NCBI GenBank assembly: GCA_018830645.1
Contig: JAHJSA010000071.1
Span: 1 to 64,000, forward strand
Source of the DNA: Actinomycetota bacterium
Lineage (GTDB): Bacteria > Actinomycetota > Thermoleophilia > RBG-16-64-13
DNA length: 64,000 bases
Direction: 5' to 3'
Positions 1 to 64,000 of the stretch are shown in pieces; position 1 is the stretch's first letter; each line of letters begins with the position of its first letter. The translations under genes were made by a program, and so were the position numbers. A model generated the notes under the pieces. That model was given only the letters and a program-made list of their open reading frames with translations, had not been told where the DNA came from and did no database searches.

Positions 1-311
1 CCCCAGAAGAAGGGCACGGTGAAGAGCATGACGGGGAAGAGGATGAAGCTGAAGCCCACCCCCAGCCAGCGGGGCACGTACTTGAGGAGCTGGTAGACGG
101 CGAGGAAGTACCACTCGGGCTCGATGCCGGCCGGGGTGCGCAGCGGGTCGGCGGGCTCGCCCACGGGCATGGGCACCATGGTGGCGAGGAAGGTGAGCCC
201 GGCGGAGACGATGGCGATGATGATGCCGAACTTGACCACCTCGTGGGGGAAGAAGAGTTCCATCTCCTCCTCAGGGTAGCCGGGGGGATGCTCGGGTGTG
301 TGTTCGCTCAT
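1..311 (-). CDS. Cytochrome b C-terminal domain subunit (subunit IV-like), partial
   Basis: The 3' end lies beyond the left window edge; about 103 residues are visible. After a short Pro/Glu-rich soluble N-terminus (MSEHTPEHPPGYPEEE) comes the conserved opening of the cytochrome b C-terminal domain: a membrane span followed by the PEWYF motif (read as IEPEWYFLAVYQ), which in bc1 and b6f complexes forms part of the quinol-oxidation (Qo) site. A second span begins at the edge. The start codon sits 22 bases after the b6-like gene, so both are probably on one transcript. Splitting cytochrome b into an N-terminal b6-like protein and this subunit is typical of b6f-type and many Gram-positive complexes. 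Whether the missing C-terminus carries an extra domain cannot be seen. Confidence 0.9.
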   Translation of the reverse strand, partial: MSEHTPEHPPGYPEEEMELFFPHEVVKFGIIIAIVSAGLTFLATMVPMPVGEPADPLRTPAGIEPEWYFLAVYQLLKYVPRWLGVGFSFILFPVMLFTVPFFW

Positions 312-333
312 GTCTCTTCTCCCCTCCCCTCTC

Positions 334-990
334 CTAGAGTGGCTCGGAGATCCCCTGGCGGCGGATCATGGAGAAGTGGGCGGCCAGGAGTACGATGATG
401 GCGGCGGGCAGTACGAGCACGTGCAGGGCGTAGAAGCGGGTCAGGGTCTCCCCGCCGATCTTGCCTCCACCGAGGAGGAAGAGGCGGGCGTACTCCCCCA
501 CGAAGGGGAAGGCCCCGGCGATCTCGGCGCCCACGGTGGTGGCCCAGTAGGCGAGCTGGTTCATGGGGAGGAGGTACCCCGAGAAACCAAAAGTGACGGT
601 GACGAAGAAGAGGAAGACCCCCGAGACCCAGGTGAACTCCCGGGGGGGCCGGTACGCCGAGATGAAGAAGACCTTCAGCATGTGGAGCGTAGCCATGAAG
701 ATCATGACGTTGGCGGTCCAGGCGTGCAGACCGCGGACGAAGGCGCCGAAGGGCACCTCCTCCATGATGCGCAGCACGCTCTGGTAGGCCTCGGGGAGGG
801 TGGGCTTGTAGTAGAAGGCGAGGAGGATGCCGGTGAGGGCCTGCACCGCGAAGCAGACGAAGGTGATGCCCCCGAAGCAGTTGGTCCAGTTCAGATGCGC
901 GGGGATGCGCTTGTTCAGCTGGTACTCGAGGGGCTCGCGCAGGCGGTAGCGCCGGTCGAGGTAGCGGAAGGCGCGGGCGGCGATATCCAT
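334..990 (-). CDS. Cytochrome b6-like subunit of a quinol:cytochrome c oxidoreductase
   Basis: This 218-residue membrane protein corresponds to the N-terminal half of cytochrome b and has about four membrane spans. Two histidines of helix B are separated by 13 residues (HAWTANVMIFMATLH). Those of helix D are separated by 14 (from ALHV to AAHF), the spacing usual for b6f-type proteins rather than mitochondrial-type cytochrome b with 13. These four His would hold the two b hemes. A cysteine near the N-terminus (NWTNCFGG) sits where b6-type proteins carry the covalent c-type heme ligand. The protein should oxidise menaquinol together with the Rieske protein encoded just upstream (3-bp gap) and the C-terminal subunit encoded downstream. 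Confidence 0.93.
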   Translation of the reverse strand: MDIAARAFRYLDRRYRLREPLEYQLNKRIPAHLNWTNCFGGITFVCFAVQALTGILLAFYYKPTLPEAYQSVLRIMEEVPFGAFVRGLHAWTANVMIFMATLHMLKVFFISAYRPPREFTWVSGVFLFFVTVTFGFSGYLLPMNQLAYWATTVGAEIAGAFPFVGEYARLFLLGGGKIGGETLTRFYALHVLVLPAAIIVLLAAHFSMIRRQGISEPL

Positions 991-993
991 GGG

Positions 994-1524
994 CTAGCCC
1001 ACCGTCCCTTCCACGAAGAGGTCGTCGCCTTCGGCCACCACGCGGAGCTCCACCAGGGGGGAGGGCGGGGGGCCGGCCAGCACGGCGCCGTCGGGGGCGA
1101 AGATGCCGGCGTGGCAGGGGCAGTACCAGTCCTGCTCTTCGGTGCGCCACTTCACCAGGCAGCCGAAGTGGGTGCAGGCCAGGTAGAAGGCCTTGGGGGT
1201 GCCGTCTTCTAAGAGGATGAGGCCGGCGGAGGCGTCCTGGTAGTCGAAGACCACGGCGTCCCCGAGCGGGGTGAGGGCGGAGAGGGAGGCCACCCGCAGC
1301 TTGGGCTGCACCTCCACGCGCTTCACCGGGTAGGCGAAGCGGGCGATGGGGAAGGCCAGACCGGCGGCGCCCAGGGCCGCGGCCAGGCCGAGGAGGTAGG
1401 TGAGGAAGCTCCGGCGGGAGAGGCTCTCGGCGGCGGCGGCGTCGGTGGTGGCCTCGGAGATGGTGGCCTCGGCGGTGGCCTCGGCGGTGGCCTCGGAGAG
1501 CGGGGCGGAGACGGGCTCGCTCAT
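994..1524 (-). CDS. Rieske [2Fe-2S] protein, Tat-exported
   Basis: Rieske subunit of the quinol oxidase complex, moving electrons from quinol to the cytochrome c. The cluster-binding boxes are present as CTHFGC and CPCHAG, giving two Cys and two His ligands plus the Cys pair that forms the stabilising disulfide. The N-terminus has an Ala/Glu/Thr-rich stretch and then SRRSFLTYL before a hydrophobic helix, a twin-arginine signal anchor. I chose the ATG at 1524 because it overlaps the upstream cytochrome gene's stop as ATGA, which implies translational coupling. A longer reading from further upstream would add 19 residues but lacks that logic. The repeated Ala-Glu-Ala-Thr segment near the N-terminus is low-complexity and probably a flexible linker. 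Confidence 0.93.
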   Translation of the reverse strand: MSEPVSAPLSEATAEATAEATISEATTDAAAAESLSRRSFLTYLLGLAAALGAAGLAFPIARFAYPVKRVEVQPKLRVASLSALTPLGDAVVFDYQDASAGLILLEDGTPKAFYLACTHFGCLVKWRTEEQDWYCPCHAGIFAPDGAVLAGPPPSPLVELRVVAEGDDLFVEGTVG

Positions 1525-2684
1525 GGGCGGTCCTTGGGGGAGGGGAGGGGGCTCTCGGGTGCATCGGGGTGTTTCAACCACACGTTGTGGTCGGGCACGT
1601 AGATCTCCTCCTCATCGGTCTGCGGCAGCAGCAGGGAGCGCTGGCGCCCGGGCCTGATGATCGATTCGTACAACACGAGCATGACGATGGCCACGCTCAA
1701 GAACAGATAGGTGATCCACACCGTGGTCGCGCCGATCTCCTGGGAGCCGGTCTCCCGGACCAAGGTGTCCCTGATGATGAAGTACACCACCACCACGTCG
1801 GAGAGGCAGATCAAGCCCACGAGCGCCTGCATCCAGCGCGAGGTGAAGATGCGCGCCCTCACCTCCGAACTGAGGAAGGCGGTGAGCATGAGCAGTGCGA
1901 ACAGCACAGCGAAGATGCCCACCGGGAACCCGCTGGCCGTCTCGGCCGCCGACGACAGGCGGAACTCCGGCACCCGGGCAAAGTGACAGCTCTTGCAGCC
2001 CTTCGCGACGGTGGGCTCGTCGTGGCAGGCCCGGCAGGTCTCCGGCTCGATCTTGTCGTACGACACGCTGTCGATGACCGCGGGCCCGTCGGCGGCGCGC
2101 CAGTGGACGTTGCGCCACACGTTCACATCCACCTTGGGCGCGCCGGGATGCTCTCTGCCGGCCGGCTCGATAGCCGTGAAAAGGATGGGCGCGAAGTCGC
2201 CGGTGTGGCATGCGTCGCAGAAAGCAGGGTCGGCGGCGGCCTGCGGCTTCTCCTCGCCCACCAGTTCTGAGCCGTGCACGACACCGCTATGGCATTCGGT
2301 GCACTGCAGGTTGGCCTCTTCGGTATGAAAGGAGTGGGGCAGGAAGGTGGCTTTGGGCTCGGGGTGGCAATGCCGGCACGCGCCGCCGACGATGACGCGG
2401 TGTGCTTCGGGCTTGCGCTCGGTCTCGCCCACGACCCACTGGGTCAGCTTGATCACCGAGTACGTCTTACCCTTGATGTAGCCCACGACCCCGGGGTCGA
2501 AGTGGCACTCGATGCAGGTGACGCCGGCCTGCTCGTGACTGGTTCCCACCCAAGACTCGGCGAACGGGGCGATGGGATGGCACGACGAGCAGAAGGCGGG
2601 CTTCGACGTGTAGTCGAGGCCCAACCCCACGATCACACCGATAACAACAAGAACGATGCCCGCGACGAGCGGCGCTCGCTTCAT
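1521..2684 (-). CDS. Seven-heme membrane-anchored cytochrome c of the b6/c-type complex
   Basis: This 387-residue protein starts with an N-terminal membrane anchor like the NapC/NirT family. It carries seven CxxCH heme sites in the first two thirds: CSSCH, CIECH, CRHCH, CTECH, CDACH, CRACH and CKSCH. The last third has three predicted membrane helices and a charged C-terminus. It is the first gene of the operon with Rieske, b6 and subunit IV, overlapping Rieske by 4 bp. It therefore most likely replaces cytochrome c1/f as the electron acceptor from the Rieske centre. The start is the ATG at 2684, preceded by a G-rich Shine-Dalgarno-like run; a GTG 63 bp further upstream is less likely. Family assignment comes from motifs only. 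A separate quinol-oxidising role of the NapC type is the main alternative. Confidence 0.88.
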   Translation of the reverse strand: MKRAPLVAGIVLVVIGVIVGLGLDYTSKPAFCSSCHPIAPFAESWVGTSHEQAGVTCIECHFDPGVVGYIKGKTYSVIKLTQWVVGETERKPEAHRVIVGGACRHCHPEPKATFLPHSFHTEEANLQCTECHSGVVHGSELVGEEKPQAAADPAFCDACHTGDFAPILFTAIEPAGREHPGAPKVDVNVWRNVHWRAADGPAVIDSVSYDKIEPETCRACHDEPTVAKGCKSCHFARVPEFRLSSAAETASGFPVGIFAVLFALLMLTAFLSSEVRARIFTSRWMQALVGLICLSDVVVVYFIIRDTLVRETGSQEIGATTVWITYLFLSVAIVMLVLYESIIRPGRQRSLLLPQTDEEEIYVPDHNVWLKHPDAPESPLPSPKDRP

Positions 2685-2823
2685 CCGGATCCCCCCGAAC
2701 CGCACTGCCAGGAGCAAGCGCGTTGATGACCGAGGGCAAAATACCACATCGCTCCCACCCGGGGCAACGAGAGCACGCGATGCTACTATTGGTCACGTCG
2801 TCAGCAAGAAAGGCACTCATCCG

Positions 2824-4002
2824 ATGGACAGACCGATCTATATGGATCATGCCGCCACGACCCCGGTCGATCCTGAAGTCTTCCAGGCGATGGAGCCGTG
2901 GCTGAAAGACAGCTACGGGAACCCGTCGACCCTGTATACCGCCGGCCTCGTGGCGGCGGGCGCCCTGGAGCGGGCCCGCGCGAGCATCGCCGAGAGGATC
3001 GGCGCCCAGCCGGACGAGATCCACTTCACCAGCGGCGGCACCGAGTCCGACAATTGGGCGGTCAAAGGCGCAGCCGACGCCCAGCAGAAGAAGGGGCGGC
3101 ACCTCGTCACCAGCACCATCGAGCACCACGCCGTGTTGGAGCCGCTCGAGTTCCTCGAGAAGCGCGGCTTTGAAGTCACGCGTGTGCCGGTCGACAGCAC
3201 CGGGATGGTCGACCCTGAAGACGTCCGACGGGCGATGCGGTCCGACACCGTGCTCGTCTCCATCATGCATGCGAACAACGAGGTCGGCACCATCCAGCCC
3301 ATCACGGAGATCGGGGCCATCGTGCGCGAAGCCGGCGCGATCTTCCATACCGATGCGGTGCAGAGCGCAGGCAAACTCCCGCTGGACGTGGCCGCGATGA
3401 ACGCCGACCTGCTCTCTCTGTCTGGACACAAGTTCTACGGGCCGAAGGGCGTCGGCGCCCTCTACATACGCAACCGGGTGCGCATCACCCCGCTCATGCA
3501 TGGCGGAGGGCAGGAACGCAGACGCCGGCCCGGCACCCACAACATGCCCGGCATCGTCGGCATGGCCACGGCCCTCGAATTGGCCACCGACCGCATGGCG
3601 GAGGAAGGTCCTCGGCTGCGCGGACTGCGCGACAAGCTATGGGAAGGCCTGGAGGAGAACATCCCCGACATCGCCTTCAACGGTCACCCGACCGAGCGCC
3701 TCGACAACATGCTGAACTTCCGTGTGGAGGGCATCGAGGGTGAGGCGATGATCCTGTGTCTCGACATGAATCTGATCGGCGTGTCGTCCGGGTCGGCCTG
3801 CACGACGGGGTCGCTCGACCCGAGCCACGTGCTGCTGGCCATGGGCATACCCGCGGAGGAAGCGCACGGCTCCATCCGTATTTCGCTCGGCCACTCGAAC
3901 ACCGAGGTCGACGTGGACTACTTCCTCGAAGCGTTCCCCCAAGTCGTGTCGCGGCTCCGGGATATGTCTCCCGTGTACAACAAGCCCACGAGCAAACAGT
4001 AG
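2824..4002 (+). CDS. iscS: Cysteine desulfurase (NifS/IscS family)
   Basis: PLP enzyme of 392 residues that removes sulfur from cysteine as a persulfide for Fe-S cluster assembly. Visible signatures are HAATTPVDP at the N-terminus, SGGTESDN, the PLP-stacking His in STIEHHAV (around 101-102), the PLP lysine in SGHKFYGPKG (K203), and the catalytic Cys in SSGSACTTGS (C326). The ATG at 2824 follows an AAAGG ribosome-binding site. The next gene downstream is the scaffold protein, so the pair forms a minimal ISC/NIF-type module. This fits a neighbourhood rich in iron-sulfur enzymes. It is transcribed away from the cytochrome operon, so both promoters share the short interval 2685-2823. Confidence 0.96.
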   Translation: MDRPIYMDHAATTPVDPEVFQAMEPWLKDSYGNPSTLYTAGLVAAGALERARASIAERIGAQPDEIHFTSGGTESDNWAVKGAADAQQKKGRHLVTSTIEHHAVLEPLEFLEKRGFEVTRVPVDSTGMVDPEDVRRAMRSDTVLVSIMHANNEVGTIQPITEIGAIVREAGAIFHTDAVQSAGKLPLDVAAMNADLLSLSGHKFYGPKGVGALYIRNRVRITPLMHGGGQERRRRPGTHNMPGIVGMATALELATDRMAEEGPRLRGLRDKLWEGLEENIPDIAFNGHPTERLDNMLNFRVEGIEGEAMILCLDMNLIGVSSGSACTTGSLDPSHVLLAMGIPAEEAHGSIRISLGHSNTEVDVDYFLEAFPQVVSRLRDMSPVYNKPTSKQ

Positions 4003-4080
4003 GGGCGAGTAGGCACAAGCGGGGGCGGGAAGAATAACTAGAATGAGGATCACCCCGCGCCAGGCGGGAAGGAGGCGGCA

Positions 4081-4464
4081 GTGTATACAGAAGCGGTGAT
4101 GGATCACTTCCGGAGCCCACGCAACATGGGTGTCATCGAAGACGCCGACGGTGTCGGCGAAGTAGGTAACCCCACGTGCGGCGACATGATGCGTATCACC
4201 ATCAAAGTGAAGGACGACCGTATCGAAGACGTCAAGTTCCAGACCCTCGGGTGCGGCGCGGCGGTCGCGACCTCGAGCATGGTCACGGAGATGGCCAAGG
4301 GCAAGTCCTTGGACGACGCGTCCGAGATCTCCAACAAGAGCGTGGCCGAAAGCTTGGGCGGGCTGCCGCCGAACAAGATGCACTGCTCCAACTTGGCGGC
4401 CGACGGCCTTCATGAGGCGATCAAGGACTACCGCTCGCGTCAGACAGCCACCCCCGCGGAGTAG
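4081..4464 (+). CDS. iscU: Fe-S cluster scaffold protein (IscU/NifU N-terminal type)
   Basis: Protein of 127 residues matching a stand-alone IscU/NifU N-domain. The three cluster-binding cysteines are in NPTCGD, TLGCGAA and MHCSNLA, with the usual Asp after the first. It begins with GTG at 4081, supported by a strong AAGGAGG about 6 bases upstream. The gene lies 78 bases after the cysteine desulfurase and is presumably cotranscribed, receiving persulfide sulfur from it. No IscA, ferredoxin or HscA/HscB gene accompanies it here. Confidence 0.95.
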   Translation: MYTEAVMDHFRSPRNMGVIEDADGVGEVGNPTCGDMMRITIKVKDDRIEDVKFQTLGCGAAVATSSMVTEMAKGKSLDDASEISNKSVAESLGGLPPNKMHCSNLAADGLHEAIKDYRSRQTATPAE

Positions 4465-4481
4465 ACCGCCTCGACGGTCCG

Positions 4482-4521
4482 CGCGGGGGCGCCCGTTCCG
4501 TGCGGGAGCGCCCCCCCGCAC
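4482..4521 (+). terminator. GC-rich hairpin downstream of iscU
   Basis: GTGCGGG (4500-4506) pairs with CCCGCAC (4515-4521), and an overlapping longer pairing runs from about 4482. It lies 17-57 bases after the iscU stop. There is no T tract, so it is a terminator or RNA-stabilising structure by position only. A near-repeat of CCGCTCCCCGGC follows at about 4530-4570. Confidence 0.4.
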
Positions 4522-4578
4522 AGCGGAGCCGCTCCCCGGCCGCGCATCCGCTCCCCGGCTACGCATCCGCGCCTCTCG

Positions 4579-6234
4579 TCAGCCGTTCAGCAGACTCCCC
4601 GCCTTCAGGCCGAGGCTGAGGCGCTCCTTGTCTTCGCTCTTGAAGACGGAGAGGCCGGTGAGGTCACCGATCTTCTGGAGGCGGTACCGTATGGTGTGGC
4701 GATGAGCGTAGAGGTCGCCGGCGGTCTTGGAGAGGTTCTCGTCGTTGCCCAAGTACGTGAGCAGCGTCTTCACCAGCTGCGAGTCGTTCTGGCGATCGTA
4801 TCTCTCCACCGGGTCGATGGTCTCCAGGTAGAGACTGCGCAGCTCCTCGGGGTCGTGCTCCCAGATGCTGAGTAGGAGCTTGTACGAGCCGACGCCTTCG
4901 AAATGCATCACGCTTGCCCCACCCTGCAACTTCCGGCCGACCTTCAGGGCCGCGAGTGCCTCTTCAAACGCCTTGCGCAGCCCTGGGATGTCGTTGGTGA
5001 AGCGACTCACGCCCACCGACACCGAGAGGTCGGCTACTTCCCGCGCCCGTGCCTGCAGCCGGTCGATGAGCCGGTCGATGGCCTTCTGATCCTCGGCCGA
5101 AGGCCCGGTCAGGAAGACGATCACACGATCGGACTTGAGGCTCACCAGTGACGACGGCTCGACCTCAGCCACAAGTCGCGTGCACCGGCTGAAGAGGCGG
5201 GCCTTCAGGCGTTGCACCTCGGCTTCGCTCAGCTTCCTCTCGGCCATGGTGCGCTCGAATTCGTCCACGTCGGCCACCACCACCGTCGCCCCGTGACTCA
5301 GGTCACACCCGAGAAAGCTCGCCCGACGGAGGATGGAGTCCTCGCTGCTGAATCGTCCGCCGATAAGATCGTCCACGAAATCGCCTTTCAGCCGCACCTC
5401 GGTCTCGAAACGCACCTGGTCGCGTGCCATCTCGACCGCCGCGACGGTGGCGGCGTGCTCGAGCGCCACCTTCTCGATCTCATCAAGCTCGTGACGCTCG
5501 GTGATCGTGCCCACGTAGCCGAGGCAACTGTGGCTCACCACGATCGGGACGGCGAACAGGGGGGGTGCACCCTCCTCCGCCAGCCGCATCAGCTTATTGG
5601 GTGAGCGCGCGAGGTTCTCGAACTGGGCTCGAACGGCGGGCCTGTCGAGAAGACGATGCAGCTCGGCCTCGGGCCAGGGGAAGTCGGTGGACACGCCCAG
5701 TGACTCGAGCGACACGTCGAGCACGAGCACGGGCTTCTCGATGAGGCGGGCGGCCGCGCTCGCTATCTCGCTCCACCCACCGCCGCTGATGACCACCTCG
5801 AGGAGCTCGCGGTGGATCTCCTGCGATTTCTCCAACTGCGAGGCATGCCGGTCGATCAGCACCTCCATGGCCTCCTGCATTATGCGCGTCCAACGCACCT
5901 CTTGCGGCACCTCCACGATGGGAAAGCCGCGCTTCTCCGCGATCTCGAGGATGTCGAGGGGGAACGATCCCACGAAACGCTTGGGCTTCACGAACAAGGC
6001 GGACGCATCGGCGGCCATGATGCGTCTACAGAAATCTCGCTGCCGATCGGTATCGTTCGTCAAGGCGAACATGGTAGAGAGGACGATCTCCCCGCCCGAG
6101 AGCCACTCGGCGATGTCGGGCACCTCGCCCACGGTCACCGAGGTGACCGCATGGTCCAGACCCCGAGCACCCGCCAGCACGCGGGCCTGCGACAGCGCCC
6201 CCAGCTTCAGTATCTGCCCTACGGTGACAGCCAT
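4579..6234 (-). CDS. PucR-family transcriptional regulator
   Basis: Protein of 551 residues. The N-terminal PucR domain starts with TVGQILKLGALSQ, a degenerate GGDEF-like middle region follows, and a C-terminal PucR-type helix-turn-helix reads YAHRHTIRYRLQKI. Members respond to purine or other nitrogen-containing metabolites and usually control nearby catabolic or transport genes. The next gene upstream on the same strand is the ammonium transporter, consistent with a role in nitrogen supply, but the effector cannot be deduced. I chose the ATG at 6234, which begins directly at the conserved domain; a TTG start at 6273 would add 13 residues. A good promoter lies about 75 bases upstream. Confidence 0.88.
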   Translation of the reverse strand: MAVTVGQILKLGALSQARVLAGARGLDHAVTSVTVGEVPDIAEWLSGGEIVLSTMFALTNDTDRQRDFCRRIMAADASALFVKPKRFVGSFPLDILEIAEKRGFPIVEVPQEVRWTRIMQEAMEVLIDRHASQLEKSQEIHRELLEVVISGGGWSEIASAAARLIEKPVLVLDVSLESLGVSTDFPWPEAELHRLLDRPAVRAQFENLARSPNKLMRLAEEGAPPLFAVPIVVSHSCLGYVGTITERHELDEIEKVALEHAATVAAVEMARDQVRFETEVRLKGDFVDDLIGGRFSSEDSILRRASFLGCDLSHGATVVVADVDEFERTMAERKLSEAEVQRLKARLFSRCTRLVAEVEPSSLVSLKSDRVIVFLTGPSAEDQKAIDRLIDRLQARAREVADLSVSVGVSRFTNDIPGLRKAFEEALAALKVGRKLQGGASVMHFEGVGSYKLLLSIWEHDPEELRSLYLETIDPVERYDRQNDSQLVKTLLTYLGNDENLSKTAGDLYAHRHTIRYRLQKIGDLTGLSVFKSEDKERLSLGLKAGSLLNG

Positions 6235-6305
6235 GTGATCGTCTGCTTCCAAGCGTAGCCCGCTGACCGACAACTCCCCGACGCGGGCCGTCGGGAGCGG
6301 GTCTC

Positions 6306-6333
6306 ATTATACAGGTGGATGTACCTTTGTCCT
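6306..6333 (-). promoter_or_regulatory. Predicted sigma-70-type promoter for the PucR gene
   Basis: On the minus strand a perfect TATAAT (6311-6306) is preceded, after a 16-base spacer, by AGGACA (6333-6328), a 4/6 match to TTGACA. It sits about 70 bases before the PucR start and is oriented towards it. It lies immediately outside the MITE-like element at 6350-6508. Confidence 0.6.
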
Positions 6334-6349
6334 TGTCCATTCGTCTAAC

Positions 6350-6508
6350 AGGCTGTTGAAGAATGACGCTTCGCCGCGGGAGTGCGCTGGGTACGCGCAA
6401 GGCAAGGACGCAGGGAGCGCTCGTAGCAGCGCTACGGGCGCGACTGAGGACGCCGCATGGCGCCGCCCAGTGCGGTCCCGCGGCCGAGGTTTCGTTCTTT
6501 AACAGCCT
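6350..6508. repeat. MITE-like element with 14-bp imperfect terminal inverted repeats
   Basis: The ends read AGGCTGTTGAAGAA (6350-6363) and, as reverse complement of 6495-6508, AGGCTGTTAAAGAA, one mismatch in 14. The 159-bp interior is GC-rich, has its own inverted stretches (such as around GTAGCAGCGCTAC) and no open gene. It fills the gap between the PucR promoter and the ammonium transporter gene, and the transporter's TAG stop lies inside the right terminal repeat. Size, ends and lack of a gene fit a non-autonomous transposable element. No target-site duplication was confirmed. Confidence 0.65.
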
Positions 6509-7973
6509 AAGGTCTCGCCCGACCGGGGAACGCATCAGAGCCTCGGGCGCCCGATCCAAGCAAGTCGCCGTGATAGGCGCCGGTGCCGTGTTCGCCTACG
6601 TCGAGTCCCTCGTACTCCTCCTGTTCGGAGACCCGAAGGCCGATCGTGCGCTTGATCACCGTGAAGACGACGGTGGACACGGCGAACACCCAGACCATCG
6701 TCGCGATCAGGCCGAGAGCCTGCACCCCAAGTTGATGGAAGCCTCCGCCTGTGAACAGACCGACGCCCACCGGCTCCGCCGACGTGATGTCGGTGTATCC
6801 GAACAGCCCGACGGCGAGGGTGCCCCACGCGCCTCCGACACCATGCACAGCCATGGCGCCGACCGGGTCGTCGAGGCGCAGGCGATCGAAGAGCAGCGCC
6901 GCGCCGACAGCGAGGGCCCCTCCCACCGCTCCCACGATGATCGCCGATCCGAAGCCCACGAAGGCGCACGTCGCGGTGATGGCGACCAGTCCGCCGAGGG
7001 CTCCGTTGAGCGTCATCGACAGGTCTGGTTTGCGTGCCTTGATCCAGATGACGGTCATGCCGGCCAGAGTGCCCGCGCCGCCTCCCAAGGTCGTGGTGAG
7101 CGCCGTCCACCCGATGAGAGCCGGGTCGCCGGCCCCAAGCGTGGAGCCCACGTTGAAGCCGTACCAGCCGAACCACAAGATCATGGCGCCAAGGGTGGCC
7201 AGCGGGAGATCATGACCCGGGATCGCGTTGATGCGACGGCCCGGCCCATACTTGCCCATCCGGGGTCCGAGAAGCAGCAGGCCGGCAAAGGCGGCGGTGG
7301 CTCCCACCAAGTGCACGACAGTGGACCCGGCGAAATCGAGGAACCCGAGCTTGTTCAACCACCCATCGCCCGTCCACACCCACTTCGCGACCACAGGGTA
7401 GATTAGGGCGGTCATGAAGAACGCGTACACAAGATAGGCGCTCCACTTCATGCGCTCGGCCATCGCGCCCGACACGATCGTGGCCGCGGTGGCACAGAAC
7501 ATCAGGCCGAACACAAAGAGGACGAGGGTCATGGGGTCACGCACGTCTACGCCTTTGAGCATGAACCCCGACGTGCCGAACAGCGAGTTGCCCTCGCCCG
7601 AGAGGCCGTAGCCAACGAGGTAGAAGGTGATCACGCCGAGGGCCACGTTGATGAAGTTCTTCATCAACACGTTCACTGTGTTCTTCTGGCGGACCAGACC
7701 CGATTCGAGCATGCCGAACCCCGCGTGCATGATGAATACGAGGGCGGCGCACAGCAGTATCCACACCGCGTCGATCCTCACTGCCACGTCTTCGATCGTC
7801 GGCCCGTCGGCACGAGCGATCACTGGTGTCGCGAGCAAGAGGGTTGCGGCGAGAGCCGCCGTCCGTCCTGCCACTCTGGACACGAGGCGTGTCGATCCTA
7901 CCCTCCGACCTGGCGTCGCAGAGCGGCTCGAACGGGTCGCGATGCCGGTTGCTGGAGTCGCTCGTTCCCTCAT
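6507..7973 (-). CDS. amt: Ammonium transporter (Amt/MEP/Rh family)
   Basis: Protein of about 488 residues with an N-terminal signal-like segment ending near ARADG and eleven likely membrane helices. The two pore histidines are visible in STVVHLVGATAAF and AMAVHGVGGAWG, and the signature DFAGSTVVH is intact. It conducts ammonium or ammonia into the cell. The ATG at 7973 is preceded by AAAGGAAG, a strong ribosome-binding site; an upstream in-frame start lacks one. No glnK/glnB gene is adjacent, unlike the usual amtB-glnK pairing. The C-terminal tail and stop run into a MITE-like element, so the last residues may not be ancestral. Confidence 0.95.
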   Translation of the reverse strand: MRERATPATGIATRSSRSATPGRRVGSTRLVSRVAGRTAALAATLLLATPVIARADGPTIEDVAVRIDAVWILLCAALVFIMHAGFGMLESGLVRQKNTVNVLMKNFINVALGVITFYLVGYGLSGEGNSLFGTSGFMLKGVDVRDPMTLVLFVFGLMFCATAATIVSGAMAERMKWSAYLVYAFFMTALIYPVVAKWVWTGDGWLNKLGFLDFAGSTVVHLVGATAAFAGLLLLGPRMGKYGPGRRINAIPGHDLPLATLGAMILWFGWYGFNVGSTLGAGDPALIGWTALTTTLGGGAGTLAGMTVIWIKARKPDLSMTLNGALGGLVAITATCAFVGFGSAIIVGAVGGALAVGAALLFDRLRLDDPVGAMAVHGVGGAWGTLAVGLFGYTDITSAEPVGVGLFTGGGFHQLGVQALGLIATMVWVFAVSTVVFTVIKRTIGLRVSEQEEYEGLDVGEHGTGAYHGDLLGSGARGSDAFPGRARP

Positions 7974-8104
7974 GGCGCTTCCTTTCTTGACGCTATACAA
8001 TCACGTCCAAGAACCGGACTATCCCGGCCCGGCTGTGCTGACGCGACGCAAGGCTATCTCCAAACGTACAACCCGGACTTCCTCCGCGAGGCGATGATCC
8101 CGAC

Positions 8105-8704
8105 GTGCGAATTGGACCCTTGGACACTCTGCCCCACAGATCGAGCCGCCGGCGCGGTGGCACGATAGCCCGGCGGCGGACGGCGTCTCGACCGGTCGGA
8201 GCGTTCTTGCTCGGCGCGCTCCTTACGATCCTCGGCCCGGCGTGCCTCGGCGTGCAATCAGACCTCGGCCCACCTCCGACCTTCCTCTACGCCGACCTCG
8301 ACGGCGACGCCACGCTCGAGGAGGTACGGGTCACACCCGGCTCGGAGGGCATCGTGATCGTGGACGGCGACACGACATACCGCTCGCGCGCCAAGTGGCT
8401 CGTAGTAGACGCCGTCATCGCCGACACCGACCGCGACGGCGCTCCCGAGGTGGTCGCGCTGCTCGACGATGAAGGGGGCCGTCACATCGGCCTCATCGCC
8501 TGGCGGACGGACCGCTATCGCGAGCGCCTGGTGACCTCGCCACTCGTGCCGGAACCGCTTGGCTTCCGGGTTCGGAGCGCCGAGAACGGGGAAGGTGATC
8601 TCATTGTGCTGACGGATACGTCGGGAGCGGAGGTCCAGTACCGCTGGAACGGCTTCGGCTTCAAGGCGATGCGGACGGACGGACGGGAGGGAGGGGGCAC
8701 ATGA
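8105..8704 (+). CDS. Exported protein with FG-GAP/VCBS-like Asp-rich motifs
   Basis: About 199 residues from a GTG start, which is uncertain because no good ribosome-binding site is visible. A basic N-terminus is followed by a hydrophobic stretch ending GPACLG, giving a signal peptide and possibly a lipid-modified Cys. Two Asp-rich segments, DLDGDATLEEV and DTDRDGAPEVV, resemble calcium-binding FG-GAP/VCBS-type blade motifs, so the mature part is probably a small extracytoplasmic beta domain. Its stop overlaps the next gene's start (ATGA at 8701), indicating coupled expression with the DUF3160 lipoprotein. Function unknown. Confidence 0.75.
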   Translation: MRIGPLDTLPHRSSRRRGGTIARRRTASRPVGAFLLGALLTILGPACLGVQSDLGPPPTFLYADLDGDATLEEVRVTPGSEGIVIVDGDTTYRSRAKWLVVDAVIADTDRDGAPEVVALLDDEGGRHIGLIAWRTDRYRERLVTSPLVPEPLGFRVRSAENGEGDLIVLTDTSGAEVQYRWNGFGFKAMRTDGREGGGT

Positions 8705-10965
8705 TGCGCAAGGGTTCGAAGGAGCGGGCGGGCGGCCTCGGACGAGAGAGGACCGGGCGGACTGAGAGAACCGAGAGGACCGGGAGGACCGAGGGGATCA
8801 GACGGGCCGGCGGCACACTCGGCACGGGGCGGATCGCCGTGGCAATAGTGGCGACGGCTTCCCTGGCGGCGATCGCGCTGTTCGGCGCGAGCTGCACGGA
8901 CGACCCTACGACCACCTCCACCACCTCCCCCACCGTCGTGACGGTCGCCCAAGATGCGAAGCCGTTCCCTGGGCCCGAGTACGTGGACCCCGCACCCGTC
9001 AACCTCGCTGAGGTGACGAACTCCGGACGCGTGGTACTCGACCCCGCCGCCCAGGCGATCCTGGAGCGCCAGGGGTTCGTCGCTACGAACTTCACCGACG
9101 GCTGGGTGCCCTGGAAGTTCTGGCAGATCTACGAGGAGGCGCGGTACGCGGGCGTCCCGGCTTTGGTCACCACCGACGCCGTGCTCAACTCCTACCACAG
9201 CGTGTTTGCCATGACGTTGCAGCGGCTCGAAGAGACCGAGTTCTTCACGCAACTCGAGGTCATGTCGGAGAAGTTGCAGGCAGCGGCGAGCGATCAGGTG
9301 AACGAGGCCACGGGCACCCCCATGGAGGAAGCGGCGCTGGCGACCGAAGCCTACTTCGCCGTGGGGAACTCCTTGCTCAAAGGGGGCATGACCGCACCCG
9401 ACCGTGTCCGTGACGAGGTGACGGCCGAAGTGGCGTTGATCGAGGCGGCCGGCGGCCAGGACACCTCCCCCGTGTTGGGCTACACCGAGGACTACAGTCA
9501 GTACCAGCCTCGCGGCCACTACACACGCAGCGAGACGCTCGAACGGTACTTCAAAGCCATGATGTGGTACGGCCACACGGCATTCTGGACCGACCCCCAC
9601 GCCCCGGACGTGGACGAGACGCTGGCCCGCCGCCTCACCCGCCAGGCCGCCTTGATCACCTTGGCGCTCACCGGAGAGACAGAGCAGGCTTGGAAGGCGA
9701 TTTACGAGCCCACCACGTTCCTCGTGGGCACGTCGGACGACCTGGGGCCCGCGGACCTACGCCCGCCGATGGGCGTGGCCTTCGGCAGCCAGACGCCGAC
9801 GGTCGCAGAACTCGCCGACGACGCGAAGATCGACGCGCTCCGCGCGGAGATCCGCAAGCTCGCTCCACCGATGATCCAGTCGCACCAGGTGTGGACCACC
9901 GACGACACGGCCAAGGATGAGATCTCGCGCAGCTTCCGTGTCATGGGCCAACGGTACGTGCCCGACTCATACGCCTTCCAGCAGCTGGTGTGGAGCTTCG
10001 TGGGCACCGCGCCAGACAAGCAGCGCATGCTTCCCATGGGACTCGATGTCATGGCCGTCCTCGGTTCGGACCAAGCCTACGAGCTGCTCACCACCACGTA
10101 TGGGCAGCAGGAGTTCGAGAACTACGAGAGCCAATTGATGAAGGTGAAGGCTCAGTTCGACACCCGTGCCGAAGCATTCTGGCCGACCACGATATACACC
10201 GGTTGGCTCGACGGGCTGCGCGAGGCGATGGCCTTCCCGGGCAATACCGCACCCCACGTCATGAGGACGAAGGCATGGGCCCGGAAGAGCCTGAACGGCG
10301 CTCTCGGCAGCTGGACCGAATTGCGCCACGACACCATCCTCTACGCCAAGCAGTCGGTGGCCTCCGAGGGCGACGGTGGCGAAGAACCCGAGGTGGCCGG
10401 CTATGTGGAGCCCTATCCCGAGTTCTACAAGCACATGGCGGCCCTGGCCGCGTCGACTCGGGACGGCCTTGCAGCCTACGACCTCCTCGACGAGAACATC
10501 AAGAACAAGCTCGACACCATGGCTCAACTCTGCACCGATCTCGAACGCATCGCCCGGAAGGAACTGGCGGGGGAGGCACTCGACGAGACAGACGCTCAGG
10601 TGATCCGCTGGTTCGGCAATACCCTGGAGACGCTCGAGCTCTTCTACGACGACGAAGGTCGCACCATTTCGCCCCCGGATGAGAAGAGCCCCGTGGTAGC
10701 CGATGTTCACTCCGACCTGAACAGCAACACCGCGCTGGAGGAGGGCACCGGATACCCGCTGGCACTGTATGTCGTGCTTGAGGTGAACGGGGAATCACGG
10801 GTGTTCCTGGGCGCATCCTACGACTACTACGAGTTCACCGTGCCGCTGGCGAACCGCATGACCGACGAGGAGTGGCAGGCCGCGCTCGACGCGGGAACCG
10901 GCCCGCCGCGCCCGGCGTGGACCGGGGAGTTCATCGTCACTCCCCCACCACTCGAAGCGGGGTGA
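8701..10965 (+). CDS. DUF3160 family lipoprotein
   Basis: Protein of 754 residues. Residues 1-40 are an unusual Arg/Thr/Glu-rich repeat. A hydrophobic helix ending LFGASC follows, which looks like a signal peptide with a lipidation Cys, and then a Thr/Ser linker. The remainder resembles the DUF3160 family, an uncharacterised secreted family, with segments such as VTTDAVLNSYH, WYGHTAFW, SPVVADVHSD and TGYPLALYVV near the C-terminus. Several His, Asp and Glu residues are conserved-looking but no catalytic role is known. It overlaps the preceding exported protein by 4 bp. The true start may lie after the Arg/Thr repeat, which is atypical for a signal sequence. Confidence 0.8.
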   Translation: MMRKGSKERAGGLGRERTGRTERTERTGRTEGIRRAGGTLGTGRIAVAIVATASLAAIALFGASCTDDPTTTSTTSPTVVTVAQDAKPFPGPEYVDPAPVNLAEVTNSGRVVLDPAAQAILERQGFVATNFTDGWVPWKFWQIYEEARYAGVPALVTTDAVLNSYHSVFAMTLQRLEETEFFTQLEVMSEKLQAAASDQVNEATGTPMEEAALATEAYFAVGNSLLKGGMTAPDRVRDEVTAEVALIEAAGGQDTSPVLGYTEDYSQYQPRGHYTRSETLERYFKAMMWYGHTAFWTDPHAPDVDETLARRLTRQAALITLALTGETEQAWKAIYEPTTFLVGTSDDLGPADLRPPMGVAFGSQTPTVAELADDAKIDALRAEIRKLAPPMIQSHQVWTTDDTAKDEISRSFRVMGQRYVPDSYAFQQLVWSFVGTAPDKQRMLPMGLDVMAVLGSDQAYELLTTTYGQQEFENYESQLMKVKAQFDTRAEAFWPTTIYTGWLDGLREAMAFPGNTAPHVMRTKAWARKSLNGALGSWTELRHDTILYAKQSVASEGDGGEEPEVAGYVEPYPEFYKHMAALAASTRDGLAAYDLLDENIKNKLDTMAQLCTDLERIARKELAGEALDETDAQVIRWFGNTLETLELFYDDEGRTISPPDEKSPVVADVHSDLNSNTALEEGTGYPLALYVVLEVNGESRVFLGASYDYYEFTVPLANRMTDEEWQAALDAGTGPPRPAWTGEFIVTPPPLEAG
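8741..8794 (+). repeat. 9-bp tandem repeat in the 5' end of the DUF3160 gene
   Basis: Six imperfect copies of a 9-base unit (typical copy GGACCGAGA) encode an Arg-Thr-Glu/Gly triplet repeat near the N-terminus. A related run (ACCGAGGGA twice) occurs just after the gene at about 10999-11016. Confidence 0.6.
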
Positions 10966-11090
10966 GAGACCCCCGACTGCCCGTAGCGCACCGTCCAAGA
11001 ACCGAGGGAACCGAGGGAGCACAGGTCGGGTCCGATAACGAGACCTCCGCCGCATGCATCCCGCGGCGGGCGGCCGAAGCGGCGGTCAGG

Positions 11091-11741
11091 TCAGAGCCAG
11101 CCCGCCTCCCGAAGCAGTCGCTTCACTTCGCTCGCATTGCTCCCGATGTTGAAACGGAACTTCCCTTGGGTGGACTTGACGGTGAGTCTGTCGTCGCTCT
11201 GGCCGTTGTCGTCGTTCCACGAGCCGGACTTCACCTTGACACCGTTCACCTGAGCCCTCTCCAGGAACCAGTTGCCGGGATTCTCCGCGAGAGTCTGATC
11301 GGTCGACATGTGGTAGTAGCGGTCCGCGATCCCGCCCACCGCACCCAGCTGCGCTCCCCATTGGCCGAAGAAGCCCTTTCCTGAGCCTTTGGCGGCGCCG
11401 CGGGCGGCCTCGACCGCCGCCATGGCCATCTCCTTCGTCACCTGAGCGAAGATCAGGCGCTCGCGGCTCACGACGATCGTGTACGACGTCCTCTTCAGTC
11501 CCATCAACCCCTCGGCGTGCGAGGCATTGCCGATGACGCCCACCACCGGATGGTTGTCGACTCGGGTGAGTGGTTGCTCGCCGTATTGCGACGTATCCGA
11601 AGCCCACACCGACTGCTGTGGCGGGGCCGCGCTCGGCGCATTCGCCACTTGGGCCCCGCATGCCATGCAGAAGGCCCCCGCCCCACCCAGCTCCGTGCCG
11701 CACGACATGCAGAAACGCACCCCGTTCTCACCGCTACCCAC
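11091..11741 (-). CDS. Zinc-ribbon protein of unknown function
   Basis: About 216 residues. The N-terminus has a CMSCG...CMACG zinc ribbon and is followed by a Pro/Ala/Gln linker. A globular domain then contains VSRERLIFAQVT and a C-terminal segment GKFRFNIGSNASEVKRLLREAG. The second part resembles PH-like or 'short-chain tail' domains that often follow zinc ribbons in Actinomycetota, but I cannot name the family. GTG at 11741 is preferred because GGAGG stands at proper spacing; an upstream GTG lies on top of that site. The gene follows the membrane protein gene by 12 bases, so the two are probably expressed together. Confidence 0.7.
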   Translation of the reverse strand: MGSGENGVRFCMSCGTELGGAGAFCMACGAQVANAPSAAPPQQSVWASDTSQYGEQPLTRVDNHPVVGVIGNASHAEGLMGLKRTSYTIVVSRERLIFAQVTKEMAMAAVEAARGAAKGSGKGFFGQWGAQLGAVGGIADRYYHMSTDQTLAENPGNWFLERAQVNGVKVKSGSWNDDNGQSDDRLTVKSTQGKFRFNIGSNASEVKRLLREAGWL

Positions 11742-11753
11742 GTCCACCTCCCA

Positions 11754-12938
11754 TCATCGCTTCCATATCCAGGGGAACAAGGCCAGACCGAGCAGCGCCA
11801 GCGTGCTGATCGCCGCTACGACTAACCACTCCGTGTCCAACACGGCGGACACGGTCGTCTCGTAGATCCCCTGGATGGGTTCGACCGCAGAGATGCCCAG
11901 CATCGCGGCATGCCATACCACACCGATGGCGCCCACGAAGCCGAACAACTGCCTCGCGGCGACCTCGCGGAACAGCTGAGAGAGCGCGATCACCACCCCA
12001 CCCACGATGCCGGCTCGTGCGGCCAGTTCACCGTCGTTGAAATACCACGCCTGGGCGCTCACCGTGAGTATCAGGCCCCCCGCAGTCAACAGAAGACGGT
12101 GCGCAAGCGATCCCCCCACCGGCCGCGCAGCAGACGAAGCAGCGCGCGAAGCTGTGAGGGGATCCGACCGCTTGGCCGCCTCTGCCGCCTCCCGCTTCGC
12201 CAGCGCCAGCTCCTCCGCCAGGCGCGCATCGGCAGCCGCTCGATGATGGACTTCGACCAACCGAGTTGCCTGCTCGAACAGTGCCGGCGGGCAATAGAGT
12301 CTCTGCACGACGTGCCACGAGTCCTTGAGCACGATCACCCGGGGGCCGCGGTACACCTTGACCCGCTGCACGTCTTCCCAGGGGATGAACATCGTCTCCC
12401 GAGAGGCCGCCAAGAGCCCCGCGCCGGTGGCGGTGGGGCTCCCCCCGAGGACCCCGACGATGATGGCGAGCCGGTTCAGGCGGCGCTCGCGTTTGCGCGC
12501 CGCGTACCCCACTCCGTCGGCGTTGATGTGGAACGTCGCGCCGTGTCTGTTTCCGAGCAGAAGCGATGCCAGGAGGAAGAGCACGAACATGGCTGCGAAC
12601 GCGAAGACCGGCACCTGCCAGGGCAGCAGGACGAGTTCGCCTTCGACGAAGAAGCCCATGAGGCCAACCAGGATCGGGACCAAGAGGGCGGAGATCCCGG
12701 AGACCTTGAAGAACTCCCACAACATGAAACGGTCGGTGATGAGGGGGATATCGAAATCCCACGTGAGCTCGTCGCCTCCACCGCCGGCCGGCGCCGCGTC
12801 CGTCACGGGCGCCGCATCGACCGCGGGCGCCGCCACGGCGTCCTGAGCGGCGCCGGCCTCATGAGTCAAGTGGGGTGCAGGCGCCGCGTCCGGATCCCCT
12901 TGTGCAATCACCGACTCATCCAATGAAGTCACACCCAC
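11754..12938 (-). CDS. Predicted multi-pass membrane protein of unknown function
   Basis: About 394 residues from a GTG start. An acidic Ala/Pro-rich N-terminus of 60 residues is cytosolic-looking. Two membrane helices follow (ISALLVPILVGLMGFF and VFAFAAMFVLFLLASLL), then a soluble region with FIPWEDVQRVKVY like a PH/YcxB-type fold, a charged helix, and three or four C-terminal membrane helices ending LFPWIWKR. The soluble segment between helices resembles YcxB-like or bacterial PH domains, but that is only a resemblance. It pairs with the downstream zinc-ribbon gene. Confidence 0.7.
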   Translation of the reverse strand: MGVTSLDESVIAQGDPDAAPAPHLTHEAGAAQDAVAAPAVDAAPVTDAAPAGGGGDELTWDFDIPLITDRFMLWEFFKVSGISALLVPILVGLMGFFVEGELVLLPWQVPVFAFAAMFVLFLLASLLLGNRHGATFHINADGVGYAARKRERRLNRLAIIVGVLGGSPTATGAGLLAASRETMFIPWEDVQRVKVYRGPRVIVLKDSWHVVQRLYCPPALFEQATRLVEVHHRAAADARLAEELALAKREAAEAAKRSDPLTASRAASSAARPVGGSLAHRLLLTAGGLILTVSAQAWYFNDGELAARAGIVGGVVIALSQLFREVAARQLFGFVGAIGVVWHAAMLGISAVEPIQGIYETTVSAVLDTEWLVVAAISTLALLGLALFPWIWKR

Positions 12939-12950
12939 TCATTCCGGTAG

Positions 12951-13232
12951 CTACCCGCCGGGCGCCGCCACGGCCTGCACCTCGACCCCGCCCGAGCCGA
13001 GTCTGAGTCTCACCGCGACCGGCCTTCCCTCACGTTCTATCACGCGCACGACTTCATCGCGGGCCGTCGAGACCAATTCGTACTCCGAGCGATACGAGAA
13101 GTCTCGGCCCACCAGTACCACAGAGCGGCACCAGGTCTCACCGGGGAAGATCACGTCGAACGCGATCTCGAGGGCGTCGGGAGGCTCCGCCTCGAGCACT
13201 CCCAAAGGCTCGATGTCGACGATCCAGGTCAC
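12951..13232 (-). CDS. Small protein of unknown function downstream of nrdJ
   Basis: About 93 residues if read from the GTG at 13232 (VTWIVDIEPLGV). The sequence is acidic, beta-rich-looking and ends in a Gly/Ala tail. The frame is open further upstream towards nrdJ, but that upstream part is Arg/Gly/Pro-rich and unlikely to be protein. It lies 55 bases beyond the nrdJ stop on the same strand and may be the last gene of that operon. No family recognised. Confidence 0.45.
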   Translation of the reverse strand: MTWIVDIEPLGVLEAEPPDALEIAFDVIFPGETWCRSVVLVGRDFSYRSEYELVSTARDEVVRVIEREGRPVAVRLRLGSGGVEVQAVAAPGG

Positions 13233-13287
13233 CGAAGACCCCGGGAGTCCACGGCGCCCCGGGCTCCCCGGGCGTCGCCCTCCACAC

Positions 13288-15609
13288 CTACGAGCAACGC
13301 GAGAAGCCGCAGGCTCGGCATACCATGCACCCACCCTCGTGCTCGATGGCACCGCCGCAGTCCGGGCAGGCGCCCTGCGCGTAGGCGATAGGCATCTCGA
13401 GCTGCTGCTGCTCGGGTTCGTAGTACAAGGTCGTCATGCCCTCGCAGTACTTGTCGGAGAGAGCTTTGCCGATAGCATCGGGGCACGAGAGCACTTGGTT
13501 GGGCCCGAGACCCAGCGGCACGTGGCAACGGATGCCCTTCAGCTGCTTGGCGATCTTCTCGGGGGGAGCTCCGTACCTGAAGGCCAGGCTGATGAGGCGG
13601 CCCAGGGCCTCCGTCGACGCAGCCGCGCATCCCCCGGCTTTGCCCATGTTGGCGAACAGCTCGCGAGGACCGAACTCGTCCTGGTTGACGGTGACGTAGA
13701 GACTGCCGCAGCCTGTGACCTTCTCGCGCGTCTCGCCGTTCAAGACCGAACCTCGGTTGCGACGGATCTGCGCGGCCGTCAAGCCACCCTCCGGCCTAGT
13801 CGCCGTAGCGCCGTTCGTTCCGTTCGCTCCGTTGACGGCGGGCGCGGGCTCCCCAGTGATCTTGCGCTTCACCTCGCCGATATTGAGCACCTGCTCGCTG
13901 CGAGAGCCATCGCGATAGATGGTGACCCCCTTGGTGCCGAGTTCGTAGGCAAGGCGGTAGACCTCTTCCACGTCTTCCGGGCGGGCGCTGTTCGGGAAGT
14001 TCACTGTCTTCGAGACGGCGTTGTCGGTGTGGGCTTGGAAAGCCGCCTGCATGCGCACGTGCCACTCGGGCGTCACGTCATGGGCTGTGGCGAACACCCG
14101 CTTGATGTCGTCGGGCAGTGACTCGATCTCGTGCAGCGTTCCCGCCGCGGCCACTTCCTTCATCAACTCGTCGGAGTAGATGCCGCGCTCCCGCACCACC
14201 TGCTCGAAGTAGGGATGGGCTTCGGGCAACTCGGTGTTGTCCATCACGTTGCGTATCATCGCCAAGGCGAAGAGGGGTTCGACGCCGCTCGAGCAGCCGG
14301 CGATGATGCTGATGGTGCCGGTGGGGGCGATGGTGGTGACCGTGGCGTTCCGCAGGCTGCGGCCTCTCTCCTCCCAACGGCTGCCCTCGTAGTTGGGGAA
14401 TGCTCCACGGACGCGGGCCAGTGCTTCGGACGCCCGCTTGCCCTCTTCGTCGATGAAGCCCATCACCTCGTACGCAAGGTCGATGGCGGCCTGAGAGTCG
14501 TAGGGGATACCCATCTCCACGAGCATGTCTGCCCACCCCATGACGCCGAGCCCGATCTTCCGGTTGCCCTTCGTCATCTGCTCGATCTCGGGCAGGGGAT
14601 ACCGGTTCATGTCGATGACGTTGTCAAGGAAGCGCACCGCGAGATGCACGACCCGCTTCAGTTCATCCCAATCGATGACACTGTCGTTCACCATGAGCTT
14701 GAGATTGATCGAACCCAAGTTGCAACTCTCGTACGGCAGGAGCGGCTGCTCGCCGCACGGGTTGGTCGACTCGATCGTGCCGATATGCGGGGTGGGGTTA
14801 TCGCGGTTCAAGCGATCGAGGAAGATGATGCCCGGCTCGCCGTTCTTCCAGGCGAGCTTGACGATCAGATCGAACACCTCGAGGGCATCGTAACGGCCCA
14901 CCTCCACCCCGTCGCGAGGGTTGCGCACCGCGTAGTCGCTGCCGTTCGCCACCGCCGCCATGAACTCCTCGGTCACCCCCACCGAGATGTTGAAGTTGTT
15001 GAGCACATCCTCGTCTTCCTTGGAGGTGATGAAGTCGAGGATGTCGGGGTGGTCGACCCGCAGGATGCCCATGTTGGCGCCGCGCCGGGCGCCGCCCTGC
15101 TTGATGGTCTCCGTGGCTGTGTCGAACACCTTCATAAACGACACGGGGCCGCTGGCGATGCCGTTGGTGGAGCGCACGATGTCGTTCCTGGGCCGCAACC
15201 GAGTGAAGCTGAAGCCCGTGCCGCCACCCGACTGGTGTACGAGAGCCGAGTTCTTGATAGCGGTGAAGATCGACTCCATGCTGTCTTCCACGGGCAGCAC
15301 GAAACACGCTGAGAGCTGCTGCAGCTCGCGGCCGGCGTTCATCAAGGTGGGCGAGTTGGGCAAGAACGCCAGCCCGACCATGGCGCTGAAGAACTCCGCC
15401 GCGACCGCCTCCACGTCGGCATCGGGGTCGTAGTTGAGCTCGGCCTTCGCGATGTTCTCCGCGACCCGGGCGAACATCTCGGCAGGGGTCTCGATCGCCT
15501 CGCCACGCTCGTCGCGACGCAGGTATCGCTTCTCGAGCACCTTCTGCGCGCTGGGCGACAACCTCGAACCCAACTCGGCGGAGAGCTCTTGCATCTCCTT
15601 GACGGTCAT
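13288..15609 (-). CDS. nrdJ: Adenosylcobalamin-dependent (class II) ribonucleoside-diphosphate reductase
   Basis: Protein of 773 residues that makes deoxyribonucleotides using a radical generated from adenosylcobalamin. The active-site loop NPCGEQ is at about 283-288, with the radical Cys at 285 and the partner Cys at about 296 (SCNLGS). A third redox Cys is near 102 (SACFVLP). The phosphate loop PTGTISIIAGCSSG is intact. After an Asn-Gly-Thr/Ala linker comes a C-terminal TSCPD domain (VTGCGSLYVTVN, GGCAAAS) and a final zinc-ribbon-like tail with CPDCGG and CMVCRACG. The start codon overlaps the nrdR stop as ATGA, so the two are coupled. The enzyme depends on B12, whose synthesis genes occupy 47-64 kb. 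Confidence 0.97.
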   Translation of the reverse strand: MTVKEMQELSAELGSRLSPSAQKVLEKRYLRRDERGEAIETPAEMFARVAENIAKAELNYDPDADVEAVAAEFFSAMVGLAFLPNSPTLMNAGRELQQLSACFVLPVEDSMESIFTAIKNSALVHQSGGGTGFSFTRLRPRNDIVRSTNGIASGPVSFMKVFDTATETIKQGGARRGANMGILRVDHPDILDFITSKEDEDVLNNFNISVGVTEEFMAAVANGSDYAVRNPRDGVEVGRYDALEVFDLIVKLAWKNGEPGIIFLDRLNRDNPTPHIGTIESTNPCGEQPLLPYESCNLGSINLKLMVNDSVIDWDELKRVVHLAVRFLDNVIDMNRYPLPEIEQMTKGNRKIGLGVMGWADMLVEMGIPYDSQAAIDLAYEVMGFIDEEGKRASEALARVRGAFPNYEGSRWEERGRSLRNATVTTIAPTGTISIIAGCSSGVEPLFALAMIRNVMDNTELPEAHPYFEQVVRERGIYSDELMKEVAAAGTLHEIESLPDDIKRVFATAHDVTPEWHVRMQAAFQAHTDNAVSKTVNFPNSARPEDVEEVYRLAYELGTKGVTIYRDGSRSEQVLNIGEVKRKITGEPAPAVNGANGTNGATATRPEGGLTAAQIRRNRGSVLNGETREKVTGCGSLYVTVNQDEFGPRELFANMGKAGGCAAASTEALGRLISLAFRYGAPPEKIAKQLKGIRCHVPLGLGPNQVLSCPDAIGKALSDKYCEGMTTLYYEPEQQQLEMPIAYAQGACPDCGGAIEHEGGCMVCRACGFSRCS

Positions 15610-16067
15610 CGGACCCCCACTTTCGTAAGCTGTTCCAGTTCTTCCTTGAACTCTTCGATGCTCTCGAACTGACGATAGACCGAGGCGAAACGGACGTAGG
15701 CCACAAGATCCACGTCTTGAAGAAGCTCGAGCACGAGCTCCCCGATGTGCCCTGAGGTGACTTCGTAGACCATCTCCCTACGAAGGCGGGATTCGATCTC
15801 GCCCACCAACTCCTCGAGCGTGCCGAGGGCGATAGCGCGTTTGGTGCAGGCCCTGGTCAGGCCGAGGAGGAGCTTCTCCGGGCGGAAGGGCTCGGAGCCG
15901 CCATCCCGCTTGAGCACGGTGATGGGCACCTCTTCGAGTTTCTCGTAGGTGGTGTAGCGACGGCCGCACTCGGTGCACTCACGGCGGCGGCGGATGGCTT
16001 CCAGACCCTCCACATCGCGCGAATCGACCACCCGGCTCTCGGGGTGCGTACAGTATGGGCAGTGCAT
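15606..16067 (-). CDS. nrdR: Transcriptional repressor NrdR
   Basis: Protein of 153 residues that represses ribonucleotide reductase genes according to (d)ATP level. The N-terminal zinc ribbon shows HCPYCTHPESRVVDSR and CTECGRRYTTYE. The ATP-cone domain starts at PITVLKRDGGSEPF and ends with VAYVRFASVYRQF. I chose ATG at 16067 (MHCPYC), the family's normal start, which follows GGGAGAG; the frame is open upstream but not conserved-looking. It overlaps nrdJ by 4 bp and two matches to its own binding site lie 150-200 bases upstream, so the operon is probably autoregulated. Confidence 0.97.
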   Translation of the reverse strand: MHCPYCTHPESRVVDSRDVEGLEAIRRRRECTECGRRYTTYEKLEEVPITVLKRDGGSEPFRPEKLLLGLTRACTKRAIALGTLEELVGEIESRLRREMVYEVTSGHIGELVLELLQDVDLVAYVRFASVYRQFESIEEFKEELEQLTKVGVR

Positions 16068-16178
16068 CTCTCTCCCTTGTGCTTTGCGGATCGCCGCCCT
16101 GTTGGGACCACACGCCACGATGGCGCACGGCCGATCCCGGCCCCCCGCCGGAACAAGATATCCCCAGGAGCGTACAAC

Positions 16179-16221
16179 TTCTCCACAGGATACTCGCGGT
16201 CAATCCCCAGCCTTATCCACA
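16179..16221. promoter_or_regulatory. Two DnaA boxes upstream of nrdR
   Basis: TTATCCACA at 16213-16221 is a perfect match to the classic DnaA box, and TTCTCCACA at 16179-16187 is a one-base variant in the same orientation. The perfect box overlaps NrdR box 1 by five bases. DnaA control of ribonucleotide reductase genes is established in E. coli (nrdAB); here it is inferred from sites alone. The remaining non-coding DNA from about 16280 to 16500 shows nothing I can identify. Confidence 0.6.
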
Positions 16222-16232
16222 ACATGTAGTGG
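16217..16232 (-). promoter_or_regulatory. NrdR box 1
   Basis: CCACAACATGTAGTGG is a near-perfect palindrome fitting the known NrdR box pattern (ACAC-W-A-T-A-T-A-T-W-GTGT). A second box lies exactly 32 bp away, the spacing of about three helical turns that NrdR pairs use. Its left half overlaps a DnaA box. Confidence 0.75.
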
Positions 16233-16248
16233 ACCGCTTGAGCATAGC

Positions 16249-16264
16249 ACACAACATCTTGCGA
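16249..16264 (-). promoter_or_regulatory. NrdR box 2
   Basis: ACACAACATCTTGCGA is the more degenerate partner; the block ACAACAT repeats at a 32-bp offset from box 1. A possible -10 element (TATGCT on the minus strand) lies between the two boxes, where bound NrdR would block RNA polymerase. Confidence 0.65.
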
Positions 16265-16517
16265 TTGGTAGGTCGATCTCTCCGAAAACGATGGCCCCCG
16301 ATTCCACAGTGTGCTCCTCCGATAGTAACGCTGGGGGCGGACAGAAAGATGCGCGCGACGGGCTGCGGACTCGCCGCTCATCCCGTCGTGGGTCGACGGT
16401 TCGGGCGGGCACGGGTTCGCCGCTCGTCGCGCAGCCGGCCTCGGCTCCGTTTCGTACCTGTCCGTAGGGGAATCTAATGAGAACGGACCACGGGGGGAAT
16501 CCAGGAGGTCGATCATC

Positions 16518-16631
16518 ATGAAGAAGCAGCTGGAATCACGGGCGTTCACCGCGGTGATCACCGTCGCTCTCACCGTGTTCATATTCGTCATCGTCTGGCT
16601 CGTGGTCAGCGGCATCTTCGCACTGCGCTGA
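16518..16631 (+). CDS. 37-residue single-span membrane protein
   Basis: A short reading frame with a strong AGGAGG 9 bases before its ATG. The peptide starts MKKQLESRAF, has one hydrophobic helix of about 24 residues (VITVALTVFIFVIVWLVVSG) and ends IFALR. The charged N-terminus suggests an N-in orientation. It lies 65 bases before the response regulator gene in the same direction and may be the first gene of that operon. Small membrane peptides next to two-component genes sometimes modulate the sensor kinase; that is only a possibility here. No known family recognised. Confidence 0.65.
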   Translation: MKKQLESRAFTAVITVALTVFIFVIVWLVVSGIFALR

Positions 16632-16695
16632 GAACTCGACCGTCCTCCGCACCGGACGCTTTGCCACCCGACTCGCCACCAGCCATAATCGGAAC

Positions 16696-17406
16696 GTGGA
16701 CGAGCTTCTCCTGATCGCGGAAGATGACGCTTCCCTACGCGAGGTGACACGCCTCGGCCTCCAAGCCGAGGGGTACCGCGTGGTGGAGGCGGCCGACGGT
16801 CCCTCCGCTTTGGACGCGGTGAGCCGACACGAGCCCGATCTCGTATTGCTCGACGTGATGCTCCCCGGTCTGGATGGCTTCGAGGTTTGTCGGCGGGTGC
16901 GCCGCACTTCGCTCGTACCGATCGTCATGCTCACGGCCCGGTCTTCGACGGTGGACGTGGTGGTTGGCCTGGAGTCGGGAGCCGACGACTACGTCACCAA
17001 GCCCTTCGAGCTGCCGGAGCTCGTGGCGCGCATCCGTTCGGTGCTCAGACGCGCCGGCACGCGGCCACCACCCACCGACGACGCCCCGGGCGGCGCCGGT
17101 GCGTCGGAGGAGCTGCGACTCGATGGCCTGGCCATCGACGAGGTCGCGCACGAAGTGACCCGCGACGGGGTGCCCGTCGCGCTCACCGCCACCGAGTTCC
17201 GCCTGCTCGTGGAGTTGGTGCGCCACCGCGGGCAGGTGCTCACCCGCGACCAACTGCTCGACCGCGTGTGGGGCTACACCTACCTCGGCGACAGCCGGCT
17301 GGTAGACGTGCACATCCAACGCCTGCGCGCCAAGATCGAGGCGGACCAGGCCGAACCCGCACTGATTCTCACCGTGCGTGGCGTGGGATACAAGGCCAAG
17401 AGGTGA
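16696..17406 (+). CDS. OmpR/PhoB-family response regulator
   Basis: Protein of 236 residues. The receiver domain has the acidic pair D10-D11, the phosphoacceptor D53 (LLDVMLPG), T80 and K102 (TKPF). A Pro/Gly/Ala linker leads to a winged-helix DNA-binding domain with LTATEFRLLVELVRH and RLRAKIE...VRGVGYK at the C-terminus. GTG start. Its stop overlaps the kinase start (GTGA), so the pair is translated together. With the kinase and the following GerMN lipoprotein the order resembles mtrA-mtrB-lpqB of other Actinomycetota, pointing to envelope or cell-cycle control, though the lipoprotein is of a different type. Confidence 0.95.
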   Translation: MDELLLIAEDDASLREVTRLGLQAEGYRVVEAADGPSALDAVSRHEPDLVLLDVMLPGLDGFEVCRRVRRTSLVPIVMLTARSSTVDVVVGLESGADDYVTKPFELPELVARIRSVLRRAGTRPPPTDDAPGGAGASEELRLDGLAIDEVAHEVTRDGVPVALTATEFRLLVELVRHRGQVLTRDQLLDRVWGYTYLGDSRLVDVHIQRLRAKIEADQAEPALILTVRGVGYKAKR

Positions 17407-18977
17407 CGCGACCCCGGGTCGGATCGCGCACCAAGCGGTACGCTCCGCGGCTACGCCGCCGGCTCACCCTGGCCTTCGCTGGTGCTATCGCCGTGACGGC
17501 GCTCGCGCTGTCCGCGGGGTCCTACTTGCTGGTGAGTTCGGAACAGGAGCAGGAGGCCGTCGACCAATCGCTGGCGCAGACCCGTTTCAATCTCGTTTTG
17601 GCCGAGGAGATCATCCCTCCGCAGGGCGCCGGCGGCGCCGACTACGACCGTCTGCTCCGAGCGCTCGCGATACGGGGCGACTTCCAGACGCTCATCGTCA
17701 CCGGGCACGGCACCTACCAATCGGGGCCGCAGGTGTCGCCCGCCCTCGTGGAAGACGGCCTGTCTCGCGCCCTCTCGCCGGGTCGCCTCAGCTTCCAGAC
17801 CGTCACCCTGGGCGGGGAGCGCACCCTGGCGGTGGGCAGCCAAGGGCCCCGGGACGACGCCTCCATCTACTTCTTCTTCCCGCAAGGCGAGCGCGAGGCG
17901 GCCCTGGCCCGACTTCGCGACGTCCTTCTGGGGATCGGCCTCTTCCTGGCCGTGGTGGGCAGTGGTCTCGGCTACCTTCTGGCTCGGGCCACCTTGCGCC
18001 CCGTGAGCCAGGCCGCCGCGGCGGCGGCCGAGATGGCCGCGGGTGGGCTCTCCACACGCCTTCCCACCGGTCCGGACGAGTTCGGTGCGCTCGCCGACTC
18101 CTTCAACCGCATGGCGCAGACCGTCGAGACCCAGATCGCCTACCTCGAGTCCGCCCGCCTGCGCGAGCGCCGCTTCGCGGGCGACGTGACCCACGAGCTT
18201 CGCACCCCCGTGGCGGCGCTCGTGGGAGAGGCGTCGTTGCTGGCGAAGGCTCTCGAGAGAGAGACGCTCGGCGAAGATGGCCGGCGCGCGGCCGAACTGA
18301 TGGTGCGCGATGTCGCGCGTCTGCGACGGCTGATCGAGGACCTGCTCGAGATGAGCCGCCTCGATGCCGGGGCCGAAGAAGTGCGCCTAGAGGAGTTCGA
18401 CGTCGTCGCCTTTCTGCGGCAGATGGCCGCAGCTCGGTCGTGGCCGGACGGCGTCACGATCCGTCCGCACTCGCGCGATGGCCAACCCGCGGCGGCGGCG
18501 CTCACCGTGGTGACGGATCGCCGCCGCCTGGAGCGGGTGGTGGTGAACCTCGTGGAGAACGCGCTCCGACACGGCGGACCTCCGGTGTGGGTGGACACGC
18601 GCGTCGTCGAGGCGTCGACCCCGGCGCGCGTCGTCGAGGGACACACCCCTGCGCGCATCGCCGAGCAGCAGACCCTCACCGCGTCTCAACTCGAGATCAC
18701 GGTGACCGACCACGGTCCGGGCATCCCCCCCGAGGAGCTCGCGCTGATCTTCGATCGCTTCCACAAGACCGATCCAAGCCGGTCTTCGCTCACCGGCTCC
18801 GGCAGCGGCTTGGGGTTGGCCATCGCCCGGGAGAACGCCCGCCTGCTTGGAGGGTCGCTGCACGTGAAGAGCGCCGTGGGCGAGGGAACGCGCTTCACCC
18901 TCAGACTCCCGATCGGAGAACGTGACACGATCGTTACCCGCATGAGTCACGAGCGTGACGCGGAGGGAGCAGCATGA
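17403..18977 (+). CDS. Sensor histidine kinase
   Basis: Protein of 524 residues. Membrane helix 1 is at about 22-44, an extracytoplasmic sensor domain at 45-173, and helix 2 at about 174-194. A HAMP domain with RATLRPV follows, then the phosphoacceptor H264 in GDVTHELRTPV and the ATPase domain with N box (NLVENALRHG), G1 (DHGPGIPPEE), F box and G2 (GSGLGLAI). A Pro/Ala/Val insertion with an internal repeat (STPARVVEGHTPARIAE) separates the N and G1 boxes, an unusual place for extra sequence. GTG start overlapping the response regulator stop. Confidence 0.95.
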   Translation: MTRPRVGSRTKRYAPRLRRRLTLAFAGAIAVTALALSAGSYLLVSSEQEQEAVDQSLAQTRFNLVLAEEIIPPQGAGGADYDRLLRALAIRGDFQTLIVTGHGTYQSGPQVSPALVEDGLSRALSPGRLSFQTVTLGGERTLAVGSQGPRDDASIYFFFPQGEREAALARLRDVLLGIGLFLAVVGSGLGYLLARATLRPVSQAAAAAAEMAAGGLSTRLPTGPDEFGALADSFNRMAQTVETQIAYLESARLRERRFAGDVTHELRTPVAALVGEASLLAKALERETLGEDGRRAAELMVRDVARLRRLIEDLLEMSRLDAGAEEVRLEEFDVVAFLRQMAAARSWPDGVTIRPHSRDGQPAAAALTVVTDRRRLERVVVNLVENALRHGGPPVWVDTRVVEASTPARVVEGHTPARIAEQQTLTASQLEITVTDHGPGIPPEELALIFDRFHKTDPSRSSLTGSGSGLGLAIARENARLLGGSLHVKSAVGEGTRFTLRLPIGERDTIVTRMSHERDAEGAA

Positions 18978-19009
18978 GAGCATCTACTGAGTGCCGAGAG
19001 GAGGCGACC

Positions 19010-19939
19010 ATGCGATCAACACCTACAGTACGTCGCAGGACACACACCACTCTGATCACGCTCGGCGTGGTGCTTGGGGCGCTGCTGGCGCTGGCAGGTT
19101 GCGGCTACAGCCAGACCGTGCAGGACGGTGGGCCGGTCTCGACCACCGCGACCACCGTCGCACAGAACGGCGAGACCACCAGCTCGACCGCCCCCGACAC
19201 CTCATCGACCACGCTCTCGGGGGAGACCATCCAGGTCTCGGTCTACTTCGTGCTGAACGAGAAGATGCAGGCCATACATCGCACCATCCCCTACACCAAG
19301 CAGACCGCCGCCGCGGCCGTGCAGGCGCTCGTGGCCGAACCCACCCCCGAAGAGACGCAGCTCGGTATCTTCACGGCCATCCCGGACGGCACGCTCCTTC
19401 TGGGCGTGAACATCGAGGGCCCCACCGCCACAGTGGACCTCTCGCGTGAGTACGAATCGGGGGGCGGCAGCCTGTCGATGGGACTCCGCTTGGCCCAGGT
19501 GGTCTACACGCTCACTCAGTTCCCGAGCGTCGAGACAGTGCAGTTCAAGCTCGACGGCAAGCCCATCACCGTGTTCGGCGGCGAGGGCTTCCTGCTCGAA
19601 CACCCGGTGGGCCGTCTCGACTACGAGGACCACACGCCGGCGATCCTGGTGGAGTCACCCACGATCGGCGACGTGGTCACGAGCCCGCTCCGCGTGCACG
19701 GCAGTTCGAACACCTTCGAGGCCACGTCGCAACTGCAGATAGTCGATGCGGACGGCCGCACGCTGGTCGATCAGTTCGTCACGGCCACATCCGGCAGCGG
19801 CACACGCGGCACGTGGGACGTCACCGTACCGTTTACCGCGGAGCCGGGCACGTCGATCAGTCTCATCACCTTCGAGTACTCCGCGAAGGACGGCTCGATG
19901 ATCAACGTCACTGAGATCCCACTGACAGTGGGCCAGTAG
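19010..19939 (+). CDS. Lipoprotein with GerMN and Gmad2 domains
   Basis: About 309 residues. Signal peptide with lipobox LAGC (lipidated C31), then a Thr/Ser-rich linker. A GerMN domain follows (VYFVLNEKMQAIHRTIPYT ... GTLLLGVNIEGPTATVDLS) and an immunoglobulin-like Gmad2 domain (ILVESPTIGDVVTSPLRVHG ...). These combine in lipoproteins of sporulating and non-sporulating Gram-positives and act at the cell surface. I chose ATG at 19010 because GAGAGGAGG precedes it and it begins the signal peptide directly; an ATG at 18974 overlaps the kinase stop and would add 12 residues. The last gene of the two-component operon. Confidence 0.9.
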   Translation: MRSTPTVRRRTHTTLITLGVVLGALLALAGCGYSQTVQDGGPVSTTATTVAQNGETTSSTAPDTSSTTLSGETIQVSVYFVLNEKMQAIHRTIPYTKQTAAAAVQALVAEPTPEETQLGIFTAIPDGTLLLGVNIEGPTATVDLSREYESGGGSLSMGLRLAQVVYTLTQFPSVETVQFKLDGKPITVFGGEGFLLEHPVGRLDYEDHTPAILVESPTIGDVVTSPLRVHGSSNTFEATSQLQIVDADGRTLVDQFVTATSGSGTRGTWDVTVPFTAEPGTSISLITFEYSAKDGSMINVTEIPLTVGQ

Positions 19940-19986
19940 GGCGACGGAGACTTACGACCCTCACCACCCACCAAATCCGATGACTA

Positions 19987-20015
19987 TTGACGAGCCCCAC
20001 CCCGTTTGCTAGAAT
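19987..20015 (+). promoter_or_regulatory. Near-consensus sigma-70 promoter without a downstream gene
   Basis: TTGACG (19987-19992), a spacer of exactly 17 bases and TAGAAT (20010-20015). This is the best vegetative promoter match I found in the window. It points into 19-20 kb intergenic DNA and then antisense to the 3' end of the LuxR-type gene. Confidence 0.65.
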
Positions 20016-20021
20016 TCTGGT

Positions 20022-20150
20022 AAGGTATAGCGCGTTTGTATACGCTCAAAGAGAGACTCTGTCCCTCTTCCTGTCCCATCAGGACTCTCGCGCACCGACA
20101 TCCCTCCGTAGACCGACCGCCTCACGACCCTCGGGGCGGTCGGTCGCTGT
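20022..20150 (+). ncRNA. Candidate small RNA
   Basis: Inferred transcript from the promoter at 19987-20015 to the strong hairpin at 20111-20145. It would be roughly 125-130 nt, with a 5' stem possible between AGCG and CGCT around 20029-20046. No ribosome-binding site with a start codon was found in it. Its 3' part would be complementary to the end of the LuxR-type mRNA. Entirely a prediction. Confidence 0.35.
20111..20145. terminator. 11-bp inverted repeat between GerMN and LuxR-type genes
   Basis: GACCGACCGCC (20111-20121) pairs perfectly with GGCGGTCGGTC (20135-20145), loop of 13 bases. It overlaps the last codons of the LuxR-type gene on the minus strand and could end transcripts from both directions. 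No T tract is present on either side. Confidence 0.5.
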
Positions 20151-23037
20151 TACGGGTCGCCCCGTTCCCGCCGGGCAGACGCTGGTAGTCCTGGTAGCGG
20201 AGGACCGCTTGCAACCTATTGCTCACGCCGAGCTTGCGGTAGATGTTGTTCGTGTGGGTCTTGATGGTCTTCTCGGTGATGAAGAGCCTCGAAGCGACCA
20301 CCTTGTTGGGGAGGCCTTCCGCCACCATCAGCAGGATCTCCAGCTCCCGCGAGGTCAGCCGGCCGAAGGCGCTGTGGAGTACCGACTCTCGATCGCTCAA
20401 CGCCACAGGCCTCTGAGAGGCGGATGCGATGCGAGATGGCGGCAAGGCACCGAGCGGCACGTCGGTGGGGTATGTGGAACCCTCCGACAGCGCTCGATAG
20501 TACTGCACGCGTTGCTGGGACAGCCCGGGGAGGATCTCCGCTTCGATGAAGTCGTCGAAGCCGAACCGAGCGCAGAGGGCCAAGATGGGCGTGGCGACTC
20601 TCGCCTCCAATCTGTAGAAATGCACGTAACGGTTGGTACGGGCCAGTCGCAGGGCTTCATTCAGCGCCCGCGAAGCGGGACCCTCATCCCCGGTGCAGGC
20701 GTGAAGCCAGCCTACGTAGAACAGAGTCTGGGAAAGGGACGCCTCGAAGCTCAGCCGTCGGCTCGACTCCTCCGCCTTCCGCAGGTACGGCATCGCCTCC
20801 TCTGCGCGACCGGCCGCGCAGAGGTCCATGCCCATGCCGCACACAACGCGGGCGCGATCGGCCTCCGACAGGCTGTTCCCATCGATGAGCTGAAGCGCCC
20901 GCACATGATGTTCGAGTGCACGAGTAGGATTGCGATTGCAGCGACACAACTGTGCCAGCATGTCTTCCGCCCAGACGGTGGCCTCCATGTCCCCTGCTTC
21001 CACGCTCACTTCGAGGGAGCCGCGCAGTAGCCCCACGGCGCCTCGGAAATCGCCGGTGCCCATATGGATCCCGGCGAGGGTGAGGCGGGAGGGAGCGTCG
21101 AGGAACGCGAGCCCCCGAGCCTTGATCAGCGCCCGCGCGGCTTCGGCCTGCGAGCGCGCCTCTTCATAGCATCCGCTCAGATACCCCAAGGTAGCCGCGG
21201 TGTTCAACATGGTGGCGTGGCTGAGAGCTGTCTGGCCGCTCGACATGCGGACGGCGCGGGCCGCCCACTCGCGGGCGATCGTATGACGACCCCGCAGGAG
21301 GAACAGTCGTGCGCGATGCCCCGCGATCCTTGTCTCAAGCGCCTGTCGTTTCTCGCCCGAGGCACCTATCAGAGCGAGCTCGAACCGCTCGACGGCGTCA
21401 TCCCAACGGCAGAGTCCGAGCAGTACGCTCCCGATGTTCACGTTGATCTCCGCCCGCTCGTCGGCCCCGGAGCACATGGCCTCTGCGCGGGTCAGAGCCA
21501 AGAGACATTCTTCATACCGGCCCAGGAGATACAGACAGAACGCCTGCCCGTGAGCCGCGTGGAAAACGCCCGAGCGTTCGCCGACCCGCTCGAAGTGACG
21601 GCGGGCCGCCGCGAAGGCCGGTTCCGCTTCACGCCAGTCTCCCCGGTCTTGAAGAAGACGGGCACGCAACGTGAGGAGCCAGGGTTCGGTCCCAACCACC
21701 TCTGGAGGAAGAAGAGCGAGCCACTCCGGACGGGCGATCATCTGGGCGACGTTGGGGCTCGACCCCAACAGCACTCGCAGCACTCCCGTGGCCAGGTGAG
21801 GGTGGCCCGATCGGAGGTAGAGGGCAAGGGCAGCCCGCGGCTCTCCCGCGGACTCCAGGTGGGTCGCGGCACGCACAATAAGTGAGGCGGCATTGTCGGG
21901 ATGAGTCGTCCGGGCCCGACTCTCGGCGAAATCGCGCACCAAGCGGTGCAGTGCATACGTGCGGTGACCTGTCCGGGCGACCAGGAAACCTCCGTCAACC
22001 AGTTCCTCGCACAGCCGCTCGGCCGACTCGGCCCCACAACTGAAGAGCACTCCGTCGCGGGGGAACACCACGCGCTCCAACGGGAAGCTCTCCATAAAGA
22101 ACGCGGCGGTGGCCGGCTCTTGCGAGGAGAAGAACTCTCTCGCCAGATATTCGCTCAACTGGCGCCCGTGGCGAGACAAGCTGAGGAGGCGGCTTCTCGT
22201 GGGCAGTTGGCCTCGTCGCCCAAGATAGGCACCGGCGAGCACGAGGGCGACGGGCCAACCCTCGGTCATCCTCCACACAGCTCGGGCATCGGTGTGGGCC
22301 AGCTCGAGCCCCCAAGCGCTGCGCGCCCACACGGCGACTTCAGTGGGGGTGAGCCTAAGGCGCCGCGCTCCAAGATCGAGCTTGCGGCCCTGACTCGCTC
22401 GGAAACCGAGATCGAGGGTGAGTCGCTTCCTCGACGAGGCCAGCACGAGCCACTCGGAAGGGCACGCCGCAAGGAATCTTCCAAGAAGCCCTTCGGCCGG
22501 TGAGCCCTCGATCGCGTGGAGGTCGTCGAAACCTAGGGCTACCCCGCGACAGCGTTGATCGCGGAGTTCGTCCAGGAGGGCGCACTCCGCCTCGGAGCGG
22601 GCCTCTTCGCGCCCCTCACCCGACAGGAGCACGCGCTCGACCCGGTCGCCGACGCCGGGGCACACGGTATCCACCATCTGCGCCAAGAGCAGCAGTAAGC
22701 GCTCGGAATCGCGATCGTCCTCGTCGAGAGCCAGGTAGGCGGCGGTAGGCTCCCACGACAGGAGCAGGTCGGCCATAGTCGCGGTCTTGCCGTAGCCCGG
22801 ACCGGCAACCAGCGAGATGACACCACCACCCGCGAGGCCGGCCATGACCGCACGGAGACGAGGCCGGGGGATGCTGAACCCCTGCCGCGGCAGACTCAGC
22901 TTGGGGGATCGGTCACCGGGCAATGCCCAGGCCTCCGTATCCGCCCAGATGGCGACCTCAGGTGAGAGTGGAGCCGCACCGGTCCTCCCATGCGCGAGCA
23001 CATCAGCTTCCAGCTTGCTATGCGTAAAGGTATCCAT
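20122..23037 (-). CDS. Large ATP-binding LuxR-family regulator (MalT/LAL type)
   Basis: Protein of about 971 residues. The STAND-type ATPase has Walker A GPGYGKTA at about 79-86 and Walker B-like VALGFDDLHAIE. A long helical-repeat (TPR-like) middle region contains many Ala-rich pairs. The C-terminal LuxR helix-turn-helix reads LTSRELEILLMVAEG and ITEKTIKTHTNNIYRKLGV. Such proteins oligomerise on sensing a ligand and ATP, then activate nearby or distant promoters; the ligand is unknown here. ATG at 23037 chosen; a GTG 42 bp upstream is possible but has no better ribosome-binding site. It follows the ssb gene on the same strand. Confidence 0.9.
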   Translation of the reverse strand: MDTFTHSKLEADVLAHGRTGAAPLSPEVAIWADTEAWALPGDRSPKLSLPRQGFSIPRPRLRAVMAGLAGGGVISLVAGPGYGKTATMADLLLSWEPTAAYLALDEDDRDSERLLLLLAQMVDTVCPGVGDRVERVLLSGEGREEARSEAECALLDELRDQRCRGVALGFDDLHAIEGSPAEGLLGRFLAACPSEWLVLASSRKRLTLDLGFRASQGRKLDLGARRLRLTPTEVAVWARSAWGLELAHTDARAVWRMTEGWPVALVLAGAYLGRRGQLPTRSRLLSLSRHGRQLSEYLAREFFSSQEPATAAFFMESFPLERVVFPRDGVLFSCGAESAERLCEELVDGGFLVARTGHRTYALHRLVRDFAESRARTTHPDNAASLIVRAATHLESAGEPRAALALYLRSGHPHLATGVLRVLLGSSPNVAQMIARPEWLALLPPEVVGTEPWLLTLRARLLQDRGDWREAEPAFAAARRHFERVGERSGVFHAAHGQAFCLYLLGRYEECLLALTRAEAMCSGADERAEINVNIGSVLLGLCRWDDAVERFELALIGASGEKRQALETRIAGHRARLFLLRGRHTIAREWAARAVRMSSGQTALSHATMLNTAATLGYLSGCYEEARSQAEAARALIKARGLAFLDAPSRLTLAGIHMGTGDFRGAVGLLRGSLEVSVEAGDMEATVWAEDMLAQLCRCNRNPTRALEHHVRALQLIDGNSLSEADRARVVCGMGMDLCAAGRAEEAMPYLRKAEESSRRLSFEASLSQTLFYVGWLHACTGDEGPASRALNEALRLARTNRYVHFYRLEARVATPILALCARFGFDDFIEAEILPGLSQQRVQYYRALSEGSTYPTDVPLGALPPSRIASASQRPVALSDRESVLHSAFGRLTSRELEILLMVAEGLPNKVVASRLFITEKTIKTHTNNIYRKLGVSNRLQAVLRYQDYQRLPGGNGATRNSDRPPRGS

Positions 23038-23112
23038 ATTCCCGGGAAGACGCCAGTGAGCAGTGCGGGCCGGAAGCACCGGCCCGCGATCTTCGCTCGC
23101 CGAGGTCTTACC

Positions 23113-23400
23113 TCACAGGTACTCGAGGCGCCGCGCGACCACCGACACCGCCTTGCGTTCCTCGCCGTCTTTCTCGTACGTGTCCTGCCGCAAGGTGCCC
23201 TCCACCCCGATGCGACGGCCCTTGACGAGGTGCTCCGCGGCCGCCTCGGCCTGGGTGTTCCACGCCTTGACGCGGAAGAAGTCCGCCTCCTCGGCGTTCC
23301 GGTCGACGGCTAGGATGAAGCTCGAGACCTTCGACCCTCCCGTGACCTCCTTGAGATCGATGTCGGTGGCCAGCCGGCCAACCAATGTAACGCTGTTCAT
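23113..23400 (-). CDS. ssb: Short single-stranded DNA-binding protein
   Basis: OB-fold SSB of only 95 residues: MNSVTLVGRLATDIDL at the start, FFRVKAWNTQAEAAAEHLVKG in the middle, ending RRLEYL. It stops right after the fold and lacks the linker and acidic tip that main SSBs use to recruit partners, so it is probably a second, specialised SSB. The ATG at 23400 has AAGGAGGG 7 bases upstream; although the frame is open for another 600 bases upstream, that part is not protein-like. It is the last recognisable gene before the acquired region. Confidence 0.9.
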   Translation of the reverse strand: MNSVTLVGRLATDIDLKEVTGGSKVSSFILAVDRNAEEADFFRVKAWNTQAEAAAEHLVKGRRIGVEGTLRQDTYEKDGEERKAVSVVARRLEYL

Positions 23401-23532
23401 GTCGCCCTCCTTGGCACGTATTCCCACTCCCATGAATGGACTGGTCCGGACGCACACCATAGACGAGCCTGGCCCGACGCCGAATACGACGGTGGTTGGA
23501 GTCCGGCTTCGTCGCCGGCTTCCCCAAGGGCG

Positions 23533-23551
23533 ATCCCTGTGGAAAACGCTT
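23533..23551 (+). repeat. Left copy of a 19-bp direct repeat flanking the accessory region
   Basis: ATCCCTGTGGAAAACGCTT; the copy at 41441-41459 is identical except for one base (ATCTCTG...). Both are intergenic and in the same orientation, bounding about 17.9 kb of accessory DNA. Could be attachment-site remnants, or chance, since one such match is not very improbable in 64 kb. The core TGTGGAAAA also resembles a DnaA box. Confidence 0.4.
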
Positions 23552-23671
23552 CCCGCGGCGGCGGCCCGGAAGCGCGTCCGCTTGATGGTGTGGCACACGT
23601 CCGAAAATCGTCTAGGGGGTCCTTGCTCTTCTTTCCGACGGAATCCGGCCACTGATTCCGACAACGAGAGG

Positions 23672-23772
23672 CGAATAAGTGGCTGCCTTCGGGTCGGAGT
23701 GGGTGGCCGCTTCGCCTCGGAATGGGTGGCCGTCTTCGATCGGAGTGGGTGGCCGGGTTGGCTCGGAATATG
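23672..23772 (+). repeat. Four 23-bp tandem repeats plus a partial fifth
   Basis: Copies at 23672, 23695, 23718 and 23741; the cleanest begins CGGAGTGGGTGGCCG. A truncated fifth starts at 23764 (CGGAATATGCA). Regular sub-terminal repeats of this kind are found at the ends of IS21-family elements, so this may be an orphan IS end. No istA/istB genes remain nearby. Confidence 0.6.
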
Positions 23773-24063
23773 CAGGTGCACGGCTTTCGGCACGCGGCCG
23801 CCAAGCTCAGGAGGGACGCTGGGGAGTCGGTGGAGAACGTCTCCCGGGCAAACGCCGAGACTCTCCAGCACAGCGTGGACGCTATGCTTTCGTTGGGGCT
23901 TGCCAGAGTGCACGCGGCACTTGGCGACACCGGGACAGCAAACACCTTCCTTCGGGAGGCAAGACTCGGGGCGGACTCGTCGCAGTCGCCTTTGGTGGAG
24001 ACCGAGGCCGAGGTGATTGCCGCGCAACAGCGCCTGTTCCTTACGCTATCCATTGATGAGTGA
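23770..24063 (+). pseudogene. Tyrosine recombinase (phage-type integrase) fragment
   Basis: The first 30 residues (MQVHGFRHAAAKLRRDAGES, then VENVSR) match the box around the catalytic His-x-x-Arg of tyrosine recombinases (HGFRH). The following expected GHS and Tyr motifs are missing. Instead the frame continues for about 65 residues (ETLQHSVDAMLSLGLARVHA...) that I do not recognise before the stop. The fragment begins exactly where the 23-bp repeats end. It reads as a gene broken by an insertion element and later rearrangement. It is the only trace of a recombinase in the accessory region. Confidence 0.5.
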
Positions 24064-24979
24064 ACTGCCGCAACAGGTCATCTGGTCTTCGTGCAGAGTA
24101 GGCGCCATGGGGGTGAGGGGAATCGATCTGAGCATGTTTGGGAGACTATCGCGGACGCCAAGAGCCGCTCGGAAGGGCTTCTGGGGCTCCGGCGACGCTT
24201 CGTCACGGCCTACTCCGGCCGGGCGCGACGACGGCAACATCGCCGCAGACCCCCCGGGGGGAGCGACTAGAGGAGACGCACTCGGATTCCGGTTCGCATC
24301 TGCAACCATCCCGGTTCGCAGCCATTCTAGTGGCATCAGCTCCACCCTTCTTGGCAGTCGGTCAAGTAGAAGGGCCGACCCTGAGTAGACTGATGTACGA
24401 TGAGTGAACACACCATGGATAGATTTGAGACAGCCCTGGTGAGTACGTCCTTGCGCACCTTCAGGACATTGGGTATCGAACCAGGGCCTGCGAAGATCAG
24501 AACGAGGCTAGCCTCTTGGAACGGCAGATGCTGCTGACTGGTGACTACTTGTTCTCGACCTGAGTGTCCCGTCCCAGTTGCAGCGGCTCGTACACACAAG
24601 GTCCGAGGTTGAGTGTAGCCCCCCACCAGGAACGGCGTCGATTGGGTTGAGTGGCGGGACGGCGGCAGCGCGTTCGGCAGTGATCGCGGCGCGGAACGTT
24701 CACCATCTCGCCATAGTGATGCACTTCTGTTGCCTTCGCGCACTGAACATCCGAGGGTGGTGGTGGAGGTGCCAGTCCACCCTACCGGGATTCAACGGGT
24801 ACTCACTGGCCGAAGTTGGAGGCAGCAACCGGGGCGCACCTTGGTGGTGATCCTGGCCAGCCTCCTTGACCGGGAATCCCCGCGCCTGCTAGGTTGAGTT
24901 CCGATTCTTCTGGCTTTCGTGCCAGGAGTATGTCCGGCCCTGTTGGGCGAATGCGTGCGACGCCCCGCTTCACGGGGCT
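24064..24979. other. Stretch with no convincing gene
   Basis: About 0.9 kb with slightly lower GC and many stops. One short frame at 24400-24537 (+) starts MSEHTMDRFETAL and would continue sensibly in another frame (EYVLAHLQDIGYRTRACEDQ) after a one-base shift, suggesting a decayed gene. Nothing else protein-like, no tRNA and no CRISPR repeat is seen. Confidence 0.5.
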
Positions 24980-25423
24980 GTGGCCGCCGCTCAGTGGAGT
25001 ACTTCTGAATCAGGGGGTGTTGGGTTGCTCGACCACCGACAACAAAGGAGCGGACGGCGGCCTGGGCGGGAGTTCGGTAGCGCGGCCGCCCCGGTCACTC
25101 GGTCGCTCCTCCCGCCTCGGCTGGCAATACGGGCACGGCACGGCCTGGATCTCTGCCGGCGCCTCGCCTTCGTGTTCCTCTCCGCGCTCGCCCTCAGCTG
25201 GGCCGCACTGCTCGCCGTCCCCCCGCTGGCCGAGGCCCGGGTGGTCGAACGCCTGAGCGTCTCCTCCGCAGGGACCCAGTGCAACGACTCGTCGTTCCAA
25301 CCCTCCATCTCCGCCGACGGGCGTTTCGTGGCCTTCTCCTCCTGGGCCTCAAACCTGGTCCCGGGGGACACGAACGGGCGGAGGGACTACTTCCTCCTGG
25401 GGGGGGGACATCTTCCTCCGTGA
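24980..25423 (+). pseudogene. Signal-peptide end of the repeat surface protein, separated by a frameshift
   Basis: The useful part is the last 80 residues: a hydrophobic export signal (LAFVFLSALALSWAALL ... PLAEA) followed by one complete beta-propeller repeat (PSISADGRFVAFSSWASNLV). Translation then reaches a run of nine G at 25399-25407, stays in the wrong frame and stops at 25423. The next 174-bp repeats continue one frame over. Removing one G would join the two halves. The start is uncertain: the frame opens at a GTG at 24980, but the residues before the signal are Arg-rich and no ribosome-binding site is convincing. Confidence 0.6.
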
Positions 25424-26121
25424 CCGCCAGACCGGCACCACCACCCGCCTCAGCGTCTCCTCCGGGGGGACCCAGGGGGACGGCGGGCCGTATGGGTCGT
25501 CTTTCCCCTCCATCTCCGCCGACGGCCGCTACGTGGTCTTCGAATCCGACGCCTCCAACCTGGTCCCGGGGGACACGAACGGGCGTTACGACATCTTCCT
25601 CCGCGACCGCCAGACCGACACCACCACCCGCCTCAGCGTCTCCTCCGCAGGGACACAGGGGAACGACTCGTCGCTTGCCCCCTCCATCTCCGCCGACGGC
25701 CGCTACGTGGTCTTCGAATCCGACGCCTCCAACCTGGTCCCGGGGGACACGAACGGGCGTTACGACATCTTCCTCCGCGACCGCCAGACCGGCACCACCA
25801 CCCGCCTCAACGTCTCCTCCACAGGGACCCAGGGGAACGGCGTGTCGGGGCGACCCTCCATCTCCGCCGACGGCCGCTACGTGGCTTTCAACTCCGACGC
25901 CTCCAACCTGGTCCCGGGGGACACGAACGGGCGTAACGACATCTTCCTCCGCGACCGCCAGACCGGCACCACCACCCGCCTCAGCGTCTCCTCCACAGGG
26001 GTCCAAGGGGACGGCCATTCGTATGACCCCTTCATCTCCGCCGACGGCCGCTACGTGGCTTTCAACTCCCACGCCACCACCCTGGTCCCGGGGGATACGA
26101 ACGGGAAGCAGGATATCTTCC
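25306..26121 (+). repeat. 174-bp coding tandem repeats
   Basis: The block CATCTCCGCCGACGG recurs at 25306, 25511, 25685, 25859 and 26033. The last three intervals are exactly 174 bp; the first is 205 bp because of 9 extra coding bases and a 22-bp insertion containing the nine-G tract. Near-identity between copies indicates recent duplication or gene conversion. Confidence 0.85.
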
Positions 26122-27047
26122 TGGCAGCTACCGGCATCAGAACCGGGCCTTCCCCCACCTACCAAGACTTCACCGGCACCGACCGCTACCAGACCGCCAT
26201 CCTGATCTCGAAGCACGCCTACCCCACAGGAGCCCCGGCCGTCTTCCTGGTGAAGGGAGACAACTTCCCCGACGCTCTGGCCGCAGCTCCCCTGGCCGCG
26301 GCGTATGGAGGCCCGGTGGTCATCACCCCCCCCACCGGTCTCACCCCCGCCATCACGACCGAGTTGAAACGCCTCAACCCGAACAAGGTCTTCTTCATCG
26401 GACTCCCCGACACGGTGAAGCCCGGTATCAGAGCGGCCCTTCCCGCTCTCACCGCAGCGCAGATCATCACCATCCGTGGCACCGACCGCTACCACACCGC
26501 CGTCCTCCTCGCCGAAGAACTCCGCAAGAAGCTCGGCACCGTGGAGGGGGTGGTGCTCGCCGCCGGGGACAACTTCCCCGACGCCCTCTCCGTGGCACCG
26601 CTCGCCGCCAAGAAGGGCTGGGCCATCCTCCTCACCCCGCAGGCCGGTATGCTGCCCACGGTGACCGCGGACGAGGTCGGAGTACTCGGGGTGACCGAAG
26701 GAGTGGTGGTGGGCACCTGGGTCGAACTCCCCTCCCAGGTGACCGGGGTCACCAAGCTGGTTGGCACCGATCGCTACGACACCAGTGCGAAAGTGGCCGC
26801 CTACGCCAAGAGCCAGGGACTCTCCTTCGCCCACGTCGCTCTCACCAAGGGAGACAACTACCCCGACGCCTTGGTGGTGGCTCCGTATCTGGTGGGAGAC
26901 GGAGGTATCCTCTTCCTCACCACGCTGACCGCACTCCCCAAACCCATCCGGGATACCTTGATCGCGAATGCCAGTGACATAATGACCCTCGACTTCGTGG
27001 GTCTCGGGTCTGCCATCCAGCCGGAGGTGAAGGGGATCGTGAAGTAG
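25407..27047 (+). CDS. Beta-propeller/cell-wall-binding-repeat-2 surface protein, 5' part out of frame
   Basis: The frame covers four further propeller-type repeats of 58 residues (each with SISADGRYV and NLVPGDTNGR, then DIFLRDRQTGTTTRL). Three cell-wall-binding repeat 2 units follow (TGTDRYQTAI/KGDNFPDALAA, RGTDRYHTAV/AGDNFPDALSV, VGTDRYDTSA/KGDNYPDALVV) up to the C-terminus. CWB2 units anchor proteins to Gram-positive cell walls; the propeller is TolB/WD40-like and faces outward. As sequenced it lacks its own start: the first usable one is a GTG at 25533, but the export signal lies in the frame before the nine-G tract. Either the gene is off, phase-variable, or the tract length is misread. 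Confidence 0.8.
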   Translation, partial: DIFLRDRQTGTTTRLSVSSGGTQGDGGPYGSSFPSISADGRYVVFESDASNLVPGDTNGRYDIFLRDRQTDTTTRLSVSSAGTQGNDSSLAPSISADGRYVVFESDASNLVPGDTNGRYDIFLRDRQTGTTTRLNVSSTGTQGNGVSGRPSISADGRYVAFNSDASNLVPGDTNGRNDIFLRDRQTGTTTRLSVSSTGVQGDGHSYDPFISADGRYVAFNSHATTLVPGDTNGKQDIFLAATGIRTGPSPTYQDFTGTDRYQTAILISKHAYPTGAPAVFLVKGDNFPDALAAAPLAAAYGGPVVITPPTGLTPAITTELKRLNPNKVFFIGLPDTVKPGIRAALPALTAAQIITIRGTDRYHTAVLLAEELRKKLGTVEGVVLAAGDNFPDALSVAPLAAKKGWAILLTPQAGMLPTVTADEVGVLGVTEGVVVGTWVELPSQVTGVTKLVGTDRYDTSAKVAAYAKSQGLSFAHVALTKGDNYPDALVVAPYLVGDGGILFLTTLTALPKPIRDTLIANASDIMTLDFVGLGSAIQPEVKGIVK

Positions 27048-27263
27048 GGGAGGGATGGGCATCGGCCCAGTCGGAATGGTGAGTCCCGCCGAGCTGAGTA
27101 CCGAGTTGCCCAGACGCGGGCCCTGAGCAAACGGCGACGCGACGTGCTCATCGTGTCAATTCCCGATAGGATACTATTGGGTTTGCGTCCTGCGGGACGA
27201 ACTGTCGTCCTGGTCGGAGGACCGAGGTATCTGAGACCCAAGAACTGAGGAAGGACACTGCTC

Positions 27264-27542
27264 TTGGACTCCCGCATCCCCGCCATGGCCTGCAACTTCC
27301 TCGATTACTCCCTCTTCACCCAGCCTGGGGAGAAGCTTCTTCTCGAAGTGGAGCCGGGCTGCGAAGAGCTCAGTTGGGGGCCCAAGACCGGAGTCTACGC
27401 CTGGGGAGCTCAGCCCTTGTTCGAGCTCGTGGACCCTTCCCTGTGCGGAGCCCAGCTCCTCGGGGCAGTGAGGGAGCAGATGGACCTGGAATGGGGCTGG
27501 CGTCCAGCCCGGGTGAAAGAGATGGGCGTACGTCGGGCATGA
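27264..27542 (+). CDS. Small protein of unknown function
   Basis: 92 residues from a TTG start with GAGGAAGGA upstream. The sequence (MDSRIPAMACNFLDYSLFTQ ... EWGWRPARVKEMG) has four Trp and three Cys and matches no family I know. Its stop overlaps the start of another small frame (ATGA at 27539). The overlap and the ribosome-binding site argue that the pair is real, but location beside a decayed transposase calls for caution. Confidence 0.4.
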   Translation: MDSRIPAMACNFLDYSLFTQPGEKLLLEVEPGCEELSWGPKTGVYAWGAQPLFELVDPSLCGAQLLGAVREQMDLEWGWRPARVKEMGVRRA

Positions 27543-27679
27543 GCACGAAGCAGAAGGCCAAGCGTCTCCTCGGAACGGCGCTGGTCAAAGTCGGCCTCCT
27601 GGACAAGGCGGCGACGGGTGCCCCGCGCCGGATGACTGAAGCCACTCCCGCAGCGAAACCTCAGACCGGGGTTCCGTAG
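27539..27679 (+). CDS. 46-residue basic peptide of unknown function
   Basis: ATG overlaps the previous stop. The N-terminal half is a basic amphipathic-looking helix (MSTKQKAKRLLGTALVKVG) and the rest is Thr/Ala/Pro-rich. No family recognised; could be spurious. Confidence 0.3.
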   Translation: MSTKQKAKRLLGTALVKVGLLDKAATGAPRRMTEATPAAKPQTGVP

Positions 27680-27782
27680 CTGATGCCGCCACTAGTCCAC
27701 CAAATACCGCCTCTGAGCAGGGGAAAAGTGCGATCGCACGCCGAGAGGGCGTGTATCTAGGGAAGAAGGGTGTCCCGCGGGG

Positions 27783-28997
27783 TCAGGAGGCTTCGGCTGA
27801 GGGGGTGAGCTCCTGAATCCTCGGAGGCTCGGGGAGTTCCAGTGTGCCGAGGATAGCCCGCTGTTTCGCCGTGACCTCGGTGCGCTGCCGGAAGGTGCCC
27901 GCCGCTCCCTGGAAGGTTCCGAGGTGGAGCCGCTCGAGTTCCCGCCGCAGATTCGGCCAGGTGTCGGAGCAACTGGTCTCCGCAATCCTGATGAGGAGCA
28001 ACGCCAACCAGCAGAGGAGCACATGCGCCCGGATGCGATCTTCCTTTCTGTGGTAGACAGGCCGCAGGTCGAGGACCTGCTTCATGTCCCGCCAGCCCCG
28101 CTCCACCTCCAGGAGCTGTTTGTAGCCGAGGGCCATATCCTCGGCCGAGAGGGAGGGGTCGCTGGAACGCAGGAGATACTTGCCGTCGAGCTTCTCCTCG
28201 GCGGCAATAGCCTGCGCGTCTGTGCGCAAGAGGCCGCCTGCAGTCGTGCGCAGATAGCGGGCCAGACCGGGCTTGGTGGAGATGACTCCCCGCAGCTCCG
28301 CCCGCTTGGTCGGGGAGAGTCTGTCGGAGCCTGCGATCATGTCGGAGAGGTGGGCGCAGAGGTTGGCGCGGACGGCGGCGTCCCTCTCGGCCGCTTCGGG
28401 GTTGTAGCAGATGACGAAGCGCTCCCCTTCGGCGATCTTGACCTCCTTCACCCGCAGGTTCAGGGCCACCTCCTGGTAGCGGCCCGCCCGGGAGAGGGCG
28501 GCCTTCGCGGCGGCGGAGCCCGAGCGGAGCTTCTCCCCGATGATGTAGTGGTGGTCGCCCCGGCGAAGGTAGCGGCGGTTCAGAGCAGAGGAGAAGCCCC
28601 GGTCCGCCACCCAGACGATGCGGGCGAGCGTCCAGTCCCGCAGGTCCTCCTTCACCTGGCGGATGAGGGCGGAGTCGGCGGTGTTGCCGGGCCAGGACCA
28701 CACTCTCACCGGGATGCCCTCCCTGGTCACGGCTATACCGACGACAATCTGGGGGAGATCGTCCCGGTGGTCCTTGCCCTTGCCGTAGGTGCGGAAGCCC
28801 GCAGAGGTGCCGTCCCGGTCCTCCCCCTCCCCTTCACCGTCAGGTAGGGGCGCACGGCGGCGGCCACGTTCGTCCCGGGCGACCGGCTCGTCCGCCTCGT
28901 CCCGGCAGAAGTAGGTGGAGGTGGTGTCCTCTTTCCGGACTCGGACGTGGTTCTCAATCGCCTGCCTAATTGCCTCCGAGACGGGAACACCGCTCAT
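27783..28997 (-). pseudogene. IS1634/IS4-type transposase, N-terminally truncated
   Basis: 404 residues of a DDE transposase whose complete family members are about 550. The catalytic core is visible: the first Asp region KEDTTSTYF, the conserved block RDDLPQIVVGIAVTREGIPV, the second Asp in VADRGFSS, and the Glu-bearing C-terminal helix YHRKEDRIRAHVLLCWLALL. The N-terminal DNA-binding part (about 150 residues) is absent: upstream of 28997 the sequence is unrelated. Inverted repeats of the element were not identified. Probably inactive. Confidence 0.75.
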
Positions 28998-29167
28998 CGG
29001 CCCTCATATTCGGCCCGAACTGGTCTGACACTCCGCACAGCTCTCCAGTCTTCCGACTCGACGGGCTCGGGAACTCCCGAAGCGCAATCTCCACCGCGGC
29101 TGGCACTTACGGCTACCGACGCGTCCGGAACATCCCACGCAGTGAAGGAGGGGCAGTCCAGCTTCAT

Positions 29168-30217
29168 TCATGGTTTGGGCCGCTTGAGTCCCTTCGGTCG
29201 CGGCAGCTTCTGCATCTCTCTGGCGGCCCGCTCGAAATCTGCATCGACGGGACGGGGCTGCGCGTCGACCACCGCGCGGTAGCGGTCGTACTCTTGTTCC
29301 GCCTTGGCCCTGGCCGTGTCGGCCGAGATCATCCCGGCGTGATCCAACAGCTCGCGCCCGGAGATCTTCAGGAACGCGTCGAGCTTCTCGATCCAGTTGC
29401 TCATCGTCATCGGCCTGCGTTCGAGTGCCTGGAGCTCAGCGAACTCGAGGTAGAGGTTCACGATCCGGTTCAGCGTCTGCAATTCTTCCTCGTTCAGATA
29501 GTTCTTGGCCACAGAGACATCTTCCCTGCGGATGATCCCCCCGGGGCGCGTGGTCGCGAGCCTCATCAACGGCAGGGTGGCGTCGGCCCGCTGATGGATC
29601 ACTTCCGCCGCCGTGTGGCCGTGAGTGGCCCAGTGCATCTTGTTCTGCACGGTCGCGAAGAACTGCTGTGACAACTCGGTGTTCGGCGCGTAGTCGACGC
29701 TCGTCGCGTAGATGTCCAGAACTTTCTGGTAGAAGCGTCGCTCCGAGGAGCGGATGTCGCGGATGCGCTCGAGCAGCTCGTCGAAGTAATCCGTCTGCCC
29801 CTTGCCCGGCGGGTTCTTGAGCCGCTCGTCGTCCATCGTGAAGCCCTTGACGAGATACTCGGTTAACCGCGCCGTAGCCCACTGGCGGAACTGCGTGCCG
29901 CGGTGGCTGCGCACGCGGTATCCGACGGCGAGGATACCCTCCAGCCGGTAGTGCTCCACTTCGCGGGTGACTTGGCGCGCGCCCTCCCGACGAACTATCC
30001 GGAATTTCCGGATAGTTGCCTCCCGGCTCAATTCACCTTCCTCAATAATGTTCAACAGATGCTCATTGACCGTCCGCACGTCCTTTTGGAACAGCTCCGC
30101 GATGAGCGCCTGCGTCAGCCAGATCGTTTCATCTTCGAATCGGCACTGAATGCGTGTTCGACCGTCCTCCGTCTGGTAGAGGACGATGCTGGATGTAGTC
30201 GGCTCGTTGTCGGGCAT
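29168..30217 (-). CDS. rhuM: RhuM family protein
   Basis: 349 residues. The N-terminal half has the RhuM signature: IWLTQALIAELFQKDVRTVNEHLLNI, a KilA-N/winged-helix-like DNA-binding segment, then EGILAVGYRVRSHRGTQFRQWAT. The C-terminal half carries the virulence-RhuM domain (SEQ..NKMHWATHGHTAAEVI). RhuM genes occur widely in defence and restriction loci; molecular role unresolved. ATG at 30217 lies two bases after the YgjP-type gene's stop, so it is the last gene of the restriction operon. Confidence 0.85.
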   Translation of the reverse strand: MPDNEPTTSSIVLYQTEDGRTRIQCRFEDETIWLTQALIAELFQKDVRTVNEHLLNIIEEGELSREATIRKFRIVRREGARQVTREVEHYRLEGILAVGYRVRSHRGTQFRQWATARLTEYLVKGFTMDDERLKNPPGKGQTDYFDELLERIRDIRSSERRFYQKVLDIYATSVDYAPNTELSQQFFATVQNKMHWATHGHTAAEVIHQRADATLPLMRLATTRPGGIIRREDVSVAKNYLNEEELQTLNRIVNLYLEFAELQALERRPMTMSNWIEKLDAFLKISGRELLDHAGMISADTARAKAEQEYDRYRAVVDAQPRPVDADFERAAREMQKLPRPKGLKRPKP

Positions 30218-30219
30218 GG

Positions 30220-30936
30220 TCAATATCCCCACCGCTCATGCCTCGCCGGAAGGCGGTTGAGCATGTCCCGCGTGTCTCGCCAGGTGGGCATGAAGCGATC
30301 CATCTCCGTCAGGAACCGCGCATTGTGCGTCGACTCCAGCAGGTGGACCATCTCGTGCACGACGACGTATTCGAGGCACTCCTGGGGCTTCTTGGCGAGT
30401 TCTGTGTTCAGGCGGATGGTCCGCGCCGTCGGGTTGCAGCTCCCCCACTTGGTCTTCATCTGCCGCACGAAGAAACCGGCCACGGTGACCTGGAGCCGAG
30501 GTTCCCAGGCTTCAATCAGGGGCGCGACTGCCGCCTTCAGGATCTGGCGATACCAGGCGGCAACGACCGCTTCTCGTGTCTCGCGGTCCGCGCCGGGGCG
30601 AACACGCAGTAGCAGGGTGCCGTGCTTCGTCTGAACACGGGGGGCGGCGTTCTCCTCTACCACCTTGAGCAGATAGCGTCTCCCCCATACATAGTGGCTC
30701 TCTCGGTCAACATACTCGCGCGGGCTCTCCCGATCCTGGTCGCGCAGCTTCTTCTGCTGCCGCCTGATCCAGCCGAGCCTGGAGATCGCGAACACCCGGA
30801 TCGTTTCCATGCTCATGCGCCGCGGGGCCGAGACGCGCACCCGGCCCGTCGGGGGATAGACGCTCAGATGGACGTTCTTTATGTCCTTCAGGACGACGTC
30901 CACCACGATGTCGTCCAGCTTGATCTGCGACACCAT
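30220..30936 (-). CDS. YgjP-type (DUF45/M48-like) metallopeptidase
   Basis: 238 residues. The zinc site is VVVHEMVHLLESTHNARF (HExxH), and upstream stands the family's MKTKWGSCNPTARTIRLN motif. These SprT/WLM-related proteins are frequently fused to or adjacent to type I restriction subunits, especially HsdR. The ATG at 30936 shares one base with the hsdR stop (TGATG), so the two are tightly coupled. Whether it processes a protein of the restriction complex is unknown. Confidence 0.9.
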   Translation of the reverse strand: MVSQIKLDDIVVDVVLKDIKNVHLSVYPPTGRVRVSAPRRMSMETIRVFAISRLGWIRRQQKKLRDQDRESPREYVDRESHYVWGRRYLLKVVEENAAPRVQTKHGTLLLRVRPGADRETREAVVAAWYRQILKAAVAPLIEAWEPRLQVTVAGFFVRQMKTKWGSCNPTARTIRLNTELAKKPQECLEYVVVHEMVHLLESTHNARFLTEMDRFMPTWRDTRDMLNRLPARHERWGY

Positions 30937-33900
30937 CAGTACTCGCCCTGCGCCTTGATGATCAGGAAGATCCGCTCCACCTCGGCCTCGTCGCCGAGGA
31001 TGCCCCACAGTGCACGCTTGACGACGTTCTCGCGAGCAAGCACACCTCGCCAGTCGTCCGGGGCCACCTCCTTCACGGCGCAGTCGATCTCGAGGGCACG
31101 GTCCAGCACCGGGTCCCCCGTGATCGCGTAATCGCCTCGCGGTTCGGGCTCTGGCGCTTCCGGCTCTTCCGGCGCTCCGGCCGCCCGCGCTGGTGTGGCG
31201 CCGCCCGTTCTCAGATTGTTGTAGAGTGCGCGGAGCCCCGGGCTGCGCTTCAGCTGCTCGGGAGTATCCTCCGCGTGGCCCGCTTCGGTCCTCATCGCCA
31301 GCTCGCCGATGCGCTTGAGGTATTCCTCGTACGCGATGGCATTGGCCTTCCGGGCGGCGATGATCTCGTCGAGTAGGGTCGACATCTTCTCATAGTAGGC
31401 CGGGTCGGCCAGGTGTTCCTTGATGATCTTGCGGCGCACGTTGTTCTCGATGGTCTCGGCGATGGCGTCCTTGTTGCCCCGCAGGCCACCGAGTTGCGAG
31501 GTGATGGCCTGGGCGATGCCGGTCTTCACGATCAGCTCGAGCAGTGTCATGTTGTCGAAGGGCGAGATCGTTCGCGGTTCGTCGGCCTCGATGTAGGTGT
31601 CGATGAGGTGCCGCATGTCGGCCTCGTAGGCTTTGAGATCGAGACTCTCGCCACTCGCCCTGCGGATGATCTCGCGCACGTTCAGGTAGTGGTCGAGCTG
31701 CTTCTTGAGGCGGATGATGTTGGCGGCGCTGTAGCCGGCGGGCTCCAGTTCGTCGGCGATGTTGGCGTAGGCGCGCACCAGAGCGACGGTCGCCTTGTAG
31801 AGCGCGACCCGCTGCGGCTCCCGCGCCTGCAGGTCCTCCGGGATCTCCGTGTTGCCGCAGAAGTAGTGGATGTGCTCCAGCTCGCCCTTGGGCGGCTCGA
31901 CCGGTTCGCAGAGGAGGGCCAGAGTTTCGATGGCGCCGTCGAGGCGTTCCTTGCCCTTCTTCAGGCGGTCCTGCAGCAGCACTTCGGGCTCCACCCCGCC
32001 CGCGCTGTGATCGAGCTCCGAGGTGTAGACGGCGATGGCGTTCTCCACCTTCTTGAACAGATCCTTGTAGTCCACGATGAAGCCGAAGTCCTTGTCGTCC
32101 CCGTCCAGGCGGTTGACACGACAGATGGCCTGGAAGAGGCCGTGGTCCTGCATGGACTTGTCGATGTAGAGATAGGTGCAGGGGGGCGCGTCGAAGCCGG
32201 TGAGCAGTTTGTCCACCACGACCAGCAACTTCATGTTCGCCGGTTCCTTGACGAAGAGCGCCTTGGCCTGCTCCTCGTAGGTCTCGGTCTTGGTCGTGCC
32301 CGGCGTGGCGTCGACGTCTTTCAACACATCATTGTAGGTGCTGAAGATGAACTGCCTGTCGGTCTCGGTGTTGGCGCCGGTCTCCTCCAGCGACACGTCC
32401 CCGGCCTGCGGGTTGTACGACGTCACCACCGCGCACTTCCCCCTGAACGGCGTCTTCTGGAAGAGCGCGAAGTACCTGCACGCCTCGTGGATGCTGGAGG
32501 CCACCAGGATCGCGTTGCCCCGTTCGCTCGAGAGGCGCGGCTTGACGCTGAAGTCGAAGACGATGTCGCTCACCACCCGCTCCATGCGTGACCTGGAGCT
32601 GAGTACGTTCTGCATCGTGCCCCACTGCTTCTTCAGCTCGTCCTTCTGCCAGTCGTTCAGGCCCTTCGTCTTGGCCTCGAACCAGGCGTCGATCTTGTCT
32701 TCGGAGCCGAGCCGCTGATCTATGTCGCGTGCCTCGTAGACGAGGTCGAGGATGACCCCGTCCTCGACGCCCTCGCTGAACTTGTAGGTGTGGATGTAGC
32801 CGCCGAACACCTCCAGGCTGGTCTGGGCGTCCTTCTTGAGCAGCGGGGTGCCGGTGAAGCCGATGAACACCGCGTTCGGCATCATCGCCTTCATCACCCG
32901 GTGCAGCCGGCCGCTCTGGGTGCGGTGGCACTCGTCCACGAACACGAACACCTCGCCCACGGTGGGGCTGGGCTGGGCTTCCAGCTCCCGGATGAAGGCG
33001 TCGAAGTCGTCCACGTCCTGCCGACCGAACTTGTGCACCAGCGAGCAGAGCAGGCGTGGCGTGGCTTGGCCGAGCTGCGCCATGAGGTCGCGACCGCTGC
33101 TGGTGCGTTTGATGGCTTCGCCCGCCTCGGTGAAGACGCGCTCGATCTGTTTGTCGAGCTCGTCGCGGTCGGTGATGACGGCCACGCGGGCGTTGGGGTT
33201 GTTCTCCAGGATCCACTTGGCGAGCAGCACCATGACGATGCTCTTGCCGCTCCCCTGCGTGTGCCAGATGATGCCGCCCTTCTTCTGGAGGGCACTCTCC
33301 TGCGCGGCTTTCACACCGAAGTACTGGTGCGCCCGCGGCAGCTTCTTCACGCCACCGTCGAAGAGCACGAAGTCGTGCATCAGCTCGATCAGCCGGTCCT
33401 TGCGACACATCTTGAGCAGGTACTTGTCGAGCTTGAAGCGGCTGTCGTCGTGCTCGTCCTCCTTCCACCGAAGGAAGTACTTCTCGGGCGTGCCGATGGC
33501 GCCGTACTGCAGACCCTCGGAGTCGTTACCGGCGAAGACGAGCTGCACCGTGCTGAAGAACCAGGCGTTGAACTCAGGCAGCTGGTTGGAGAGGTTCTGG
33601 CGGATGCCGTGGCCGATACTCACGCGGCTGTTCTTCAGCTCCAGCACGCCGACGGCGATGCCGTTCACGTACATGACGATGTCGGGCCGCCGCTCGTAGT
33701 TCCCCTTGAGCGTCACTTCCTCGGCGATGGCGAAGTCGTTCGCCTCCGGGTCGGCCCAGTCGAAGAGGTGGACGGTCTCCGTCACCTTGCCGGCCTCGGT
33801 CTTCACCGGCACGCCGTAGCGGAGCAGGGTGTAGACAGCCTGGTTGTTGCCGTAGAGCGTGCGACTGTGGCTGCCGGCCTCGGTGCGGAGCCTGTGGAGG

Positions 33901-34085
33901 GCGACGGCGATCTGCTCGGGCGCGTGGCCGCGATCGGTCAGCCAGGCAGTCAGCAAGTCGACTTCGATGTTGCTGTTGGCGTCGCGGTCGGTCCAGTCGC
34001 CGAGGTGGCGGTAGCCCAACTCGTCGCGGAAGAGGGCGACGACGCGGTTCTGGGTGGCCCGTTCGGGTTGGCCGACGAGGGTCAC
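30936..34085 (-). CDS. hsdR: Type I restriction enzyme, R subunit
   Basis: 1049 residues from a GTG at 34085. Near the N-terminus is the PD-(D/E)xK nuclease (RRPDIVMYVNGIAVGVLELKN). The translocase motor follows with Walker A (WHTQGSGKSI), DECH box (FVDECHRTQSG), motif III (GFTGTPLL) and later helicase motifs (LVVVDKLLTGFDAPP, QAICRVNR). The C-terminal third is helical and probably contacts HsdM. It uses ATP to pump DNA and cut it away from the recognition site. I chose this start because it overlaps the preceding stop (GTGA) and the conserved domain begins there; the open upstream extension is a translated 12-bp repeat of the neighbouring gene. Confidence 0.95.
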   Translation of the reverse strand: MTLVGQPERATQNRVVALFRDELGYRHLGDWTDRDANSNIEVDLLTAWLTDRGHAPEQIAVALHRLRTEAGSHSRTLYGNNQAVYTLLRYGVPVKTEAGKVTETVHLFDWADPEANDFAIAEEVTLKGNYERRPDIVMYVNGIAVGVLELKNSRVSIGHGIRQNLSNQLPEFNAWFFSTVQLVFAGNDSEGLQYGAIGTPEKYFLRWKEDEHDDSRFKLDKYLLKMCRKDRLIELMHDFVLFDGGVKKLPRAHQYFGVKAAQESALQKKGGIIWHTQGSGKSIVMVLLAKWILENNPNARVAVITDRDELDKQIERVFTEAGEAIKRTSSGRDLMAQLGQATPRLLCSLVHKFGRQDVDDFDAFIRELEAQPSPTVGEVFVFVDECHRTQSGRLHRVMKAMMPNAVFIGFTGTPLLKKDAQTSLEVFGGYIHTYKFSEGVEDGVILDLVYEARDIDQRLGSEDKIDAWFEAKTKGLNDWQKDELKKQWGTMQNVLSSRSRMERVVSDIVFDFSVKPRLSSERGNAILVASSIHEACRYFALFQKTPFRGKCAVVTSYNPQAGDVSLEETGANTETDRQFIFSTYNDVLKDVDATPGTTKTETYEEQAKALFVKEPANMKLLVVVDKLLTGFDAPPCTYLYIDKSMQDHGLFQAICRVNRLDGDDKDFGFIVDYKDLFKKVENAIAVYTSELDHSAGGVEPEVLLQDRLKKGKERLDGAIETLALLCEPVEPPKGELEHIHYFCGNTEIPEDLQAREPQRVALYKATVALVRAYANIADELEPAGYSAANIIRLKKQLDHYLNVREIIRRASGESLDLKAYEADMRHLIDTYIEADEPRTISPFDNMTLLELIVKTGIAQAITSQLGGLRGNKDAIAETIENNVRRKIIKEHLADPAYYEKMSTLLDEIIAARKANAIAYEEYLKRIGELAMRTEAGHAEDTPEQLKRSPGLRALYNNLRTGGATPARAAGAPEEPEAPEPEPRGDYAITGDPVLDRALEIDCAVKEVAPDDWRGVLARENVVKRALWGILGDEAEVERIFLIIKAQGEY

Positions 34086-35557
34086 TTTTTGGCCTCTCGC
34101 AAAGTCGTCATCAGGGCAGCCCCTTTGACGGTGAGGCGGTACTTCTGGAGTCGGCTGTTGGGCTTGTCGGGAATGGTTCGCTCGACGTTCATCTCCGACA
34201 GCAGCAAGCGGATGGCCTTGTTGAGCGGGCCCGAGACCTCCTTCTGACCCAAGTGCGCGGAGATCTCGGCCTTGGACCGCGGCCCTTCGGCAAGGATCAC
34301 CAGCACTCGCAGCTCGAGTGACTCTGGCTGCGAGTCTGGCTGCGAGTCTGGCTGCGACTCTGGCTGCGACTCTGGCTGCGACTCTGGCTGCGACTCTGGC
34401 TGCGACTCGGACGCCGGTGGGATCACCGCTGCTTCGTCGAAGCTCTGCGCCCGCGTTGCCGGGGTGAACGGAAACACGACCCACAGGCCGTTATCCCAGT
34501 TGAACTGAGGCTCCGGACAGCTATGTGCGCGGCAGGCATCGCGGATCAGATCGATGCCGCGGCCCCATGACTCGAGGAATGCGACGCGGAAGAACGCGTT
34601 CGCGATGTCCGGGTTGTACGGGGAGGACGCATGCTTGGCTGTGAGCTGTTCGATCGTCCACTGCGGCGGCAACTCCCCGGGATTCCAAATCATGAGCTTG
34701 TCGTGGTAGACGCTGATCTGGATGGGAATGCCGCTGCCGTAGTCCTTATGCGCGATGGCGTTGATCACCGCTTCACGCAAGGCATCCTCCGGAACCGGGA
34801 AGGTTTCGAGGCGCTGCACACCCTCGTAGGAAATCCCCGCCCGCAGGTACTTCGTGAGCAACAAGTCCACGGTCTTGGTGACCTGGTCGAGCAGTCCGCC
34901 GTTGACTTCGTCTTGGTACAACAGATCGGAATCTGTCCGGAAATAGCCGATCTTGACGTAGGCGCCTGTCACCACCCGCTCGGGCTCGTCATGGAACAGC
35001 ATCACCGCAGCCCGTTTCAGGTAGGTCTTCTCGAACAACCTGAGCTTCTCAAGCAACACCGCATCGGTCTCTTCGAGCAGTTCGGGCGACAGTCGCTTGC
35101 TCTTCGCCGCCCGCCTGCGAAAGCCATTCAGCGCCTGAACGGATAGGTCGGCGACCGCGAACCCCGGCACCGGCACGCCATCCCAATGACGACCTTGCTT
35201 GCGCAACAGGAATCGATCCAGCGCCGCACCCTTGAGCGTCTGGTTGGTGCTGCCGCTGCGATAGAAGTACTCGCCCCTGTAGCTAATCGGGTTGGGGTAG
35301 GCCGCCACCGCGACTTCCAGATAGTCCTGACCGGCATCCGTGTGCAGGTTCACATCGACCATGATGCCCAGCAGGTCGCGCACCTTGTTGGGAAGATCGA
35401 CCAGCAGCCTCTCCGCATCAGGCAACCCCACGGCCTCGCCCCTGTCGTTCCGCCCGATGACCAGCACGCCGCCTTCGGCGTTGGCGAAGCCCGAGATCCA
35501 TCGCAGATACTCGTCCCGCCACGATTCCTTCCATTCGATGTGCTGGTGCTCCTTCAT
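34082..35557 (-). CDS. AlbA/Schlafen-type ATP-binding protein (COG2865-like)
   Basis: About 491 residues. The N-terminal AlbA_2/Schlafen-like domain shows EWKESWRDEYLRWISGFANAEGG. A GHKL-type ATPase region follows, with ALREAVINAIAHKDYGSG and VYHDKLMIWNPGELP. A linker of seven Glu/Asp-Ser-Gln-Pro units comes next, and a C-terminal winged helix. Proteins of this architecture are common accessory genes in type I restriction loci, with roles proposed in regulation or defence but not settled. It lies between the vestigial hsdS tail (ATGA overlap) and hsdR (GTGA overlap). Confidence 0.85.
   Translation of the reverse strand: MKEHQHIEWKESWRDEYLRWISGFANAEGGVLVIGRNDRGEAVGLPDAERLLVDLPNKVRDLLGIMVDVNLHTDAGQDYLEVAVAAYPNPISYRGEYFYRSGSTNQTLKGAALDRFLLRKQGRHWDGVPVPGFAVADLSVQALNGFRRRAAKSKRLSPELLEETDAVLLEKLRLFEKTYLKRAAVMLFHDEPERVVTGAYVKIGYFRTDSDLLYQDEVNGGLLDQVTKTVDLLLTKYLRAGISYEGVQRLETFPVPEDALREAVINAIAHKDYGSGIPIQISVYHDKLMIWNPGELPPQWTIEQLTAKHASSPYNPDIANAFFRVAFLESWGRGIDLIRDACRAHSCPEPQFNWDNGLWVVFPFTPATRAQSFDEAAVIPPASESQPESQPESQPESQPESQPDSQPDSQPESLELRVLVILAEGPRSKAEISAHLGQKEVSGPLNKAIRLLLSEMNVERTIPDKPNSRLQKYRLTVKGAALMTTLREAKK
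34320..34403 (-). repeat. Seven 12-bp tandem repeats in the AlbA/ATPase gene
   Basis: Unit GACTCTGGCTGC on the plus strand (two copies with GAG), coding for a Ser-Gln-Pro-Glu/Asp linker. Copy number could change by slippage without shifting the frame. Confidence 0.9.
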
Positions 35558-35757
35558 GCGAGGCGAATCCTCCTGGTGGGCAGTTGATGCATCATGCCCT
35601 GCTTGAGATTTCGGTGCCTGGGCGAGTATGGCCTCCACTCCGGCGGGTTTGACTCTAGCCGCGACTCTAGCCGTGACTCTAACCGCGACCTAGATGCCGG
35701 CGAGGTCACTGCGACTTGCCATGCGTGATCGGGCTGGACGACGACGCAGTCGCTCAC
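35554..35757 (-). pseudogene. Vestigial hsdS 3' end
   Basis: The last 20 codons of this frame (RNLKQGMMHQLPTRRIRLA) mirror the end of the intact hsdS at 37588 (RSIKQGMMQELLTGRIRLV), including the ATGA overlap with the following ATPase gene. Upstream it runs into three 12-bp repeats coding SRLE units and then stops resembling HsdS. Best read as a deletion scar of a second hsdS copy. Confidence 0.65.
35651..35686 (-). repeat. Three 12-bp tandem repeats
   Basis: Unit GACTCTAGCCGC, 10/12 identical to the repeat in the ATPase gene at 34320-34403, here within the vestigial hsdS frame. Confidence 0.7.
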
Positions 35758-35777
35758 GATGAGATCACAGTAATCCC

Positions 35778-36146
35778 CTATCGCCGCAGGAACTGGCGCG
35801 ATGTCGGGTTTATCGGGTGTGTGTCGGGCTTCGTCACCGGCTCAGACCCGGTCATGGCGGGCTTACGCGACGGCAGCTCGAGGGTCCGTTGTCTGTTGGC
35901 GGTCAGCTCTTCACCGTCGCTATCACCGTCGGTTTCACCGACCCAATTCCCGACCCAATCACCGACCTTTTTACCGACCCTGTCACCGACCTGACCCCCC
36001 AGACCGTGGCTCTTCTGCATCAATCCACATAGGGTCGCTGTGATCAGCCTCGCCCGAGGTGGCCGGTTTGGCGGGTTTATGGCGGGTTTAGCCGGCGTCT
36101 CGTTCGACCCTGCTGGGTCGCGCTTGTCAACTGCCCAACCTCTCAT
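35778..36146 (-). pseudogene. Fragment resembling the linker and C-terminus of a COG2865 ATPase
   Basis: 122-residue frame whose ATG overlaps the stop of the DUF4062/ATPase gene (ATGA). Its core, QVGDRVGKKVGDWVGNWVGE followed by ELTANRQRTLEL, looks like the Val-Gly-Asp repeat linker and first winged-helix residues typical of COG2865 proteins, but the rest is missing. It may be a small expressed protein, but a decayed paralogue fits better. Confidence 0.5.
35913..35996 (-). repeat. Seven degenerate 12-bp repeats
   Basis: Units such as ACCGACCCAATC and ACCGACCCTGTC, coding (in the minus strand) the VGD linker of the fragment at 35778-36146. Same unit length and number as the array at 34320-34403 but different sequence. 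Confidence 0.7.
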
Positions 36147-37591
36147 TTCGCCGGGCCTTTCACGGCCAGGCTGTATGAAGTGCCCCGACCCGTCTTCGCG
36201 GCCTTCAGCAGGATGCCCTTCTTCACCATGGAGTCCAAGTCACGACTCGCGGTCCTTTCCGGCGCTCCGGTGAGTGCCCGGTACTCGGCGTTGGTGATCT
36301 GCCGACTGATCTTCAGGTGTGGGATGACCAAGCTTTGGCGCTCGTTCAGACGGAAGGCGCGCACAACCGATTCCGTGAGCCAGTCGCGCCAGAGCGTCAC
36401 CACGAACTCGCCCGGCCCCTGGGTGAAGTCCGGCTCAGGCAACGCATGCTCGACGGTCTGCTGGATCATCATCAGCGTGCCGGTACCGTACTTTTCGATG
36501 TAGCCGGCAAGGTACAGCGCGTCGCACACACGAGCGTTGCGCGGCACCGAACGGTGAGGCCTGCGCAGCTTCTCAATCGTCAACGGGGGTAGGAGCGCCC
36601 CCGGATTCCATACCTCCACCCGATCCGAGAAGACCGAGACCTGAATCGCCCCCGATTCCGTGTAGTCACGGTGGGCGACGGCGTTGACCACCGCCTCCCG
36701 AACCACGTCGGGCGGGAGCTCATACCTGACCGGGGCCTGGGTGCTCTCAGCGCGGGTGCCGACACTCAGATCGATCTTGGACAGGACGAAGTCGACCGCC
36801 TGATCGACCAACTCGAAGAGGTTGCCCTTGAAGATGCTGTAGTACGGTGCAGGCCGTTGGATGGCGGTACCGTGGAAATGCATGCAACGTATCTCGGCGC
36901 CGGCGACGAATCGCTGCGCCCGCTTGCCGAAGAGCAGCACGGCCGCCTGCGTGGGGAGTTCGTCTCCGATCATGTGCAAGTGCGCCAGCACGTCTCGCAC
37001 GGGAGTCGATTCGGACCGTGGGAACGGGCGGCGGTGACGTGCTGCACGCACGAATCGCCCGATGGCCACCTCGTCCAGGTCGTCGAGCGTCGCATCCGGA
37101 GCGACCTGCTCGTCGAACGGCAAGCTCTGAATGACGCCCGTCCGACTCAGGTGGTCGATCAGGCTCGCGTAGACCGCTGAACGAAGCTCCTCGACGCTCG
37201 TGAACCGCCGGCGCACGAGCTCGCCACCCGCGCGGCGGATGAGCGCCTGCATCTTCGGGTGCTTGCCGTGGTCGTCCGCGCCTTTGACGAAGATGAGTCT
37301 CGGCTTGTGCAGCTCGGTCGCCAGATCGAACTCGCGCTCGGTGGGCGACACGCCTTCCTCGTCCTCGAACCCATATTCGTTTCCGAACAGGCCGAGGTAG
37401 AGGTCGCACTGCTCCACGTCGTGCAGATACACCTCGTCCGCCCGGCGGTCGGCGGCAGGCACCTCCTCAAACAGAAACGGCTCGAAGGAGCGGCGCAACA
37501 GGGCATCGCCGCGCAGATAGTCGCGCAGTGCGGCCCGCTCCGCCTCGAACTCCTTCTGCACGCTGCTGATGAAGAGGCGGATGGGCTTCAT
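36143..37591 (-). CDS. DUF4062-ATPase fusion protein in the restriction locus
   Basis: 482 residues. The N-terminal DUF4062 domain (KPIRLFISSVQKEFEAER ... DLYLGLFGNEYGFED) is a TIR/nucleotide-hydrolase-like fold often found on STAND defence proteins. A GHKL-type ATPase follows (VVREAVVNAVAHRDYTESG, RVEVWNPGALLPP) like that of the AlbA/ATPase gene at 34082, and then a C-terminal winged helix. It thus parallels its neighbour but with DUF4062 in place of AlbA_2. It overlaps hsdS by 4 bp and is presumably cotranscribed with the modification genes. Function unknown; an anti-invader effector or regulator of restriction is possible. Confidence 0.85.
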   Translation of the reverse strand: MKPIRLFISSVQKEFEAERAALRDYLRGDALLRRSFEPFLFEEVPAADRRADEVYLHDVEQCDLYLGLFGNEYGFEDEEGVSPTEREFDLATELHKPRLIFVKGADDHGKHPKMQALIRRAGGELVRRRFTSVEELRSAVYASLIDHLSRTGVIQSLPFDEQVAPDATLDDLDEVAIGRFVRAARHRRPFPRSESTPVRDVLAHLHMIGDELPTQAAVLLFGKRAQRFVAGAEIRCMHFHGTAIQRPAPYYSIFKGNLFELVDQAVDFVLSKIDLSVGTRAESTQAPVRYELPPDVVREAVVNAVAHRDYTESGAIQVSVFSDRVEVWNPGALLPPLTIEKLRRPHRSVPRNARVCDALYLAGYIEKYGTGTLMMIQQTVEHALPEPDFTQGPGEFVVTLWRDWLTESVVRAFRLNERQSLVIPHLKISRQITNAEYRALTGAPERTASRDLDSMVKKGILLKAAKTGRGTSYSLAVKGPAK

Positions 37592-38787
37592 ACCAGCCGG
37601 ATCCTCCCGGTGAGCAGTTCCTGCATCATGCCCTGCTTGATGCTGCGGGCCTTGGCGAGCTTGGCCTCCAGAGCGGCGATCTCCGCGTCCATGTCGGAGA
37701 GGGAGGCGGCGATGGCGGTTTGTTCTTCAGCGGTCGGTGGCATCACGATCTCGAAGTTCTGGAACGTCGGCAGTCTGAGCGAATCCACGGTCGCCTTGAC
37801 CGAGTTCTGCATAGCGTGGACGCCGAACTTCTCGGCCACGTAGTAATAGACAAATCTGCCCGACGTCTCGGAGGTGAATTGAGTAATCGCGTAGACCCGT
37901 TGATGGACGTCGAACCGACCGCGAACGTAGTGGAAGATGCTGCCGATTCCTCCCTCTCCTGGGATGAGGATGGCTTCGCAATCGTAGGAGTAGCTGTTGA
38001 TGCGTTCCACCGTCGCTGAACGAACAAAGAACGGGTATTCGCCTTCTTCAATCTTGTCCTCGTTATTGCGCCCCCCTGTCTTGATGTGGGAGATCTCCTC
38101 CAACCGCTTCAGAACCCACTCCCCACTGAAACCCGGCAGGCGCCTCTTGCCGATGAGCAGTTCTTGCATGGCGCCTTGTTTGAGCCGGCACTTCTTGGCC
38201 ATGAGTTGCTCCAGGGATTCGATGAGGGCATCCGCATCGCTCAACGCCTCGGCGATGGCTTCTTGTTCGGCTCTGGTGGGAGGGAGGGGGATGGCGAAGC
38301 ATGCAAGGTCTTGGGCGCCGAGATTGGGCTGCGCGGCACCTCCAGACCACTTGCTGATCATTTGGGTGCAATGAGTAGATCTGAAATAGCAGCTGAGGTA
38401 TTCGCGGCCCAGACTAGCCGACCTGGGGCGCACTATCACCAGAGAAGAAGCTATTGCACCTTCGCCAAGATCCGGTCCCACGACCCCGAATTTCCCGAGA
38501 GACCCGCGCAAGCAGAACAGTATGTCCCCCGGCACAAACTTGCCGCTTCCGAGAAGAGAAAAATCCTCTTTGGAGATGTAGTCCAATTCACTGAGTCTGA
38601 TACGACCTTCTGCTACGTGGCCCGCGTTAATGAACGGGAGTGCATCCTTTGCGAATGACCTGGTCGAAGGATAATTCTTCCCGCGATCGCCATTCTCGAA
38701 TGCGCACGTCTCCCCAAGTGTTGAGACCTCCCAGTCCTCCGGAATCACCCCCACCTCGGTCATCTTGTAGCCGGGCCTCACGTCCAC
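37588..38787 (-). CDS. hsdS: Type I restriction enzyme, specificity subunit
   Basis: About 399 residues. TRD1 starts at TEVGVIPEDWEVSTLGE and ends in a conserved helix (EQEAIAEALSDADALIESLE ... LKQGAMQELLIGKRRLP). TRD2 starts at VLKRLEEISHIKTGG and ends in a similar helix (EQTAIAASLSDMDAEIAALE ... IKQGMMQELLTGRI). The two helices set the spacing between half-sites. Start taken at a GTG (VDVRPGYKMTEVG); an upstream start is possible because the frame is open to hsdM. The strong internal similarity of the two helices offers a route to recombination. Confidence 0.92.
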   Translation of the reverse strand: MDVRPGYKMTEVGVIPEDWEVSTLGETCAFENGDRGKNYPSTRSFAKDALPFINAGHVAEGRIRLSELDYISKEDFSLLGSGKFVPGDILFCLRGSLGKFGVVGPDLGEGAIASSLVIVRPRSASLGREYLSCYFRSTHCTQMISKWSGGAAQPNLGAQDLACFAIPLPPTRAEQEAIAEALSDADALIESLEQLMAKKCRLKQGAMQELLIGKRRLPGFSGEWVLKRLEEISHIKTGGRNNEDKIEEGEYPFFVRSATVERINSYSYDCEAILIPGEGGIGSIFHYVRGRFDVHQRVYAITQFTSETSGRFVYYYVAEKFGVHAMQNSVKATVDSLRLPTFQNFEIVMPPTAEEQTAIAASLSDMDAEIAALEAKLAKARSIKQGMMQELLTGRIRLV

Positions 38788-38899
38788 AGGAACACGGTCC
38801 GGTCCGGGAGACGGCTCCCCTCCTCGCTCGCTCCAGATTCCGCAGACAGCGTCTGCGCAATTCGTCTGCGCGTCATGTGGCCGGACTCGCCCCAGCCGT

Positions 38900-41296
38900 T
38901 CACCACGCGAACCCCATCGCCGCAAGGTGCTTGTCAACCTTCGCCTCCGACTCCGCCACCCGCCCTGCCATCTCCGGCAGCGGCGCCTCATACCTTTCGG
39001 CCAGCTCCTTCACCCGTGAGGTGAGCTGCCGGCTGACGCGCTCCATCTCGCCGTGAATGGCATCATCGAGCGTCGCGAGCCACTTGTCGCCCACCACCAG
39101 GGTCTTGATCTCGTCCTCAGTGAGCTTCGGATACCGGGCGTAAGCCTGGACGTCGAGCGCGGTCTCGGCCCCCTTGAGACGCTTCTTCAGGTCGGCCTCG
39201 TCAGTACTGAGAGCGAGCCATCCGTTCAGCACCCCGGCCTCGTCGACGGCGTCGGGGTCACCCTTGATCTCCTTCAGCCGCGCCGCCACTGCGGCCCGGT
39301 TCACCTTGTCGAACTCGGCGAACGCACCCTCCTCCCCGCCGTGTTCTTCCTCCAACTCGGCGAGTCGGGCGGTGACGCCATCCAGGTCGGCGGCGAGTTG
39401 GTCGATGGCGGCCTGCTCCTCGGCGAAGTAGCGGGCGACGATGAGGGCCTTGGGGATGAGGTCGCAGGTCCAGCCCTTGTCCTTCTCCTTGCCCTTCGCG
39501 TCCTTCGCGATGATGCGGGTGGTCTCGGCCTTCCAGCCGTCGGCGGCGATGAGGTAGCAGTCGTCCTGCATCGTTTCGGCCCAGTAGTCCATCAGGTGCT
39601 GATAGACGTCGTAAGGGTCGATCAGCGGCTTGCCGGCGTAGTGGGCGAGCAGGCCCTCGGCCAGCGCCGCGATGATCTCTTTGGGATGGCAGTCGGCCTG
39701 CAGGGCCTTGAGCGTGACTACGCTCGTCTCCCGCCAGGCGGCGAAGTGGGCGTTCATGCCGGCGATGAACGCGGTGAACTCCGGGTGCTCGTAGATGGCG
39801 GACTTGATGGCCGCCTTCTCCACGGCCAGATCGACGTAGCCGGAGCGGTTGTCCTTGAACAGGGCGTGCCGAAGCTTCGGGCAGAGGTCCCAGTAGGGCT
39901 GGAGCGCATCGACGTCGGCGATGGGAATGCCGCCCTGCAGGTGGCCCGCGATGTCCTGCAGGTCCTCGGGCGTCTGGCTGTCGATGTAGCGGGGCAGGTT
40001 GAGGTTGAAGTCGTTCCGCTCGATCTCGGCGAAATGGACCATGCGCGCATACTTCGGCACCTCAAGGCGCCGGTTGAAGACGTCAACGATCTTGTGGATA
40101 TCCATGCTCCGCAGACGGTTCTTGGGGCCGTCCTTCATGAAGCCGCCGCTGGCGTCGATCATGAAGATGCCCTTGCGGGCCTGGGCGTCCTCCTTGTCGA
40201 CGACCACGATGCAGGCGGGGATGCCCGTGCCGTAGAAGAGGTTGGCGGGCAGGCCGATGATGCCCTTGATGTAGCCCTTGCGCACCAGGGAGCGGCGGAT
40301 GTCGGCCTCGGCGTTGCCGCGGAACAGCACGCCGTGCGGCAGGATGCAGGCGCCTTTGCCGGTGCTCTTGAGCGAGCGGACGATGTGGAGCAGGTAGGCG
40401 TAGTCTCCCTGCTTGGCGGGCGGCGTGCCGAAGGGCTTGAAGCGCTCGTAGGGATCGTTCAGCGGATCGAGGCCCGTGCTCCAGCGTTTGTCGGAGAACG
40501 GTGGATTGGCGACCACGTAGTCGAAGGTCTTGAGGGTGTCCCCGTCCTTGAACTTGGGGTCGGCCAGCGTGTTGCCCTGCGCGATCGCCGCGGTCGGGTT
40601 GTTGTGCAGAATCATGTTCATCCGGGCGAGGCCGCTGGTGGCGGCGTCCTTCTCCTGGCCGTAGAGGGTAACGGGAGTGCCGGCCTCATCGCCGACCTTC
40701 AGGAGCAGCGAGCCGGAGCCGGTGGTGGGGTCGTAGACGGTGGTGGCGGCGCTGGTCTTCGCGCTGCGGATGCCGATGATCTGCGCTATGACGCGGCTGA
40801 CCTCCGCGGGAGTGTAGAACTGGCCCTTGCTCTTGCCGCTCTCGGTGGCGAAGTGGCGCATGAGGTACTCGTAGGCGTCGCCCAGGATGTCGTCGCCGTC
40901 GGCGCGATTCTTGGAGAAGTCGAGGGCCGGATTCTCGAAGATGGCGATGAGATTGGTGAGCCTGTCCACCATCTCCTTGCCCGTGCCGAGCTTGGTGGCG
41001 TCGTTGAAGTCGGGGAAATCGGAGAGCTTGTTGGCGTTGGCCAGCGGGGCGATGATGCGCTTGTTGATCTGGTCGCCGATGTCGCTCGTGCCCTTGAGAG
41101 CGACCATGTCTTTGAAACCGGCGCCCGGCGGGATCGTGATCGGCGCGTAGGGCCGACCGGCGTACTTGTCGCTGACGTACTTGATGAACAGCAGGACGAG
41201 GACGTAGTCCTTGTACTGGCTGGCATCCATGCCGCCGCGGAGCTCGTCGCAGCTTTGCCAGAGGGAACTGTAGAGTTCGGACTTCTTGAGGGCCAT
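38900..41296 (-). CDS. hsdM: Type I restriction enzyme, M subunit
   Basis: 798 residues, N6-adenine methyltransferase. The N-terminal HsdM helical domain (KSELYSSLWQSCDELRGGMD) is followed by the SAM site (VYDPTTGSGSLLLKVG) and the catalytic NPPF (VVANPPFSDKRW). The C-terminal part is about 250 residues longer than in compact HsdM proteins and rich in coiled-coil-like sequence. First gene of the locus, reading left, with the promoter presumably in 41297-41400. Confidence 0.95.
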   Translation of the reverse strand: MALKKSELYSSLWQSCDELRGGMDASQYKDYVLVLLFIKYVSDKYAGRPYAPITIPPGAGFKDMVALKGTSDIGDQINKRIIAPLANANKLSDFPDFNDATKLGTGKEMVDRLTNLIAIFENPALDFSKNRADGDDILGDAYEYLMRHFATESGKSKGQFYTPAEVSRVIAQIIGIRSAKTSAATTVYDPTTGSGSLLLKVGDEAGTPVTLYGQEKDAATSGLARMNMILHNNPTAAIAQGNTLADPKFKDGDTLKTFDYVVANPPFSDKRWSTGLDPLNDPYERFKPFGTPPAKQGDYAYLLHIVRSLKSTGKGACILPHGVLFRGNAEADIRRSLVRKGYIKGIIGLPANLFYGTGIPACIVVVDKEDAQARKGIFMIDASGGFMKDGPKNRLRSMDIHKIVDVFNRRLEVPKYARMVHFAEIERNDFNLNLPRYIDSQTPEDLQDIAGHLQGGIPIADVDALQPYWDLCPKLRHALFKDNRSGYVDLAVEKAAIKSAIYEHPEFTAFIAGMNAHFAAWRETSVVTLKALQADCHPKEIIAALAEGLLAHYAGKPLIDPYDVYQHLMDYWAETMQDDCYLIAADGWKAETTRIIAKDAKGKEKDKGWTCDLIPKALIVARYFAEEQAAIDQLAADLDGVTARLAELEEEHGGEEGAFAEFDKVNRAAVAARLKEIKGDPDAVDEAGVLNGWLALSTDEADLKKRLKGAETALDVQAYARYPKLTEDEIKTLVVGDKWLATLDDAIHGEMERVSRQLTSRVKELAERYEAPLPEMAGRVAESEAKVDKHLAAMGFAW

Positions 41297-41440
41297 ACGT
41301 TACGCCTGCCTGCCTTTCCTGGTGTAGCGGTGACGGCAGAAGCCATCCTACAACCTGAGACGGGTCGAAGGAATCGATGGGCCATGGGATGACGCACGGC
41401 AACCTCACCATTGTGTGCAAAGACGGTACTGTTGGGTGGC

Positions 41441-41459
41441 ATCTCTGTGGAAAACGCTT
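41441..41459 (+). repeat. Right copy of the 19-bp direct repeat flanking the accessory region
   Basis: ATCTCTGTGGAAAACGCTT, one base different from 23533-23551. It lies about 150 bases before the restriction locus's first gene, i.e. at the right edge of the accessory segment. Confidence 0.4.
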
Positions 41460-41484
41460 GGCGTGCCGTCGTCGCGATCGCTGC

Positions 41485-41498
41485 GTAACACTTGTTAC
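41485..41498 (+). promoter_or_regulatory. Palindromic candidate operator upstream of kamA
   Basis: GTAACA and TGTTAC flank a 2-base centre, a perfect inverted repeat 30 bases before a TATAGT -10 candidate. The binding protein is unknown. Confidence 0.4.
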
Positions 41499-41608
41499 AT
41501 ACTGCTGGAGTGAGCAGGCCCAATGGGGTATAGTGAGCGTCCACCCCCTTCGCCGGAGTCGAATGATCGTCCCTACGATCAGCCGACGATGTGCACAAAG
41601 GAGGTCCC

Positions 41609-42754
41609 ATGGCGAGGCTCGTCTTCGAGAAGACACGGTATGTCACCCGGCTGGAGCAGATCGAAGGCCTTTCGGAGCGTGAGCTGGCCGCTCTGACGGA
41701 GGTAGCCGACCTCTACGCTTTTCGCGCGAACAGCTACTACCTCGGGCTGATCGACTGGAGCGACCCGGCGGATCCGTTGCGCCGCATCATCATCCCCAGC
41801 ACCGAGGAACTCGAGGACTGGGGTCACCTGGACGCCTCGAACGAGCACGCCTACACGAAGACGCCCGGACTCGAGCACAAGTACGAATGCACCGGGCTCC
41901 TACTGGTGAACGACCGCTGCGGAGGATACTGCCGATTCTGCTTCCGCAAGCGCCTTTTCATGCAGGAGAACACGGAGGTCGTGCGCGATGTCGGCCCCGG
42001 CATCGAGTACATCCGCGCTCATCCGGAGATTAACAACGTGTTGCTCACCGGCGGCGACGCACTCCTTCTCTCGACGAAGCGGCTCGACCGCATCCTGGGC
42101 GAACTCCGCTCCATTGATCACGTGCAGATCATCCGATTGGGCACCAAGATGCCCGCGCTCAACCCCTTCCGCGTCATCGACGACCCGACGCTGCTCGACA
42201 TGCTGCAGCGTCACGGCCGCGACGACCGCAAGATCTACGTGATGACCCACTTCAACCACCCGGGCGAACTGACGCCGGAGGCCCTCGAAGCCATCGGACT
42301 CCTGCAGCAGGCCGGCGCGGTGACCGCCAACCAGACACCGCTGCTGCGCGGAGTGAACGACGACCCCGTGATACTCGGCGAGCTGTTCAACCGCTTGTCG
42401 TACGCGGGCATACCCCCCTACTACGTGTTCATCGGGCGCCCCACGAAAGGCAACCATCACTTCGCGGTGCCGGTGGAGGAAGCCTTCGCCATCTTCGAGA
42501 GCGCTCGAGCCCGCTGCTCCGGGCCGGCCATGCGCGCCCGCTTGGTGATGTCGCACACGTCCGGAAAGATCGAAGTGGTGGGCCGCACCCGGAGGCAGAC
42601 CTTCTTCCGCTACCATCGCTCGGCCGATCCCGCCAAGAGGCTGCGTTTCATGGCTTACGGGAGCAACCCAGAGGCTTTCTGGTTCGACGACTATCGCGGA
42701 ACCAGCAGGGACTTCGTTCCACACGCCCCGGTCGAAAGTTTCGGTCCGAACTGA
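41609..42754 (+). CDS. KamA-family radical SAM aminomutase
   Basis: 381 residues with the radical SAM motif CGGYCRFCF (C104, C108, C111). The KamA-family PLP-binding region near the C-terminus reads LVMSHTSGKIEVVG, whose Lys is a candidate PLP ligand. It resembles lysine 2,3-aminomutase but is shorter than characterised enzymes and stands alone without kamD/E, kal or ablB, so lysine fermentation or N-acetyl-beta-lysine synthesis cannot be claimed. ATG follows AAAGGAGG at 7 bases. Confidence 0.9.
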   Translation: MARLVFEKTRYVTRLEQIEGLSERELAALTEVADLYAFRANSYYLGLIDWSDPADPLRRIIIPSTEELEDWGHLDASNEHAYTKTPGLEHKYECTGLLLVNDRCGGYCRFCFRKRLFMQENTEVVRDVGPGIEYIRAHPEINNVLLTGGDALLLSTKRLDRILGELRSIDHVQIIRLGTKMPALNPFRVIDDPTLLDMLQRHGRDDRKIYVMTHFNHPGELTPEALEAIGLLQQAGAVTANQTPLLRGVNDDPVILGELFNRLSYAGIPPYYVFIGRPTKGNHHFAVPVEEAFAIFESARARCSGPAMRARLVMSHTSGKIEVVGRTRRQTFFRYHRSADPAKRLRFMAYGSNPEAFWFDDYRGTSRDFVPHAPVESFGPN

Positions 42755-42884
42755 CCTCTCGAGCCGGCGGGAGATCCCGGCGGGTGGCGAGGAGTCTTCG
42801 GGGCGACCGGATCGGCGCCTCCGGAGGCGGTCTCAGGGCCGGCGGCCTCAGGCGTTATATGGCGTCGGAAGATCACGCGCGCGA

Positions 42885-45809
42885 CTATCGACCCGCCGGG
42901 ACGTCGCCATGCAGCGCGAGGGCGAGCACTTCGGCCAGGTGGAGGGCCTGCCTATCGCTGAGCTGCGCCACCTGCTCGCGGCAACTGAAGCCGTCGGCCA
43001 CGACGAGGGCCTCCTCGGACGCGGCGCGCACCGCGGGCAGGAGCACGCGTTCGCCTGCCTGCACCGAGACCGGGTAGTGGCGTTCGTCGAAGCCGAACGG
43101 ACCGGCCATGCCACAGCAGCCGGAATCGAGTTCGGCGACCTCGAGGCCCAGGCCGCGTAGCACCCGCCCGTCGGCCTCGGAGCCGAGGACGGCCCGCTGG
43201 TGGCAGTGGATATGAAGCACCGCCTCACCTTCGAGCCCAGGCAGACGGAAATCACCGCCCACCGGCTTCGCGTACTGGGCGCCGAGCCCGGCCGCGGCGC
43301 CATCGAGGAACTCGGCGAGTGTGAAACTCTGCGCCGCCAGAAGGCGGGCCCGCGGGTCGTCGGGGAACAGACCCACCAGCTCGTCGCGGAACACCGAGAG
43401 GCAACTCGGCTCCAGACCAACCACGGGCACCCCCGCCTCGAGCCGCGGCCCGAGCGCGTCGAGCACCTTGAGGAGGAGGCGCTTCGCGAGCCCGAGCATG
43501 CCGAAGTCGTAGAGCGGGCGGCCGCAGCACAAGCGCTCTTGGGGCACGGTCACCCGGAACCCCGCGGCCTCCAGCACGTGGACGGCCGCCCGGGCGGTGG
43601 CGGGGTGGAAGTGGTTGTTGAAGGTGTCGGGCCAGAGGATCACCTCGGGGCCGCCGTCCCAAGGCTGATGCTCCCGCCGGAACCAGTTCTTGAAGGTGCG
43701 GAGAGCGAACTCGGGCAGACGGCGCTCCGGCGCCACCCCGATCAGGCGCTTCGCCAGGGCACCGGTGACTCGCCCCTGCGCCACCCGGTTCGCCACCGTG
43801 GGGGCGAGCGAGGCCAAGCGGGCCCACCAGTAGATCAGGCCCATGGTGTACGCGGAGAGCGGTCTCACCCGGCCGCGATAGTAGTGCGAGAGGAACTCGG
43901 CCTTGTAGGTGGCCATGTCCACGTTGACGGGGCACTCACCCTTGCAGGCCTTGCAGGCCAGGCAGAGGTCGAGGGCCTCGCGCACCTCCTCGTTCCGCCA
44001 GCCTCCGGTGAGCAGGTCGCCCTGAAGCGCCTCCCACAGGAGCCGGGCGCGGCCGCGCGTGGAGTGCGTCTCTTCGAGGGTGGCCATGTAGCTCGGGCAC
44101 ATGACCCCGTGCTTGTTGCGCCTGCATTTGCCCACACCCACGCAGCGCAGCAACGCGTCGCCGAACCTGCCGGCGTCGTCGGCGAAGCTGAACTCCGTGG
44201 CCGGGTGCACGGGTTCGTAGCCCACGCCCAGGCGGAGGTCTTCGTCGAGGGGGCGGGCGTCGAGCAACTTGCCGGGGTTCATCATGCCCGCCGGGTCCCA
44301 GAGCCGCTTGAACTCCCGGAAGGCCTCCATCCACTCGTCGCCGTACATGATGGGCAGGAGTTCGCCGCGGGCCTGTCCGTCGCCGTGCTCGCCCGAAAGC
44401 GAGCCACCGTAGCTCACGGCCAGCTCCGCGGCTTCCACCACGAAGTCGCGCAGGTAGTCGCCGAGCTTCTCGGGGGCGATGCCCACGTCCTCCCATCCGG
44501 GCCAGCCGGGCTCGTCGCCGGCGCCGCGGGCGGCGGCGGCGAGCCCGGCCTCTCTGATCGCCCACACCAGCTTCGCCTCGGCGGGGTCCTCGAAGGCCCG
44601 CACGGTGGGCGGGTCGTCCTCGCGCTCGAGCGCCTCGACGAGAGACCGAGCCTTCGCGTCGGCCTCCTCGCGGGTGTCGGCGCCCACTTCGGCGAAGAGC
44701 CAGCCTCGGCCCGGGAGCAGGAGCAGGTGCTTCTTCTCGGCCGGCGACTTCACCCGGATGTTGTCGGCGATGACGTCGTCGATGCCTTCCAGCCCGATGA
44801 CCCCGTGGTCGAGCACCGTGGTGATGTGCCGGCTCGCCTGACTGATGTCGGGATAGCCGAGCACCACCGTCGAACGGGCCGGAGGACTGTGCACGAGTCT
44901 CACCGTCGCTTCAAGCACGATCACGCAGTTGTTCTCGCTGCCCACCAGGGCGCGTGCGACGTTGAACCCGTTCTCGGGCAGCAGCTGGTCGAGCCCGTAG
45001 CCGGAGACCCGTCGCGGGATGTCGGGGAAACGCTCGCGGATGAGGTCGGCGTATCGGTCGCGGAGGCTCAGGAGACCCGCGTAGATCTCGGCGCGGCGAC
45101 CGCCGGCGGCGAGGATGGTCTCGAGTTCCTCCTGGCCGGTCTCGCCCACGCGGAACCGGTGTCCGTCATAGGTGAGCACGTCGAGTTCCACCACATTGTG
45201 CACGGTCTTACCGGCCATGACCGAGTGCACGCCGCAGGAGTCGTTCCCGATCATGCCTCCCATGGTGCAGCGGTCGTGGGTGGAGGGGTCGGGGCCGAAG
45301 GTGAGGTGGTGTTCCTCGGCGGCATCGCGCAGGTCGTCGAGGATCACCCCGGGTTGCACGCGGGCGATACGACGTTCGGGGTCTAACTCAAGGATGTTGT
45401 TCATGTACTTCGAGAAGTCGAGCACCACGGCGACGTTGCAGGCCTGGCCGGCCAGGCTGGTGCCGCCGCCGCGCGCCAAGATCGGCACACCATGCTCGCG
45501 GCACACCGCGACGGCGGCCTCCACGTCGGCGGCGTCGCGGGGGATCACCACACCGATAGGCACCTGCCGGTAGTTGGAGGAATCGGTGGCGTAGAGGGCA
45601 CGGCTGCCGCGGTCGAAACGCACCTCGCCGCGTACGGCATCGCGCAGCATGGCGCTGACGGCCGCACTGACCGCGGCGGCTGCACCGGCGGCGCCTATAC
45701 CGGCTGAGGACCGGGGCGAGGCAGCCGCATGCGGATCCGCGAGGGTAGCGGCGGCGCCCGAGGCGAAGTTCAGGGGCGGGATCGAGCTGTGATCGGGTGG
45801 CCGTTCCAT
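42885..45809 (-). CDS. FAD/Fe-S D-2-hydroxyacid dehydrogenase (YdiJ-like)
   Basis: 974 residues. After an Ala-rich N-terminus come the FAD-binding PCMH domain (PILARGGGTSLAGQACN, SGYGLDQLLPENGFNV) and its C-terminal FAD-linked domain (SLSGEHGDGQARGELL, MNPGKLL). A ferredoxin-like region follows with CRRNKHGVMCP and CLACKACKGECP, and then a CCG (heterodisulfide-reductase-like) domain with RLCCGRPLYDFG and DSGCCGMAGPFG. This is the architecture of YdiJ/D2HGDH-type enzymes, which oxidise D-2-hydroxyglutarate or D-lactate and pass electrons to quinone or another carrier. Likely peripheral membrane, physiologically linked to the respiratory complex at 1-2.7 kb. Confidence 0.92.
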   Translation of the reverse strand: MERPPDHSSIPPLNFASGAAATLADPHAAASPRSSAGIGAAGAAAAVSAAVSAMLRDAVRGEVRFDRGSRALYATDSSNYRQVPIGVVIPRDAADVEAAVAVCREHGVPILARGGGTSLAGQACNVAVVLDFSKYMNNILELDPERRIARVQPGVILDDLRDAAEEHHLTFGPDPSTHDRCTMGGMIGNDSCGVHSVMAGKTVHNVVELDVLTYDGHRFRVGETGQEELETILAAGGRRAEIYAGLLSLRDRYADLIRERFPDIPRRVSGYGLDQLLPENGFNVARALVGSENNCVIVLEATVRLVHSPPARSTVVLGYPDISQASRHITTVLDHGVIGLEGIDDVIADNIRVKSPAEKKHLLLLPGRGWLFAEVGADTREEADAKARSLVEALEREDDPPTVRAFEDPAEAKLVWAIREAGLAAAARGAGDEPGWPGWEDVGIAPEKLGDYLRDFVVEAAELAVSYGGSLSGEHGDGQARGELLPIMYGDEWMEAFREFKRLWDPAGMMNPGKLLDARPLDEDLRLGVGYEPVHPATEFSFADDAGRFGDALLRCVGVGKCRRNKHGVMCPSYMATLEETHSTRGRARLLWEALQGDLLTGGWRNEEVREALDLCLACKACKGECPVNVDMATYKAEFLSHYYRGRVRPLSAYTMGLIYWWARLASLAPTVANRVAQGRVTGALAKRLIGVAPERRLPEFALRTFKNWFRREHQPWDGGPEVILWPDTFNNHFHPATARAAVHVLEAAGFRVTVPQERLCCGRPLYDFGMLGLAKRLLLKVLDALGPRLEAGVPVVGLEPSCLSVFRDELVGLFPDDPRARLLAAQSFTLAEFLDGAAAGLGAQYAKPVGGDFRLPGLEGEAVLHIHCHQRAVLGSEADGRVLRGLGLEVAELDSGCCGMAGPFGFDERHYPVSVQAGERVLLPAVRAASEEALVVADGFSCREQVAQLSDRQALHLAEVLALALHGDVPAGR

Positions 45810-45939
45810 CGGACAGGGCTTCTTCCCGACACCGGGTCGCCGTGAACACTCAGCATGTCGCCAGAAATCGACTCACGTGCTAAACCCTGCCGACCAACGC
45901 GCCGATAGGGAAGAAGCAGAGCAACGTGGCCCGATCCCG

Positions 45940-46266
45940 ATGGCGGTGATAATGAAGGACCCGGTACACAAGAAGCAGGAACCCCAGGTGTGCACGCGGT
46001 GCGCCTCCCATCTCGCCCAACCTCAGGATTGGCTGAGGATGGACGACAGTACGTGGCAGGTGACGGTGCGGTGTCCGGAGTGCTACGTGCGCTACGACGT
46101 CACCCTCGACCAGGATCAGGTGAACCGCCTCTCCTATGCGCTCGAAGGGGGGTTCCAGCAGCTCCTCGAAGAGGTGGACCGGCTGGATCACGAGGCCTTC
46201 GAAGAGGATTGCCGGGCGCTGATCCACGCGCTCCGCAGTGATAGCATCTATCCCATGGACTTCTAG
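45940..46266 (+). CDS. Small zinc-binding protein of unknown function
   Basis: 108 residues. Two Cys pairs, CTRC and CPEC, surround a Trp-rich segment (QDWLRMDDSTWQVTVR); a helical acidic C-terminus follows. Such proteins are common in Actinomycetota but unnamed. ATG at 45940 chosen; 45952 is an alternative. Two hairpins lie after it. Confidence 0.65.
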   Translation: MAVIMKDPVHKKQEPQVCTRCASHLAQPQDWLRMDDSTWQVTVRCPECYVRYDVTLDQDQVNRLSYALEGGFQQLLEEVDRLDHEAFEEDCRALIHALRSDSIYPMDF

Positions 46267-46348
46267 GCCGGCTCTCCCTTCCGTCCGGAATCCCCCGCCG
46301 GACGTTCAGCCGGCCGCTCAGAGGCCCTCGACAGTACGCGTCGGGGGC
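46267..46348 (+). terminator. Two consecutive hairpins after the zinc-binding gene
   Basis: First: GGCCGGCT (46267-46274) with AGCCGGCC (46305-46312), containing an inner GTCCGG/CCGGAC stem. Second: GCCCTCGAC (46324-46332) with GTCGGGGGC (46340-46348, one G-T pair), followed by TTCTGTCTT. The second is the likelier terminator. Confidence 0.6.
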
Positions 46349-46412
46349 TTCTGTCTTCTCAGATCCACCACCCCCTCCGTAAGGCTTAGGGATTGATTCG
46401 CACCTCTGGCCA

Positions 46413-46432
46413 ATATACCCCCTATGGTATAT
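46413..46432 (+). promoter_or_regulatory. CsoR/CstR-like palindrome upstream of osmC
   Basis: ATATACCCCCTATGGTATAT has ATATACC/GGTATAT arms. It resembles the C-tract palindromes (ATACCCC...GGTAT) bound by CsoR-family regulators including the persulfide sensor CstR, which commonly control sulfur-handling and OsmC-type genes. Its TATGGT/TATATG part could also hold the -10 box. Confidence 0.45.
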
Positions 46433-46459
46433 GCTACGAGGCGCACGCGGAACGCGGGC

Positions 46460-46529
46460 GGTCCCGGGCTGATCCCCGCGGACCCGGTTGCGGAGAGCGG
46501 CGATCCCGGCTGGTCCCCGCGGACCCGGT
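46460..46529 (+). repeat. Two 28-bp direct repeats in the osmC leader
   Basis: Copies at 46461-46488 and 46502-46529, each ending CCCCGCGGACCCGGT and each able to fold (GGTCC with GGACC). They lie between the palindrome and the osmC start. Confidence 0.6.
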
Positions 46530-46562
46530 ATACATGAACGAATCGAAAGGCAGGTCCCGTTG

Positions 46563-46958
46563 ATGGAGATGAAGGTTTACTTCCCCGGCAACAAGCGGGT
46601 GTTCGCGGACTACAAGGGCTTCACGATCGAGACAGACCAGCCCGAGCACGGCGGGGGTGACGACACCGCGCCGGCTCCGTTCGACCTCTTCATCGCGAGC
46701 ATCGGCACGTGCGCCGGCATCTTCATGCTGGGCTTCATGCAGCAGCGCGATATCTCCACCGAGGGCGCCGGCATCACGCTGCGCACCGAGCGCGACCCCG
46801 AAGCGGGCCTGATCGGCCGCATCGTGCTCGACCTGCACCTGCCGTCGGACTTCCCCGAGAAATACAAGGCCGCCGTCGTGAACGCCGTCGAGTTGTGCAC
46901 GGTGAAGCGCCACATGCATCAGCCGCCGGAGTTCGTGGTGAACGCCTCTATCGTGTAG
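46563..46958 (+). CDS. OsmC-family protein
   Basis: 131 residues with the two family cysteines in SIGTCAGIF (C50) and ELCTVKRH (C112), which in OsmC/Ohr proteins reduce hydroperoxides or handle persulfides. No Ohr-specific features seen. Start ATG at 46563; a TTG one codon earlier is possible. The CsoR/CstR-like palindrome about 130 bases upstream fits sulfur or peroxide control. Confidence 0.88.
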   Translation: MEMKVYFPGNKRVFADYKGFTIETDQPEHGGGDDTAPAPFDLFIASIGTCAGIFMLGFMQQRDISTEGAGITLRTERDPEAGLIGRIVLDLHLPSDFPEKYKAAVVNAVELCTVKRHMHQPPEFVVNASIV

Positions 46959-46996
46959 TCCTCCGCGAGGACCACGACGGGCGGCTCGGCGGTTCC

Positions 46997-47923
46997 TCAG
47001 ACCTCCCCGGTCTTCCAGCGGGGTAGTTCGTCGACCACGGCCTCCGCGGCCTGACGGAATAGGTCACCGCGACCCTCGCCGAGCACGTCGGCCAAGGTGC
47101 GCAGCGACGACACGGTGGGCTTCCACCCGAACACCTCCATCGAGACCACCACACGCCCGGGGCTTCGCCGCCCCGCGACGGGCCGGTCGGTGTGCGCTGC
47201 GGCCACCGCGTCGAGGATGTGCTCGAGTTCCTCCGGAGGGAAGGCGCCGATCTCTCGATGGTCAACGCCGTCCACGATGCCGTGCAGGTGCACCACGCTC
47301 AGGCGACGCCCGAAGCGCTCCAGGTGCTCCTCCACGTCGCCACCGTGCATGAGCAAGTGCCCCACGTCCAAGGTGACGCCGAGATCGTGGGTGTCGAGGA
47401 GGTCGTCTACCCACTCGTAGGGGAATTGAAGGTTCTCCACCGCGAGGGGGAACTCACCCGTCTCTCGCCGGAGCCGGGCCAGGGACTCTCCAAGGGCTTC
47501 CTGCCACTGCGTATGTACCTCAGCCGGCAGTTCGTGCAGAGACTCAGGCCGCTCACCGAAAGCCGGGTGGTAGCGCAGTGGGAGCTCGGGGTGCACGACG
47601 AACGCGTGAGGCTCGAGACCGAGTGTGAGATCCACCACGCGCAGGCAGGTCTCCTGGGCCCGACGCCGGAGGTCGCGATCGTCCTCGCCGATGCCCACAT
47701 CCAAGGGTAGGTGTACCGTGAACCCGCAGGCCGAGTCGGCGCCCATGAGGCCGATGTCGCGGACATCCGCCCGAGAGGGGAGGTTCGACGCCTCGCCCTC
47801 GAAGAGGATGAGCTCGATGTCGTCGACGTACGGCGCCAGAAGCCGCACGTTCGGCAGGAGGCCGGCGGGGAGCACGTACGAGGTGGTGCCGAACAGGAGG
47901 GCGTCGAACCGGGCGTCGCTCAT
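46997..47923 (-). CDS. cbiR: Cobamide-remodelling phosphodiesterase CbiR
   Basis: 308 residues, a TIM-barrel protein of the AP-endonuclease-like fold (ADVRDIGLM, FVVHPELPLRYH, PLAVENLQFPYEW, VTLDVGHLLMHGGD, VVHLHGIVDGVDHREIGAF). These His/Asp/Glu-bearing strands correspond to metal ligands of CbiR, the enzyme that removes the lower ligand of cobamides to give cobinamide-phosphate for remodelling. It overlaps cobS by 4 bp, and CobS would attach the new lower ligand, so the pair makes sense together. Identification rests on the context plus fold motifs. Confidence 0.8.
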   Translation of the reverse strand: MSDARFDALLFGTTSYVLPAGLLPNVRLLAPYVDDIELILFEGEASNLPSRADVRDIGLMGADSACGFTVHLPLDVGIGEDDRDLRRRAQETCLRVVDLTLGLEPHAFVVHPELPLRYHPAFGERPESLHELPAEVHTQWQEALGESLARLRRETGEFPLAVENLQFPYEWVDDLLDTHDLGVTLDVGHLLMHGGDVEEHLERFGRRLSVVHLHGIVDGVDHREIGAFPPEELEHILDAVAAAHTDRPVAGRRSPGRVVVSMEVFGWKPTVSSLRTLADVLGEGRGDLFRQAAEAVVDELPRWKTGEV

Positions 47924-48816
47924 AGGGCGAGCCCCACCGATATCGCCAGCAGCGCCGCGGTGCGGGCCAGCTCCTGCGAGGCGCCGAGTACGTCGCCACC
48001 GATACCGCCGAGCAGGCGGGTCGCCGTGCGCAGGAGCCACACGGCCACTAGGAGGGCGGCGGCGGCGGCTAGGACCACGGGCAGCCAGCCGAGCCACCAT
48101 CCCGCGAGCACAACCGGCGCCGCCGCCGCCAGTCCCACCAACGCGTGTCGCGCGCCGAACCCCTCGAGGAACTGAGAACCGAGCCCACCGTGAGAGGGGC
48201 GACCCAGCCAGGCGAGCAGCAGATAGGGGAGACGCGCCGCGACCTCGGCCAGCACCACCGCCGCGGCCAGGACTCTCGACCCCGCGCCGAGCCACCCGGC
48301 GTCCGCGAAGGCTGCGGTCTGAGCGGCGATGCCCGCGAGCGCGGCGAAGCCGAGCAGGTAGGTGAAGAGCACCGCGGACACGGCGCCCACACCCGCCGAG
48401 TGATCGTGCATGACGCGTAGCCGCTTCTCGGTGTCTCCGTGCACCATGAGTCCGTCGCCGAGGTCGAGCAGCCCGTCGGTCTGATTGAAGCCGGTGAAGC
48501 CCACGACGACCAGCAGCAGCAGCGCGGCCATGGGTGTCGCCGGCAGGATGGAACCCCCTACCAGAGCGATCGCACCCGCGATCAGCCCTATGGTCCACCC
48601 CACGAGGGGCACCAGCGTGAAGGCTGCCACTACGTCTTCCAGCCGGGCCGACGCGCCCACGGGCAATCGCGAGAAGAAGCCAAGAAGCGCGCGAGGGTCG
48701 CCGGCAAGGGGGCGGCGAGCGGGATGCTGAGTCACGTCGGGGGTCGGGTGGGGGGTCGAGTGGGGGGTCGGGGGGCCGAGCTCGACGCCCTCGTCCGCTC
48801 TACGCTCTTCAGTCAC
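47920..48816 (-). CDS. cobS: Adenosylcobinamide-GDP ribazoletransferase (cobalamin synthase)
   Basis: 298 residues, membrane enzyme that joins adenosylcobinamide-GDP and alpha-ribazole (phosphate). The N-terminal FFSRLPVG and the Asp-rich catalytic segment TDGLLDLGDGLMVHG are present, with 7-8 membrane helices. GTG at 48816 has GGAGGG 8 bases upstream. The first 30 residues have a His-Pro-Thr repeat, unusual but cytosolic. ATGA overlap with cbiR. Confidence 0.95.
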   Translation of the reverse strand: MTEERRADEGVELGPPTPHSTPHPTPDVTQHPARRPLAGDPRALLGFFSRLPVGASARLEDVVAAFTLVPLVGWTIGLIAGAIALVGGSILPATPMAALLLLVVVGFTGFNQTDGLLDLGDGLMVHGDTEKRLRVMHDHSAGVGAVSAVLFTYLLGFAALAGIAAQTAAFADAGWLGAGSRVLAAAVVLAEVAARLPYLLLAWLGRPSHGGLGSQFLEGFGARHALVGLAAAAPVVLAGWWLGWLPVVLAAAAALLVAVWLLRTATRLLGGIGGDVLGASQELARTAALLAISVGLAL

Positions 48817-48997
48817 GAACCACGCCCTCCCTCCGGTGTACGGCGCCGGAGCCGTACGGTAGGAACCCCACGGAATGTAGCACGACGGAGCGGGCATCGA
48901 CCGAGGACTCAGCGGGTACGATAGGTGCGAGCGTGCTCCAGGTCGGCTCCACGGCCGGAATGCGCCGGGCGCGCGAGCGAGAGGCCGGAGGCACCGA

Positions 48998-49238
48998 ATG
49001 AGAGTCACGTGGAAGGGGGCCGTGTCGTTCGGTCTCGTCACCATCCCGGTCAAGGTGTTCGGTGCCACCGAGGCCAGATCCGTGGGGTTCCATCAGCTTC
49101 ACGATGAGGATTTCGGGCGGATCCAGTACCGGCGCTTCTGCTCGGTCTGCGAGAAAGAAGTGTCCTACGAGCACATCGTCCGCGGCCACGAGCACGAGAA
49201 GGAGTCGTACGTGGTCGTCGCCGACGTGGAGCGAATCC
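48998..49238 (+). pseudogene. 5' fragment of a ku gene
   Basis: A good GGAGG-ATG start followed by about 80 residues of bacterial Ku, the DNA-end-binding protein of non-homologous end joining: MRVTWKGAVSFGLVTIPVKV, then FHQLHDEDFGRIQYRRFCSV and YVVVADVERIR. After about 49235 the similarity ends; full-length Ku is about 270 residues. The remainder is replaced by the hairpin and the cobT end. No ligD is in the window. The fragment lacks the ring-forming and dimerisation parts, so it should be non-functional. Confidence 0.8.
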
Positions 49239-49275
49239 GGGACGCCCGGCCCGCTCGTCGAAGCCGAAGTGCAGT

Positions 49276-49312
49276 GGGGGCCCCGCCCGACATTGCCGGC
49301 CACGGGGCCCCC
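49276..49312 (-). terminator. 10-bp GC hairpin after cobT
   Basis: GGGGGCCCCG (49276-49285) pairs perfectly with CGGGGCCCCC (49303-49312), loop 17 bases, 8 bases beyond the cobT stop. It probably ends the long cobalamin transcript. No T tract on the minus-strand side. Confidence 0.6.
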
Positions 49313-49319
49313 TCCTCTC

Positions 49320-50408
49320 TCAGGCGCCCTGGAGCATCGGGAGCACGGTGGCTTCGTAGACGTCTTCGATGCGACGCAGTAACTCGTCGGTCTCCAACCC
49401 GCCGTAGGTGAGGGCCGCCACGGCGGCGCCTCCGGCACCCACGCCCTCCTTCACCAGGCCGGCTTCGTAGATGTGCATGCCCTCGAAACGGGCCCCTCCG
49501 AAATCCAGATCGGCCGCGTACACCCGCGGGCAGCCGGCCTGCTGGGCGAGAGAGACGATGTCGGCGTCGGGGTCCCGGAGCACCCAACGCGTGGTGCCGA
49601 TACACACGTTGGTCATGTCGGCCTGACCGAGCCGGTCCATGACCGCGGCTACCGCCGCCATCTGCGTTCCGCCGGCCAGCATCACCGGGATGTGCTCCGA
49701 CGCCGCCGACGCGATGCCGGCGACGGCGGCCTGCATGGGATCGCCCACCGCCGCCACAGCGCGCAGTGGTGTGCTCTCCAGCGATCCCTTCGTGATACCC
49801 GCAGCCTTGAAGCCCAGGTCCACAGCCGCCTGCTTGAGCTCGTGCGCTCCCCCGATCATGGTGGACGAGACCTTGCCCTCCGCGTCCAGACCCAGAGCGA
49901 GCATGACACTGAGCGCCGTCGTGGTGCCGGCCGGCACCGACTCGCCCAGGATCAGGAAGTCGGTGAGCTTGGCCATGTTCGCCCCCAGATGCCACCCTCG
50001 CTCGAAGATCAGTTCCGCATCCTCGACGGCGTGACCTGTGACCACGGAGCGCGCCGGAGACCCACCCAGACGCACGTACGGCGTCTGCGGAGCGACCTCG
50101 CTCCCCGCGTCGACCACGAAGATGGGCAGCCGCATCGAGCTCAACGCGGCCATCGTGATGATCACGGGAGACGGAATACCGTCCGGCGTGGCAGCGACCC
50201 CCGGGATGCACCGCGCGCTCCCGTAGAAGAGCGCCTCCATGTCGGCCGGAGGGGTGTACTTGCGCATGTCGGCCGAAGCGCCGGCGATCGAAATGCCCTC
50301 GATGGCGCCGGTGTCGGACGAGGCGATGGTGCACATGTAGGTTGGCTGCGCGGCTTCGCGGAGCGCCCCCAGAAGTGTGTCGTCGCCTTCGATCAGGATC
50401 CTGCCCAT
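49320..50408 (-). CDS. cobT: Archaeal-type nicotinate-nucleotide phosphoribosyltransferase CobT (TIGR00303 type)
   Basis: 362 residues that activate the lower-ligand base with nicotinate mononucleotide. The sequence belongs to the TIGR00303-type family (MCTIASSDTGAIEGISIAG, GTTTALSVMLALG, PVMLAGGTQMAAVAAV), the version usual in archaea and cyanobacteria rather than the classical CobT. ATG at 50408; it overlaps the preceding gene by 16 bp. Last gene of the main cobalamin block. Confidence 0.88.
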   Translation of the reverse strand: MGRILIEGDDTLLGALREAAQPTYMCTIASSDTGAIEGISIAGASADMRKYTPPADMEALFYGSARCIPGVAATPDGIPSPVIITMAALSSMRLPIFVVDAGSEVAPQTPYVRLGGSPARSVVTGHAVEDAELIFERGWHLGANMAKLTDFLILGESVPAGTTTALSVMLALGLDAEGKVSSTMIGGAHELKQAAVDLGFKAAGITKGSLESTPLRAVAAVGDPMQAAVAGIASAASEHIPVMLAGGTQMAAVAAVMDRLGQADMTNVCIGTTRWVLRDPDADIVSLAQQAGCPRVYAADLDFGGARFEGMHIYEAGLVKEGVGAGGAAVAALTYGGLETDELLRRIEDVYEATVLPMLQGA

Positions 50409-51952
50409 GTCTCCTCCAATGCTCTCAAGATGGATTCCGTGGTTGTGTGGACAAGCCCCGCTTCCGCGGGACGCCCCACTACGAACAGTTCTGCTCCCGC
50501 GGCGCGGGCCGCGGCCAGCTTCTCTTCGAGCCCGCCCTCACGGCCGGACTCCTTACTCACGATCACGTCGCACTCGAACCGGCGCAGACACGCCAGGGTG
50601 AACGCCTCGTCGAAGGGGGGATACGCCGCGATGAGGTCGTCGGGCGCCACTCCCGCCAGGAGCGCCGCCTCCACCGAGCCGGGCGTGGGTAGAACGCGCG
50701 CGAACAGCCGGATGCCGCGACCCGAGAAATCCTGCAGGCCCTTGGAGCCCACAGTGAAGAAGGCGCGACGGCCGGTTGTGACCAGCTCGCGAGCGAGCTC
50801 GTCCGCTGTCTCGAATACGCGGACGGTGCCTGCCTGGCCACCGGGATCCCACGAAGCCCGCTCGGCCCGCACCAGTGGTACGCCGGCTGCGGCGGCCGCC
50901 GACACGGCCGTGCGGCTGGCCTCGACGGCGTACGGATGGGTGGCATCGACGAGCGCTCCCGCGCCCCAGGATGCGATCTCCCGCACCAACCCCGGCGTCC
51001 CCAGCCTGCCGACCCGCACGCCTCCCGCGGGCTCCCGCTCCACTTCGGCGGCGCCGAGCGGGGTCGCCACAGAGAGACGCACCTGGTACCCGGCGTCCTC
51101 GAGGTCGACCGCCAGCCGCCGGGCGAAGCCGGTGCCGCCCAGCATGTAGAGGCGGCGGGGGCCGGGGCGGGCGGCGGCCTCGGTGGCACTCTCCGCAGCC
51201 GCGGCGGGGGCTTCGTCCGGGCTGTCGACACCGTATCGTTCGGCGTACCCTCGCCTCGTGACCAGTCTGCCACCCAGCATCTCAGTGCGGCTGGACCCGA
51301 TGATCACCACCGACCACATATCGATCGGCTCGTCGGCGAGGGCGCCCAGCGTGGTGAAGTGCACCTCCTCCTCGGGACGGTAGGCGTTGCGCACCCAGCC
51401 CACGGGAGTCTCCGCGGGCCTCCGTCCGAGGAACAGACGCACCACCTCCTCGAACAGCGGACGCCTGCGCCGAGAGGTGGGGTTGTAGAGGCATGTGACA
51501 AGGTCGGCCCCGGCGGCCACGTCGGCGCGGCGCAGCACCTCGCTGCGGGGGGTCAGCAGGTCGCTCAAGCTGAGGACGATGAAGTCGTTCATCAGGGGAG
51601 CCCCCAGGCGCGCCGCGGCCGCCTGGGCGGCGGTGATGCCCGGCACCACGCGCACGTCGGCGGTGGGGTCGATCTCCATGAGGAGCCCGGCCATGCCGTA
51701 CACTCCGGCGTCACCGCTGGACACCACCACCACGGCCCGGCCTTCACGATGCAGTTCCAGGGCCCGGCGGCAGCGGTCGACCTCCTGCCGCATGCCCGAA
51801 CTCTCCATGACAGCATCGGGGCCGAGCACGTGCGCGATCATCTCGACGTAGGGACGGTACCCCACAACGACGTCTGCCGCCCGCAGCACCTCCGCCGCTT
51901 CCTCCGTGAGGGCGGCGGTCGCCCCCGGTCCGATGCCCACGGCAGCTATCAC
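50393..51952 (-). CDS. cobJ-cobK: CobJ/CbiH-CobK/CbiJ fusion (C17-methyltransferase and precorrin-6A reductase)
   Basis: 519 residues with two enzymes. Residues about 1-240 are the precorrin-3B / cobalt-factor III C17-methyltransferase (VGIGPGATAALTEEA, VSSGDAGVYGMAGLL, CLYNPTSRRR). A Pro/Ala-rich linker follows, then about 255 residues of precorrin-6A reductase (YMLGGTGFARRLA, ALVDATHPYAVEAS, FFTVGSKGLQDF). GTG at 51952 overlaps the cbiG stop (GTGA). The fusion joins two non-consecutive steps of ring contraction. Confidence 0.92.
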   Translation of the reverse strand: MIAAVGIGPGATAALTEEAAEVLRAADVVVGYRPYVEMIAHVLGPDAVMESSGMRQEVDRCRRALELHREGRAVVVVSSGDAGVYGMAGLLMEIDPTADVRVVPGITAAQAAAARLGAPLMNDFIVLSLSDLLTPRSEVLRRADVAAGADLVTCLYNPTSRRRRPLFEEVVRLFLGRRPAETPVGWVRNAYRPEEEVHFTTLGALADEPIDMWSVVIIGSSRTEMLGGRLVTRRGYAERYGVDSPDEAPAAAAESATEAAARPGPRRLYMLGGTGFARRLAVDLEDAGYQVRLSVATPLGAAEVEREPAGGVRVGRLGTPGLVREIASWGAGALVDATHPYAVEASRTAVSAAAAAGVPLVRAERASWDPGGQAGTVRVFETADELARELVTTGRRAFFTVGSKGLQDFSGRGIRLFARVLPTPGSVEAALLAGVAPDDLIAAYPPFDEAFTLACLRRFECDVIVSKESGREGGLEEKLAAARAAGAELFVVGRPAEAGLVHTTTESILRALEETWAGS

Positions 51953-53277
51953 AGCGCCCACCTCTCTTCTCGTGCGGCCACCACTGCTTCGCCGCCCATG
52001 CGGGCGAGTGCGACGGTGATACCGTCCCGTGCGATCTTGTGCTGCACCAGGACAGCGCCCGGACCCGCGGCCCAGAGGGCCGCCGGCTCCGATGCGGCGC
52101 CCACACCGATGCTCTTTCTCACCCAGTCGCTCTCGGCCAAGCCGTAGGCCACGATCTGGGCCTCCACCTGCTCGTCGTCGGCGAAGACCAGGGGCACCCC
52201 GAGTTCCCCGGCGGCCTCCTCAAGCCCGGGTTCGTCCGACTTGGCCCGCACCGACGCCAAGGCGCGCAATGACTCCGCCCGCAGGCCCGCCGACTCGAGC
52301 GCTTCGCGCACGGCTCCGACGAGGGCGGCGGCCGGCGTGCCCCGCGTGCACCCCACCCCAGCCACGATCCATCTGGGGATGAGCCGCAACACTACCTCCG
52401 ACTCGGGCTGCGCTGACGCGCCGATGTTCCCCGCGGCACTCACGACGACGGCGACCTCCGACCGGTCTCCTGCTTCGTGGGACGGCGGGACGACACGATC
52501 CACAACGCCGATGGCCCGGAGGCGGTACCCGGCGAGGTCGCTGAGGAAGGCCGTCGCGCCCCCCACCTCCGCCGGATCGACCCACAGGTCGACCGGCCGA
52601 CCGGAAGCCAGCGCCGCCGAAGCCGGCAGAAGAGCGGCCGCGTCCTCGACGCGGGCATCGAGAGCCACGGCAAGAAGATCCGGGCCGAGGAGACCTTGGA
52701 CGTCAGTCGATGTGGTCAGCACCGCCTGCGCGCCTAGAGTCCCGGCGATGCGCCGAGCAAGTGCGTTCGCGCCACCCACGTGACCCGAGAGCAGGGGCAC
52801 CACGAACCGCCCTAGTTCGTCCACCACGATCACGGCCGGGTCTTCCAGCTTGCTGCGCAAGACGGGAGCGAGCGAGCGAACCACGACTCCTGTCGCCATC
52901 ACGCAGACGAGGGCGGTTCCCGCCCGGAACTCACGCTGGAGCGCGGCCGCGACGCCGGTGAAACCGGCGACGGCCGGACCGGGAGCGGCGGAGGGACGGG
53001 GGGCAGGGGCGGCCGGACGGTGCGTGCCGCCACCCGCGGCGAGAAGCCTCTCCGGCAGGTGAAGGCCGCCGCCCACGGCCGAGACGATGCGCTCCGCGGT
53101 GCGTGCTCCGCCCGGAGTCAGCGCGAACACCGCGATCGACCCCGCCGGCCGGGGGTCGGCCGCCGGGTTCAGCACGCGGTCGGACGCCGGGCCCGGCGCC
53201 GAGTCTGGGGCGTTGTCGGGCGCGTTCTCGGGTGCCCTGTCGGGCGCCGCGTCGGAGTGCGGGGGTCGTTCAGTCAT
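51949..53277 (-). CDS. cbiG: Cobalt-precorrin-5A hydrolase CbiG
   Basis: 442 residues. After a Pro/Ala/Asp N-terminal repeat (DRAPENAPDNAPDSAPGP) come the CbiG N-domain (FALTPGGARTAERI), the middle domain with VPLLSGHVGGANALAR, and the C-terminal domain with VAGVGCTRGTP. It opens the delta-lactone ring, a step found only in the anaerobic pathway. ATG at 53277 with GGGGAG upstream overlaps cobM by 8 bp. Confidence 0.94.
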   Translation of the reverse strand: MTERPPHSDAAPDRAPENAPDNAPDSAPGPASDRVLNPAADPRPAGSIAVFALTPGGARTAERIVSAVGGGLHLPERLLAAGGGTHRPAAPAPRPSAAPGPAVAGFTGVAAALQREFRAGTALVCVMATGVVVRSLAPVLRSKLEDPAVIVVDELGRFVVPLLSGHVGGANALARRIAGTLGAQAVLTTSTDVQGLLGPDLLAVALDARVEDAAALLPASAALASGRPVDLWVDPAEVGGATAFLSDLAGYRLRAIGVVDRVVPPSHEAGDRSEVAVVVSAAGNIGASAQPESEVVLRLIPRWIVAGVGCTRGTPAAALVGAVREALESAGLRAESLRALASVRAKSDEPGLEEAAGELGVPLVFADDEQVEAQIVAYGLAESDWVRKSIGVGAASEPAALWAAGPGAVLVQHKIARDGITVALARMGGEAVVAAREERWAL

Positions 53278-54073
53278 CCGCTCCCCGCGTGTCGTCGAGG
53301 TGCGCCGACGCGCCGGAGGCGCGTCGGTAGCCGTGCGAGAACCCTGGGTCGTAGAGCTTTGATCGTTCGCCGGCTTCGGCCAGCACGTCACCCACTACGA
53401 TCATGGCGGTCTTCTCGATACCCGCTTCGGTGACCTTCTGGGCGATGTCGCTCAGCGTGCCCCGCACGATCCGCTGTTCCGGCCAGGTGGCGTTCGCCAC
53501 CACTGCCGCAGCCGTGCTCTGCGGGTAGTGCACCAGCAGGTCGTCGACGACCTCACCGATGCCACCCACGCTGAGGAAGATGCACATGGTGGCCGCATGG
53601 GACGCCAATGAGGAGAGGTCCTGTCCGGCCGGCACGGGGGTGCGACCCGCGCGACGCGTGAGGATGACCGTCTGGGAGAGGCCCGGCCGCGTGAGTTCCG
53701 CCTGCAGAACCGCCGCACTGGCCGCGAACGAACTCACTCCCGGCACCACCGCATGGGGCACACCGACCGCATCAAGTTCGTCGATCTGCTCCGCGATGGC
53801 GCCGTACAGCGAGGGGTCGCCGGTGTGGAGCCGCACCACCGACCGTCCCGCCCGGTAGCCCTCCACCATGATCTCCACGATGCGGGGCAGATCGAGCGCC
53901 GCCGAATCGTGGATCTCGATACCCTCTCGACAATGGCCGAGAAGCGCCGGATGCACCAGCGACCCGGCCCACACCACCACATCGGCCTCCGCCAGCGCGC
54001 GAGCGCCTCGCAGGGTAATCAGCTCCGGATCTCCCGGCCCGGCTCCGACGAAGAGTACCGGCGCGCCGCTCAT
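53270..54073 (-). CDS. cobM: Precorrin-4/cobalt-precorrin-4 C11-methyltransferase
   Basis: 267 residues, SAM-dependent tetrapyrrole methylase (VGAGPGDPELITLRGARAL, GDPSLYGAI, MCIFLSVGGIGEVVDDL). Called CbiF in the anaerobic pathway. ATGA overlap with the upstream cobI; overlaps cbiG by 8 bp. Confidence 0.95.
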   Translation of the reverse strand: MSGAPVLFVGAGPGDPELITLRGARALAEADVVVWAGSLVHPALLGHCREGIEIHDSAALDLPRIVEIMVEGYRAGRSVVRLHTGDPSLYGAIAEQIDELDAVGVPHAVVPGVSSFAASAAVLQAELTRPGLSQTVILTRRAGRTPVPAGQDLSSLASHAATMCIFLSVGGIGEVVDDLLVHYPQSTAAAVVANATWPEQRIVRGTLSDIAQKVTEAGIEKTAMIVVGDVLAEAGERSKLYDPGFSHGYRRASGASAHLDDTRGADD

Positions 54074-54813
54074 GCGCCCTCACCTTCCTTCCCACTTCGA
54101 TCGAGCGCGCGGCCCGGCGCCAGCACCGTCACCACGCTGAAATACGGCAGTGCGGTCAGCGTGTCCACCGAGCCGGCCGGATAGACCCGCTGACCCGGCA
54201 GGGTGACGTCCTCGAGCACCCAGGCTCGTCCGAGAGCGCCGGCCCGCGCGAGCAGCGCGGCGCCCTCAGCTCTGAGGCGCGACGGCTTCATGATCACCAC
54301 GGTGCCCCCGAGTGCCAGGGCGCCCTCCAGTAGAGCCAGATCCCCCCCGTCGGGCACGATGGTGAGGGGCTCGCGTCCTTCGACCAGCGGTATCTTCAGC
54401 GCAGCCGCCGCTGCCACTGGAGAGATCACCCCCGGCACGACGTTCACGGGGCCCGAGTACCTGCTGAGGAGGTAGCCGAAGCTGCCGTACAGAAGAGCGT
54501 CACCCAGACAGATGTAGGCGACGTCGCGGCCCGCTTCGGTCACCCGTGAGATCACCGAGACAGCAGCGTCCCAGGCTTCGGTCAGAGCGTCCGAGTCGGT
54601 CGTCATGGGCATGTGGAGAGGTAGGCTCTCCACGTCGGCGTCCAGATAGCCCTCCGCGATGCGGAAGGCGCGGCCCGGCCCGCCGTCGGCATCCAGCGGA
54701 TAGGCCACCACGGGGCCCGAGCGCAGGATCTCCACCGCCCGCATCGTCACGAGCCCGGGGTCCCCCGGGCCGAGGCCCAATGCGTAGAGCGTCCCTGTGC
54801 GGGAGTCCGTCAC
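54070..54813 (-). CDS. cobI: Precorrin-2/cobalt-factor II C20-methyltransferase
   Basis: 247 residues with the methylase fold (YALGLGPGDPGLVTMRAVEI, CLGDALLYGSFGYLL, VPGVISPVAAAAAL). GTG at 54813 overlaps the cbiET stop (GTGA). In an anaerobic pathway this is CbiL. Confidence 0.94.
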   Translation of the reverse strand: MTDSRTGTLYALGLGPGDPGLVTMRAVEILRSGPVVAYPLDADGGPGRAFRIAEGYLDADVESLPLHMPMTTDSDALTEAWDAAVSVISRVTEAGRDVAYICLGDALLYGSFGYLLSRYSGPVNVVPGVISPVAAAAALKIPLVEGREPLTIVPDGGDLALLEGALALGGTVVIMKPSRLRAEGAALLARAGALGRAWVLEDVTLPGQRVYPAGSVDTLTALPYFSVVTVLAPGRALDRSGKEGEGA

Positions 54814-56090
54814 GGTCGATCCTCCTTGTCGGCCCACACGATCGTCACGGGGTTCGCCCCGCGCATGATCCCGGCCTTCTCCAGATGTGCGGTCGCCAGC
54901 TGTACTGCGTCGAGTCCCATCCACGGCTCCCACGAGAGCAAGGAGGCCGCGTTCCCGGCGGTCTCCAGAGTCACCGCCGTCACGATGACGCGCCCGCCCG
55001 GCTTGATGCAGCCGGCCACGGCAGTCAGGATCTCCTCCAATCGTCCGCCGGAGCCACCGATCACCACCAAGTCGGGTCGCGTCTCGTCGCCAGAGCAGGG
55101 AAGCGCATCGGGGGCCGTCCCCTCGACCACCTCCACCCGAGCCCCGAAGTGCTGAGCGTTCCTGCGGATCGCCTCGCACCCCGCGGATCCCCGCTCGAAC
55201 GCGATCACGCGCGCGTCCGGGGAGAGGAGTGCGAGTTCGACGGAGAATCCACCGCTGCCCGCGCCCACGTCCCAGATCACACGCCGTGAGGCGGGGCGCG
55301 CGACCGAAGCAAGCACCGAGCGCACCTCCCACCGTGAGAGCGGCACCTGCTCGAGTCGCTCGAACTCCTCGTCTGCGATGCCCGGGGCCACGGCGCCGGA
55401 AGGAGCCGAGCCTGCGGCCGGATCGTCGCGCCGGGCGGCGAAAGGCCGGTTGCCCTCGCGGAGCCACGCGTCAGGAGCGACGATCATCACTGCGGGAGAG
55501 CCGAAGGCGCCTGCCGCGATCGCGGGGAGATCGCCCACGGTCACACTCTCGTGCGGGCCTCCCAAGCCTACACCAACCGCCGCCTGCGCCTGCCACCCCA
55601 CATCGAGGAGCAGCGAGGCCACGGCCTCGGGAGTGTTGTCGCCGCCGCAGAGCACGGCGATGGGGCGGTCGGTGAAGTCGGGGGCCTCAAGCGCGCGCCC
55701 GTGCACCGACGTGTGCGTCAACTCCTGCCAGGCAAGCCCCAGCCTGGCGGCCAGCAGCTGAGTGGACGATACGCCCGGCTCCACCACCGCCTCCCCCGGG
55801 AAGCGACGCTCCAGCGCCGCCAACATGCCGAAGTACCCCGGATCGCCGGAGGTGAGCACGCACACGCGCTTCCCTTGCTCGAGGAGAAGGCCCACGCGGT
55901 CGAGCACGGAGTCGAGCGGGCCAGAGATCTCCACCCGCTCGCCCCAAGCCGGCGCCGCGCGAAGCGCGGCCGCTCCGCCCACGAAAGCCTCACACGATCT
56001 CGCCAGACGCGCCGCGGCAGGCGTGAGGTACTCCCGCTCCGCCGGCCCGACTCCCACCACCAGCAGACGACCGCGTTCCACCATGCTCAT
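54810..56090 (-). CDS. cbiET: CbiE-CbiT fusion, C5,15-methyltransferase and decarboxylase
   Basis: 426 residues. The CbiE part is at about 1-205 (LVVGVGPAEREYLTPAA, TSGDPGYFGMLAALE) and the CbiT Rossmann methyltransferase at about 245-426 (IWDVGAGSGGFSVELAL, PDLVVIGGSGGRLEEIL). It methylates C5 and C15 and decarboxylates the acetate side chain, like CobL. ATGA overlap with cbiD; a second ATG six bases on is an alternative start. Confidence 0.95.
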   Translation of the reverse strand: MSMVERGRLLVVGVGPAEREYLTPAAARLARSCEAFVGGAAALRAAPAWGERVEISGPLDSVLDRVGLLLEQGKRVCVLTSGDPGYFGMLAALERRFPGEAVVEPGVSSTQLLAARLGLAWQELTHTSVHGRALEAPDFTDRPIAVLCGGDNTPEAVASLLLDVGWQAQAAVGVGLGGPHESVTVGDLPAIAAGAFGSPAVMIVAPDAWLREGNRPFAARRDDPAAGSAPSGAVAPGIADEEFERLEQVPLSRWEVRSVLASVARPASRRVIWDVGAGSGGFSVELALLSPDARVIAFERGSAGCEAIRRNAQHFGARVEVVEGTAPDALPCSGDETRPDLVVIGGSGGRLEEILTAVAGCIKPGGRVIVTAVTLETAGNAASLLSWEPWMGLDAVQLATAHLEKAGIMRGANPVTIVWADKEDRP

Positions 56091-57154
56091 CCCTCCCCCA
56101 GAACGACGCCGGCGCGATCGAGCAGCACCACACGCACCGGCAGACCGTAGCGCTCGCGACAGGCGAGGGCAGCCGCCTCAGCGACCGCCGAGAGCACGTC
56201 GGCTCGGCCGAGTTCGTTCAGTCTCGCGGCGGCGAAGTCGGCCGTGGTCATGGCCAGCATGCCGCGGATCTCCTCGGGAGCCACGCCGCCCGCGCCCGCA
56301 TAGGCGGCCAAGGTGACCAGGCGAGCGTCGGCCACCCGCGAGTGCGTGTCGAAGATGCCCGCGGCCAGTTTCACCAGCTTGCCCACGTGGCCGCGCACGG
56401 TCACGCCCGCGAAGCCGCGGTCCGCGGCCCTCTCGAGCATCCACCCCACTTCGTTGGCCACCTCGACCACATCGCGCGGGTCGGCGCCCGCCGCTTCGGC
56501 GAGGCGGCGTCCCTTCGAACCCAACACGAAGACAAGGGTCGACCGACCCCGAGCCTCGGCCACGTCCAGCTGGGGGACCAGGGAATCGCGCATGGCCTCG
56601 ACCGACCAGGGCTCTACCCTGCCGGTGGTGCCCAGGATGCTGACGCCCCCCACGATGCCCAGCCGCGGGTTCAGCGTGCGCCGGGCGAGTTCCTCGCCGC
56701 CCGGGGCCAGGATAGTGGCGGTGGCCCCGGCCGGACGGCCGCGGCGCAACTCGTCGAGGATGGCGTCCCGCGGTGCCGGGTTGATGGCGGGCGCGCCCGG
56801 CTCGATGGCCAGCCCGGGCAGCGTCACCACACCCACGCCCTCTCCGGCCTTGACCGCATGAACGCCCGGTGTGCTCTCGACGTAGGCGCCTATCGCCAGA
56901 CCGTGCGTGACATCGGGGTCGTCGCCCGCGTCCTTCACCACCCAGACCACGCCGTCTTCCTCCCGGCGGAACGGAAGCAGCGCGGTCTCGCCCCCGGGAA
57001 GAGTCACTTCGACGCTGCCTTCGCCGGGCGCGCCGCCGATCAGGGCGGCGGTGACCGCCGCCTGCGCGCAGGCGCCGGTGGTATACCCGCGGCGAAGGGC
57101 GGTGGTCGCCTCGTTCTTGTCGGGCGCGTCGGCAGGGGCGGCAGAGGTCGTCAC
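56087..57154 (-). CDS. cbiD: Cobalt-precorrin-5B C1-methyltransferase CbiD
   Basis: 355 residues with the CbiD signatures LRRGYTTGACAQAAVTAAL, LGIVGGVSILGTTGRVEPWS and GHVGKLVKLAAG. CbiD is specific to the anaerobic route. GTG at 57154 overlaps the cbiO stop (GTGA). Confidence 0.95.
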   Translation of the reverse strand: MTTSAAPADAPDKNEATTALRRGYTTGACAQAAVTAALIGGAPGEGSVEVTLPGGETALLPFRREEDGVVWVVKDAGDDPDVTHGLAIGAYVESTPGVHAVKAGEGVGVVTLPGLAIEPGAPAINPAPRDAILDELRRGRPAGATATILAPGGEELARRTLNPRLGIVGGVSILGTTGRVEPWSVEAMRDSLVPQLDVAEARGRSTLVFVLGSKGRRLAEAAGADPRDVVEVANEVGWMLERAADRGFAGVTVRGHVGKLVKLAAGIFDTHSRVADARLVTLAAYAGAGGVAPEEIRGMLAMTTADFAAARLNELGRADVLSAVAEAAALACRERYGLPVRVVLLDRAGVVLGEG

Positions 57155-58056
57155 GCCGCGCCCCCTCGTTCCTTCGGGAGCAGGATCGGCACCAGGTCGA
57201 GGCGGCCCTGTTCCACCATACGCACCAGTTCCTTCCGTGCCTGGCCCACGGTCAGCGGACGAGTGCTCTCGTCGCAGAAGATGTCGAACAGATAGGCGAT
57301 CCTGGGCAACCGCAGATCGCACCCCTCGAGGTGGGTGCCCTCCGCGAACACCTCCGCCAACGGCCCTTCCGCCGCGACATGACCGCCGCGGAGAAGGATG
57401 ATGCGGTGCGCGTACAGCGGGATCAGATCGACGTCGTGGGTGGCCATGATCACGGTGAGACCTCGTTCGTTCAGCCCCTTCAAGAGGCGCATGAGGGCCG
57501 CCTCGGCCATGGGGTCGAGACTCGAGGAGGGTTCGTCGAGAACCAGCGCGCGCGGACCCATGGCCAAGACCCCGGCGAGCGCGACCCGCTTCTTCTGCCC
57601 GTAGCTCAGGGCGTGGATGGGCCGGTCGAGCAGCTCGAACACGCCGCACGTCTTCGCCGACCACTCCACCCGCCGCTCCACTTCGGCGCCCCCAAGCCCG
57701 AGATTCTCCGGGCCGTAGGCGATGTCCGCGGCCACCGTGGGACAGAACAGCTGGTCGTTCGGGTCCTGGAAGAGGTACCCCACCATGGCCGCAACCTGGT
57801 TGAAGGTGTCGTGACCCACCTCGACGTCGTCGACCGACACGCGCCCTTCGCTGGGATGCAGCAGGCCCACGAGCAACTTGAGCATGGTCGATTTCCCGCC
57901 GCCGTTGGCACCCATGACCGCGGTGAAGTCGCCCGACCGGATGGTGATGTCGACGCCGTCGAGGGCTCTCACGCCCCCGGGGTAGACGAAGCCCGTGTGG
58001 GCGAAGGTCACCGTCGATCCGTCGATACTAGAGCCTCCCCAGGGGCTGTTCATCAT
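57151..58056 (-). CDS. cbiO: Cobalt ECF transporter ATPase CbiO
   Basis: 301 residues. Walker A GANGGGKST, Q-loop FQDPNDQ, signature LSYGQKKR, Walker B ALVLDEPSSSLDP and switch His MATHDVD. A C-terminal extension of about 60 residues follows. It powers the transporter formed with the fused CbiMNQ next to it; ATGA overlap. Confidence 0.95.
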   Translation of the reverse strand: MMNSPWGGSSIDGSTVTFAHTGFVYPGGVRALDGVDITIRSGDFTAVMGANGGGKSTMLKLLVGLLHPSEGRVSVDDVEVGHDTFNQVAAMVGYLFQDPNDQLFCPTVAADIAYGPENLGLGGAEVERRVEWSAKTCGVFELLDRPIHALSYGQKKRVALAGVLAMGPRALVLDEPSSSLDPMAEAALMRLLKGLNERGLTVIMATHDVDLIPLYAHRIILLRGGHVAAEGPLAEVFAEGTHLEGCDLRLPRIAYLFDIFCDESTRPLTVGQARKELVRMVEQGRLDLVPILLPKERGGAA

Positions 58057-60134
58057 GGTCGCCGCTCACCTCCACGAAGCCGCTGGGCGTCGTACACCCG
58101 CTGCGATCGATCGTAGGACCGGATCAGGAGGTTGGCGCCCAAGCTGTTGAAGCCACCCATGGCACGCCGCCAGGGCACTTCGGGCCCCCGGAGACGTTGC
58201 GCTTGGCGCATCCGCTGCGCCTCCTCCACGAACAAGAACAGGTAGCGGTACATCAACATGCCGAGGTCGATGAGCAGACCGGGCACCCTGTACCAGCGGA
58301 GCGCTCCCAGCAGCGCGGGGAGCGGAGTGCTCAGGCCGAGGAGCAGGAGTAGGGAGACGCCCGCGAGCACAACCGCGGCAAGATCGAATCCCGCCGCCAG
58401 CCCTTCGCTGCTCACCACCACCGGCGCGAGACGCGGCAGATCGATCAAGATCACAGGCTGCCCCGGGATCGTGAGCCCCCGAAGCACCACCAGCATCACG
58501 CCCACCACCAGGGCAGGAAGCATCCGCAACACCAGTGCGATCCACCGCACGCGCACCACCGCCAGGAGAACCGCCAGGCAAACGGCCAGAAGAAGCAGAG
58601 AGAACCCTTGGCCGGCCACGAGGTTCACGCCGAGGAGGACCGCGCCCACAGCCAGCTTCACCCGAGCGTCGATGGCAGAGAGGACCGTGGTCTTCCACGC
58701 CTGACGATCGCCGGCACGTACGTCGTGGGAACCGTGCAGACGCGGCAGGCGCAGGCGCGGACGGCCGCCGGCGAACCGCTTCGAAGCCGACCAGCCGGCA
58801 GCCACTCCCAAGACCAGACCGGCGACCGTGAACGCGAAGAGCACGGCGTCACCACCGCGGGCGCTCAGCACCTGCTCGCCGGAGGGATCGGCGATGACCC
58901 GAGCGACCGTCCTCAGATGCGCGCCGTCGAGCGGGCCCAGCGAAAGACCCGGGGCGAGCCAGCCCCAGAGGACCAGCACGACGAGCACTCCACCCACCAG
59001 CCCCCAGATCCCGCGCCGCCACCGCCCAGAGGCACGCGCGGTGGAGTCGTCGCGCGCCGCGCCGCTCCCCACAGAGCCCCCCACGCCGCCCCCCGCATGG
59101 CTCCCCGCATGGCCCCCCGACGCAGAAGCGCGCCCCGAGGGGCTCCGCGCGCGCATCCCCTGCACAACCCATCCCACGGCCGCCCCCGCAGCGACGGCGC
59201 CGCCGAAGAACATGAAGAGGAGAAGGTCGCCCACGTCGGTGTTGATGAACGGCGTCCATGCCGCCCTGCCCCTCTCCTCGGCCACCCGCTCCATGATCCC
59301 TGCATCGATGCCCACCCAGTCGCCCGTGGTGAGGGCGATGGCCCAGAGCAGGCCGCCCAGCGACACCACGGCCACGAGCACGGCCAGCCCGACGATCGCC
59401 ACACGCACGCCCCGGCTCCCGCGCCTCCAGTGATGCCGTATCCGGCCGTCACGCGGGGCGGGCGGAACTGCATCGCCCCGGCCCAGGCCCAAGCCGCGCG
59501 CTATGTCGGGTCTGAGCTCGGCGAGGGACCGCAGCACCCCGCCCGTGAACACTCCTTCGAGCACGGCGAGGGGGAGCTGTGTGGGTAGGAAGGCGAGGAA
59601 GAGCGCCCCGCCTCCGCGTAACGACCCGCTCCACGGGAAGAGCCCCAGGCCCAGCTCGAACGCCGTGGCCAGATAGACGGCGAGGTCGCCGAACATCCCC
59701 GCGAGGAACCCGGCGCGAAAGAGCGAAGCTCCACAACGACGCGCCAGCCAGAAGGAGGCGAAACCCACGAAGGACCCCGCTATGCCTTCCGAGACGATAT
59801 TGGCGCCCAGGGTGGTGAGTCCCCCGTGGGCGAAGAAGAGGGCTTGGATGAGGAGGGCAAGGCCCGCGAGCACCACCGACGCCCACGGGCCCACCACAAT
59901 AGCCGCGAGCGGCGTCCCCGCCGGGTGCGACACGGAGCCCGCCACCGGCACCGGGATGGGCATGAGGCTGATCGCAAAGACAGCCGCGCCCATCAAGGCC
60001 ACCAACGACTTGAACGAAGGGTCGGCGACGGTGCGCTTCTTGAGCCGGCTCAGCCCCACGGCGACAGCGACCGCAGCCGGCGCCGCCCACGCCACCGCCC
60101 ACTCTGCGGGGAGTATGCCCTCGGCTATGTGCAC
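58053..60134 (-). CDS. cbiMNQ: CbiM-CbiN-CbiQ fusion, cobalt ECF transporter core
   Basis: 693 residues uniting subunits that are usually separate. Residues 1-220 are CbiM: the start MHIAEGILP has the His2 that binds Co2+ through the free N-terminus. Residues about 240-330 are a CbiN/PDGLE-like segment (GIDAGIMERVAEERG), followed by a Gly/Ser/Ala linker and a second similar unit at about 375-455 (PLDGAHLRTVARV). Residues 480-693 are the CbiQ transmembrane T-component (AIDARVKLAVGAVLLGVN, with the coupling motifs AQRMRQAQRLRG and YDAQRLRG). Two CbiN-like segments in one chain are unusual. It overlaps cbiX-cbiC by 10 bp. Confidence 0.92.
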   Translation of the reverse strand: MHIAEGILPAEWAVAWAAPAAVAVAVGLSRLKKRTVADPSFKSLVALMGAAVFAISLMPIPVPVAGSVSHPAGTPLAAIVVGPWASVVLAGLALLIQALFFAHGGLTTLGANIVSEGIAGSFVGFASFWLARRCGASLFRAGFLAGMFGDLAVYLATAFELGLGLFPWSGSLRGGGALFLAFLPTQLPLAVLEGVFTGGVLRSLAELRPDIARGLGLGRGDAVPPAPRDGRIRHHWRRGSRGVRVAIVGLAVLVAVVSLGGLLWAIALTTGDWVGIDAGIMERVAEERGRAAWTPFINTDVGDLLLFMFFGGAVAAGAAVGWVVQGMRARSPSGRASASGGHAGSHAGGGVGGSVGSGAARDDSTARASGRWRRGIWGLVGGVLVVLVLWGWLAPGLSLGPLDGAHLRTVARVIADPSGEQVLSARGGDAVLFAFTVAGLVLGVAAGWSASKRFAGGRPRLRLPRLHGSHDVRAGDRQAWKTTVLSAIDARVKLAVGAVLLGVNLVAGQGFSLLLLAVCLAVLLAVVRVRWIALVLRMLPALVVGVMLVVLRGLTIPGQPVILIDLPRLAPVVVSSEGLAAGFDLAAVVLAGVSLLLLLGLSTPLPALLGALRWYRVPGLLIDLGMLMYRYLFLFVEEAQRMRQAQRLRGPEVPWRRAMGGFNSLGANLLIRSYDRSQRVYDAQRLRGGERRP

Positions 60135-61342
60135 GGAGTTCCTCGTTCGACGCCGGCGCCGGTTCTCTCCGCGCGCGGCGATCCCGCGAACACCGAGGCG
60201 TCCGGCGCGGCCAGACGAGCCAGGGCATTGGTGGCCGCCACCGCGATGGGAGTGCCCCCACGGAGCCCCGGCAGAGTGATGTGCGCGAGCGGCGAGGCCA
60301 TCAGTGCGTCCTTGGACTCCGCGGCTGCCACGAACCCCACGGGCACGGCCACGACCAAGGCCGGGCGCACACCCTCTTCACGCTCCAGGCGCACGATCTC
60401 CAGCAGGGCGGTCGGTGCGTTCCCGATCACGACCACGGCACCGTCGAGCGACTCACGCATGGCGCGCAGAGCGGCCGCCGACCGGGTGATCCCCTCGGCC
60501 GAGGCCACCTCGGCGGCTCCAGCCGTGTCCACCAGACAGTCCACCGAGATACCGAGACGGCGCAGGCTCGGCACCAGCCCCGACTTCACCATGTTCACGT
60601 CGCACACCACCGGCGCACCGTCACGAAGGGCCCGGAGCCCCTGCTCGACGGCGCCCGCCGAGAAGACAAGCTGAGAAGCGAGACTGGGATCGCCCGTGGC
60701 GTGCACAACACGCACCACGACCGCGCGTTCATCCGCGGTCAACGGCAACTCCGGCAGTAACCCCTCGATGATCTCGAAGCTCTTGCCCTCGATCTCCGCA
60801 GGGCTGTTTACCGAGGACGCCGCCACGGCACCTTCCTCGCCGCGAGCTCCGCGCACCCGAGACTCGAGAACCGAGACCAGCCGCAGGTCGAGACCCAGGG
60901 GGCCGGTGAGGCGAACACTCAGATCCGGGTGCGCCGTGAGCACCGACTCGAGTTGCTCCGGGATGTCCAGCACCACGTGATTCCCAGCGAACAGCAGGTA
61001 GGGCGCAACCAGGATATCCCGGAAACCCTGCCCGTAGAGGGAGACGACGGCCTCGGTGAGACTCGGCTTGTTGAACCCGAGGGACGCGTGGACGACGGTC
61101 CAACCCGTCTGGAGCGCGAGCAGCGACGCTGCCTTCTGAAGCACCTCGAGCGCGGCGGGGTTACGACTGCCGTGGCCCAGCACCACGACCGCCCAGGGGA
61201 CGGACCCGGTGAGTGGCCCGGGCGCCGATCGCGCGCGAGACGCCGCTCCGGCGAGTGGGGCCGCTCCGGCGAGTGGGGCGGTCGCTGATCCGACTTCTGC
61301 CGATCCCGAACCTTCCGGGCGGGGAACGCGGTCGTCATGCAT
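60125..61342 (-). CDS. cbiX-cbiC: CbiX-CbiC fusion, cobaltochelatase and precorrin-8 methylmutase
   Basis: 405 residues. After a Gly/Ser/Ala-rich N-terminus with a perfect duplication (APLAGAAPLAGA), CbiX lies at about 50-160 (VLGHGSRNPAALE, metal-site His in FAGNHVVLDIP). CbiC lies at about 185-380 (FEIIEGLLPELPL, catalytic His in VRVVHATGDPS, CDVNMVKSG). The protein performs the first and one of the last ring steps: cobalt insertion into sirohydrochlorin and the methyl shift to cobyrinate. ATG at 61342 overlaps cbiA by 8 bp. Confidence 0.93.
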   Translation of the reverse strand: MHDDRVPRPEGSGSAEVGSATAPLAGAAPLAGAASRARSAPGPLTGSVPWAVVVLGHGSRNPAALEVLQKAASLLALQTGWTVVHASLGFNKPSLTEAVVSLYGQGFRDILVAPYLLFAGNHVVLDIPEQLESVLTAHPDLSVRLTGPLGLDLRLVSVLESRVRGARGEEGAVAASSVNSPAEIEGKSFEIIEGLLPELPLTADERAVVVRVVHATGDPSLASQLVFSAGAVEQGLRALRDGAPVVCDVNMVKSGLVPSLRRLGISVDCLVDTAGAAEVASAEGITRSAAALRAMRESLDGAVVVIGNAPTALLEIVRLEREEGVRPALVVAVPVGFVAAAESKDALMASPLAHITLPGLRGGTPIAVAATNALARLAAPDASVFAGSPRAERTGAGVERGTPCT

Positions 61343-62843
61343 GGGTGTGGTCCTCCTGTGATGTGACGCCCAAGGCCAGCCAGCGTGCCATGCGCCGGCT
61401 GCCCCGGAAGTGAAGATGTACGTAGCTGGCCACGAGGTGGTCGTCGGCATAGCCGTCGGCTAGGGTCTCGCCCTTGCGGCTGACCTCGTAGGCTGGGTGC
61501 TCAGAGCCGGTCGTGGCCGAGTAGTGGAACAGGTGCCCGCGGAAGCCGGCCCCTGAAAGGGGGTGGCGTTCGCAGGCCGTGGCCTCCACGTAGCCCATGC
61601 GAAGGCGGGCGCCGGACATGGAGGCGCGGGTCGGGAGGACGCCGGCCATGGTGTGCACGCCGTCTCCGTTCTCGATCTCTCGCCCGAGGTAGAGATAGCC
61701 TCCGCACTCTGCGTAGACCCGCACGCCGGCGGCTATGGCCGCGCTGAGGTCGCGCCCCAAGCCAGAGTTCGCGGCCAACTCGGCCGCGTAGACCTCGGGG
61801 TATCCTCCGCCCAGATAGACGGCGTCGCACCCTGAGGGGAGCCTGTCACCGGCAACCGGGCTGAAGAAGTGCAACTCAGCGCCCTCTTCCTCGAGCACAT
61901 CGAAGTTGTCCTGGTAGTAGAAGGAGAAGGCGCCGTCTCGGGCGATCGCCACGCGGGATCGCGGCTCGGCTCCAGAGTGACGGTTCGATCGGGGCGCATC
62001 CCTCATCCCGCCCGACCCTGGATCCACCGGGGCTGCCCCGGTGAGCAGGCTGTCGAGATCCACGTGCTCCTCCACGTGATCGATTATGCGCTCCAACACG
62101 TCGGCTACGCCTCGGTCTTCCACCGTGGGGATCAGGCCCAAGTGCCGCGACTCGAGGTGCAGGGCCGACCTCCTGGGCACGATGCCGAGGACGGGAGGCG
62201 GCGAGGCCAACTCTGCAAGGGCCTCCTCGACCATCCGCCCGTGGCCGGGTCCGGCCACCTTGTTCAGGATCACGCCCGCGATCAACAGGTCGGGGTCGAA
62301 CGTACGGAACCCGTGGACGACGGCGGCCGCGCTTCGAGCGGTATGCGAGCAGTCGATCACCAAGACGACCGGAAGCCCGAGGAGCTTGGCCATCTCACCG
62401 GTGGAGCACCGCTCTCCGCCGCCCGCCAGACCGTCGAACAACCCCATCACGCCTTCGACCACGGCGACGAGACCCAGTGCGTGGGTCGACGAAACGGCGC
62501 CCGGTCTGCCTGTCGTCGAGGGCCCACCCAGCGGCGGCGCCTGAACGATCTCCGCGCGATTCGCCTGCGTCTGGGCTCCCGCGGCCTCCCGGGCAACCCT
62601 CGCCACGGACCGCTCGAACACAGCGACCGCCTCATCCGGCTCCATGAGCCAGGTGTCGAGGTTGTGCGAGGGGCGCCCGCACACGCTCGCGTGGTAGGTC
62701 GGATCGATGTAGTCGGGGCCCACTTTGAACGGCGCCACGACGTGCCCGCGCCGCGCCAGGGCGCCCATTATCCCCAGGGCCAGGCTGGTCTTCCCCACCC
62801 CGCTGCGGGTGCCGGCGAGCACGAATCCCGAGGGGGCGATCAC
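61335..62843 (-). CDS. cbiA: Cobyrinate a,c-diamide synthase
   Basis: 502 residues. The N-terminal ATP domain has AGTRSGVGKTSLALG, PDYIDPTYHASVCGRPSHNLD and VVEGVMGLFDG. The C-terminal glutamine amidotransferase domain has the nucleophile Cys in YAECGGYLYLG and the terminal His in YVHLHF. GTG at 62843 overlaps the cobD stop (GTGA). Confidence 0.95.
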   Translation of the reverse strand: MIAPSGFVLAGTRSGVGKTSLALGIMGALARRGHVVAPFKVGPDYIDPTYHASVCGRPSHNLDTWLMEPDEAVAVFERSVARVAREAAGAQTQANRAEIVQAPPLGGPSTTGRPGAVSSTHALGLVAVVEGVMGLFDGLAGGGERCSTGEMAKLLGLPVVLVIDCSHTARSAAAVVHGFRTFDPDLLIAGVILNKVAGPGHGRMVEEALAELASPPPVLGIVPRRSALHLESRHLGLIPTVEDRGVADVLERIIDHVEEHVDLDSLLTGAAPVDPGSGGMRDAPRSNRHSGAEPRSRVAIARDGAFSFYYQDNFDVLEEEGAELHFFSPVAGDRLPSGCDAVYLGGGYPEVYAAELAANSGLGRDLSAAIAAGVRVYAECGGYLYLGREIENGDGVHTMAGVLPTRASMSGARLRMGYVEATACERHPLSGAGFRGHLFHYSATTGSEHPAYEVSRKGETLADGYADDHLVASYVHLHFRGSRRMARWLALGVTSQEDHTHA

Positions 62844-64000
62844 GAGGCGGCTCCAATCCCCAACGAACAGTCCGTTGCGACGGACGCACCGGCGAAGGCG
62901 TCGGCCGCGATCCCCGCCAGTACCTCGGCCAGAGCCTTGATGAGGCGGTCGTTGTCGGCCGGCTCTCGAACGGCGACTCTGAGGAAGCGGGCGCCCATGC
63001 CGGGGAAGTCGGTGAGGTCGCGTACCAGGATGCCGTGCTGCTGCCGAAGGCGCCCGGCCACCTCGCGCGCGCCCGGTGCGGCGAGGCGCAGACACAAGAA
63101 GTTGGCGGCTGCGGGCAACACCCTGGCCACGCCGGGGATGCCGCGCAGACGGGCGATGGCGGCGATCCGGGCCTCGGTCACCGCGGGGGGTGTTCGTTCC
63201 AGAAGCTCCACGTCCTCCAGCCCGGCGACGGCCGCCGCCTGAGCGATGCAGTTCACATTCCAGGGCGGCACCCGCGGCAGGAATCCGTCAGCGAGGGCCT
63301 CCGGAAGTACGAGCGCTCCCACCCGGAGACCGGGCATCGTGAGGATCTTGGTCAGGGAGTGCAGCACTATCACCTGCTCGCTGGATCCCTCGGAAGAAGA
63401 GACGGAGCGACGCAGCACGGCGCCCCCCGGCCAGACCTCGGTGAAAGCGAGGAACGACTCGTCCACGAACACCGCGGTGCCCGCCCGGGCGCAGATCGAG
63501 ATGAGCGTATCGCGGGCGCGGCGATCCCAGAGGTCGCCCGTGGGATTGTTGGGATCGCAGATGAAGACGAGATCGGCCGCGGCCAGCCGTGGTGCCAGAG
63601 CCTCGATGTGCTCTTCGGAGAAGGCGAAATCGCGCTCCTCGGGGGCGAAGACGAGATCGACTTCGGCGCCCCAGGCGCGGGCCGCCCGCTCGTACTCCGT
63701 GAACGTGGGGCCGAGTACGACAACGCGGCGCGGTCGGAGATGCGCCACCGTGAGGAAGATGAGTTCGGAGGCACCGTTACCCAGGGCAACCCGTTCCTGC
63801 GGCACCCCGAGAAAACCGGCGGCGGCGCGGCGAAGAGGGTCCGGGGGATCAAGGGGATACCATCCCATCTCGCCCACAGCCCGCCGCGCCGCCGCCACCA
63901 CCCGGGGGGAAGGGCCCAGGAAGTTCACGTTCGCCGAGAAGTCCAGGAGTTCGTCGCCCGGGATGCCGAGCGCCGTCGCCGCCTCGCGGATCTTTCCGCC
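62840..64000 (-). CDS. cobD: L-threonine-O-3-phosphate decarboxylase, partial
   Basis: The 5' end is outside the window; 386 residues are visible. PLP fold type I: the visible start GGKIREAATALGIPGDELLD leads into FSANVNFLGPSP, then GNGASELIFL, CDPNNPTGDLW, and the PLP Lys in LHSLTKILTMPG. It makes (R)-1-aminopropan-2-ol phosphate for the nucleotide loop. The class also contains histidinol-phosphate aminotransferases; context decides. Confidence 0.92.
   Translation of the reverse strand, partial: GGKIREAATALGIPGDELLDFSANVNFLGPSPRVVAAARRAVGEMGWYPLDPPDPLRRAAAGFLGVPQERVALGNGASELIFLTVAHLRPRRVVVLGPTFTEYERAARAWGAEVDLVFAPEERDFAFSEEHIEALAPRLAAADLVFICDPNNPTGDLWDRRARDTLISICARAGTAVFVDESFLAFTEVWPGGAVLRRSVSSSEGSSEQVIVLHSLTKILTMPGLRVGALVLPEALADGFLPRVPPWNVNCIAQAAAVAGLEDVELLERTPPAVTEARIAAIARLRGIPGVARVLPAAANFLCLRLAAPGAREVAGRLRQQHGILVRDLTDFPGMGARFLRVAVREPADNDRLIKALAEVLAGIAADAFAGASVATDCSLGIGAAS

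Follow-up and report, generated by a model that had tools for sequence, protein, structure and literature searches.

A cobS-cbiR pair of an uncultured actinobacterium, read as the end module of its anaerobic cobamide operon

The closest described counterpart of the locus analysed here is CbiR of Akkermansia muciniphila (Amuc_1679; Mok et al. 2020, PMC7733943), which converts AdoCbl to AdoCbi-P and alpha-ribazole; the enzyme is promiscuous, which raises the question of how the cell's own cobamide is spared (PMC7733943). A CbiR is expected to be sensitive to EDTA and to oxygen. In the published survey, 80% of CbiR homologues are encoded beside cobamide genes, and CbiR occurs alongside de novo synthesis in 26 Akkermansia strains (PMC7733943). 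CbiZ, known from Rhodobacter sphaeroides and others, is likewise a remodelling enzyme found in predicted de novo producers (PMC6461909), but it belongs to another protein family and cuts the amide next to the aminopropanol, whereas CbiR cuts the phosphoribosyl bond (PMC7733943). Given the Akkermansia strains (PMC7733943) and the presence of the unrelated CbiZ in predicted cobamide producers (PMC6461909), CbiR in a de novo producer is not unusual as such; the enzyme and its pairing with CobS are already known, and its location beside cobamide genes is the rule. The CobS of Vibrio cholerae can itself act in remodelling (cited in PMC7733943), whereas the present locus has a separate CbiR, together with a CobS of a divergent subclade. 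Like the Akkermansia enzyme, its CbiR belongs to the NF041277 family and to the AP endonuclease 2 superfamily, has the conserved His, Asp and Glu residues, and is encoded among late-step cobamide genes with cobS. The A. muciniphila type strain, however, is a salvager that makes pseudo-B12, whereas the pair described here is read as ending a complete cbi operon in a member of the Actinomycetota whose genome probably encodes a benzimidazole pathway at another site. The locus thereby adds to the family an Actinomycetota CbiR with a complete operon.

The window (the whole stretch of 64,000 nucleotides that was analysed) carries the pair and a neighbouring gene remnant as follows.

46997..47923, minus strand: cbiR, 308 aa, homologue of the cobamide-remodelling phosphodiesterase, a TIM barrel of the AP endonuclease 2 superfamily (NF041277, tree, AlphaFold2 model, invariant residues)
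47920..48816, minus strand: cobS, GTG start, 298 aa, adenosylcobinamide-GDP ribazoletransferase of a divergent subclade (TIGR00317, CobS tree)
48998..49231, plus strand: 5' remnant of ku, 78 aa matching Ku, its frame continuing to 49411 without homology (TIGR02772, 93 bits, profile positions 1-77 of 259)

The two genes adjoin in the same direction, giving CbiR the cobamide synthesis neighbour expected of it, and overlap by 4 bp, as an earlier note on this DNA had described with exact coordinates; the shared bases read tcat on the plus strand and ATGA on the coding strand. The note's naming of the two products also stands. The CbiR frame scores 207.7 bits against NF041277, twice the curated cut-off of 105, and in a tree that included 24 AP endonuclease 2 superfamily proteins scoring under that cut-off, the 19 CbiR candidates formed one clade with branch support of 100/99, apart from all 24. 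On this score and tree we reject membership in another TIM-barrel family, which the earlier note had named as a refuting outcome; the predicted structure also speaks against it. Amuc_1679 is not in the tree; the tie of the window's CbiR family to the A. muciniphila enzyme runs through the NCBIfam model rather than a direct sequence comparison. Nine residues (H71, H111, E163, D186, H212, H214, D221, H222 and E263) are invariant among 17 homologues, and H189 is present in all but one. By comparison with endonuclease IV, we take these conserved His, Asp and Glu residues, whose numbering is not mapped to that of the A. muciniphila protein, to be positions of the kinds that bind metal. Such residues matter in CbiR (Mok et al., PMC7733943).

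An AlphaFold2 model of the protein is a TIM barrel (mean pLDDT 88.4, pTM 0.89), and its PDB matches in a structure search are barrels of the superfamily, namely isomerases, epimerases and endonuclease IV (5zhz). Such matches are to be expected, since no solved CbiR structure was found by sequence search, the nearest by profile being MJ1311 (3wqo). They would also suit a different AP endonuclease 2 superfamily enzyme, whether a sugar isomerase or epimerase or an endonuclease, that lies near cobamide genes by chance, as would the Pfam match, which reaches the general xylose-isomerase-like TIM barrel only (AP_endonuc_2, 34.5 against a cut-off of 31.1). We regard this as highly improbable in view of the equivalog model matched at twice its cut-off, the single clade (100/99) apart from 24 paralogues, and the occurrence of CbiR next to CobS in genomes from several phyla. 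The partner, CobS, scores 134 bits against TIGR00317 (cut-off 110) and 126 against PF02654 (cut-off 23), and its DGLLDLGDG in the alignment matches the DGxxDxxDG-type motif. It is the single CobS of the genome and falls in a divergent subclade of the CobS tree.

Upstream of the pair lie the genes of an anaerobic de novo pathway.

49320..50408, minus strand: cobT, archaeal/cyanobacterial type (TIGR00303, 363 bits, cut-off 240)
50393..51961, minus strand: cbiH-cbiJ fusion (TIGR01466 and TIGR00715, above cut-off)
51949..53277, minus strand, start approximate: cbiG, cobalt-precorrin-5A hydrolase (Pfam CbiG_N and CbiG_C)
53270..54073, minus strand: cbiF, cobalt-precorrin-4 methyltransferase (TIGR01465, 327 bits)
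54070..54774, minus strand, start approximate: cbiL, C20 methyltransferase (TIGR01467, 185 bits, cut-off 163)
54810..56090, minus strand: cbiE-cbiT fusion (TIGR02467 and TIGR02469, above cut-off)
56087..57154, minus strand, start approximate: cbiD, marker of the anaerobic route (TIGR00312, 323 bits, cut-off 200)
57151..58056, minus strand: cbiO, cobalt ECF transporter ATPase (TIGR01166, 205 bits, slightly below the cut-off of 211.8; best match PRK13636)
58053..60134, minus strand: cbiM...Q fusion, cobalt ECF transporter (NF006184 and TIGR02454, above cut-off)
60125..61450, minus strand: cbiX-cbiC fusion, cobaltochelatase and precorrin-8 methylmutase (methylmutase models and bifunctional PRK05782 over the length, below cut-offs)
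61335..62843, minus strand, start approximate: cbiA, cobyrinate a,c-diamide synthase (NF002204, 477 bits, cut-off 254)
62840..64000, minus strand, frame open at the window edge: cobD-like threonine-phosphate decarboxylase (best model TIGR01140, 227 bits, cut-off 290)

The operon continues past the window edge, where CbiB, CbiP and CobU are encoded, and its cobalamin riboswitch lies upstream of cobU (115 bits, contig position 67436-67612), outside the window; none was found within the 64 kb. The models for the CobD and CbiX-C domains matched below their own cut-offs, yet in the expected place and order. With CbiD, CbiG, the full ring set, a CbiX-type chelatase, CbiA/P/B and CobD/U/T/S all found, the anaerobic pathway is, as predicted from its genes, complete from sirohydrochlorin onward, in keeping with the de novo route that had been proposed for this DNA. 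A cobamide user, the class II B12-dependent ribonucleotide reductase, is encoded outside the operon at 13288..15609 on the minus strand (NF006417, 1197 bits, cut-off 961).

The pair had also been said to follow the ring-synthesis genes. It does lie downstream of the operon, but the ku remnant at 48998-49231 parts cobT from cobS, so that there is no contact between them in the window. In another member of the family (G402), however, cobT, cobS and cbiR are contiguous, with a gap of 15 bp between cobT and cobS; we therefore read cobS-cbiR as the end module of the complete anaerobic cobamide operon of this uncultured actinobacterium, which ku would have interrupted later, in the genus to which the window belongs. 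The ATGA overlap of cobS and cbiR is seen in genus g1 and in a further family genome (G404), and the two genes are neighbours in Actinomycetes LH_M24, Thermoleophilia FR_37, Actinomycetes LH_M23 and Actinomycetota Soudan_30, all MAGs, which hold the nearest named loci to the window (CbiR 92% in LH_M24). A relative (L037) has an intact ku of 283 aa in the same place, in a region where some 665 bp correspond to about 82 bp of the window; the truncation may be a real deletion or an assembly error. The position of ku between cobT and cobS in the window's genus, together with its truncation in the window, might suggest a pair in decay: ku and a deletion would have broken the operon, and cobS-cbiR would have ceased to be expressed as part of it. 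This seems to us hardly credible, as both frames are intact, with 86-93% identity to L037, and the pathway needs the only CobS that the genome has.

The earlier note had suggested that an organism keeping CbiR beside a de novo pathway probably must have a particular lower ligand, or else repairs cobamides, whether its own or scavenged ones. No BluB above the model cut-off was found in the genome, on which ground aerobic DMB synthesis is rejected. The genome's only ThiC-like gene follows a cobalamin riboswitch within about 120 bases, and heads the following group on another contig.

L083 1823-12383 (contig C14): Bza-like operon, in order cobalamin riboswitch, ThiC-like gene, ABC transporter, CobT, methyltransferase with a DUF2284-like tail, BzaD-like gene, second radical SAM gene (B12-type)

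Its CobT (L083 6396-7637) is of the Salmonella type (TIGR03160, 423 bits), so that the genome holds two different CobTs, the one in the cbi operon being of the archaeal/cyanobacterial type (TIGR00303). The group resembles described bza operons (PMC6461909) in that a cobalamin riboswitch precedes genes for a ThiC-like protein, a CobT, a methyltransferase and a BzaD-like radical SAM protein, but differs in falling below the BzaB and BzaD cut-offs, in containing an ABC transporter, and in lying on a different contig from the cbi operon. The Bza models TIGR04386 and TIGR04385 gave 534 bits (cut-off 700) and 376 bits (cut-off 450), respectively, BzaD being the best model for the BzaD-like protein (376 bits, cut-off 450), and there was no match to the BzaF or BzaC model. 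A cobalamin riboswitch with a ThiC-like gene occurs in four CbiR-bearing genomes, the window's included; the ABC transporter, CobT and methyltransferase follow in three of these, and the BzaD-like and second radical SAM genes are confirmed in two. The ThiC proteins of three CbiR-free relatives, by comparison, are 44-49% identical and are encoded among other thiamine-type genes, with a TPP riboswitch ahead in two. Set against that thiamine-type context, the cobalamin riboswitch, cobT and radical SAM genes make it unlikely that the ThiC-like gene, although ThiC is its NCBIfam name, is an ordinary thiamine gene. The group is thus a probable anaerobic benzimidazole operon, which could reach 5,6-dimethylbenzimidazole if its last gene acts as BzaE, following the scheme of PMC6461909, and this riboswitch-controlled operon probably makes a benzimidazole that the cell uses as its own base. 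The predicted operon tells which kind of native lower ligand to expect. Two other genomes (G044 and G251) have the pair and lack a ThiC/BzaF-like gene, so the pair is not tied to such an operon.

Behind another cobalamin riboswitch lie BtuF-, BtuC- and BtuD-like genes, which matched the respective models below cut-off and suggest a system for uptake of outside corrinoids. A need for a particular lower ligand is made plausible by this importer and the benzimidazole-type operon, both under cobalamin riboswitches, and goes no further than plausible. Also elsewhere in the genome are another set of CbiM/Q-like cobalt transporter genes, which has a strong cobalamin riboswitch to itself (L084 11822-13945, contig C12), and an MtrH-family corrinoid methyltransferase gene (L086 8942-12208) downstream of a borderline one (31.8 bits, gathering score 31.5).

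In our preferred reading, which we consider probable though by no means secure, foreign or wrongly assembled lower ligands are exchanged by CbiR and CobS for the benzimidazole that the cell makes itself. The activities, substrate source and base that we infer for the pair would form the following cycle. A cobamide with the wrong ligand would be imported by the BtuFCD-like system or mis-assembled at home; CbiR would cut its phosphoribosyl bond, yielding AdoCbi-phosphate and an alpha-riboside; CobU, of the same operon, would convert AdoCbi-phosphate to AdoCbi-GDP; CobT would activate the cell's own base, probably benzimidazole from the Bza-like operon; and CobS, presumably co-translated with CbiR, would join AdoCbi-GDP to the activated base. 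A CbiR as promiscuous as that of A. muciniphila would cut the cell's native cobamide as well, a futile-cycle problem that we count against this reading, along with the two genomes that have the pair and no ThiC/BzaF-like gene and the matches below cut-off to the BzaD, BzaB and BtuF/C/D models.

The co-occurrence of cbiR with cbiD, raised earlier as a matter for survey, bears on which of these substrate sources predominates. Among 18 genomes of the window's family, with CbiR scored over the model cut-off, CbiR is present in seven, cbiD in six and CobS in 12. All six cbiD-bearing genomes carry CbiR, and cbiD occurs in none of the 11 genomes without it; the CobS-bearing genomes comprise the seven with CbiR and five that lack both CbiR and cbiD. 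The one-sided exact probability of six in six is 7/18564, or about 4 in 10,000, a figure that ignores the kinship of the family members. What is new is that, within this family, CbiR goes with de novo synthesis and not with scavenging: de novo relatives all have it, and relatives with CobS only mostly do not. The exception is G405 (76% complete), with CbiR and CobS (L091 3-1516) and no cbiD detected. In the respective trees its CbiR and its CobS fall beside the two proteins of a Chloroflexi pair (L048) and away from those of the de novo genomes, which suggests that cobS and cbiR were gained together on at least two occasions.

This distribution invites an explanation in which CbiR serves editing or quality control within de novo synthesis, and not chiefly salvage, by removing bases wrongly attached by the cell's own CobT and CobS or by recycling damaged cobamide. 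Besides the association with cbiD in all six genomes, and the absence of CbiR from the five with CobS and no cbiD, its position at the end of a biosynthetic operon and the two different CobTs would accord with such a role. We nevertheless think it unlikely. The riboswitch-controlled corrinoid importer suggests uptake as well; the association takes no account of relatedness within the family; G405 has CbiR and no detected cbiD; and elsewhere in the phylum, where 397 genomes were sampled, cbiD is present in 80 and CbiR in three, all three with cbiD, so that 77 of the 80 cbiD-bearing genomes lack CbiR and de novo synthesis evidently does not need it. A narrower form, restricted to the family, holds CbiR to be a fixed part of de novo synthesis there, accompanied by a divergent CobS inherited along with it, and an editing enzyme enforcing one lower ligand rather than chiefly a salvage enzyme; this we offer very tentatively, as a doubtful proposal. 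Were editing the true role, CbiR would be absent from most salvagers of the family. Whichever holds, the contrast within the family makes editing versus scavenging, and the sparing of its own cobamide by a cell with a promiscuous CbiR, testable within one lineage.

Via individual loci, 13 CbiR-bearing genomes were reached. Four carry cbiD, namely FR_37 (the family member G404) and three Desulfonatronospira, and cbiD was found in none of the eight from Chloroflexi, which are MAGs, so that these absences are soft. Within the window, at some distance from the pair, translations point to a type I restriction-modification-like cluster with interspersed ATP-binding regulator-like genes (30936-41296), and a transposase-like ORF, IS1634-like by eye, occupies 27783-28997.
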